Assembly: GCA_015487555.1 (NCBI GenBank)
Contig: WFPK01000024.1
Location: forward strand, 1 to 36,525
Source: Phycisphaerales bacterium
GTDB taxonomy: Bacteria > Planctomycetota > Phycisphaerae > Phycisphaerales > UBA1924
Length of the DNA: 36,525 bases
Direction of reading: 5' to 3'
Shown: positions 1 through 36,525 of the stretch, piece after piece
Position numbering within the stretch: the stretch's first letter is position 1
Layout of the letters: each line of letters begins with the position of its first letter
Notes under the pieces: generated by a model
Seen by the model: only the letters and a program-made list of their open reading frames with translations
Told to the model about the DNA's origin: nothing
The model's database searches: none
Made by a program: the position numbers and the translations under genes

Positions 1-630
1 ACCCCAGACACCAGCTCCCCCAGCGCCCACCCGATCGCCCATCCGATTGCCAGCGCCATGTCCGGGCTCAGCACCGTGATGCCCTGGGCGATCCCCCTGT
101 CGATCGAGCCCACCCCCGAGGTCGATGCCTTCTCGATCATCGAGCTGCGCACCGACGCCCAACCCGAGGGCACATGGGCCGAGCGTGATTGGCTCGGGCT
201 CTGGCTGGCTGGCGCCCAAGCCCGTTCGCTCGCCCGCGCTCAGCCGAGCTTTGATCCACAGACCGATGCCCAGTCCGATCGTTGGATACTCGCTGCTGGT
301 GCCCAGCGCACCTTCGCGGGCACCGAGCAACGCATCATTGTCGTAGGCTCGAACGGGTGGGCAACCGACTCGATCATCGCCAGCAACGAACAGCTCGTCG
401 ATGGACGCATCCTCACACGCTGGCCCGGCAATGCGACCCTGCTCGATTCGTCGATCGCCTGGCTCGCGGGCATGGACGATCTCATCGGCCCGGGCACCCA
501 CGCCCGCCCGATCGCCACGATTACCAACCTCGATCCGCAACAACGCTCAATGATCCGCTGGCTGCTCTTGGCGGGGCTGCCCGGATTCATCCTCATCCTG
601 GGCATGGTCAGCCGGCTGATCTTCGGGTAG
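1..630 (+). CDS. GldG-like ABC-transporter auxiliary protein, C-terminal part (5' end outside window)
   Basis: The reading frame is open to the left edge, so only the last 209 residues are visible; the ATG at 58 is internal or an artefact of the cut. The visible part has the pattern of the C-terminus of GldG-type proteins that accompany ABC-2 permeases (gliding-motility-like or Nos-type transporters). There is a beta-rich stretch with RIIVVGSNGWATDS, resembling the family's 'vvGdsdfasn' strand, then SSIAWLAGMDDLIG, matching the usual 'NsinWLagdedLi' motif. A single C-terminal membrane helix (LLLAGLPGFILILGMVSRLI) follows. Known family members are extracytoplasmic proteins with a terminal anchor that work with an ATPase and permease, here presumably upstream. 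The last 84 bases overlap the convergent gene at 547-1581. The family assignment is by pattern only. Confidence 0.7.
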   Translation, partial: TPDTSSPSAHPIAHPIASAMSGLSTVMPWAIPLSIEPTPEVDAFSIIELRTDAQPEGTWAERDWLGLWLAGAQARSLARAQPSFDPQTDAQSDRWILAAGAQRTFAGTEQRIIVVGSNGWATDSIIASNEQLVDGRILTRWPGNATLLDSSIAWLAGMDDLIGPGTHARPIATITNLDPQQRSMIRWLLLAGLPGFILILGMVSRLIFG

Positions 631-1581
631 CTCCTGATCCACCTTTGCACCACTACTTGCATTCCAAATCGTAAATCTTCGGGCGACAATCCCCGTGCAG
701 ATCAGCCCCAGCGGGATCACAATGATCGTCTCGGCGATGCGGTTGATCACATCGGCCCCGATCGCGGTGCGCATGGTGATCGCAGCGCCCGACGAGGGAA
801 TCTTGGCAGCCAATCCTACCCCCCATTCGCGGAACCCGAACCCGCCGCCGGTGATCGGGATGACCTGGGCGATCTGTGACGCAGCGGTAATCAGCGCAAT
901 CTGCACCGGCGTGATGGTAATCCCAAGCATCGCAAAGGCTGCTGCGTAGCGCACCATCCACACCAAGACATCCGCGCTGCGAAACACCAACCCAAGGATC
1001 AGGTATCCAAGATTGGCACTCCAAATCGAACCGACCCCTGCAACAATCGCAAAGACCCCGATCGGAATCATCAGCACCACCACCAGCATCCCCAGCGAGA
1101 GATCGCTGGGCACCAGCAACACCAACCCGATTGCGATCGCATTGGCGATGCCGCCATGGATCATCGACCAGACGCTCGCCTCGATCGAATCGCGCACACG
1201 GATATTGTTGACCTTGGCGTGGTATCCGATGCGTCCGACGAGCCCGGGGCGCATGGGCAGGTGATTCAAAAGCCAGGCGCTGCCGACCAAGGCGAGCATC
1301 TCGCCCCGCCCGATCACCCCATGGCGGCGGACCAACGCATTGAGACACAACCCGACAAAGACCCAGTTGACCAACGGCCCAACGAGCACAATCACCACCG
1401 CCCACGCCGGGGCATGACGGATATTGCCCGCAAACTCCCTGAGCTGCTCAGGATCAGAAATCAGATACGCTGCTGCACCCGCCAAGAGCACAAGCCCAAC
1501 GATAAACCCGATGCGCCGGCGCAGACGCCTTGGGCTTGCCCCCACAGAACGGCTTACTGATTCACTCGCAGATTCATCCAT
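547..1581 (-). CDS. YbhN / lysylphosphatidylglycerol synthase TM-region family membrane protein
   Basis: A 344-residue polytopic inner-membrane protein with about seven or eight hydrophobic helices after a short basic N-terminus (RRLRRRIGF). The sequence fits the YbhN/AglD/MprF-TM family (formerly UPF0104): an early loop containing an LNHLPMRPGLVGR motif, and the late conserved loop QVIPITGGGFGFREWG, equivalent to the family's 'iP.PGGlG..E' signature. Family members are flippase-like or lipid-modifying membrane parts. No substrate can be named here, and the soluble MprF synthase domain is absent. The ATG at 1581 begins MDESASE. The C-terminal 28 codons are hydrophilic, rich in D, E, Q and P, and are read antisense to the membrane helix of the convergent neighbour. 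The next gene upstream on the same strand ends at 1626, only 44 bases away, so co-transcription with the TPR gene is plausible. Confidence 0.8.
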   Translation of the reverse strand: MDESASESVSRSVGASPRRLRRRIGFIVGLVLLAGAAAYLISDPEQLREFAGNIRHAPAWAVVIVLVGPLVNWVFVGLCLNALVRRHGVIGRGEMLALVGSAWLLNHLPMRPGLVGRIGYHAKVNNIRVRDSIEASVWSMIHGGIANAIAIGLVLLVPSDLSLGMLVVVLMIPIGVFAIVAGVGSIWSANLGYLILGLVFRSADVLVWMVRYAAAFAMLGITITPVQIALITAASQIAQVIPITGGGFGFREWGVGLAAKIPSSGAAITMRTAIGADVINRIAETIIVIPLGLICTGIVARRFTIWNASSGAKVDQELPEDQPADHAQDEDESGQPRQEQPADH

Positions 1582-1625
1582 ATGCGCATCGCCTCAAGAC
1601 CACCTCCTACGAGCACCATCATCGC

Positions 1626-4199
1626 TCAGGGCCCAAAGTAATCCTCACTGGGAAACATGGACTCAACCCCAGGCCCGAGCGTGCCGATCGTCGGAGTCAT
1701 CGATTCGAGCCTGGCCTTGATGATCCCGGCGATCGCGATCAATCTCGGATCGCTCACTTGCCCGAGCACCTCGAAGATCGGCGAATCCGCTGCATCTGTC
1801 CGCGTAAGCAAAGCTCCCGCGAGCACCACCGGGTCGACGCGTGAATCGATCAACGCATCCGACAAGAGCAACCCGAGCACATGGTCATCGAAGGGCATCA
1901 TCCCCGGAACCTGATGCCGATGGGGCAGCAACAGTATCATCCGCGCCCGCTCGTTGCTCTTGGCGTGCGTATAGAGCTCCATCAGCGCCCCCACCAGATC
2001 AGCCTGTTCTTGGGCCGAGAGCTCGCGTCCGGGCAATGGGAACAGCAATCGGTTTGCGCTGGCGATCACGCCTCGTCTTCGTGTATCCTCGTCGGTGCTC
2101 GCAAGCACCTCGATCAGGCGAGGCGTCTCATAACGGGTTTCTTCGAGTGCCTGTCGTTGGATTGTCTCAGATTCATCGGTGAGCCCCAGGGGCGAGTTGA
2201 CGATGCCGTAGATCGCCGCATCGGGATCAACCTGCATCTTTGAGAGGACCGAATCTGAGTGTCGCGGGCGAAACCCCTGGAGCAATCTCCATCGCTGCCG
2301 GACCGAGGTGGTTGGCTGCATCTTGATGAGCCACTGGGTCCTGGCGGAATCTGCGGGCACCTCGACGACCATCTCTTCGCGTGGGCGAAGCCGAAGCCGA
2401 TGATTGAGCTCGACGACCTTCGAGCTTGTTGTGCCCACGAACCCCACCGATTGTTCATCAATCCGTGGGACAATCAAAAACCGCGAATCCAAAGGCTGCG
2501 CAGGCCCCACCGCCAAGGGGATCGGCGCCAGGTTCTTGAGCCGAATCTTGATCGTTGGATTCTCGAGAGGATCAATATCTTCCCTCGGCGCAATCATATC
2601 AAGAGCAATGAAAGTCGAAGGGCGCGTGTTCATCTGATCGATCCAGTTGGGGATCGTCCCGGCGATCTGGATCATCTGCTTGCCCGCAGCTGTCAGTGTC
2701 TTGTCACCTGCCCCCAGCTCGACCATACGCGAACGAGCAAACGCACCGTACGCATCGAGTGGATACGAACGAACCAGCTTGGCGTACACCGCGATCGCCT
2801 CGTCGGCGTTACCCAGCTTCTCCTGCGATAACCCAATAATCAGATCCAGCGTTGGCGTCACGGGAAGCTCGGAAGCAAGCTCGAGGGCCTGGGCATACTG
2901 CCCATCGGCGTACAACGCCATCGGCTCGATCGAAGCAAAGTAAGACTCGAGCGCGGGTACAGCCTCAACAATCTGCTCGATGTCCCCACGAATTTCATCG
3001 TCCTGAAGCCCGACAATCGCACGGAGCACCTGAAAATCCGTAAAAAGACTCACCACCCGCATCCGCATCGCATGCTGATCCACACCCCGCTTCCCCACCA
3101 TCTCGGCGATCATACTGATCTCCGTATTGACCGTGCGCTGGATATCAGCAAGCACCTTCAGGGTCTCTTCCTGAGACTTCAGGGTATACGACGCGAGCAG
3201 CCTGAGCTTGTCGATACCGATGTCGTACCGGATATCCTCTGGCGCGAGCAAGTCATCGGTGGGAAGCTGCGCTTCGATGTACGAATCAATCAGCGATTGC
3301 GCCTCGGCCCGTCGATCATTCAGAATCGGATTGAGCTCGTCGAGCAAACTCCCAGGCCCATCGAGCTGCCAATCGAGCGCATACCGGATCTGCTCGATCG
3401 AAGTCGGCGCCCTGCCCGACTCGAGCTTATAGAGTGTGATCGCATTGGTCAAGAACCGCTTGGCCGGTGCATACGCCCCCTCGCTGGCGAGAATCCGTGT
3501 GATCGTCATGTGGACATTGGGATCGAGCGGATCGGCGAATAAAAGCTTGAACTGATAATCCAGAAGCATCGCTGTATCTTCGGTGCTCTGCCCATAAAAC
3601 TGTGCTGCAAGCGAGGCGGCTGCTTTGTGCGAAACATCGAGCTTGGTCGCCAGGCGAAGTCTTTCGATGAACCCCTGTGTATTGCCCGCCTCGCGCTCGA
3701 GCAACGCCGCATCGAGCGCGAGCCTTGAACGCACCGAAGGATCAAACGATTTCCCCTCCTCGCCCAGGAACCGATTGTAAAGCCTCAACCGCCCCTCAAC
3801 AGTCTGCTGCTTATTGATAACCGCGCTGACCAATCGAAGCTGGGCAACCGTATCGCGTGGATCGAGGGCGATCACTCGCCGTGTTGCCGAAATCATCATC
3901 TCATGCTCGCCAGCAGACCACGCCGCTTCGACAACCGAACGGGCCAAATCGACATTCGTCGGATCAAGATCAGACGCAACCGAGAGCAAATTCGCAGCCA
4001 GGAGATAATCCGCAGGAGTCGCCGATGCACGCAACCCAAGATCAAGCACCGTTACCCGCGAGAGATGTGACGCCACGATCGGATCGGGCGCAATCTGCCC
4101 ATCCTCAGCCCACGCCCCACTGGCCTCGCCGAGCAACAGCCCGACAAAGCACACACACCGCATAAGAACAGACATAGAAACGGATAAGCTGTGATTCAT
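1626..4199 (-). CDS. secreted TPR-repeat protein of unknown function
   Basis: An 857-residue protein starting with a signal peptide (hydrophobic segment CVCFVGLLLGEASGAWA, probable cleavage before EDGQ). The N-terminal half is alpha-helical with TPR-like 34-residue periodicity (for example ANLLSVASDLDPTNVDLA, then MISATRRVIALDPRDTVAQ). Another TPR-like hairpin lies in the middle (LIIGLSQEKLGNADEAIAVY). A later region rich in beta-strand residues (TIKIRLKNLAPIPLAVG) may be an Ig-like domain, and the C-terminus is again helical. I do not recognise the family. The frame continues upstream to 4517, but that part lies over a real gene. The ATG at 4199 is preceded by AGAGGAAG; the alternative ATG at 4214 overlaps the upstream stop as TGATG, which suggests translational coupling. 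Likely role: periplasmic or secreted scaffold (inference). Confidence 0.7.
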   Translation of the reverse strand: MNHSLSVSMSVLMRCVCFVGLLLGEASGAWAEDGQIAPDPIVASHLSRVTVLDLGLRASATPADYLLAANLLSVASDLDPTNVDLARSVVEAAWSAGEHEMMISATRRVIALDPRDTVAQLRLVSAVINKQQTVEGRLRLYNRFLGEEGKSFDPSVRSRLALDAALLEREAGNTQGFIERLRLATKLDVSHKAAASLAAQFYGQSTEDTAMLLDYQFKLLFADPLDPNVHMTITRILASEGAYAPAKRFLTNAITLYKLESGRAPTSIEQIRYALDWQLDGPGSLLDELNPILNDRRAEAQSLIDSYIEAQLPTDDLLAPEDIRYDIGIDKLRLLASYTLKSQEETLKVLADIQRTVNTEISMIAEMVGKRGVDQHAMRMRVVSLFTDFQVLRAIVGLQDDEIRGDIEQIVEAVPALESYFASIEPMALYADGQYAQALELASELPVTPTLDLIIGLSQEKLGNADEAIAVYAKLVRSYPLDAYGAFARSRMVELGAGDKTLTAAGKQMIQIAGTIPNWIDQMNTRPSTFIALDMIAPREDIDPLENPTIKIRLKNLAPIPLAVGPAQPLDSRFLIVPRIDEQSVGFVGTTSSKVVELNHRLRLRPREEMVVEVPADSARTQWLIKMQPTTSVRQRWRLLQGFRPRHSDSVLSKMQVDPDAAIYGIVNSPLGLTDESETIQRQALEETRYETPRLIEVLASTDEDTRRRGVIASANRLLFPLPGRELSAQEQADLVGALMELYTHAKSNERARMILLLPHRHQVPGMMPFDDHVLGLLLSDALIDSRVDPVVLAGALLTRTDAADSPIFEVLGQVSDPRLIAIAGIIKARLESMTPTIGTLGPGVESMFPSEDYFGP

Positions 4200-4213
4200 T
4201 CTTCCTCTTCTCA

Positions 4214-4531
4214 TCAAGCCCCCCACTGCATCACCGAAACAACAGCAAGTACGCCTGTCGACCCCAGAAAGATCACGCCGAGCATGCTTTGGATCGTCCT
4301 GGAAATAACCCGATGTGCCCGCGGAAAAACCCGGTCTGCAATACACATCAAAAACACAATCTGGGCGCCGCACAACGCTGCAGCCCCCGCGCTCGTTGCC
4401 AATACCCGATGCCCTAGCACCCCCGCGTGAGGCTCGGCAATCAACCAGACCCCCAACACACCAAGAGACAAGCTCCAAGGCAACGCACTGGCCATCACCA
4501 AAGCCAAACTCATCCATCTACGAGAATACAC
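4214..4531 (-). CDS. small hydrophobic membrane protein of unknown function
   Basis: A 105-residue protein with about three hydrophobic segments: SLALVMASALPWSLSLGVLG, the stretch around VLATSAGAAALCGAQIVFLM, and a C-terminal segment SMLGVIFLGSTGVLAVVSV. Basic residues (RVFPRAHRVISR) sit between the second and third. The frame starts at a GTG (4531); an ATG six codons in, at 4513, is an equally possible start, and neither has a clear Shine-Dalgarno. Its TGA overlaps a possible ATG of the TPR gene (TGATG at 4212-4216), so the two are probably translated from one message. No family recognised. It could be an accessory or anchor for the secreted TPR protein, but that rests only on adjacency. The hydrophobic pattern and coupling argue that this, not the long frame crossing it, is the real gene. 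Confidence 0.6.
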   Translation of the reverse strand: MYSRRWMSLALVMASALPWSLSLGVLGVWLIAEPHAGVLGHRVLATSAGAAALCGAQIVFLMCIADRVFPRAHRVISRTIQSMLGVIFLGSTGVLAVVSVMQWGA

Positions 4532-4664
4532 CCATGCCTCCGATGCTCAAATCCGGGATTCTACACCATCCCATCATAGAGTATTCAGAGCGTCCGCATG
4601 ACCCGATTGCCCAACGATCTCTGCCCGATTCTTCGTCCTTGCCTGCTCTTGCCTTGCCTGCCCT

Positions 4665-6581
4665 TTACCCAAGGGCCATCGCCATCAGAAACTCGGCATT
4701 GGTCTTGTGTTTGCCCAATCGGCTCTTGAGCAGCTCCATCGCCTCGACGACATTCATATCCGCCAAGACCTTGCGAAGCCGATACACCAGCTCGAGCTCC
4801 TTGGGATCCATCAATAGCTCCTCGCGCCGCGTGCCCGAAGCTGCCACATCAATCGCCGGGTAAATCCGCTTCTCGACTAATCTTCGATCAAGGTGCAGCT
4901 CGGAGTTGCCCGTGCCTTTGAACTCCTCGAAGATCACCTCGTCCATCTTCGATCCCGTATCAACCAACGCCGTCCCGATGATCGTCAACGATCCGCCTCG
5001 CTCGATCGCCCGGGCCGCCCCGAAGAACTTTTTGGGCCGCTGGAGCGCATTGGAATCCAACCCGCCGGACATGATCTTGCCCGAGTGCGGAATATCGTTG
5101 TTGTACGCCCGGGCCAATCGTGTAATCGAATCGAGCAGGATCACGACATCCTCGCCAAACTCCACCATCCGCCTGGCCTTTTCGATCACCATCTCGGCCA
5201 CCGCGACATGCCTGCTCGATTGCTCGTCGAAAGTACTCGCGACCACCTCGACATCCTTGCCCACATTGCGTTTGAAGTCCGTCACCTCTTCAGGCCGCTC
5301 ATCGACCAAAAGCACAAACACACGAACATCAGGGTAGTTCTCGTTGATCGCTGCAGTCATCTTCTGCATCAACACCGTCTTGCCAGTCCGAGGCGGCGCC
5401 ACAATCAACGCCCGCTGACCCATCCCGATTGGAGAAACCAGATCCATGATCCGCATCTCAATGTTCTCGGGAGTCGTCTCCAACAACAGCCGCTTCTCGG
5501 GGTGCATCGGAATCAAATCCTCGAAGTTCACCAGATCATGAAGCTCGGCAGGATCTCGCCCGTTGACCTTCTCCACCTTCAACAACGCAAAATACCGCTC
5601 CGATTCCTTCGGAGGCCTGACCGCGCCACGCACATTCATCCCACGACGAAGACCAAATCGACGAATCTGACTCGGCGAAACATAAATATCATCAGGACCG
5701 GCAAGATAGCTCAGTTCGGGGCTGCGCAAGAACCCAAACCCATCAGCCATAATCTGAAGCGTCCCCTCGCCGAACATGATCCCCTGCTTGGCAGCGCGGG
5801 CTTTGAGAATTTTGAAGATCAAATCCTGGTTGGGAAGCTGATGGAACTCTTCGAGTCCTTCCTTGTCGGCCACCTTCATCAGCTCGTCGTGATCCATCCG
5901 CTGAAAATCAGAAATCGTCAGCCCATCATCCTCGATCTTGCCACCCGCTGCAGCCACGATGCGTTCGAGCTCCTCAGCTTCGCGTTCGAGTTGCTCGTCC
6001 GAAGGCAACACATGCGATGGATACAAATTCGATGATGATCGTTGGCGTTGATTCTGGTTGTTGCGCTGCGATCCTCCGCCACCGCCATTGCCACCTGAAG
6101 CCCCTCGCCGTTTCTTCCGATTCCGCCTGCGTCCACTCCCACCTTCACTTTCCTGCTGCCCACCGCCGTTGCCGCCGCCACTGCCCCCACTGCTGCTCCC
6201 GCTGCCCCCACTGCGATTGGAAGCTTTCGATCGTCCCTCACGGTTCGATTCCCCTGAATCGGTCGATGCCGATCCCGATGAAGAACCTGAAGAACCTGAG
6301 GAGCCCGACGAAGAACCTGCCGAAGACTCGGGCTTGGGCTCTGCTTTGGGCTTAGGCTCAGTCTTGGGCCTGGCATCTTGCGTGCGTTTGGTTTCGGATT
6401 TTGATTCGGCCTTGGCGCGGAGCTTCGAGACCACTTTGGACTCGGGTTTGGATTCGGACACAGTGCCCGCCTTTTCGACTTTGGTCGATGTTTTCTTTGT
6501 TGTGCGTTTTTTCTTGGTTGTCTTGGTAGACGATGCGGTCTTGGTGGCGTCTTTTTCGACAACCTCGGTGGACTTGGCCAT
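4665..6581 (-). CDS. rho: transcription termination factor Rho with long disordered N-terminus
   Basis: A 638-residue Rho, against about 420 in E. coli. Residues 1-190 are low-complexity: first K/T/E-rich ([14 protein letters not shown]), then S/G runs, then a basic stretch [10 protein letters not shown] and glycine repeats. Residues about 219-265 form the Rho N-terminal SAP-like domain. Residues about 273-345 form the cold-shock-like primary RNA-binding domain ([24 protein letters not shown]). The RecA-type ATPase follows, with Walker A APPRTGKT near 395-402 and Walker [11 protein letters not shown] near 479. The hexameric RNA-translocase core is complete, so the enzyme should be active. The start was set at the ATG at 6581, preceded by GAGG nine bases upstream; an in-frame extension to 6629 lacks such support. 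Basic/glycine-rich insertions are known in Rho of several phyla and can widen RNA binding or promote condensate formation. Confidence 0.95.
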
Positions 6582-6880
6582 GGAACTGATCCTCATTGGT
6601 CTCACCACCCGAAGCATACGCCTCGCCAATGGCTCGACTCGATCCTACATGCGTGATGGAAAAGGGTTTGTGAACTGTGAAAAACAGATGCATTCTGAAA
6701 TCGCAGATTTGAAAACGATCCGCGTTTGGAACTATATCAATCGGCCCGCTCTTTGCTGCCCCGCCCCGCTCGCTACCGAGTTCTTTGGCAGCCTCATCGA
6801 ATAAAAAGCAAAAGTCGGGTGGAAAGGAGTCGTTTGGAAGACGAACCAGATCAGGCGCCCGATGCCCGATGCTCGATGCC
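6582..6880. other. intergenic region between the coaE fusion gene and rho
   Basis: About 300 bases without a convincing gene. It must hold the rho leader and promoter, or be a read-through spacer from the upstream fusion gene on the same strand. Read on the minus strand, a TATAGT hexamer preceded by GA lies near 6733-6738, but I see no good -35 at the right distance. A short direct repetition of CCCGATGC/CTCGATGC occurs near 6858-6880. No terminator hairpin with a T-tract was found. Confidence 0.4.
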
Positions 6881-8044
6881 TCAAATCCTTCTGGCCAAAT
6901 CCTTCTGGATTGAAGCGAGCACCCGTGCGACTCGGCCATCGAGCTCATCGGGTAAGCCGATATTGGCTACTACATAATCGGCCCGTTTTCGCTTGTGTTC
7001 AAGTCCGAGCTGCGCTTTTTCTCGTTTATCGAGCTCCTGAGCATCCCACCCACGCGTCGCCAGGACCCGCGCAGCCCGCGTTTCCAAAGGCGTATCCACG
7101 AAAACAATCGCATCGCACTCCGAATCGACCCCGGCTTCAAATAATAACGGAGCGTCAATAATCACCCCCGGAACCCCCTGTTCAATCGCCCGCTCAATCA
7201 GCCCTTGCCTGCGCTGATGGACCAACGGGTGGATCAGCGCTTCGAGTTTCCGCCGTTCGAATGGGCGATCAAACACAATCTGGGCAACCCGCGACCGATC
7301 CACCGACCCATCCGATGCCAGAATATCACGCCCCCACCACTCCACAAGCTGAGCAACCACCGCAGGCTCACGCATAATCTCGCGCACACTCTCGTCCGAA
7401 TCCGAAACCACGCACCCCAGATCGGCAAAGGCCCGCGCCACAGTCGATTTGCCCGATCCAATCCCCCCCACGATTCCGATCACAGGCGTCACTTGTTTCC
7501 CCTGTCCATATGCTGCCATTCGATCCGCCTGCGCCCGAATCGTATCGAGCACCTGCTGGGGATGCTCGACCCCACGCCAGACCAGATCAACCGACCCAGT
7601 GCCTGCCGTCGTGATCCCCAATGACCCGATCCCAAAGAGCCGCTCAGCCGGCGGGCGCACCATCACGATATGCTGAATCCGCCGAAGCGGGATATCGGTG
7701 GTCACACTCCGCAGGATGCCGAACCTGGCGATGATCCGCGCATCGGTCAAGATGTGTCGTCTTGCCCCCCAATCGAGCAATCCAAGCCCCAGCCTCAATC
7801 CAACAATCACCAATGCCCCATTGGCACCCGAAACCACTGCCGGGGACCCCATCGCCATCCCGACCCACCGCATGCCTCCCCACGCGATAAGCCCGACGAC
7901 AATCCACCGCCACATCTGCGTCACCACAAAGGCAATATGAGGGCGGTCATCAATCAGCACCCGCTCACCTGCGGGGATGAAATCCGGGCGAGATTGATGA
8001 TGTGTATTCTTTTGTGTAGCAGGGAGATCGCGGACCATCTTCAT
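6881..8044 (-). CDS. coaE: fusion of membrane-bound bacterial PH domain (bPH2) with dephospho-CoA kinase
   Basis: One uninterrupted frame of 387 residues joins two domains. Residues about 25-180 are a bPH2 (DUF304, YdbS-like) unit: a short beta hairpin ERVLIDDRPH, two hydrophobic segments, then the PH-like part RRHILTDARIIARFGIL and the family-typical LFGIGSLGITTAGTG. Residues about 188-387 are a full dephospho-CoA kinase, the last step of CoA synthesis: P-loop GIVGGIGSGKST near 190-201, the D-S-D segment corresponding to the usual DAD motif, DAPLLFEAG near 298, and a C-terminal ADYVVANIG. CoaE is normally a soluble protein of about 200 residues. Here the kinase would be tethered to the membrane. 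The codon at 8047 is TTG, so the start is the ATG at 8044 or 8038; none has a strong Shine-Dalgarno. Confidence 0.88.
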   Translation of the reverse strand: MKMVRDLPATQKNTHHQSRPDFIPAGERVLIDDRPHIAFVVTQMWRWIVVGLIAWGGMRWVGMAMGSPAVVSGANGALVIVGLRLGLGLLDWGARRHILTDARIIARFGILRSVTTDIPLRRIQHIVMVRPPAERLFGIGSLGITTAGTGSVDLVWRGVEHPQQVLDTIRAQADRMAAYGQGKQVTPVIGIVGGIGSGKSTVARAFADLGCVVSDSDESVREIMREPAVVAQLVEWWGRDILASDGSVDRSRVAQIVFDRPFERRKLEALIHPLVHQRRQGLIERAIEQGVPGVIIDAPLLFEAGVDSECDAIVFVDTPLETRAARVLATRGWDAQELDKREKAQLGLEHKRKRADYVVANIGLPDELDGRVARVLASIQKDLARRI

Positions 8045-8047
8045 CAA

Positions 8048-8496
8048 TCATAGTCACATACCGTTCCTGACCCGTTCAAAGCATGCTTCTTATTATTGAC
8101 TCAAAACCCGGGTTGAAAAAGCATGGTGCCCCTGGCAAACACCACTCCATTTGGCCACGCCCCGGCTCTCATACATTTTTGTCCGAAATTCTTCAAATTT
8201 TGCGAGTTTCCCCTTGAACAGGGAAAGGCTTTGAAGGACACTGGTGCCTTCGAGGGAGGACTCGACCGTTGTAGGCCGAGCCGTGGGGATTCGAGTGAGA
8301 GGACTGCCTGCATCCATTCTGCACAGACAAGGCCGAGCCTTCGAGCGCGTGCTTTCCTGCTTCGGTGTGACCAGTCGTCGCCTTTTTTTGCGTGACTCAT
8401 CCAAGCCCCTGTCTGGAACCATTCAACCGGAACCGGACAACCATCCCAGAGGTTTCGCTTCTACGCACAAAAAGAGAGAAAAGGAGAAAGTAAAGA
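8048..8496. other. 450-bp intergenic region, candidate structured RNA in the middle
   Basis: This lies between the divergent coaE fusion and PEP-CTERM genes. From about 8205 to 8390 it shows several pairing options: TTTCCC/GGGAAA with loop CTTGAACA (8207-8226), ACTCGA pairing with TCGAGT across about 30 bases, AAGGC/GCCTT around a CGA loop, and a long-range match of GGAAAG near 8222 with CTTTCC near 8350. A run of seven T follows at about 8383-8389, but no perfect terminator stem precedes it. The last 30 bases before the PEP-CTERM gene are purine-rich. I cannot assign it to a known RNA family; 6S, SRP, RNase P and tmRNA motifs were looked for and not found. Confidence 0.3.
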
Positions 8497-9315
8497 ATGA
8501 AAAGCACACTCACACTTTCGTTGTCTTGCACACTGCTGGCAACGCTGGCTGGAGCAACCCAAGCAGGCATCCAGGTTGACTACTACCGCACCATTGCACC
8601 AAACGCGTTTGGATCCGTAAACTACGCCCAGATGTGGAGCAATGTCCAAGACTCACTGATCAACAACGGCGGCGCAGACACCGGTTCAGGCGCCAGCGCA
8701 TTCACCAATATCACCTCGGTCAACGGCCAGCAATCATATGTCTCCAGCTTCGAGAACCTCAATGGCGTCGAAGTCGCTGGCGAATATGGCACCCGTCCAT
8801 CATGGGCCTACTTTATCTCCAACGATGATGGCTCGGTCATGGACAACTCCTTGCTTGCTTCAGCAACCAAAAATTATGGCTATTCATGGAATGGAGTAGA
8901 GAGCTCATTCTGGGGCGACATTGATTTCATCCCAGGCGGAAACTTTGACGCCAACCGACTCGTCGGCGTACGAGCAGACGGCTCCATCGGAACCAGCTTG
9001 GCCGATGAGTATATTGCATTCATCGGGCTCTCAGGCAATGCTTGGTGGGCAGAACGCTGGACCGGGACACTCGGTGTCGACGAAGTCTGGACCGGCGACA
9101 CCATGGTCGGCGATGCAGACCGCTTCGACCGTCTCGCAGAGCTTGCAGCTTGGACAGAAGCAAACCAAGACTACTGGGCATTCAGCATCACCATGGACGG
9201 CATCACCTTTGATGCGCCAAACATCAATGTCGTGCCCATACCGCCAGCTGCCTTCGCAGGGCTCGCCATGCTCGGCGGCATCGCAGGTGTCCGCACCATC
9301 CGCAGACGCGCCTAA
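8497..9315 (+). CDS. secreted PEP-CTERM-type protein 1
   Basis: A 272-residue exported protein. Residues 1-23 are a signal peptide (MKSTLTLSLSC, hydrophobic core, cleavage after TQA). The body is rich in aromatic, G, N and D residues, has no recognised domain, and looks like a beta-rich extracellular protein. The last 28 residues are a sorting tail: VVPIPPAAFAGLAMLGG, more hydrophobic residues, then the basic end RTIRRRA. This is the V-P-x-P variant of the PEP-CTERM signal, known in Gram-negatives to be processed by an exosortase; no exosortase is in this window. The leader just upstream is purine-rich (8469-8490, includes AAGGAGAAAG, the likely ribosome site). A strong terminator follows at 9337. 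Two more proteins with nearly the same tail occur at 19401 and 32155. Confidence 0.8.
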   Translation: MKSTLTLSLSCTLLATLAGATQAGIQVDYYRTIAPNAFGSVNYAQMWSNVQDSLINNGGADTGSGASAFTNITSVNGQQSYVSSFENLNGVEVAGEYGTRPSWAYFISNDDGSVMDNSLLASATKNYGYSWNGVESSFWGDIDFIPGGNFDANRLVGVRADGSIGTSLADEYIAFIGLSGNAWWAERWTGTLGVDEVWTGDTMVGDADRFDRLAELAAWTEANQDYWAFSITMDGITFDAPNINVVPIPPAAFAGLAMLGGIAGVRTIRRRA

Positions 9316-9336
9316 TCAACAATCCGTTCAAAAAAC

Positions 9337-9368
9337 AACCGCCCGTGCATCAAACACGGGCGGTTTTC
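9337..9368 (+). terminator. bidirectional intrinsic terminator between PEP-CTERM gene 1 and hpt
   Basis: A perfect 11-bp stem AACCGCCCGTG / CACGGGCGGTT with loop CATCAAA, followed by TTTTC on the plus strand. On the minus strand the same stem is followed by GTTTTTTG, so it can also end the convergent hpt transcript. Confidence 0.9.
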
Positions 9369-9397
9369 TATTCTGCACAGGTCTGCACAGGCTCCGC

Positions 9398-9976
9398 TCA
9401 CCGTTTAGGAATCGCCGACTGATCCAGCACCGCGATCTGCGGATAATTCCGGTAGTACCCATTATAATCAAGCCCATACCCCACCACGAACTCGTCAGGA
9501 ATCTCGAACCCCACATAATCCACATGCACATCCACGGTTCGATCGGTCTGCTTATCGAGCATCACCCCAAGCCTCAACGACGCCGGGTTCTGCTTGGCGA
9601 TCATTTCCTTGACCAACGCTAAGGTCTGCCCCGAATCCAAAATATCATCGAGCACAATAATGTGTTTCCCCCCCAGATTCGTCGGCAGCTCCGTCGCAAA
9701 GTGCGCCCCCTTCGATCGCACCGACTCGCCGGGATAGCTCGACACAGCCACCAACCCCAATGACAACTTCATCGGCAACTCGCGCACCACATCGGCTACG
9801 AAGATCATCGCTCCGGTCATAATCGGGATGATAATCACCCGATCCTCATCAAGCTCGGTATGCCCGTCCTTGGCCAGATCGGCCTTGAGATCAATGACCA
9901 TCTCGTCAGCAAGCGTTCTCACACGCTCAGCGATCTGATCCCGGGTATAAAGCACGCGTTGGATTTCTGGAAACAT
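9398..9976 (-). CDS. hpt: hypoxanthine phosphoribosyltransferase
   Basis: A 192-residue purine-salvage enzyme that converts hypoxanthine (or guanine) and PRPP to the nucleotide. The PRPP-binding loop is clear: IIVLDDILDSGQTL, matching the family's V-[LIVM]-x-[DE]-D-x-x-D-[ST]-G. Upstream of it are PIMTGAMIFVADVVREL (the 'l.Ga..f..dl.r.l' helix) and the flexible loop around VSSYPGESVRS. After it come the base-recognition parts DYVGFEIPDEFVVGYGLDYNGYYR, here quoted in two pieces in the usual order (VGFEIPDEFVVGYG, then the DYNGYYR end). The frame runs upstream to 10120, but the conserved part begins at the ATG at 9976 (MFPEIQRVL), and the extra 48 residues resemble no part of the family. The gene is convergent with PEP-CTERM gene 1 and divergent from the 827-residue secreted protein. 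Confidence 0.95.
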   Translation of the reverse strand: MFPEIQRVLYTRDQIAERVRTLADEMVIDLKADLAKDGHTELDEDRVIIIPIMTGAMIFVADVVRELPMKLSLGLVAVSSYPGESVRSKGAHFATELPTNLGGKHIIVLDDILDSGQTLALVKEMIAKQNPASLRLGVMLDKQTDRTVDVHVDYVGFEIPDEFVVGYGLDYNGYYRNYPQIAVLDQSAIPKR

Positions 9977-10079
9977 GCGAGGATGATAGGCCCGCACATG
10001 CGTGAGCAACACACGCGCACTTTGTGCGCAATACGCCCCGCTCTTATTACAATTTTGACCAAATCCAAAACATACAGCT

Positions 10080-10107
10080 TTGCACACAATTCCAATTATG
10101 ATATGTT
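10080..10107 (+). promoter_or_regulatory. possible sigma-70-type promoter
   Basis: TTGCAC and TATGTT are separated by 16 bases in an AT-rich patch, about 44 bases before the start of the secreted dockerin-type protein. Matches to the consensus are moderate (4/6 each). Confidence 0.3.
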
Positions 10108-10150
10108 CCTTCAAGGCCAATCTTGTTGTTTTTCAGAAAAGGAGCATAAT

Positions 10151-12634
10151 ATGAAAACCCAAAAAACATCAACACGAACAATCGCCTCGGTCTGTATTTT
10201 GGCTGGCAATGCCTTTGGGCAGGGGACTTACGACCAGGGCACCATCGACCGCCAGCGCGTCCGCCTCGACGACTCCACCATCGCACCATCGACAAACGGC
10301 TGGCTCAATGACTCGCAAACCCAACGATTTTGGGCGTGGGAGCTCAACTCGAGTGTAAACGACACCTACAAGCACCCAAGCATGCAGCGGTGGATTCATC
10401 ACCGACTCTGGGCTTCCTCATTGTCAGGCAGCTCAATAAATACAACATCCCTCGATCAGCAAGCTCAAGTCATCGCCAACGAAATCGTGTCTCGCTATAA
10501 CTCCTCCGGCAATGACGCAATTGCAGATGGCCAATACGCCATCTGCCTACTCAATATCCGCAACCTCGACCTCCACGACCACCCCGATGACGATCTCGAC
10601 GATTCAATAATCCTATGGAACCCGAAAGATAAGCCTGCAAATGCCGTCGCAGAGCCATGGGCCAACTTTATTGGATCACCAGAAACACCCGCACGGGCTT
10701 CCGTATGGCGGACCGAAGGCGTCCTCCTCGCAGACACCGCCATCGAATACCTCACCGATGAAATCGTCTCGCGGGTCGAAGCACAAATCCCCTCATTCCC
10801 AGTCCCAATCCGCCTCTTCTTCGACGAAGAGCGCGGACGGCAACATGGAGCCGACAGCCTCGACAACCTCGGTGCGATGGAGGCTGTTTTGTCCGATACT
10901 CCACGGGTATATGCAGAACAACTGTTCGGCAACTACAATCTTTGGGATAACACGCCCGCAGCGACAAGCGCACTCGAAGTATTCACCAATGTGCCATTTG
11001 CATTTATGCTCGGCTGGAATGATGCAGACCAAGTCTACCGCCCGGACGATCATGCAGAAATTCCACAGTACCAAGCAAGCAACTATGCCCACCAAAGACC
11101 ACACTTCGACTTCGAGTTCTACCCAATGTACAACCTCTACAACGGCATCTTGAACACATCAACCGACGGCTCACTCGAAGCAGCATTCGATCACCCACTG
11201 ACCGACCCCAGCTGGGGTAATCCCAAGTGGTCCAACTACAACACCTCTGTCTATTTCTCGACCACCTATCCCAAATCAAGCCACACTCAACGAGGCGTAG
11301 TCCATGGAACTTGGCCACCACACAGAGCCTTTGGATGGGCACAGACTGAGCAACTCGGCTCTGGAAGCATCCAGTCGCCAGTCCTCTATCCTCCAAGTGA
11401 TTTTCATGAAGAAGAACTTGAGGGCGATTTCTACCCTGATCCCGGAATTGTCATCCCAACCCAAAGTGAGAAAGCAGCAAGAGCATGGATCCGCTACTCA
11501 CGGATGCAACTCGATCACCAAATCTTCTCTTTCCCCGAACTCGACACCCTCGGCTTTAGCGCACCCCGGCACATCGCCCCGTGGATCACCCGTGTGGGAT
11601 CACTCGTCTATCGCCCGGGCAGTGGAAACGACCTCTATATCACAACAAAAGAGAATGTCCGCGATATCGTCGCGCTGTGCAAAGCCAAGGGCGTAAATGA
11701 AATCCTGTTTTGGGGCAATCCAAACAACGAGCACTACACCACCAAAGACGGATGCAACAACGGGAATACAAATAGCGAGAAAAGACAGCACAACTGGGAC
11801 TCGACCAACGACCTCCTCAGCCAAGTCTACGAATACACACTCAACAGCGTCTGGTTTGATACCGAAAGCCGATCCCTCTCGGCTGACGATGTTGAATCAC
11901 TGACCTTCAGCGAAGAACACGCACTCGATCTCAACCCAAACATCGGTGTTGGGAATACGACCGTTCAGTTCTCTGCCGAGTTCGACATCGGCTCAATCAC
12001 AACCCTCGGCGACCAATACACCCTCGTCTGCGAAGTCATCGCTGGCGGTGGCCCATGGGCCAACGCCAGCTACACCCTCGAAATCTACAACTACAAAACA
12101 ACATCATACCAGACGATCACCGATTCACCAATCGAGTGGTACAGCAACTCGACAAGACGAGTGAGTTTCAGCGACACCGACACTGATGGATACGCCAACG
12201 ACTGGTCAAGATCGTTTGATGACCAGAGCGCACTCCCCGCAAGCTCGACTGTCTACGATCGAAAGAAGATCAATGTCTGGAAAAACTTTGCACTCCCAAT
12301 CGGCTCAGCACAAATCAACAACTACACGCAAAGCGGAAAAATGAAACTCCGGATCACCGCCAACCATTCCACACCGCTCCAAATCGGACAGGCTGCCGAC
12401 CCACTTCGTGTAGACCTTGTCCAACTCTACGAAGCCGAATGCGCCAACAACAACATCACCGCTGCCCCTCAACCACTCCTCGGCGACTTCAACAGCGACC
12501 AGCAAGTCAATGCTGCCGACCTCATGAAGTTCATGCAGGACTTTGTCTCGAATCCATCGCTCGAGCTTGATCTCAACAATGATGGCCAGGTTGATATCAG
12601 CGATATCAAAACGATGAACACACTTATCCGCTAA
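10151..12634 (+). CDS. large secreted protein with C-terminal dockerin-like EF-hand pair
   Basis: An 827-residue protein starting at the ATG at 10151, preceded by AAAAGGAGC. The N-terminus KTQKTSTRTIASVCILAGNAFG is a signal peptide with cleavage near FGQ. The central 700 residues are aromatic- and acid-rich. The stretches IRLFFDEERGR and VNEILFWGNPNNEHY resemble strand ends of a TIM-barrel glycoside hydrolase carrying acidic residues, but I cannot assign a family. A beta-sandwich-like region follows (FSAEFDIGSITTLGDQYTL, ANASYTLEIYNY). The last 52 residues are two calcium-loop repeats, GDFNSDQQVNAADL and DLNNDGQVDISDI, the dockerin type I pattern common at the ends of planctomycete secreted proteins. 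The frame is open further upstream to 9860, but that part overlaps hpt and lacks a signal peptide. A strong terminator follows. Confidence 0.7.
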   Translation: MKTQKTSTRTIASVCILAGNAFGQGTYDQGTIDRQRVRLDDSTIAPSTNGWLNDSQTQRFWAWELNSSVNDTYKHPSMQRWIHHRLWASSLSGSSINTTSLDQQAQVIANEIVSRYNSSGNDAIADGQYAICLLNIRNLDLHDHPDDDLDDSIILWNPKDKPANAVAEPWANFIGSPETPARASVWRTEGVLLADTAIEYLTDEIVSRVEAQIPSFPVPIRLFFDEERGRQHGADSLDNLGAMEAVLSDTPRVYAEQLFGNYNLWDNTPAATSALEVFTNVPFAFMLGWNDADQVYRPDDHAEIPQYQASNYAHQRPHFDFEFYPMYNLYNGILNTSTDGSLEAAFDHPLTDPSWGNPKWSNYNTSVYFSTTYPKSSHTQRGVVHGTWPPHRAFGWAQTEQLGSGSIQSPVLYPPSDFHEEELEGDFYPDPGIVIPTQSEKAARAWIRYSRMQLDHQIFSFPELDTLGFSAPRHIAPWITRVGSLVYRPGSGNDLYITTKENVRDIVALCKAKGVNEILFWGNPNNEHYTTKDGCNNGNTNSEKRQHNWDSTNDLLSQVYEYTLNSVWFDTESRSLSADDVESLTFSEEHALDLNPNIGVGNTTVQFSAEFDIGSITTLGDQYTLVCEVIAGGGPWANASYTLEIYNYKTTSYQTITDSPIEWYSNSTRRVSFSDTDTDGYANDWSRSFDDQSALPASSTVYDRKKINVWKNFALPIGSAQINNYTQSGKMKLRITANHSTPLQIGQAADPLRVDLVQLYEAECANNNITAAPQPLLGDFNSDQQVNAADLMKFMQDFVSNPSLELDLNNDGQVDISDIKTMNTLIR

Positions 12635-12672
12635 CAGAGCCACACGCTCCTGCGTCTATTGCGTCTATAAAG

Positions 12673-12700
12673 AAGGCTGCACCGTCTGGTGCAGCCTTTT
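12673..12700 (+). terminator. intrinsic terminator after the dockerin-type gene
   Basis: A perfect 11-bp stem AAGGCTGCACC / GGTGCAGCCTT with loop GTCT, running into TTTT. It lies between convergent genes. On the minus strand only a short T-rich stretch follows, so activity for ppa is less certain. Confidence 0.85.
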
Positions 12701-12729
12701 CCGTAGCTATTGATCCCGTGATGCTCGAT

Positions 12730-13281
12730 TCAAAGCTCCCCAGACTGCCTCGCAGCCGAATACCGCTTCAACGAATCCTCGATAATCTCATGGGCCAACT
12801 CCGCAGGCTGAATCTCATCAACCTCCACCTGCTTGCCCTCGAGCTGCTTGTAATCCTCGAAGAACCGCTTGAGCATCTTGAAGGTGTGCTTGGGGAAGTC
12901 CTTGATTGTCTGGTATTCCTCAAACTCCGAATCATGGATCAGCACCGAGATAATCTTGTGATCCGGAGCACCATCATCGATCATCGTCATCACCCCGATC
13001 GCCCGGGCCTCGCAGATACACATCGTCGGCACCTTCTCCGCACAAAACACCAACACATCCAAAGGGTCATTATCCTCCGCAAGCGTCTGGGGGATAAACC
13101 CATAGTTGGCCGGGTAATACACCGCCGAGCTCAGCACCCGATCAAGACGCAGCATCCCCGTCTGCTTATCGAGCTCGTACTTATTGCTCGATCCCTTGGG
13201 AATCTCGATAATCGAGCGGAAGTGCGAAGGGAGCGCAAGCTCTTGGATACCGGGTCGGACATCATGCCAGGGGTGAATCAT
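12730..13281 (-). CDS. ppa: inorganic pyrophosphatase, family I
   Basis: A 183-residue soluble enzyme that hydrolyses pyrophosphate, which drives biosynthetic reactions. Family I signatures are complete: EIPKGSSNKYE (substrate-binding lysine and glutamate), YPANYGFIPQTLAEDNDPLD, which contains the metal-binding D-x-D-P-x-D core, and a later acidic/aromatic helix (RFFEDYKQLEGK). Length is as usual for bacterial family I. The ATG at 13281 (MIHPWHDV) fits the N-terminus of the family. The gene is divergent from pgi, with about 105 bases between them. Confidence 0.95.
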   Translation of the reverse strand: MIHPWHDVRPGIQELALPSHFRSIIEIPKGSSNKYELDKQTGMLRLDRVLSSAVYYPANYGFIPQTLAEDNDPLDVLVFCAEKVPTMCICEARAIGVMTMIDDGAPDHKIISVLIHDSEFEEYQTIKDFPKHTFKMLKRFFEDYKQLEGKQVEVDEIQPAELAHEIIEDSLKRYSAARQSGEL

Positions 13282-13386
13282 GCCAAAGCCTAGACCCCAT
13301 CACCGAGACATCCACCCACAACTCGAACCTTCATCAATGATTCCCCTTTCGTGCCCAGCTCACCGCAATAGGCATACCCTATACCC

Positions 13387-14796
13387 ATGCTCACACTCGA
13401 TTATGCCAACTGCCTTTCCCCACGCGTCGGCCCCCACGGGCTCGACCCCGCCCGCGTCCACCCCGATGGCGACCAGGCCAAGGGCATCGCTGCCCTCACT
13501 CGGCAACTCAACGAATCCAAAGGCACCGGGTGGGAACGCTGGCGAACCCTCGCTGACGAACCCATGCGCTCGCTCCACCTCAACGCCATCGAAGCCATCA
13601 CCAACGAATGCGAAGGGCGATTCGACAACATCATCGTCCTGGGCATCGGAGGCTCAGCCTTGGGCAACATCGCACTCCAAGCCGCCCTCAACGAACCAAC
13701 CTACAACCTGCTCCCCAAAGCCGACCGCCCCGGCCCACGCCTCTTTGTCGTCGATAATGTCGATCCATCCAACCTCAACTCCATCCTCAAGCTCTGCGAT
13801 CCCAAAGCCACCCTCTTCAATGTCGTCTCCAAGTCAGGCGAGACCGCCGAGACCGCTTCGCAGTTCATGATGATCCGCAAAATCCTCGAAGAAGCCGTCG
13901 GCTCACGCTGGGCCCACCACATCATCGCCATCACCGATCCCGAAAAAGGCACCATGCGCACCATCTGCGATCAGGCGGGCATCACCACCTTGCCCGTCCC
14001 CGAAGGCGTCGGCGGGCGATTCTCTGTGTTGTCCCCCGTCGGGCTCTTCAGTGCCGCAACCTGTGGCATCGACATCAAAGCACTCCTCGATGGCGCACAA
14101 GCCATGGACCAACGCTGCGCCAACGAAAACCTCACCGAGAACCCGGCCGCCATGCTCGCCCTGCTCCTGGTCGAGCTCGGCACCCGCAAAGGCAAGACGA
14201 ACCATGTCCTGATGCCCTACGCCAACTCGCTCAAGCTCCTGGGCGACTGGTACGCCCAGCTCTGGGCCGAATCGCTGGGCAAAAAGTTCGACAAAGCAGG
14301 CGAAACCGTCTTCACCGGCTTCACCCCCATCTCCGCCCTGGGCACCACCGACCAACACTCCCAGGTCCAGCTCTACCGCGAAGGCCCGAACGACAAAGTC
14401 ATCGGCTTCATCGAAGTCCAAGACTTCGGCGACGACCAGAACATGACCATCCCCACCGGCATGGGCGTCGAAGCCATCGAATACCTCGAAGGCAAACGCA
14501 TGGTCGATCTCCTCAACGCCGAGAAACGAGCCACCGAGTACGCGCTCATCGACTCCCAACGCCCCAACTACACCATCAAGATGCCCAAAATCGACGCCCA
14601 CCATGTCGGCGAGTTCATCATGCTCTGGCAGATCGCCACGAGCTACGCCGGGTTGATGCTCAACATCGACGCCTACGACCAACCGGCCGTCGAAACCGGC
14701 AAGAAGGCCACCTTCGGGCTCATGGGTCGCGCAGGCTACGAAGACTGGCTCACCAAGGTCAACGACACACTGAGCGAAACCGAGTTTGTGATCTAA
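13387..14796 (+). CDS. pgi: glucose-6-phosphate isomerase
   Basis: A 469-residue enzyme interconverting glucose-6-phosphate and fructose-6-phosphate in glycolysis and gluconeogenesis. It is the shorter bacterial type of about 450 residues rather than the 550-residue E. coli type. Visible motifs are GIGGSALGNIALQ (phosphate-binding helix start), NVVSKSGETAETASQF (the SIS-domain SKSGxTxET loop), GVGGRFSVLSPVGLFSA (PGI signature 1) and DQHSQVQLYREGPND, which carries the catalytic region. The C-terminus includes YDQPAVETGK, matching the 'fDQPgVe.GK' motif with its lysine. The start ATG at 13387 follows TATACCC without a clear Shine-Dalgarno. It is followed closely by palindromic repeats rather than a classic terminator. 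Confidence 0.95.
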   Translation: MLTLDYANCLSPRVGPHGLDPARVHPDGDQAKGIAALTRQLNESKGTGWERWRTLADEPMRSLHLNAIEAITNECEGRFDNIIVLGIGGSALGNIALQAALNEPTYNLLPKADRPGPRLFVVDNVDPSNLNSILKLCDPKATLFNVVSKSGETAETASQFMMIRKILEEAVGSRWAHHIIAITDPEKGTMRTICDQAGITTLPVPEGVGGRFSVLSPVGLFSAATCGIDIKALLDGAQAMDQRCANENLTENPAAMLALLLVELGTRKGKTNHVLMPYANSLKLLGDWYAQLWAESLGKKFDKAGETVFTGFTPISALGTTDQHSQVQLYREGPNDKVIGFIEVQDFGDDQNMTIPTGMGVEAIEYLEGKRMVDLLNAEKRATEYALIDSQRPNYTIKMPKIDAHHVGEFIMLWQIATSYAGLMLNIDAYDQPAVETGKKATFGLMGRAGYEDWLTKVNDTLSETEFVI

Positions 14797-14803
14797 CCCC
14801 CCC

Positions 14804-14832
14804 GGTGGCCCGGCTCGCCGAGCCGGGTCTTC
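14804..14832 (+). repeat. short palindrome related to the GGGTGCCAC repeat family
   Basis: GGTGG, then stem CCCGGCTC / GAGCCGGG with loop GCC, then GTCTTC overlapping the stem end. The layout (GGTG, stem, G-TCTT) is the same as in the longer repeats at 14848, 15541 and 34659, but with a different stem sequence. It lies eight bases after pgi and could also slow or stop transcription. Confidence 0.55.
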
Positions 14833-14847
14833 AATGATTCCAAGTCC

Positions 14848-14939
14848 GGGCGCCACTACTCGCCCGAAGGGCGCAGTAGTGTCTTCAAACTCCTCTGGCC
14901 TTCCGCACTACTGCGCCCTTCGGGCGAGTAGTGGCACCC
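14848..14939. repeat. paired palindromic repeat element, copy 1
   Basis: Two hairpins in inverted orientation. Left: GGGCGCCAC, then ACTACT-CGCCC-GAA-GGGCG-CAGTAGT, then GTCTTC. Right: GCACTACTGCGCCC-TTC-GGGCGAGTAGTG, then GCACCC. The outer ends GGGcGCCAC / GTGGCACCC mirror each other. The arms are near-perfect reverse complements, so the element can also fold as one long hairpin. About 18 unpaired bases separate the arms. Confidence 0.85.
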
Positions 14940-14981
14940 AGATTCTGCAATCTCCCCCATCGCCCCCTCTACAATCTCCCC

Positions 14982-15527
14982 ATGAAACCCAAAGCCTCCA
15001 AAGCCATCCCCTACATCGCCGGGTTCTTCATCCTACTCATCCTCGTCGGGCTCTCGCTGGGGCTTCGCACCGTCATCGAGTTCGATCCGCGCGGAGCCCA
15101 GATCCGCACCACCAGATACATCTTCCTTCAAATCCCCATCTCCTCCGACACATTCCCCGCATGGATCAGCCAGGGCCCATCGGACGCCCCCGACTGGCAG
15201 CTCATGCACGAGTTCCATCACTCCGCAGCCGGCTCGGATATCCACCACACCCACTGGGGCGCCATCGCCGACACGCTCGAACCCTGGCGAGAGTTCCGCT
15301 TCGATGCCGAGTCCAAACACAGGCTCGCTGCCCGCACCCTCGAGCTGATCCAATCCGACCACCCCGTCAAAGCCATCCGCATCTACCTCCTGCGCATCGA
15401 CGCGATGCTCAAATACAACCTCCAAGACCCCGACAAACTCACCGACCCCGCTGCCATCGACGCACTCTTCAAAGAAGCCCTCATCAAGCCCATCGACGCC
15501 GAAGCCTCCAAAATCCCCGACCCCTGA
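14982..15527 (+). CDS. small single-pass membrane protein of unknown function
   Basis: A 181-residue protein. After the basic start MKPKASKA comes one hydrophobic segment (IPYIAGFFILLILVGLSLGL), then a mostly polar domain of about 150 residues with the topology expected for a periplasmic part. Two stretches are rich in histidine (MHEFHHSAAG, IHHTHWGAIADT), which could suit metal binding, but I recognise no motif. The start was taken at the ATG at 14982; an in-frame extension to 14931 lies in the repeat element. The gene is flanked on both sides by copies of the palindromic repeat and stands alone between pgi and the flagellar operon. Codon pattern and the membrane segment support a real gene; function unknown. 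Confidence 0.6.
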   Translation: MKPKASKAIPYIAGFFILLILVGLSLGLRTVIEFDPRGAQIRTTRYIFLQIPISSDTFPAWISQGPSDAPDWQLMHEFHHSAAGSDIHHTHWGAIADTLEPWREFRFDAESKHRLAARTLELIQSDHPVKAIRIYLLRIDAMLKYNLQDPDKLTDPAAIDALFKEALIKPIDAEASKIPDP

Positions 15528-15540
15528 ATCCCCTCCCCCC

Positions 15541-15640
15541 GGGTGCCACGGCTTGATCCGCGTAGCGGACAAGCCGTGTCTTAGATTGCTTAGGTTTCAC
15601 GAAGACACGGCTTGCCGAAGACGGTCAAGCCGTGGCACCC
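15541..15640. repeat. paired palindromic repeat element, copy 2
   Basis: The clearest copy. Left: GGGTGC, stem CACGGCTTG / CAAGCCGTG enclosing TCCGC-GTA-GCGGA, then TCTT. Right: AAGA, stem CACGGCTTG / CAAGCCGTG enclosing CCG-AAGA-CGG, then GCACCC. The spacer between the hairpins is about 20 bases. The ends GGGTGCCAC and GTGGCACCC are exact mirror images. The downstream flank carries CCCATTGCCTATTGCC, which nearly recurs next to copy 3. Confidence 0.9.
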
Positions 15641-15684
15641 GCCCCCCCCATTGCCTATTGCCTACTGCCATTGCCTTCCCCATC

Positions 15685-15700
15685 TGGCACGCCATTTGTG
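15685..15700 (+). promoter_or_regulatory. sigma-54-type promoter of the flgF operon
   Basis: TGGCACGCCATTTGTG fits TGGCACG-N4-TTGC in spacing: GG at 15686-15687, and GT instead of the usual GC ten bases further on. The predicted start of transcription is near 15711, 56 bases before flgF. It shares its core with the sites at 19291 and 20220. Confidence 0.65.
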
Positions 15701-15766
15701 TATCTCCCAGCACGGGTGGCTGCTGTTCACGGATGAACAGGGCCAAGGCCCGAGATTGGACATCGC

Positions 15767-16534
15767 ATGGACTACGGCTTACAAATCTCCGCTTCAGGCG
15801 CATTGGCAGGGATTCATCGGCAAGATGCGCTCACAAACAACCTCGCAAACGCCAACACCACCGGATTCAAACCCATCCTCACAGGCACCATGCACCGGTT
15901 GGCTGCCCGCCAAGAAGACAATCTCCCCTACCTCGCCTCCGATACACTCCTCGAAAAACTCGGAGGAGGCGTGCTTTCTGCGCAAACACGCATCAACTTT
16001 GCGCAAGGCACACTCGAAACCTCAGACTCGCAATGGGATATGGCCATCCAAGGTGACGGGTTCTTCGTCGTCGGTGATCCCTCCAACCCATCGCTCACAC
16101 GCGATGGACGATTCGCAGTCAACTCCGATGGCCAGCTCGTCATGGCGATCACAGGCGTACCCGTCCTCTCTACAGGCAACTCCCCCATCCACATCGACAT
16201 CACCCAAGGCGATATCCTCGTCCAAAAAGACGGAACCATCCTCCAAGGCGGCGCACCAATCGACCAGATCCAAATCAGCGATGTCCCCGATCGCTCGATC
16301 CTCACCAAACTCGGTGCAGGACTCTTTGGATCACCATCAGGTGCCCCGCTCTCGCTGATCGAAGCGTCGGGCTCGCTGAACCAATACATGCTCGAAGGCT
16401 CAGGCGTCAACGAGATCGACGCACTCATGCAAATCCAGAACGCATCACGCTCAGCCAAAAACAATATCGGGATGATCGACCTGCAAAACAGGCTCATCGA
16501 ACGAGCAATCAATACTTTCGGACGAATCGGCTAA
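15767..16534 (+). CDS. flgF: flagellar basal-body rod protein FlgF
   Basis: A 255-residue proximal rod subunit exported by the flagellar type III system. The N-terminus LQISASGALAGIHRQDALTN and NLANANTTGFKP is the rod-protein signature (family consensus 's...aSGm.a.q..ldv.aNNLANvnTtGFK'). The middle has the FlgE/F/G core (MAIQGDGFFVVGD, LTRDGRFAVNSDGQLV). The C-terminus ends in a helix typical of the family (LIERAINTFGRIG). It is shorter and less conserved than the next gene, and its position before flgG supports FlgF. The ATG at 15767 lacks a strong Shine-Dalgarno. It is the first gene after a sigma-54-type promoter and is followed 37 bases later by flgG. Confidence 0.88.
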   Translation: MDYGLQISASGALAGIHRQDALTNNLANANTTGFKPILTGTMHRLAARQEDNLPYLASDTLLEKLGGGVLSAQTRINFAQGTLETSDSQWDMAIQGDGFFVVGDPSNPSLTRDGRFAVNSDGQLVMAITGVPVLSTGNSPIHIDITQGDILVQKDGTILQGGAPIDQIQISDVPDRSILTKLGAGLFGSPSGAPLSLIEASGSLNQYMLEGSGVNEIDALMQIQNASRSAKNNIGMIDLQNRLIERAINTFGRIG

Positions 16535-16571
16535 GCCGACCATAAACAACGACTAAACAAAGGTTTACACC

Positions 16572-17381
16572 ATGGCCGTACTTGCAATGCAATCCGCAGC
16601 ATCCGGACTCCGGGCCCTCGACACCCGCCTCGATGTCATCGCCAACAACCTCGCCAATGTCAACACCGAAGGCTTCAAGTCCTCAAGAGTCAACTTCGAA
16701 GACCTCCTCTATATCGAACGAGCCCAGCCCGGAACCGAAAACAACAACGGCGACCAACGCCCCACCGGGCTCTATGTCGGGCTCGGGGTCCGCGTCAGTG
16801 GCACACAACAAGACTTCACCCAAGGCCCACCCATCCCCGGTACCTCGCCACTCGATATGATGATCGAAGGGCGCGGGTTCTTCAAAGTCGCGGTCGAAAC
16901 AGACCTGGGCGAGGGCGGATTCGCCTACACACGCATGGGCAACTTCGTCCTCAACTCCAACGGCACCATCGTCCTGGCCAACTCCGATGGACGAATCCTC
17001 GATCCCGAAATCACCATCCCACCGACCGCAGAAAATATCTCGGTCGATGCATCAGGGCGAATCTTTGCATCGCTCCCGGGCACTGCTGTTCCTACTGAAG
17101 TCGGGCAAATCCAACTCTCGGTCTTCATCAATCCCGCCGGGCTCACACAAGTCGGCACCAACCTCTGGACCGAAAGCGCCGCATCAGGACCACCCATCGA
17201 AGGCATCCCCGGGACAGACAACTTCGGTACCGTTCGAGGAGGAATGCTCGAAGGGTCCAATGTCGATCCCTCGCGAGAACTCATCGAACTCATCCGCACC
17301 CAGCGGGCCTTCGAGATGAACTCACAGGCGATCCGGGCAGCCGACGAAACCCTCCAGTCCGTCGCCCAGCTCCGTCGATAA
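16572..17381 (+). CDS. flgG: flagellar distal rod protein FlgG
   Basis: A 269-residue distal rod protein; E. coli FlgG has 260 residues. The signature is complete: LDTRLDVIANNLANVNTEGF near the N-terminus, FEDLLYIERAQPG, the GLYVGLGVRVSGTQQDFTQG segment (FlgG-type 'iG.Gvrv..t...f.qG'), MMIEGRGFFKV, TRMGNFVLNSNGTIV, and the C-terminal RELIELIRTQRAFEMNSQAI followed by a short helical end. Rod subunits polymerise in the periplasm between the MS ring and the hook. The gene sits between flgF and flgA with short spacings, as in many Gram-negative bacteria. Confidence 0.96.
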   Translation: MAVLAMQSAASGLRALDTRLDVIANNLANVNTEGFKSSRVNFEDLLYIERAQPGTENNNGDQRPTGLYVGLGVRVSGTQQDFTQGPPIPGTSPLDMMIEGRGFFKVAVETDLGEGGFAYTRMGNFVLNSNGTIVLANSDGRILDPEITIPPTAENISVDASGRIFASLPGTAVPTEVGQIQLSVFINPAGLTQVGTNLWTESAASGPPIEGIPGTDNFGTVRGGMLEGSNVDPSRELIELIRTQRAFEMNSQAIRAADETLQSVAQLRR

Positions 17382-17407
17382 CCCAAGCCCATAAAAGAAC
17401 AAGCATC

Positions 17408-18499
17408 ATGCCCAATCGCCTCTCCACCCTGATCGCACACCTGGCAGTCCTGCTTATGCTCGGGCTGTGCCCAGCGCAGAGTCTGGCAGATGAGCACAGC
17501 GATACCAGCGCAATCACCACCGTATCACTCCATTCGACTGTTCGGCTCACCTCCGATCATGCCGCGATTACCCTCGGCGATCTCGCCACCATCTCAGGCC
17601 CACAAACCAATGTCCTCAAAGCACTTCGAGTCCAGACCGCTCATCCCGTCGCTGCCCAGACCTGGTCGTCGATCAAAGCCAGCACCCTCCGCGATCTGAT
17701 CGCCCAATCGCCCGGAATCCGCCAAGGCTCGATCATCCTCGATGGGAACGAAGTCGCGATCACCCGCCGAGTGCATGCCCAGGCATCATCGAACCCGACC
17801 AAAGCTGCCCCGATCCCCCCCGAACCCTCCGGGCCAATCCTGCGCGATCAGATCGAACGCTGGGTCCATGCCCGCCCCTGGCTCAAGAGCGATGCCGATT
17901 CAACCCGGATCATCTTCAGCCAACGCAAGCGCGACCAGGACCTGCTCAACACCCCAATCGAGGGGAAAACTGTGATCCTCAACGAGATCGGTCGGTCCAA
18001 GACGATCAGCTGTGAGATTGTTATCTATGAGAACGAGCAGCTCATCGCTGAGACATCCATCCGATTCGATGTCCAGGTCAAGCGCCTCGTCCGCGTATCG
18101 ACCGCCCAGATCCGTCGAAACGAACTGATCAATGCAGAGCACACGGTGCTCGAAACCCGGTGGATCTCGCCGATGGTTCCGATCGCCGATCCTGAGCAAT
18201 CACTCGGACAGGCCTGCAAAAAAACAATCGACCCGGGCTCGATCCTGCTCGTTTCCATGATCGAACAGCCCATCCTCGTCAAACGCAACCGGATCGTCTC
18301 GGCGCGGAGCCTCTCAGGATCGGTTTCGGTGACCATGAGCGTCCGGGCACTCAACAACGGCAGACTCGGCGAGCTCATCGAACTCGAATCACGCGATGGC
18401 AAAAACCGATTCACCGCCCGCGTCGCAGGCCCAAACCGAGTCGTCATCGTCAAAAACCCCCAAAAAACCAGCCAATCCATCCCCACCCAAGGATCATAG
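17408..18499 (+). CDS. flgA: flagellar P-ring assembly chaperone FlgA
   Basis: A 363-residue periplasmic protein with a signal peptide (LIAHLAVLLMLGLCPAQSLA, cleavage before DEHSD). The C-terminal part has the SAF-like FlgA domain: VSTAQIRRNELINAEHTVLE, then a DPEQSLGQACKKTIDPGSIL segment corresponding to the usual 'G..ar..i..G..l' motif, and the final barrel (MSVRALNNGRLGELIELESR). FlgA escorts FlgI during P-ring assembly. It is longer than the E. coli protein (219 residues) because of an extra N-terminal domain, a layout seen in several phyla. Its TAG stop is directly followed by the ATG of flgH, which implies coupled translation. Confidence 0.9.
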   Translation: MPNRLSTLIAHLAVLLMLGLCPAQSLADEHSDTSAITTVSLHSTVRLTSDHAAITLGDLATISGPQTNVLKALRVQTAHPVAAQTWSSIKASTLRDLIAQSPGIRQGSIILDGNEVAITRRVHAQASSNPTKAAPIPPEPSGPILRDQIERWVHARPWLKSDADSTRIIFSQRKRDQDLLNTPIEGKTVILNEIGRSKTISCEIVIYENEQLIAETSIRFDVQVKRLVRVSTAQIRRNELINAEHTVLETRWISPMVPIADPEQSLGQACKKTIDPGSILLVSMIEQPILVKRNRIVSARSLSGSVSVTMSVRALNNGRLGELIELESRDGKNRFTARVAGPNRVVIVKNPQKTSQSIPTQGS

Positions 18500-19213
18500 A
18501 TGTTCAAATCAATACGCCAATCAATCTCAAAATCATCCTTGCAAACTGCCCTGGCGACACTTGCGCTCCTCACCGGACACCACGCCCACGCCCAGAGCTT
18601 GTACCTCACCCAGGCTGAGCAAGAGACCTCCCCCGATGCTTCCCAACCCGTCATCTTGCTCGAAGAGGTCTCCCTTCACTTCATCTCCGCGCCCGAAACC
18701 CGGATCATCAAAAAACACGACATCATCACCATCATCATCGACGAAAACTCTTCCCAGACGAGCTCGCAATCGCTCAATACCAAAAAAGAATCCAAATCCC
18801 AAGCCAGCATTGACGCCCTGGTCGATCTCATGCAGCTCCTCGAACTCCGAGTCCGCTCGGGCGATACCGCCAACACCGATCTGATCGACCTGACCAACAA
18901 AAGACGATTCAAAGGCGAAGGCGACTACGAACGCGAAGACCGATTCTCCGCACGCATCACCGCCAAAGTCCTCGAAGTCAAACCCAACGGCACACTGGTT
19001 CTCGAAGCAACCAAAAGAATCGCCAAAGACCAGGAAATCTCGGTTCTTGTCCTCTCCGGACTCGCCCGCGAAGAAGATGTCACCGCCCAGAACACGATCC
19101 TCTCGAGCCAGCTCGCCGACCTCAACATCATCCTTGAAAACGAAGGCAGCCTCAAGGATGTCGCCGAGAAGGGACTCATCACCCGCGTGCTCGACTCCAT
19201 TTTCGCATTCTGA
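18500..19213 (+). CDS. flgH: flagellar L-ring protein FlgH
   Basis: A 237-residue outer-membrane ring protein. The signal peptide ends in HHAHAQSLYL. Family hallmarks are IIKKHDIITIIIDENSSQTS (the 'vGDivtV.v.e...a' motif), FKGEGDYEREDRFSARITAK (matching 'f.G.G.t.....l...iTa.V'), VLEVKPNGTLVLEATKRI (matching 'VLpNGnLvi.G...i') and the last strand GLITRVLDSIF. Unlike E. coli FlgH, there is no lipobox cysteine, and I see no cysteine in the whole protein, so it should be cut by the ordinary signal peptidase and not lipidated. The start directly abuts the flgA stop. A PEP-CTERM gene with its own promoter follows before flgI. Confidence 0.92.
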   Translation: MFKSIRQSISKSSLQTALATLALLTGHHAHAQSLYLTQAEQETSPDASQPVILLEEVSLHFISAPETRIIKKHDIITIIIDENSSQTSSQSLNTKKESKSQASIDALVDLMQLLELRVRSGDTANTDLIDLTNKRRFKGEGDYEREDRFSARITAKVLEVKPNGTLVLEATKRIAKDQEISVLVLSGLAREEDVTAQNTILSSQLADLNIILENEGSLKDVAEKGLITRVLDSIFAF

Positions 19214-19240
19214 GCCATCCACAAGCCAATTCCCTCAGAA

Positions 19241-19274
19241 TTGACTTGTATCACCCATCAGGCTCCGATATAAT
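19241..19274 (+). promoter_or_regulatory. possible sigma-70-type promoter before PEP-CTERM gene 2
   Basis: A perfect TATAAT at 19269-19274. The -35 could be TTGTAT (19245, spacer 18) or TTGACT (19241, spacer 22, too long). It lies just upstream of a better sigma-54-type match, so either or both may be used. Confidence 0.35.
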
Positions 19275-19290
19275 CCGTGCTCCTGTACAT

Positions 19291-19306
19291 GGGCACCCCA
19301 TTTGCA
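19291..19306 (+). promoter_or_regulatory. sigma-54-type promoter of PEP-CTERM gene 2
   Basis: GGGCACCCCATTTGCA has GG at 19292-19293 and GC at 19304-19305, exactly ten bases apart, with CAC and TTTGCA in consensus positions. Only the first T and the seventh base differ from TGGCACG-N4-TTGCA. Predicted start near 19317, giving a leader of about 84 bases. Confidence 0.65.
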
Positions 19307-19352
19307 AGTGTTGTGTGTGCGCTCGGGGGACCCCTCTGTTGGGCGATGAATC

Positions 19353-19394
19353 AAGAGAGAAGAGAGAAGAGAAAAAAGAGAAGAGAGAGAGAAA
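19353..19394 (+). promoter_or_regulatory. 42-base all-purine leader segment
   Basis: An unbroken purine run of GAGA and GAAGA units ends seven bases before the start of PEP-CTERM gene 2. It offers many weak Shine-Dalgarno-like registers and would be unstructured. A shorter purine run stands at the same place before PEP-CTERM gene 1 (8469-8490). Confidence 0.6.
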
Positions 19395-19400
19395 CCTTCC

Positions 19401-20084
19401 ATGAATATTTCCCTGATTTCGTTGGCGGCATGCGCCGCTTTGGCGGGCAATGCAGCTGCAGGTACCGTGCTCTATACACAGGACTTCGAGACTCCTGAAA
19501 GTGGATACACCACAACCAACCAGTACATTGTAACCCCCCACTACGCCCACTTCATCTATACCGATAGCTCGACACTCGCAGGCTCAGGCTACACCAATAC
19601 AACCGGCTCCTTCATTTCTTCCATGAATACGGACTGGTTCCTCGGACACGCAACACTGGGAACGCCGACACTCACCACCGATTCATTCGACATCACCGGC
19701 GAAACCAACCTCCAGTTCGCCATCGACCTCGCAACCAGAAGTGCCTCCCCATTGTGGATCGCCACCAGCCAAGTCACTTTCGAGTACCGGGTGGATGGGG
19801 GCGCTTGGATCGACATCTTCGCTGCCGACTCGGATGGCGTGAACTTTGGAACCCCCACAGTCAATGGCGTCGCGATCACCAACGCCTTTACAACTTTCAC
19901 CGCAGATATCTCCGGACTCAACGGCACGAACATGGACATCCGAATCGTCTGGGCCAACCTGAGCACAATCGAAAGCCTCGGAATCGACAACATGACCGTC
20001 TCGGTCATTCCACTTCCACCGGCAGCCTTGGCTGGACTGGGCATGCTCGCCGGGTTGGGTGCATACCGTCGGCTCCGTCGATAA
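19401..20084 (+). CDS. secreted PEP-CTERM-type protein 2, inside the flagellar locus
   Basis: A 227-residue exported protein. The signal peptide is MNISLISLAACAALAGNAAA, cleaved before GTVLYTQDFE. The body looks like a beta-sandwich of the type found in many PEP-CTERM proteins: TQDFETPESGY at the start, FEYRVDGGAWIDIFAADSDG in the middle, and GIDNMTVSVIPLP leading into the tail. The tail is PLPPAALAGLGMLAGLGAY with basic end RRLRR. It lies between flgH and flgI on the same strand, but with its own sigma-54-type promoter, long leader and terminator, so it is a separate transcript in a flagellar regulon. A role as a sheath, adhesin or other flagellum-linked surface protein is inference. No similar gene is a standard member of flagellar operons. 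Confidence 0.82.
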   Translation: MNISLISLAACAALAGNAAAGTVLYTQDFETPESGYTTTNQYIVTPHYAHFIYTDSSTLAGSGYTNTTGSFISSMNTDWFLGHATLGTPTLTTDSFDITGETNLQFAIDLATRSASPLWIATSQVTFEYRVDGGAWIDIFAADSDGVNFGTPTVNGVAITNAFTTFTADISGLNGTNMDIRIVWANLSTIESLGIDNMTVSVIPLPPAALAGLGMLAGLGAYRRLRR

Positions 20085-20089
20085 ACACA

Positions 20090-20147
20090 CTGCTCCCAAC
20101 ACGAGCTCCCAATGCGAGCTCCCAATGCGATCTCCCAATGCGATCTC
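20090..20147 (+). repeat. 13-bp tandem repeat, about four and a half copies
   Basis: Unit GAGCTCCCAATGC: a degenerate first copy (CTGCTCCCAACAC), two exact copies, one with GATC for GAGC, and a partial copy GATCTC. It sits between the stop of PEP-CTERM gene 2 and its terminator. Confidence 0.85.
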
Positions 20148-20148
20148 A

Positions 20149-20173
20149 AGGCACCCAGATGGGTGCTTTTTTT
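20149..20173 (+). terminator. intrinsic terminator after PEP-CTERM gene 2
   Basis: Stem GCACCC / GGGTGC with loop AGAT, followed by seven T. It separates this transcript from flgI, which has its own promoter about 50 bases further on. Confidence 0.88.
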
Positions 20174-20219
20174 CGAGCTTTGCACATTCTCCCACCCCCT
20201 GATCCATCCTCGCCTGGGT

Positions 20220-20235
20220 TGGCACGCCCTTCGCG
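20220..20235 (+). promoter_or_regulatory. sigma-54-type promoter of the flgI operon
   Basis: TGGCACGCCCTTCGCG has GG at 20221-20222 and GC at 20233-20234, ten bases apart, and matches TGGCACG fully at the -24 side. The predicted start near 20246 leaves a 16-base leader carrying GGAAGGA just before the flgI ATG. Confidence 0.7.
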
Positions 20236-20261
20236 TAAGTGCCCGTGGAAGGAATCTATTT

Positions 20262-21323
20262 ATGAGACGATGGATCGTCATCTTTGTCGTGCTGCTTGGG
20301 CTTTGTACTTTCGAGCTCTCTGCGGAACAAACCCTGCGGGAAATCTCGCGGGTCAAAGGGCAGGGCGCTTCGGTTGTCCAAGGGCTCGGGCTCGTCGTTG
20401 GACTCAACGGCACGGGCGACTCGGGCTCCGAGCTTGCCATGGCGCGCCCGCTGGCTGAGGCGCTCAAAAAGCTCGGTAATCCGGTGAGTATCGACGATCT
20501 CTCTTCGTCGAAATCGGCTGCCCTGGTGATGGTCACTGCCCGAGTTCCACGCGAGGGTGCCAAGACTGACGACCAGTTTGATGTCACCATCTCGGTCATC
20601 AACTCGGCCAAAAGTCTCGAAGGCGGCGTCCTGATGGTCTCGCCGATGATTGCCAAACCAGGATCCCCAGTCTATGCCTTTGCCCAAGGGCTCCTCTCGA
20701 TCCCCGACGAGGAAACCCCCACCGTTGCTCGGATCACCAACGGAGCGCAGATGGTGCGCGATATCAACACCACCCCGAGCATCGCAGGTTCGTTCGATCT
20801 GATCATCGACTCGAACTTCTCGAGCTGGGGCGCAGCTTCAACCATCGCATCGGAGATCAACCAGCAATACCTCCTCACCGCGACAAGGCTCAACCAGGCG
20901 ATCGCAACCCCCCTCGACGCACGAACCATCCGCGTGCGCGTGCCTATCAATGAACGCGAAGACCCCGCTTCATTCTTCGGCGACATCATGAACACCGACA
21001 TCTCGAGCGCACTTCGTAAACTCCCCGCCAAGGTGGTCTGTGATACACGCGCCGGGATCATCGTCATCACCGGAAATGTTCAGGTCTCCCGGGCATTCAT
21101 TTCCTTGCCCAATATGAGCATCTCCACCACCGCCCCGCCTGTGAGTGAGCTGGGCACCGCTGACCCCCTCAACGAACCAGCACCTGAGACCACCGGGCTC
21201 GGAGACCTGATCGCAGCTTTCGACCAGCTCGATATCCCGGTCAAGGAACAGATCAGCATTCTCCAAAAGCTCCATCAAACAGGCAAACTCCATGCCCGCC
21301 TGATCATCGACGGGCAGGAATAA
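20262..21323 (+). CDS. flgI: flagellar P-ring protein FlgI
   Basis: A 353-residue periplasmic ring protein; the usual length is about 365. The signal peptide MRRWIVIFVVLLGLCTFELS is cleaved near SAEQ. Signatures: REISRVKGQG, then LGLVVGLNGTGDSG (the family's 'L.GyGLVvGL.GTGDs'), VMVTARVPREGAKTDDQFDV (matching 'V.vta.lPpf...G...dv.vss'), the GGVLMVSPMIAKPGSPVYAF region, and ARITNGAQMVRDI. The last part (QLDIPVKEQISILQKLHQTG) matches the family's 'l.a.gv.p.d.i.ilq.l...GaL.A.l'. The frame extends back to 20112, but the ATG at 20262 has GGAAGGA before it and starts the signal peptide. It opens the second flagellar operon (flgI to flgL). Confidence 0.95.
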   Translation: MRRWIVIFVVLLGLCTFELSAEQTLREISRVKGQGASVVQGLGLVVGLNGTGDSGSELAMARPLAEALKKLGNPVSIDDLSSSKSAALVMVTARVPREGAKTDDQFDVTISVINSAKSLEGGVLMVSPMIAKPGSPVYAFAQGLLSIPDEETPTVARITNGAQMVRDINTTPSIAGSFDLIIDSNFSSWGAASTIASEINQQYLLTATRLNQAIATPLDARTIRVRVPINEREDPASFFGDIMNTDISSALRKLPAKVVCDTRAGIIVITGNVQVSRAFISLPNMSISTTAPPVSELGTADPLNEPAPETTGLGDLIAAFDQLDIPVKEQISILQKLHQTGKLHARLIIDGQE

Positions 21324-21351
21324 ACGCAGAAATAAGCAAGAGGAACACACC

Positions 21352-21801
21352 ATGAGCAACACCATCAACACACGCACGAGCATCCCGCCGATCCCCCCGA
21401 TTCCATCATCGCGCCCGGCGGTCGATACCGGCAAGCAGCCCCCCAAAGACACCAACCCACTCTCAACTCCAAACACCAACCCCTTGAGCATCGCGACCAA
21501 GCCCAATGAGGGCGATGAACCCGAAACTTCAGCGCTGCGGGCGCGCAAGGCAGCAGAAGGGCTGGTCTCGACCACCTTCATCGAGCCAATCCTCAAGCAG
21601 GTGCGCGAATCCAACGACACCCCCCCACCGTTTGGACCCAGCAACGCTGAAAAGCAGTTCGCATCGCTGCTCGATACAAAGCTCGCTGACGAAATCGTCC
21701 ACGCGGCCAACTTCCCGCTTGTCGAGCGAATCACCGCCCAGCTTTTGCGCAATATGCCTGAGATTCAAGCCAATGAAAAGCCTCTGGATATCGAGGGCTG
21801 A
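21352..21801 (+). CDS. flgJ: rod-binding protein, FlgJ N-terminal domain only
   Basis: A 149-residue protein. Residues 1-60 are a proline/threonine/serine-rich disordered segment (PPIPPIPSSRP). Residues about 65-140 carry the rod-binding domain of FlgJ: TTFIEPILKQVRESND (matching 'fE.l.l..llk.mr'), then EKQFASLLDTKLADEIVHA (matching 'ek.f.smlD..la..ia') and FPLVERITAQL. FlgJ acts as rod cap during assembly. The peptidoglycan-hydrolase domain of the enterobacterial FlgJ is absent, so cell-wall cutting must come from another enzyme, as in many other phyla. GAGGAAC precedes the ATG. It stands 28 bases after flgI and 50 before flgN. Confidence 0.85.
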   Translation: MSNTINTRTSIPPIPPIPSSRPAVDTGKQPPKDTNPLSTPNTNPLSIATKPNEGDEPETSALRARKAAEGLVSTTFIEPILKQVRESNDTPPPFGPSNAEKQFASLLDTKLADEIVHAANFPLVERITAQLLRNMPEIQANEKPLDIEG

Positions 21802-21851
21802 GCAAGGAGAGGGATGAACGCAGAGGGATAAACCAAGATGGGTATTCATCA

Positions 21852-22400
21852 ATGAAACGCGCGCACCACACCTTCCAACCTGCCCACCAAAGCTCCGATC
21901 GCGAATCAAGCGATCGCGCCATCGACACCAATCGGCTCGATGCCATGCTCGGGCAGCTCGAAACCGAGCACCTCGCACTCATCGAACTCGCCAAAGCCCA
22001 CAAGGACGCACTGGCCCATGCCTCGGTCCAGGAGCTCAACGAGATCACCATGAAAACAAGCGAGGTGCTCATGCGCATCGCCCAGATCGAAGATGCCCGG
22101 CGAACGATGATCACCCAAGACCACGGCTCATTGGCATCGCTCGATGAGCTCATGGAGCATTTCAACACCAACGACCGCGATCGGATCGGACAACGCCGAA
22201 CCAGACTCCGCGAGCTGATTGTTCGAGTCAAGGACGAGCAAGACGCCGTGCGCCAGGCAAGCGAGAACCTCGCGGATCATATGCGCGGGCTCATCAAGCA
22301 AGTCGGCGCGTCCTTATCACATGCCGGGACCTATTCACACCGAGGGGCTGTCGCCCCATCGCAATCACAGGTCGTCAGTTCATTGGATCTGGTTCAATAA
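21852..22400 (+). CDS. flgN: flagellar chaperone FlgN-like protein
   Basis: A 182-residue, mainly helical, probably coiled-coil protein (LDAMLGQLETEHLALIELAK, then QELNEITMKTSEVLMRIAQI, RRTRLRELIVRVKDEQDAVR). FlgN is the cytoplasmic export chaperone that keeps FlgK and FlgL unfolded and delivers them to the export gate. Sequence conservation in FlgN is weak, so the call rests on length, helical pattern and the position directly before flgK and flgL, which is the usual place. The first 25 residues and the last 25 (rich in S, G and H) look disordered. The ATG at 21852 is preceded by TTCATCA without a clear ribosome site. flgK starts 18 bases after its stop. Confidence 0.75.
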   Translation: MKRAHHTFQPAHQSSDRESSDRAIDTNRLDAMLGQLETEHLALIELAKAHKDALAHASVQELNEITMKTSEVLMRIAQIEDARRTMITQDHGSLASLDELMEHFNTNDRDRIGQRRTRLRELIVRVKDEQDAVRQASENLADHMRGLIKQVGASLSHAGTYSHRGAVAPSQSQVVSSLDLVQ

Positions 22401-22418
22401 CAACGAAAGGGAGACGAC

Positions 22419-24131
22419 ATGAGTCTGACATCCACGATGCAGATCGCCCGCTCGGCACTGATTACCTCCCAGCTTGGGCTCCAGGTCACCGCCCAGAATA
22501 TGGCCAACGCGGCCACCCCCGGGTATACGCGCCAGATCGCCTTGCTCGCAGCCGTCCGCGGGCGCGCATCGGACCCCTACCAGGTCGGACAGGGCGTCGC
22601 GATCAACGAAGTCCGCCGACAAATCGACGAGGCGCTCCAGCAACGACTTTGGAACAGCAACTCCCAGGAATACTCCAGCGCCCAACAACTCAATGTCCTC
22701 TCGCAGCTCGAAACCATCCTCAACGAGGGTACCGAGTTCGATATGTCCACCCAGCTCTCCTCGTTCTTCAACACATGGACCGAAGCGACCACCCTGCTCG
22801 ATTCGCAGGCCAACCTTGTCAACCAGGGCGAGTCACTCGCCGCCTTCATCCGCAACATGCAGACCGATCTGGTCCAGCAACGCCAGCAGCTCGAAGAACA
22901 GATCGACGCGCAGGTTCTGCGGGCTGATTCGATCCTCGATGAAATCGCCTCGATCAATGGCGTCATCACCAGCAACGAAATCGGAGCAGCAGAAGCAGGA
23001 TCACTCCGAGATCGACGCGATCAGATCGTCACCGAACTCGCCCAGCTTATGGATGTCACCGTCGTCGAAACCAACTCGGGCGGATACGACATCTACTCAG
23101 GCTCGGCACCGATCGTTCAAGGCACACGCAACCGAGGCATCGAGGTCACACGCATCACCGAAGGCGACACCCTGACCGTGCGCGTCGAGATCGCGGCCGA
23201 CTCAACCCCCCTGCCCGTCACCAGCGGGTCGATCGGCGGGCTGCTCGCCTCGCGCGATGGCGCCATCGATTCCACACTCGAAAAGCTCGATACCCTCGCT
23301 GCCCAGCTCATCTTCGAGACCAACAAGCTTCATGCGACAGGGATCAACAAGGATTGGTTGACCAACGCATCGGGCACGCTTCAGATCGCAACGAGCGACC
23401 AGACGCTGGCGCTCAATGACCCCAACAACGCGACATTTGCCGATCTCCCCTTCGCAGCGAGCAACGGGTCGTTCTATATTGATGTCAAAAATGGCGATAC
23501 GAGCTCGCGAGTGCAGATCGACATTGATCTCGACGGACTCACCAACGCCGGGGTGCCTGGGTTTGCAGACGACACCAGTGCTGAGGATATCCGCGCTCAG
23601 CTCGACAGTATCGATGGCATCACCGCCTCGTTCGATCCCTCGGGTCGCCTTGTGATCGAGGCCGAACCCGGATTCTCGTTCGCATTCTCAGAAGACAGCG
23701 CCGATGTCCTCGCCACAATGGGCGTCAACAGCTTCTTCGAGGGCACCAGCGCCAACACCATCGCTGTCCGCGAAAACCTCACCGTGATGCTCGGGCGGAT
23801 GGAAGGCGATCAGTTTATCGCCAACGGCACCGCCTTGGCGATCGGAAACCTCACCGATACCGCGGCCGACGGGCTTGGCGGATTGTCGGTCACCAAATTC
23901 TGGGCCCAGCAGGCCCAAGATATCGCAGTGAAAACAGGGTCCGCCCGCACCAATGCCAATGCCGATCGGCTCGTCCGTGAGAGTCTCGACGGGCAACGCG
24001 CTGGCGTCTCGGGCGTGAGCGTCGACGAAGAATCCATGAACCTGATGAACTATCAGCGTCAGTACCAATCGGCTGCCCAGGTCATCACCACCGCGCAAGA
24101 AATGTTCGACACACTCCTCGCACTCGTCTGA
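22419..24131 (+). CDS. flgK: flagellar hook-associated protein 1 FlgK
   Basis: A 570-residue hook-filament junction protein; E. coli FlgK has 547. The N-terminus has the rod/hook-family helix with LQVTAQNMANAATPGYTRQI, the FlgK-specific 'NiaNa.TpGYsRq' motif, followed by YQVGQGVAINEVRRQIDEAL. The middle includes LSSFFNTWTEATTLLDSQAN (matching 'l..ff.a...ls..p.'), SLRDRRDQIVTELAQLMDVT and a beta-rich insert. The C-terminus SVDEESMNLMNYQRQYQSAA and the last helix ending TLLALV are typical. It is exported with FlgN help. GGGAGAC lies just before the ATG. It is followed 33 bases later by flgL in the usual order. Confidence 0.96.
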   Translation: MSLTSTMQIARSALITSQLGLQVTAQNMANAATPGYTRQIALLAAVRGRASDPYQVGQGVAINEVRRQIDEALQQRLWNSNSQEYSSAQQLNVLSQLETILNEGTEFDMSTQLSSFFNTWTEATTLLDSQANLVNQGESLAAFIRNMQTDLVQQRQQLEEQIDAQVLRADSILDEIASINGVITSNEIGAAEAGSLRDRRDQIVTELAQLMDVTVVETNSGGYDIYSGSAPIVQGTRNRGIEVTRITEGDTLTVRVEIAADSTPLPVTSGSIGGLLASRDGAIDSTLEKLDTLAAQLIFETNKLHATGINKDWLTNASGTLQIATSDQTLALNDPNNATFADLPFAASNGSFYIDVKNGDTSSRVQIDIDLDGLTNAGVPGFADDTSAEDIRAQLDSIDGITASFDPSGRLVIEAEPGFSFAFSEDSADVLATMGVNSFFEGTSANTIAVRENLTVMLGRMEGDQFIANGTALAIGNLTDTAADGLGGLSVTKFWAQQAQDIAVKTGSARTNANADRLVRESLDGQRAGVSGVSVDEESMNLMNYQRQYQSAAQVITTAQEMFDTLLALV

Positions 24132-24164
24132 CAAAGCATCCACCCAAAGCACCGAGGAATCACC

Positions 24165-26192
24165 ATGTCCACCTTCCCCACAAGCTATTCCCGCTCACCA
24201 ACGCTGCTCTTTACGCAGAACTCGATGAATGCGCTCGGGCGGACCAACTTCGATATCTCCAGACTCAACGAACAACTCGCCACCGGGCTCGATATCCTGC
24301 GCCCCTCAGATGACCCGATCCGCAGCGCGACAATCTCGACACTCGATGCTCGGCTTGAATACACCGAACAACTTCTCAAAAACCTCGAGTTTGCAGGCAA
24401 CTCGCTGGGCACACTCGACAACGCCCTCGGCGATGCAAAGTCACTCATCGACGAGGCCCTTGCCATCGCATCTGACCAGCTCTCGACCCCCGCAGACCCT
24501 GAATCTCGGCGAGGACAAGCGGTGGTCATTGATTCGCTCATCAACTCGCTCTTCAACATCTCCAACTCCCAATCGCTTGTCGGGTATGTCTTTGGAGGCA
24601 CCGCGCCCGATACCCCGCCCGTCGAGTTCCTCAACGGCGGATACCGATTCTCAGGCGAACGAGGCGGATTGCTCGCTGCACTCGGGAGTGCATCGGATGT
24701 CCCGATCACCATCGGCGCAAATAATGCCATCGGCGCACTCTCCAACCGCATCGAAGGCACCGTCGATCTCGACCCAAACCTCACCGAAAACACACGCCTG
24801 GCAGACCTCAATGGCGCAAGACAGCTCGGAATCTCCAAGGGCGTCTTCTCGATGAGCTTCAACGCAGGCGTCAGCGTCTCGGTGGATATCACCAATGCCG
24901 ATACCATCGGCGATGTCGCCGACACCATCGAAGCAGCAATCATCCAATACGAAGCGGACAACGGCGTTACCATCCTGGGGCCCGGAGGTGTAGGTGTCTC
25001 TGGGGGCGCCCTCGACTTTGATATCCCGGCTGGGGATCTCGAGTTCTTCGACTCGCTGGGCTCGACCGTCGGGGCAGACCTGGGAATCGTCCAAAATCCC
25101 GCGGTCCCCTTTACTTCCACGGCCGGCACCGGGCTCGATCTCGACCCACAGCTGACCTGGACCACCCCCATCGCCGAGCTCAACGGACTCGGAGGCAACG
25201 CCCTCGATCAAATCCAGCTCAACACCAACGGGCAAAGCACCAGCGTCGATCTCTCGGGCGCAACCACCCTGGGCGATATCCGCAGCGCAATCGAAGCATC
25301 AGGCACCGGCGTTCGTGTCGAGATCAGCGAAGATGGACGCGGGCTCAATGTAATCACTGAAACCGCAGGAACCAATGACCTGGCCATGTCCATCGCTGAG
25401 GTTGCAGGCGGCAATGACACCGCAACGCTCTTGGGTATCCGTTCATTTGCCAATGACACCCCGATTTCGGTGTTCAATGACGGCAACGGGATCGAAATCG
25501 CCACAGGAAGCGATCCGGCCCAGAATACAGACTTTACCATCACCTTGGGCGACGGGTTCGAGATCGCCATCGACCTCCAGCCCGCAGATATCGCCACGGT
25601 AGGGACACTCATCGATGCCATCAATACCCAGGCAAATACGCAGCTCATCGCGGCCCTTCGCCCGGCAAGTGATTTTGAAGCCCAGCTGAGCTCCACAACC
25701 AACGGGATCGAGTTCACACAATCGGCCTTGCTTGTCTCGGGTCCTTTGACGATCTCCGCGGGCAAATCCGCCGCAGCCGAGCAGTTGGGGCTTCTCGATG
25801 CGACGAGCTCCAATGGCGGCAACACGCTGACCTCAGAGGATCGCGCCAAAGTGCGTGTGAACAACCTCTTTACCCATTTGCTCGATCTTGCCGAGGCACT
25901 TCGGAACGATGACACACTTGGCATCGGAATTGCGTCATCCAATATGGAAGAGTCCCTCGACGAGCTGATCCAGTCACAGGCACTCGTCGGCGGCTATGCC
26001 AGAAGGATTGATACCGAAGTGATGCGTCAAGAGGACAAACAAATCTTTGACCTTTCTATGCGGAGCCAGCTCCGAGATTTGGACTATGCCCAGGCATCGT
26101 CGAGATTCTCCCAGCTCCAGCTTCAGCTTCAGGCAACGATGAGCGTGATCGCCCAGACGCAGTCTCGGTCATTGCTCGATTTCATCGGGTAA
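24165..26192 (+). CDS. flgL: flagellar hook-associated protein 3 FlgL, extended by repeats
   Basis: A 675-residue protein, about twice the E. coli FlgL (317). The N-terminal D0/D1 region is clear: LLFTQNSMNALGRTNFDISR, LNEQLATGLDILRPSDDPIR (matching 'l..qissGkri..psDDP'). The C-terminal helix DLDYAQASSRFSQLQLQLQA with SVIAQTQSRSLLDFIG matches the FlgL end. Between them, about residues 200-530 hold three similar blocks beginning at VDLDPNLTENTRLADLNG (near 199), LDLDPQLTWTTPIAELNG (near 323) and GIEIATGSDPAQNTDF (near 441), each with a 'T[LIV]GD[IV]' or 'TVGTLI' helix, as in flagellin IN modules. These would decorate the junction surface. The ATG follows GAGGAATCACC. The gene ends the flgI operon; 162 bases follow before fliW. 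Confidence 0.9.
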   Translation: MSTFPTSYSRSPTLLFTQNSMNALGRTNFDISRLNEQLATGLDILRPSDDPIRSATISTLDARLEYTEQLLKNLEFAGNSLGTLDNALGDAKSLIDEALAIASDQLSTPADPESRRGQAVVIDSLINSLFNISNSQSLVGYVFGGTAPDTPPVEFLNGGYRFSGERGGLLAALGSASDVPITIGANNAIGALSNRIEGTVDLDPNLTENTRLADLNGARQLGISKGVFSMSFNAGVSVSVDITNADTIGDVADTIEAAIIQYEADNGVTILGPGGVGVSGGALDFDIPAGDLEFFDSLGSTVGADLGIVQNPAVPFTSTAGTGLDLDPQLTWTTPIAELNGLGGNALDQIQLNTNGQSTSVDLSGATTLGDIRSAIEASGTGVRVEISEDGRGLNVITETAGTNDLAMSIAEVAGGNDTATLLGIRSFANDTPISVFNDGNGIEIATGSDPAQNTDFTITLGDGFEIAIDLQPADIATVGTLIDAINTQANTQLIAALRPASDFEAQLSSTTNGIEFTQSALLVSGPLTISAGKSAAAEQLGLLDATSSNGGNTLTSEDRAKVRVNNLFTHLLDLAEALRNDDTLGIGIASSNMEESLDELIQSQALVGGYARRIDTEVMRQEDKQIFDLSMRSQLRDLDYAQASSRFSQLQLQLQATMSVIAQTQSRSLLDFIG

Positions 26193-26354
26193 TCCGGTGG
26201 AATATGGAAAAGGCTCGCCGGGTGAAAGCCCCGCGGGCAGATTGGATCGAGGTTTCCGCTTGTCGGCCATGCGGAGAACCAAGACAGGATGTCGCCCGGC
26301 TATGGAGGTCGGCGTCGATCTGAACTTCACCGGCCGAAATGATTGGAGCGCACA
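26193..26354 (+). promoter_or_regulatory. structured, GGA-rich leader upstream of fliW
   Basis: Two foldable segments are visible. GCTCGC-C-GGG pairs with CCC-C-GCGGGC around loop TGAAAG (about 26212-26239). GGTTTCCGC pairs with GCGGAGAACC around TTGTCGGCCAT (about 26251-26280), with one bulge. The 162 bases contain seven GGA triplets (near 26199, 26206, 26244, 26273, 26287, 26304 and 26345), roughly twice what base composition would give. GGA is the core of CsrA sites, and csrA is the next gene but one. No promoter was recognised. Confidence 0.35.
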
Positions 26355-26804
26355 ATGGAAGTGCGGACCACACGATTTGGTGTAATCGACATCGCGGAGG
26401 ACCGCGTGATTACATTCCCCAACGGGTTGCTTGGATTTGGCGACAGAATCACATTCTGTCTGCTTCAGCCTGGTGACGATGCATGTTTTTTCTGGCTCCA
26501 GAGTGTCGATGATCCTGATCTCGCCTTCGTTGTCACAGACCCTACATTCTTCGAGCAGGATTTCTCCGTGCCCATCCGCCCAGAGCAGATGGAATCGTTG
26601 AAGATCAGCAAGCTCGAAGATGCGCAGGTCTTTGTGATTGTGAACAAGATCGGCGATCAGCTCACCGGCAACTTCCAGGGGCCTTTGATTATCAACACAC
26701 TCACCAAGGTGGGCGAGCAGATGGTTCTGGCGGATAAACGCTGGACCACTCGTCACCCACTGATGCGTGTGGCATCGAACTCAACGCAGACCGCCTCGGC
26801 GTAA
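26355..26804 (+). CDS. fliW: flagellar assembly factor FliW
   Basis: A 149-residue protein of the usual FliW length. Signatures: TTRFGVIDIAEDRVITFPNG (matching 't..fG.i.i.e..ii.Fp.GL.Gf'), LLGFGDRITFCLL, FFWLQSVDDPDLAFVVTDP (matching 'f..LqS.ed..laF.v..p') and VNKIGDQLTGNFQGPLIIN, the family's 'lTaNl.aPivin' motif. FliW binds CsrA and prevents it from blocking flagellin translation; when flagellin accumulates it captures FliW instead. The gene neighbours here are exactly csrA and flagellin. The frame begins with TTG at 26343, but the ATG at 26355 with GGAG eight bases before it is the better start. Confidence 0.95.
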   Translation: MEVRTTRFGVIDIAEDRVITFPNGLLGFGDRITFCLLQPGDDACFFWLQSVDDPDLAFVVTDPTFFEQDFSVPIRPEQMESLKISKLEDAQVFVIVNKIGDQLTGNFQGPLIINTLTKVGEQMVLADKRWTTRHPLMRVASNSTQTASA

Positions 26805-26815
26805 GCGAACCGGGC

Positions 26816-26869
26816 CCGATCACGCAGACTCGTTCTTGTGTACGCGCACTCGTTGCGCAGTGTGATCGG
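26816..26869 (+). promoter_or_regulatory. stem-loop between fliW and csrA
   Basis: A perfect 8-bp outer stem CCGATCAC / GTGATCGG spans about 54 bases and encloses a smaller hairpin GCGCA-CTCGT-TGCGC. No T-tract follows, so it is not a simple terminator. It could protect or process the message or affect csrA expression; the function is unproven. Confidence 0.45.
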
Positions 26870-26972
26870 TCTCACCACGATGACCCCGGGTTGAACGACC
26901 AGGGATCGGAAGAACTCGACCTCCGTCTTGGCGAGCACACGCCCAGACGAACAGAGAGCAAGGAGTGAACGC

Positions 26973-27338
26973 ATGCTTGTGCTCTCAAGGCAGCGTGACG
27001 AAACAATCATGATCGGCGATGAGATCGAAATCTCTATCGTTGATATCCGGGGGGACAAGGTCCGCCTGGGAATCAACGCGCCGACGAGGATCGCGGTGCA
27101 CCGCAAAGAAGTGTACGACGCGATCCGACGCGAGAATACGCAGGCGGCCAAGCTCGGGACAACCGACCTTGACTCGCTCGCACAAACCATCAAACCAGGC
27201 CCGGCCCGGCGCGCAGTGCGCCAAGACGCCAAGCCACCAGCCATTCAATCTCCCGCGGCTTCGCTCGGAGCGACCACGGTTCGTCCATTTACATCATCAG
27301 AGTCATCATCACCGTCTCAGGATAAAAACAGCGCTTAA
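26973..27338 (+). CDS. csrA: carbon storage regulator CsrA with long C-terminal extension
   Basis: A 121-residue version of a protein that usually has 60-75. Residues 1-60 are a complete Csr[41 protein letters not shown] and [11 protein letters not shown]. This includes the N-terminal strand L-V-L-S-R and the VHR element that form the RNA-binding faces of the dimer. The remaining 60 residues are rich in P, A, S and T and probably disordered ([20 protein letters not shown] at the start). In Gram-positive CsrA a C-terminal extension helps bind FliW, so part of the tail may do that here. The start ATG at 26973 follows AAGGAGTGAACGC; an in-frame extension to 26928 is not conserved CsrA sequence. 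Flagellin 1 begins 55 bases downstream, probably on the same transcript. Confidence 0.95.
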
Positions 27339-27374
27339 ACCCATCGTCCCCATATTCGATGGGGTATGAGCAAC

Positions 27375-27392
27375 GCAATCACGGAGGATTGC
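27375..27392 (+). promoter_or_regulatory. CsrA-type hairpin over the ribosome site of flagellin 1
   Basis: A perfect 6-bp stem GCAATC / GATTGC presents the hexaloop ACGGAG, which fits the ANGGAN loop of high-affinity CsrA sites. The loop and the first stem base contain the Shine-Dalgarno GGAGG, and the ATG of flagellin 1 follows two bases after the hairpin. CsrA binding here would block translation. Confidence 0.75.
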
Positions 27393-27393
27393 C

Positions 27394-28944
27394 ATGACCA
27401 GAATCAACACAAACATCCCGAGTATGATCGCACAGCAACGGTTGAATCGTTCTGGACTCGATCTGCAAACCCGCCTCGAACGATTGTCAACCGGGCTTCG
27501 TATCAACCGAGGCAAGGACGACCCCGCCGGGCTGATTATATCAGAACGGCTGGGCACCGATATCTCGAGCATCCAGCAGGCAATCAAGAACGGCGAACGG
27601 GCCAGTGCCGTCATCGCGACAACCGAAGGCTCGCTCACCGAAATCACCGATCTGCTCAACTCGATCAAGGCACTCGCCGTCGAGGCGGCCAATACCGGGG
27701 CACTCTCGGATGAGGAGCGCGAAGCCAACCAGCTTCAAATCAACTCCGCCATCGCCTCGATCACCAGAATCTCCAACACCGCATCCTTCGGCGGGCTCAA
27801 ACTCCTCGATGGATCACTCGACTACATCACCAGCGGGATCAGTGCAACGGAAATCTCCAGCGCCAATATCACCGCAGCAAGCTTTATCAGCTCGACCACA
27901 ATCAGCGTTGATGTTGATGTGCTCTCGTCGGCGCAAAAGGGCAACCTCTACCTCAGTGGCGACAACAGCGGCGCTGGAGGTGCCGATGGTATCATCTTGT
28001 CGAGTACCACCATCCAAATCCGAGGGCCAGAAGGTGTGCGCGAACTCTTGCTCACATCAGGACAGACATTCCAATCGGTCGTCAACTCCGTCAATAGCCT
28101 GACCGCTGTCACCGGGGTCGAAGCATCACTCATCAATGGCGATGCCAACTCCGGAATCGTCTTTAGCTCTTCCGAGTATGGATCAAACGCCTTTGTCAGT
28201 GTTGAACGCATTGACGAACCGGCATCGGGAGGCAACTTCAACCTCTTCATGCTCGATGGCAACGCCGAAATCCCCGCGGGGGGCGTCCCATGGGGAGAAG
28301 CAAGCCTGACGCCATCTGATCGTGATGAAGGGGCCAATGTCACCGCACTCATCAACGGCATCCTCGCCAACGGCGATGGACTTGAAATCTCGATCAACTC
28401 GCCCACCTTGGGCATGGAACTGCTTCTCAATGAAGACTTTGCGACCGATCCGACACTGACCTCATCCACATTTGCCATCACCGGTGGCGGTGCACTCTTC
28501 CAGCTTGGTCCCGATATCACCGCGCTCCAGCAGACCAACATCGGTATCCAATCAACCTCGGCTGAGAGCTTGGGCGGGGTCTTGGTCGATGGCGGGCTTG
28601 AGTACCTCTCCTCCTTGACCACCGGCAATGTCAACTCCCTCGATGCTGCCCAAGGGCGACAAGATTTCTCGGTGCTTTCAGATATTGTGGACAAGGCGAT
28701 TGACGATGTTTCGATCCTGCGTGGTCGATTGGGTGCCTTCGAGCGAAATGTGCTCGATACCAACCGCCGATCGCTCCAATCTGCATTCGAGAACCTGACC
28801 GCAAGCCGATCGGTGATCCGTGATGCAGACTTTGCAGTCGAGACCAGTTTGCTGACAAGGGCGCAAATCTTGCAGAGTGCTGGCACAAGTGTGCTCTCAC
28901 TGGCCAACCAGCAATCTCAGCAAGTGCTCCAGCTCCTAGGCTGA
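27394..28944 (+). CDS. fliC: flagellin 1
   Basis: A 516-residue filament protein. Residues 1-145 are the flagellin N-terminal D0/D1 domain: MTRINTNIPSMIAQQRLNRS, RLERLSTGLRINRGKDDPAG, then EREANQLQINSAIASITRIS. The last 90 residues are the C-terminal domain (RGRLGAFERNVLDTNRRSLQ, FAVETSLLTRAQILQSAG, SLANQQSQQVLQLLG). The central 280 residues are variable beta-rich D2/D3-like sequence that forms the filament surface. It differs clearly from flagellin 2 in the middle but shares the ends. Flagellin is exported through the hook and polymerises under FliD, which is not in this window. A CsrA-type hairpin covers its ribosome site, and a terminator lies at 29001. Confidence 0.96.
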   Translation: MTRINTNIPSMIAQQRLNRSGLDLQTRLERLSTGLRINRGKDDPAGLIISERLGTDISSIQQAIKNGERASAVIATTEGSLTEITDLLNSIKALAVEAANTGALSDEEREANQLQINSAIASITRISNTASFGGLKLLDGSLDYITSGISATEISSANITAASFISSTTISVDVDVLSSAQKGNLYLSGDNSGAGGADGIILSSTTIQIRGPEGVRELLLTSGQTFQSVVNSVNSLTAVTGVEASLINGDANSGIVFSSSEYGSNAFVSVERIDEPASGGNFNLFMLDGNAEIPAGGVPWGEASLTPSDRDEGANVTALINGILANGDGLEISINSPTLGMELLLNEDFATDPTLTSSTFAITGGGALFQLGPDITALQQTNIGIQSTSAESLGGVLVDGGLEYLSSLTTGNVNSLDAAQGRQDFSVLSDIVDKAIDDVSILRGRLGAFERNVLDTNRRSLQSAFENLTASRSVIRDADFAVETSLLTRAQILQSAGTSVLSLANQQSQQVLQLLG

Positions 28945-29000
28945 TCCACTGATTCCGCGGGGTCGATCCCGAGCAAACCTCTATAGAAAAGAGACAACCC

Positions 29001-29022
29001 ACCCGCTTCTGGCGGGTTTTTT
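29001..29022 (+). terminator. intrinsic terminator after flagellin 1
   Basis: Stem ACCCGC / GCGGGT with loop TTCTG, followed by TTTTTTG. It makes the two flagellins separate transcripts. Confidence 0.85.
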
Positions 29023-29239
29023 GTGCGCCTACCGACGCTCGTCATCACTCTGCCAGGTCCGGATATCCTTGCAGCATGAAAACTCATAAAAAAATGACAC
29101 CATGACTTCACCCGACCCTCGTTTTCGTCGATTCCCAATCCGTTCGCTCAGGTGTGTATCTGATCGAATCGCGTTCCATGCGAAGGAGCAACGGGATGCG
29201 CAGGCCAGTCATGGCCTGGTGAGTTGGGCATAACGCTCA

Positions 29240-29254
29240 GCATCACGGGAATGC
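29240..29254 (+). promoter_or_regulatory. possible second CsrA hairpin in the flagellin 2 leader
   Basis: GCAT / ATGC encloses loop CACGGGA with a GGA at the 3' side. The loop is less ideal than ACGGAG. B. subtilis hag mRNA also has two CsrA sites, one upstream and one over the ribosome site, so the arrangement is suggestive. Confidence 0.4.
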
Positions 29255-29281
29255 CGAACGACAGAAGATCGTTTCGGCGAA

Positions 29282-29293
29282 AACACGGAGGTT
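29282..29293 (+). promoter_or_regulatory. CsrA-type site over the ribosome site of flagellin 2
   Basis: Loop ACGGAG closed by AAC / GTT, extendable past one A-G mismatch by two more pairs. The loop is identical to that of flagellin 1 although the stem differs, and again contains the Shine-Dalgarno GGAGG, ten bases before the ATG. Confidence 0.6.
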
Positions 29294-29301
29294 GTCAGCA
29301 A

Positions 29302-30837
29302 ATGAGTCGCATTAACACCAATGTATCGTCCCTGACCGCACAGCGCGTGCTGGGTCAGAATAACCAATCACTCGGAACTTCACTCGAACGCCTTTCGACT
29401 GGTCTGCGGATCAGCCGCGGTAAAGATGATCCTGCGGGCCTGATCGCCAGTGAGAACCTGCGATCAGAAAAAGCTGCGATCGGTGCTGCGATCAGCAACT
29501 CCCAGCGTGCCGATCAGGTCGTCAACATTGCTGAAGGTGGTCTTCAGGAAATCTCGTCGCTCCTCACCGAGCTTCAGGGTCTCTTGACCACATCGGCAAA
29601 CGGTGCCGGTTTGGCCGAGTCGGAAAAGGAAGCGAACCAGCTTCAGATCGACTCGATCCTCCAGACCATCGACCGCGTCGCGGGTGCAACTTCGTTCCAG
29701 GGCACCAAGTTGCTCAACGGCAACTTCGACTACCAAGTCAACGCCGTCAACGCTGGCGTCACCGACATCGAGGTGCGCGGTGCCAAGTTCAATGGCGCAA
29801 CGCAGGTCGTCGATACCATCGTCACCGCTTCGGCCCAGAAGGCAGGCTACTACCTGTCGATCGGTACCTCTGGCGGCATTGATCTCTCAGAATCAGGCAA
29901 CCAGTTTACCTTCGAGATTTCTGGTTCGCTGGGCAACCGTGAGCTCCAGTTCGATTCAGGTGCAACCGTGATCAATATGGCAGCGGCAATCAACGCTGTC
30001 TCGGATGTGACCGGTGTTGAAGCAGTCGCATCGGGCACAGGCATCATGCTCAGCTCCGCCGAGTTCGGGTCCAACGAGTTTGTCGGAATCAAGATCATTG
30101 ATGACGCAAGCATCATGACCGTCCAGACTGGTGCCGCGATCGTCGATATGACCGCAGATGACTTTGATACCCCAGATGCAAGCAGCACCACGGACTTTGA
30201 TGCCGATGCTGCAAGCAACGGGTTGCGTGATGTCGGGCAAGACATTGCAGGCACCATCAACGGGTTGCTCGCAACCGGTCGGGGCAAGACCCTCTCGGTC
30301 AACTCGGACTTCCTCGATGTGAAGTTCAGCACGACTGATACAGCTGCACAGACCCTCGGTGCAATCGGTGGTACAGCAGGCGCATTCACCATCACTGGTG
30401 GCGGTGCTGACTTCCAGCTCGCAGCCGATGTGAACATCGCCGGTAAGGTCTCGATCGGTATCGGTGATATCTCCTCACGCAAGCTGGGCAACTCAACGCT
30501 CGGGTTCCTCGACGATCTCGCGTCGGGCAAGGCATTCAATGTGGTTGATGGCGAAAACATCGACACCGCCCAGGACATCGTTTCTGCTGCGATCGACAAG
30601 GTTTCGTCCACGCGTGGTCGCCTTGGTGCGTTCCAGAAGAATGTGGTCGGCGCAACCATCCGTTCGCTCGGCGTTGCACTTGAGAACACCACCGCTGCCG
30701 AGTCTGTCATCCGTGACACCGACTTTGCTGCCGAAACCGCGTCGCTGACCCGAAGCCAGATTCTGGTGCAGGCATCGACCAACATCCTCTCGATTGCGAA
30801 CTCGCAGCCTCAGCAGGTCCTCGCCCTCCTCGGCTAA
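29302..30837 (+). CDS. fliC: flagellin 2
   Basis: A 511-residue filament protein. N-terminal D0/D1: MSRINTNVSSLTAQRVLGQN, TSLERLSTGLRISRGKDDPA, and KEANQLQIDSILQTIDRVAG. C-terminal domain: RGRLGAFQKNVVGATIRSLG, DTDFAAETASLTRSQILVQA, LSIANSQPQQVLALLG. The central part is variable and only loosely like flagellin 1. The frame starts upstream at a TTG (29224), but the conserved start MSRINTN at 29302 follows GGAGGTTGTCAGC. Its third codon positions are less extreme in GC than the neighbours and it uses GGT and GTT more often, as highly expressed genes tend to do, so this is probably the major filament protein. It has its own leader with CsrA-type sites and its own terminator. Confidence 0.96.
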   Translation: MSRINTNVSSLTAQRVLGQNNQSLGTSLERLSTGLRISRGKDDPAGLIASENLRSEKAAIGAAISNSQRADQVVNIAEGGLQEISSLLTELQGLLTTSANGAGLAESEKEANQLQIDSILQTIDRVAGATSFQGTKLLNGNFDYQVNAVNAGVTDIEVRGAKFNGATQVVDTIVTASAQKAGYYLSIGTSGGIDLSESGNQFTFEISGSLGNRELQFDSGATVINMAAAINAVSDVTGVEAVASGTGIMLSSAEFGSNEFVGIKIIDDASIMTVQTGAAIVDMTADDFDTPDASSTTDFDADAASNGLRDVGQDIAGTINGLLATGRGKTLSVNSDFLDVKFSTTDTAAQTLGAIGGTAGAFTITGGGADFQLAADVNIAGKVSIGIGDISSRKLGNSTLGFLDDLASGKAFNVVDGENIDTAQDIVSAAIDKVSSTRGRLGAFQKNVVGATIRSLGVALENTTAAESVIRDTDFAAETASLTRSQILVQASTNILSIANSQPQQVLALLG

Positions 30838-30872
30838 GACCAACTGAAGTAAGCACAAAGAGCTGACACTCC

Positions 30873-30905
30873 CGCCCCGGGTCTGAAATGATCCGGGGCG
30901 TTTTT
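30873..30905 (+). terminator. intrinsic terminator after flagellin 2
   Basis: Stem CGCCCCGGGTC / GATCCGGGGCG (one wobble pair) with loop TGAAAT, followed by five T. It closes the flagellar locus. Confidence 0.9.
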
Positions 30906-30966
30906 ACGCCCACACCCGGCGCATCGGCACTACCCAAAATCCCCCCATCGAACCGATACAAATCCA

Positions 30967-31938
30967 ATGCCCAGCGCCTCGCAAACCCGGATCAATCAAC
31001 TCAGCGAACGGATGCAAACCCTTCGGCGGGGGTTCATGATTTTCTTGCGGATCGAATGCGGGTTGATGCCCGCATCGATCGAGGCGTATATGCGAGACCT
31101 GGAATCGCTGATGTTGTGGCTGCAATCACGCGGGATTGATGATGTGATTGACACAACGCCCGAAGCACTCATCGGGCATGTGCGCGAGATGAGTCGAGAG
31201 CGCGGATACGCATCGGGGACAATCGCTCGGCACCTGGCGACGATCAAGATCTTCTATCGGTGGCTCTTGGCGACGGGCAAGATCGAGAACAACCCGGCGG
31301 ATCATCTCGATCAGCCTACGAAGTGGAAGAAGCTGCCCGGGGTTTTGACGCCTGGGCAGATGCGTCGTTTGCTCGATGCGCCTTGTGCGCCTGAGAAACC
31401 GATCAAGGGCATGGCGCCGTTGTGGATGCGGGATCGGGCGATTCTTGAGTTGATGTATGCTTCGGGCCTTCGCGCTTCTGAAGTTGGCGCGATCGGACAG
31501 ATGGACATCCTCGAAAAGCTCGGCGTGGTGCGTGTGCTGGGCAAGGGCGACAAGCAGAGGCTGGTGCCGATGGGCAAGCCGGCACAACATGCGTTGGAGG
31601 TGTATATGAGCCAATGCCGACCGATGCTCATCACCGCCGAGCGTGCGGGCGAGCAGCGTGACCAAGGCAAGCTGTTCCTCTCGCGCACCGGGCGACCGAT
31701 CGAGCGGGTGCGTGTCTGGCAGATTGTCAAGCACTGGGCAAAGGTCGCCGGGCTGGGCAAGGCGCACCCGCATATGCTCCGCCATTCGTTCGCGACGCAT
31801 CTGCTCATGGGCGGCGCGGATTTGCGGATTGTGCAAGAACTTCTGGGGCACGCAGACATCACCACCACCCAGATCTACACCCATGTCGATCGCACGAAAC
31901 TCCACGAAACCGTCAGGAACCTGCATCCGCGGGGATAA
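30967..31938 (+). CDS. xerD: XerC/XerD-type tyrosine recombinase
   Basis: A 323-residue site-specific recombinase. The N-terminal SAM-like DNA-binding domain (about 15-115) has the usual pattern SIEAYMRDLESLMLWLQSRG and HLATIKIFYRWLLATG. The catalytic domain has all active-site residues: R169 in ASGLRASE, K193 in LGKGDKQR, H269-x-x-R272 in HPHMLRHSFATHLL, H295 in LLGHADITTTQ and the nucleophile Y304 in IYTH. In bacteria XerC and XerD resolve chromosome dimers at dif; XerD-like is the closer fit by the GHADITTTQIYTHV end, but C and D cannot be told apart safely. A role in phase variation is possible for recombinases next to flagellins, yet no inverted repeats flank the flagellin genes here. 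Confidence 0.92.
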   Translation: MPSASQTRINQLSERMQTLRRGFMIFLRIECGLMPASIEAYMRDLESLMLWLQSRGIDDVIDTTPEALIGHVREMSRERGYASGTIARHLATIKIFYRWLLATGKIENNPADHLDQPTKWKKLPGVLTPGQMRRLLDAPCAPEKPIKGMAPLWMRDRAILELMYASGLRASEVGAIGQMDILEKLGVVRVLGKGDKQRLVPMGKPAQHALEVYMSQCRPMLITAERAGEQRDQGKLFLSRTGRPIERVRVWQIVKHWAKVAGLGKAHPHMLRHSFATHLLMGGADLRIVQELLGHADITTTQIYTHVDRTKLHETVRNLHPRG

Positions 31939-31988
31939 ACGACCCAAATGGGGCATAAGCATCCTGAATCGAGCTCGAAGAATGAGCA

Positions 31989-32017
31989 TTGACACCGCAT
32001 CGCGAATCCATTAGAGT
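31989..32017 (+). promoter_or_regulatory. sigma-70-type promoter of PEP-CTERM gene 3
   Basis: A perfect TTGACA, a 17-base spacer, and TAGAGT (4/6 of TATAAT). The predicted leader is about 130 bases and contains a 7-bp hairpin CACCTCA-ATG-TGAGGTG at 32052-32068. Confidence 0.65.
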
Positions 32018-32154
32018 GAGGCTTGGGCCTTTCGTTTGCCCATCGAGGGACCACCTCAATGTGAGGTGTGCAAGGAAACAATGAGGGAGATGGGCCGCGA
32101 TCTGACGCACCCTGCGCTGGTCGAATCGCCCCATACCAAAGCTGGAGAGAACCA

Positions 32155-32940
32155 ATGAAGATTTTACTGACCACAGCGGTCATCGCTGCAACAGCATCGC
32201 TTGCACTGGCAAGCGGTGACAATGTCAATCCTGATGTGATCATGGGGACGGGGATTGGCAACGGCTCATTTACCATCGCCAATGGAGGCGGCATCGAACT
32301 CGGGCTCCGCGCTAAACGACGATACAACACGGCAGGTGTCCCCGATGGTGTATACAACTGGGACGGTGTGGACACCTACACCTTCAACCCTGCCAACGGC
32401 AACCCACCAGCCGACCGCGCGATGTGGAACTTCGAGTTCTCGATCAACTCTGATGTCAACGGCACCACCAACAACAACCTCAACGATTTCAACTATCAGC
32501 TTTCGATGTTCCAAGTCAACGCTGACGGAACAAACCCTGCTGACGCATTGACTTGGGATATCATCAATGGCGCAGACCCAAGGCACGGTTTTACTATCTA
32601 TGACCATTCGATCGGTGACAATACCACAACCGCTGCTACTGATTCAATCGCTGTCAGCCTTGCCGACTATGCAAACCTCATCGACAACAATAATGTCGCC
32701 CAAAACTCTTGGAACTATGGATTCTTCAACGATCCTGGCACGGGCCCACTCGAAGGCATCGACCCAGCAGCGGCAGGATCATACATCATCCGCCTGACCG
32801 CATTCGACAAAATCACCGGGCTTGAAATCGTCAGCGAATCCATCACCGTCAATGTCGTCCCCCTGCCAACTGCAGCTTGGGCAGGATTGGGCATGCTCGG
32901 CGTGTTCGCTGGGGTCCGCACCATCCGTCGGCGAGCATAA
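32155..32940 (+). CDS. secreted PEP-CTERM-type protein 3
   Basis: A 261-residue exported protein. The signal peptide is MKILLTTAVIAATASLALA, cleaved before SGDNVNPD. The body is rich in N, D, G and T (GNGSFTIANGGGIELGLRAK, FEFSINSDVNGTTNNNLNDF), with no recognised domain; the start resembles planctomycete PEP-CTERM proteins in general. The tail is VVPLPTAAWAGLGMLGVFAG followed by VRTIRRRA, very like that of protein 1 at 8497. The frame is open further upstream to 32068, but the ATG at 32155 has GGAGAG before it and starts the signal peptide. It has its own promoter and terminator. Unlike protein 2, no sigma-54 site is seen, so it is probably not part of the flagellar programme. Confidence 0.8.
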   Translation: MKILLTTAVIAATASLALASGDNVNPDVIMGTGIGNGSFTIANGGGIELGLRAKRRYNTAGVPDGVYNWDGVDTYTFNPANGNPPADRAMWNFEFSINSDVNGTTNNNLNDFNYQLSMFQVNADGTNPADALTWDIINGADPRHGFTIYDHSIGDNTTTAATDSIAVSLADYANLIDNNNVAQNSWNYGFFNDPGTGPLEGIDPAAAGSYIIRLTAFDKITGLEIVSESITVNVVPLPTAAWAGLGMLGVFAGVRTIRRRA

Positions 32941-32968
32941 CCTGCTGATATCATCGCATCCTCCTTAT

Positions 32969-32994
32969 ACCACCCCACTCCGGGGTGGTTTTTT
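32969..32994 (+). terminator. intrinsic terminator after PEP-CTERM gene 3
   Basis: Stem ACCACCCC / GGGGTGGT with loop ACTCC, running into six T. Confidence 0.9.
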
Positions 32995-33087
32995 GGGCAT
33001 CTGGGTGCACGAGCACAGGCTGATCGGGTATGGTGAGTCCTCAAGCCCATACCCAGGAGGTGCCCCATCGACCCCAATACACAGAAA

Positions 33088-34656
33088 ATGCTCGCGGTTG
33101 CTTTGTATGCGATCGTGCTCGTTGGCATCGGCTACTTTGCGTCCAAGCGGATGCACGACATCAAAGACTACTTTGCCGGGGGCAAGAAGCTCGGATTCTT
33201 GGCGGTCGCATTCTCAGCACGGGCGACGGGCGAATCCGCATGGCTGTTGCTCGGGCTCACCGGGATGGGCTTTGCCCTGGGCGTCCAGGCCTTCTGGGTC
33301 GTCGTCGGCGAACTCGTCGGCGTCGGCGGCGCGTGGCTCTTCATGTCCCGGAGATTCAAACGACTCACCGATCAGTACGACTCGATCACCATCCCCGACT
33401 ACCTCGAATCCCGTTTCCGCGATACCGGGCATTGGCTGCGGCTGATCGCTGCTGGCGCGTTGCTGATCTTTGTCCCGATCTACGCGGGATCCCAAGTCTT
33501 CGCTTCGGGCGGCGCGTTCCACAGCTTCCTCGATTGGAACCATTACTGGGGCGCAGCCTTCGGCTTCGGGATCGTCCTGATCTACATCACCAGAGGCGGA
33601 TTCACCGCTGTCGTCTGGTCGGACATCTTCCAAGGCTCATTGATGGTCCTCGGGCTGGTGGTCCTGCCGATTGTCGGGTTCCTCGAAATCGGAGGCGTCA
33701 CCAATATCGTCGAATCCCTCCGCTCGATCGACCCCGACCTGCTCTCCCTCCACGGCCCAGGCCCAGCAGCAGAAATCACCAAAGTCGTTGTTCCAAACTC
33801 AGGCGCGTGGAATACGAGCGCCATCTTCGCCATCGTCGGGCTTGTCGCCATCGGGATTGGGTTCTGGGGGTCGCCTCAGGTCTTTGTGCGCTTTATCTCG
33901 ATGAAAAGCGAAAAATCAATCCTCCCCGGCACCGCCACCGCCATCATCTGGACACTCCTGGCCGACTCGGGCGCTGTCCTCATCGGCATCATCGGGCGAG
34001 CCATGTTCAACAACGACATCCTCCCCGCCGACAACGAGACCGTCCTGTCTGTCATGTCCGAAGCCCTTCTCCCCGCCTTCTTCGTAGGCATGTTCATCGC
34101 GATGGTGCTCTCGGCGATCATGTCCACCATCGACTCGCTTCTGGTGCTCGCTTCAAGCGCCGCTGTCCGCGACTATTGGCAGAAGACCAAGCATCCAGAG
34201 ATGAGCGACGAGCAGCTCATGAGCACCTCCCGAAAACTCACGCTGCTCCTCGCTGTCATCGCCTTTGGCGTGGGGATGTCACTCCTGCTTATCGATAAGG
34301 ACAAGCAAATCTTCTGGGTTGTGATCTTTGGATGGTCGGGCATCGCTGCGACCTTCTGCCCGACGATGATCCTCTCGCTCTATTGGTCCAAACTCACCGC
34401 TAGGGGTGCCAAGTGCGCCATGGTCGCGGGTTTCATGGGTGTGCCCATCTTCAGCTTCGCCATCGGCCCATTGCTCAAAGCGATGGATATGCACGACATC
34501 GCGGGCTACCTCGCAGCCCTCGATGTGCTCTTGCCCTCCTTCATCATCGGGTTCACGGTGGCGGTGGTTGTTTCGCTGATGGATAAAGATGGGCAGGCCA
34601 AGCTTGTCGGAGTGAAGGACGACCTGCACTTCGCCAAGACCGGTCAACACAAATAA
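33088..34656 (+). CDS. sodium:solute symporter family transporter (PutP-like)
   Basis: An inner-membrane transporter of 522 residues with about thirteen hydrophobic helices. Family features: YFAGGKKLGFLAVAFSARAT (matching 'f.gGr.l......a.sa.as..sgw'), ESAWLLLGLTGMGFALGVQA, DYLESRFRD, then FVPIYAGSQVFASGGAF and YITRGGFTAVVWSDIFQGSL (the conserved 'Yt..GGl.AV.wtD..Q' motif), and FVGMFIAMVLSAIMSTIDSL in the second half. It resembles sodium/proline symporters, but the substrate cannot be fixed. The first ATG is 33088, yet AGGAGGT at 33055-33061 lies 26 bases before it. Five bases after that site stands an in-frame ATC (33067) that would add IDPNTQK, so a non-standard start is possible. A repeat hairpin follows three bases after the stop. 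Confidence 0.88.
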   Translation: MLAVALYAIVLVGIGYFASKRMHDIKDYFAGGKKLGFLAVAFSARATGESAWLLLGLTGMGFALGVQAFWVVVGELVGVGGAWLFMSRRFKRLTDQYDSITIPDYLESRFRDTGHWLRLIAAGALLIFVPIYAGSQVFASGGAFHSFLDWNHYWGAAFGFGIVLIYITRGGFTAVVWSDIFQGSLMVLGLVVLPIVGFLEIGGVTNIVESLRSIDPDLLSLHGPGPAAEITKVVVPNSGAWNTSAIFAIVGLVAIGIGFWGSPQVFVRFISMKSEKSILPGTATAIIWTLLADSGAVLIGIIGRAMFNNDILPADNETVLSVMSEALLPAFFVGMFIAMVLSAIMSTIDSLLVLASSAAVRDYWQKTKHPEMSDEQLMSTSRKLTLLLAVIAFGVGMSLLLIDKDKQIFWVVIFGWSGIAATFCPTMILSLYWSKLTARGAKCAMVAGFMGVPIFSFAIGPLLKAMDMHDIAGYLAALDVLLPSFIIGFTVAVVVSLMDKDGQAKLVGVKDDLHFAKTGQHK

Positions 34657-34658
34657 CT

Positions 34659-34700
34659 GGGTGCCACGGCTTGACCGTCCTCGGCAAGCCGTGCCTTTTC
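34659..34700 (+). repeat. palindromic repeat, single-hairpin copy 3
   Basis: GGGTGC, then stem CACGGCTTG / CAAGCCGTG enclosing CCG-TCCT-CGG, then CCTTTTC. Only one of the two hairpins is present. With the T-rich sequence after it, it may serve as a terminator for the transporter gene. CCCATTGCC and CCTATTGCC follow within 35 bases, as near copy 2. Confidence 0.85.
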
Positions 34701-34858
34701 TTCTTTCTTCCCCATTGCCTATTTTGCCTATTGCCTTCTTCAGCCCCCATCCACGAGGCGCAGCCACCTCCCCGAAGGCCCCAGAGAAGACCATTGCCGC
34801 GCCAACCTCCCCGACCTATGATTTCAACAATCATTGAAACACACACCGAGCACCACCC

Positions 34859-36310
<1,452 letters not shown>

Positions 36311-36375
36311 TTGCTCTTTCACCTTGCTCTTTCACCTTGCTCTTTCACCTTGCTCATTCACCTTGTTTATTCACC
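36311..36375 (+). repeat. 13-bp tandem repeat, five copies
   Basis: Unit TTGCTCTTTCACC: three exact copies, then TTGCTCATTCACC and TTGTTTATTCACC. It begins directly at the mqnC stop, is pyrimidine-rich, and decays toward its 3' end. Confidence 0.92.
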
Positions 36376-36413
36376 TAGGTCGTGTCTGACGGCTCGTTTA
36401 TCAATCTGCATCT

Positions 36414-36507
36414 GGGTGCCACGACTCGCCCGAAGGGCGCAGTCGTGTTCTTTGATGGCGGAAAAACCAAAGCACGACTGCGCCCAAGACGGCGAGTCGT
36501 GGCACCC
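36414..36507. repeat. paired palindromic repeat element, copy 4
   Basis: Left: GGGTGCCACGACT, then CGCCC-GAA-GGGCG, then CAGTCGTG and TTCTT. Right: AGCACGACTGCGCCC, AAGAC, GGCGAGTCGTG, GCACCC. The ends are GGGTGCCAC and GTGGCACCC as in copy 2, the inner loop is like copy 1, and the stem ACGACT is changed on both sides, so pairing is kept. Confidence 0.88.
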
Positions 36508-36525
36508 GATGGGATGTTTTTGAGC

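Follow-up and report, generated by a model that had tools for sequence, protein, structure and literature searches.

Predicted sigma-54 promoters and candidate CsrA operators in a Phycisphaerales flagellar locus, and a PEP-CTERM-type gene that is most likely a bystander

In a Phycisphaerales bacterium, a gene for a secreted, PEP-CTERM-type protein lies among the flagellar genes, between flgH and flgI. Does it belong to the flagellar programme, and how is that programme controlled? The window analysed here, of 36,525 nt, spans contig C24 from end to end; the draft genome to which it belongs totals 2.64 Mb. A preliminary description of this DNA had read three similar sites, upstream of flgF, of the PEP-CTERM gene and of flgI, as sigma-54-type promoters, and had proposed that the PEP-CTERM gene is part of the flagellar programme. 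On the sequence and comparative evidence presented below, the locus is best explained as a stage-controlled flagellar cluster. We consider a model quite probable in which RpoN would act at flgF and flgI, CsrA and FliW would gate expression, and the PEP-CTERM gene would be independent of both.

The locus and its three sigma-54-like sites

From 15.7 kb onward, the gene order is flgF-flgG-flgA-flgH, the gene of the 227-aa secreted protein, flgI, flgJ, flgN, flgK, flgL, fliW, csrA and two flagellin genes, with csrA and fliW side by side within the flagellar locus. The names of flgG, flgJ, flgN, flgK, flgL and the flagellins were assigned by sequence and order, and the principal flagellar and regulatory genes are as follows.

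15767-16534, + strand: flgF, distal rod (TIGR02490, 3e-38)
16572-17381, + strand: flgG, distal rod (assigned by sequence; order and sequence kept across relatives)
17408-18499, + strand: flgA, P-ring chaperone (TIGR03170, 1e-22)
18500-19213, + strand: flgH, L ring (PF02107, 2e-35)
20262-21323, + strand: flgI, P ring (PF02119, 7e-58)
26355-26804, + strand: fliW, CsrA antagonist family (PF02623, 3.5e-33)
26973-27338, + strand: csrA (PF02599, 8e-23)

The three sites were found where the preliminary description had placed them. All are 16-mers on the + strand, and each matches the pattern used in our searches (TGGCACG-N4-TTGCW, with up to two mismatches allowed) with two mismatches.

15685-15700, + strand: predicted sigma-54 promoter of flgF, TGGCACGCCATTTGTG, with GT as its -12 dinucleotide (genus-wide conservation)
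19291-19306, + strand: sigma-54-like sequence upstream of the PEP-CTERM gene, GGGCACCCCATTTGCA, probably a chance match (core broken in the sister species G016; absent at other homologues)
20220-20235, + strand: predicted sigma-54 promoter of flgI, TGGCACGCCCTTCGCG (21 of 21 genus genomes)

Matches to this pattern are not in excess, either in the window (6 versus 6.9 expected from shuffles) or in the whole genome (303 versus 297 for the reversed pattern), and counts alone therefore decide nothing. With 303 matches over the 2.64-Mb genome, both strands counted, a word with at most two mismatches is expected by chance in approximately 1% of 190-base gaps, and its occurrence at one place or another in 36 kb calls for no special explanation. 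It is conservation, unlike counting, that sets the flgF and flgI sites apart from the middle one.

Specifically, the flgI site, TGGCAC[AG]C-NN-TTCGCG, ends 26-38 nt 5' of the start codon. All 21 genomes of the genus that were examined have it, including the eight in which flgH was not found adjoining flgI. The flgF site, TGGCAC[AG]C-NN-T[TG]TGTG, begins 82-87 nt 5' of flgF in every genus locus that includes this gene, and a similar site is present in further flgF leaders beyond those loci. The joint exact pattern TGGCACRCNNTTYGYG has one or two matches in each of 13 genus genomes, only upstream of flgF or flgI, compared to a single match of the reversed pattern among the same 13 genomes. Across the wider family, the site is often kept at flgF, flgI or both. 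Within the TGGCAC-N5-TTGC context, the flgI site has the full GG-N10-GC core, whereas the flgF site keeps GG and shows one deviation: its -12 dinucleotide is GT in all genus members. This departure from GC, already implied in the preliminary description, is confirmed, and it counts against a sigma-54 reading of the flgF site, GT being rarer than GC at this position. Given the genus-wide conservation of both sites and the restriction of the exact motif to these two places, the flgF and flgI sites are almost certainly real sigma-54 promoters, and the proposed sigma-54 control of both flagellar operons is strongly supported. A first sigma-54 transcript would start 5' of flgF and run through flgG, flgA and flgH; a second would start 5' of flgI and continue into flgJ and probably beyond.

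Together, the two sites would make up a sigma-54 flagellar motif shared across the genus, in a class of Planctomycetota that has received little study. In the literature searched, a limited selection, we found no description for Phycisphaerae of this motif pair, nor of the candidate activator pair and the flgF leader hairpin discussed below.

RpoN and a candidate activator

The genome encodes RpoN. A strong sigma-54 activator domain is present in five of its proteins, and three of these carry GAFTGA. One GAFTGA response regulator has a histidine kinase gene ahead of it and flgC, fliE, fliF and fliG directly behind it, and its orthologues (76-91% identity) are found in nearly all genus genomes. 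This kinase/activator pair upstream of flgC-fliE-fliF-fliG is a good candidate activator: RpoN polymerase is probably activated by it, and we infer that the pair acts on flgF and flgI.

Systems of this kind are already known from other phyla. In Campylobacter, Vibrio and Pseudomonas, FlgSR, FlrBC and FleSR, respectively, need FliF and FliG before sigma-54-dependent rod and hook genes are expressed (PMC7064773). The Phycisphaerales genome resembles them in having RpoN, a GAFTGA response regulator with a paired kinase adjoining MS-ring and rotor genes, and apparent sigma-54 promoters at rod and ring genes. It differs in that the host belongs to Planctomycetota, the exact motif is present at flgF and flgI only, the -12 dinucleotide at flgF is GT, and activation is predicted. 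In a survey of sigma-54 regulons, P-ring biosynthesis (COG1261) was enriched in several classes including Planctomycetia, and csrA had sigma-54 promoters in Pirellula; flgF and flgI are not named there, and Phycisphaerae are mentioned once (PMC12316311).

Leader hairpins and the CsrA/FliW pair

Three leaders in the locus carry an A-N-GGA sequence.

15718-15744, + strand: flgF leader hairpin with loop ACGGAU (A-N-GGA), proposed CsrA operator (covarying stem, invariant loop)
27375-27396, + strand: flagellin 1 leader hairpin, GCAATC-ACGGAG-GATTGC next to the ATG, proposed CsrA operator over the ribosome site (genus conservation)
29283-29304, + strand: flagellin 2 leader with ACACGGAGGTTGTC, A-N-GGA at the ribosome site (ACACGGAGGTTGTC kept in the second flagellin leaders of relatives)

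The flgF hairpin, which was absent from the preliminary description, sits between the promoter and the gene, about 25 nt 5' of the start. Seventeen flgF leaders share a hexaloop of the form A-N-GGA-[TG], in which the A and the GGA are invariant (17/17). Their stems show paired changes at the base of the inner stem (C-G to G-C), inside it (U-A to C-G) and in the outer stem (G-C to A-U, U-G or C-G). Cells changed on both sides number 20 in these 17 leaders versus 5.9 in shuffles, and the covariation score is 0.410, compared to 0.158 when shuffled and to 0.03-0.15 in slid controls (all ≤0.149). Relatedness among sequences raises the apparent signal in shuffle tests, so more weight falls on the slid control and the invariant loop. 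The hairpin core, UUCACGGAUGAA, is identical to the core of the hcnA SD RNA; the hcnA RNA used for studies of RsmE binding is GGGCUUCACGGAUGAAGCCC (PMC11882435, PMC13287468). This 14-base core word is not unique to flgF and also occurs elsewhere in some genomes. A search of the window against Rfam returned no match.

The flagellin 1 hairpin has a 6-bp stem and a hexaloop, is followed directly by a C and then the ATG, and is identical, together with the ATG, in every genus leader recovered. The leader of the second flagellin gene (fliC2) has no stable fold alone. Neither flagellin leader contains a sigma-54 site at up to two mismatches. In the flgI leader, the Shine-Dalgarno region is conserved as GGAAGGANTC; a candidate hairpin there was rejected, since its short pairing breaks down in some species and folding the single sequence gives a z of about +1.

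The CsrA of Campylobacter, which FliW antagonises, binds flaA at hairpins with A-N-GGA loops and also binds the flgI leader (PMC4894983). The locus described here is similar in that csrA and fliW lie within it and A-N-GGA hairpin loops are found at flagellin ribosome sites, but it is unlike Campylobacter in that its strongest covarying hairpin belongs to a distal-rod gene, flgF, and CsrA binding is predicted. Because of the A-N-GGA leaders, the adjacency of csrA and fliW and the Campylobacter precedent (PMC4894983), we propose that flgF and the flagellins are under CsrA control: CsrA probably binds the A-N-GGA hairpins of the flgF and flagellin messages and would hold back their translation until FliW releases it.

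Since paired changes arise from DNA palindromes and RNA stems alike, the flgF element could instead be a DNA site, bound 3' of the transcription start by the flagellar sigma-54 activator. Its palindromic arms (GTYC-N6-GRAC) do lie between promoter and gene, and GTTC-N6-GAAC occurs once in the window. We nevertheless regard a DNA site as unlikely. The asymmetric A-N-GGA loop is invariant, as a CsrA loop should be, and conserved at least as well as the arms; nothing comparable was seen near flgI, a gene that would be expected to depend on the activator too; and the same loop recurs in the flagellin leaders, where sigma-54 sites are lacking.

The balance tips slightly towards a flagellar assembly that, in this genus, is gated twice: once by sigma-54, with the fliF/fliG-linked kinase/activator acting on flgF and flgI, and once by FliW-released CsrA, acting on flgF through the covarying hairpin and on flagellin translation. 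If this is true, the rod, and not the filament alone, would be under the CsrA/FliW switch. The proposed flgF RNA element also offers a specific target that is testable by gel shift.

The PEP-CTERM-type gene between flgH and flgI

The unit between flgH and flgI comprises the following features, in addition to the middle sigma-54-like sequence.

19246-19274, + strand: putative sigma-70-like promoter of the PEP-CTERM gene, TTGTAT-17-TATAAT (kept in sister species G016)
19401-20084, + strand: gene of a 227-aa secreted protein of the PEP-CTERM type (assigned by its tail motif; 42-47% identity to five full-length homologues)
20148-20173 (approximately), + strand: predicted intrinsic terminator of the PEP-CTERM gene (-16.4 kcal/mol, z -2.9, T-run)

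The product has an N-terminal signal and an IPLPPAALAGLGMLAGLGAYRRLRR tail, and combines the features of a PEP-CTERM protein: a signal peptide, a short P-x-P motif, a hydrophobic stretch and an Arg-rich end. Its motif is IPLPP and not PEP, and none of the NCBIfam PEP-CTERM models matched the protein. The assignment consequently rests on the tail motif, on about 40 similar tails in relatives and on two exosortases in the genome (PF09721 twice), either of which could sort the protein. A terminator-like hairpin with a T-run lies downstream of the gene; it has counterparts after the G016 and G005 genes, although a simple terminator scanner did not list it. In these respects, the preliminary description of a secreted product with its own terminator stands. 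The structure model of the protein is of low confidence (pLDDT 62) and has weak fold matches to Eph ligand-binding, MAM, reelin and carbohydrate-binding domains, and there is a weak Pfam hint to the reelin repeat in five of seven homologues. The fold is probably a jelly-roll beta-sandwich, at the level of a low-confidence hint, and such jelly-roll or reelin-type hints would suit a surface or matrix protein.

Conservation of the upstream DNA bears on which promoter serves this gene. In sister species G016, the flgH-flgI gap also contains this gene, at 77% identity. Upstream of it, an identical AATTGACTTGTATC block is followed by TTGTAT-17-TACAAT, with the same 17-base spacing. The middle site, GGGCACCCCATTTGCA, has the full GG-N10-GC core and spacing in the genome under study, whereas the aligned G016 bases read GC at the GG position and GA at the GC position, so that both core dinucleotides are broken. 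The site may have been lost in G016 instead of never having been present there. None of the five other full-length homologues (in G002, G010 [two], G013 and G018), all of which are located away from flgH-flgI, has a site at up to three mismatches. Among about 41 PEP-CTERM-type genes of this genome and its relatives, a sample drawn by tail similarity and not exhaustive, a site with at most two mismatches is found only at the window's gene; the roughly 40 others give no sign of a general sigma-54 regulon of PEP-CTERM genes. The proposal of a shared sigma-54 promoter at the middle site thus finds no support in the upstream alignments: the GG-N10-GC site is conserved neither at the G016 orthologue, where the core is lost and the -35/-10 pair retained, nor at the other homologues. 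The gene most likely has an ordinary sigma-70-like promoter, and the TATAAT promoter is presumably the one in use, although the TTGTAT-17-TATAAT pair scored below the threshold of a consensus promoter scanner.

The full core and spacing of GGGCACCCCATTTGCA could also reflect a working sigma-54 promoter gained only in this species by a recent change in the 5' UTR, which would place the gene under dual control. At about 1% per 190-base gap, however, one such word among the approximately 25 upstream regions of the window is unsurprising, and we consider a species-specific gain very unlikely. RpoN-dependent PEP-CTERM genes are reported from Aquincola (PMC9850573). The present case resembles Aquincola pepA in having an RpoN-like sequence near a PEP-CTERM gene, and differs from it in that the site is unconserved and the other sampled PEP-CTERM genes have none at up to two mismatches.

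Independently of its promoter, the gene is not co-conserved with the flagellar locus. In 13 of the 21 genus genomes, several of which are incomplete, flgH adjoins flgI; the gap between them holds the window's gene in 2 genomes, an unrelated PEP-CTERM gene that shares only the tail with it in G005 and an hpt-like gene in G011, and is empty in 9. The gene is missing from the flgH-flgI gap in 19 of the 21 genomes, all of which keep flagellar genes, and its other homologues lie elsewhere. Contrary to its proposed membership in the flagellar programme, only the sister species shares the gene at this position, and we found nothing that ties the 227-aa protein to the flagellum. On the simplest reading, the flgH-flgI gap separates two transcription units and tolerates insertions, and the PEP-CTERM gene is most likely a recent bystander among flagellar genes. 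It would be an independent one-gene unit, with its sigma-70-like promoter and its own terminator, inserted at this position in the common ancestor of the two sister species.

That the gene instead serves the flagellar programme, driven by sigma-54 from 19291-19306 and encoding a sheath or flagellar-pole adhesin, might be argued from a two-mismatch site with intact GG and GC 95 nt 5' of the start, from its place inside the flagellar cluster of two sister species, from the different PEP-CTERM gene in the G005 gap and from the Aquincola genes, but it is highly improbable given that the site is unconserved in the only other species with an orthologue in place, most genus genomes lack the gene in the gap, homologues outside flgH-flgI have no sites, the PEP-CTERM leader has no A-N-GGA hairpin, and Aquincola PepA is reported to have influenced flocculation and not swarming (PMC9850573). 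Reading the gene as a bystander also does away with an attractive connection between flagella and exosortase-sorted surface proteins that lacks support. The presence of two different PEP-CTERM genes in the same gap is a small oddity, for which the abundance of such genes is the only explanation that we offer.

Promoter, leader and repeat elements

15540-15641, long near-perfect hairpin, lying 44 nt 5' of the flgF promoter
15698-15699, GT, the -12 element of that sigma-54 promoter (plus strand)
15718-15744, flgF leader hairpin, putative CsrA operator
27375-27396 and 29283-29304, ribosome-site A-N-GGA in the two flagellin leaders

The hairpin at 15540-15641, with outer arms of 17 nt and nested arms of 13 nt, folds at -71 kcal/mol (z -8.6). 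Its arm word, GGGTGCCACGGCTTG, occurs in 14 copies in the genome and in up to 29 in some members of the genus, with none in others; the hairpin is a dispersed REP/MITE-like element. At the -12 position, all genus members carry GT, whereas other genera of the family have GC or GA.

The flgF leader hairpin combines a covarying stem with an invariant A-N-GGA loop, and is probably a CsrA operator. Both flagellin leaders are nearly invariant in sequence across the genus.

A repeat in G039, a relative from a different family of the same order, contains a perfect sigma-54-like core, TTGGCACGCATTTTGCGTTGCACATTTTT. No common downstream gene was seen next to its approximately 21 copies in that genome (at L146, L157-L160, and other sites).

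A candidate activator pair

L201 (contig C91 of the same genome as the window), 1894-8973, genes for a histidine kinase and a GAFTGA response regulator

This pair is a candidate of the FlgSR/FlrBC type, which it resembles in that its genes lie immediately 5' of flgC-fliE-fliF-fliG.

Other occupants of the flgH-flgI gap

L066 (genus member G005), 10247-10909 in the reverse-strand reading, PEP-CTERM gene with its own terminator
L009 (genus member G011), hpt-like gene between flgH and flgI

The G005 gene is unrelated to the PEP-CTERM gene of the window and occupies the same gap. The hpt-like gene has a homolog in the window, the minus-strand ORF at 9398-10120.
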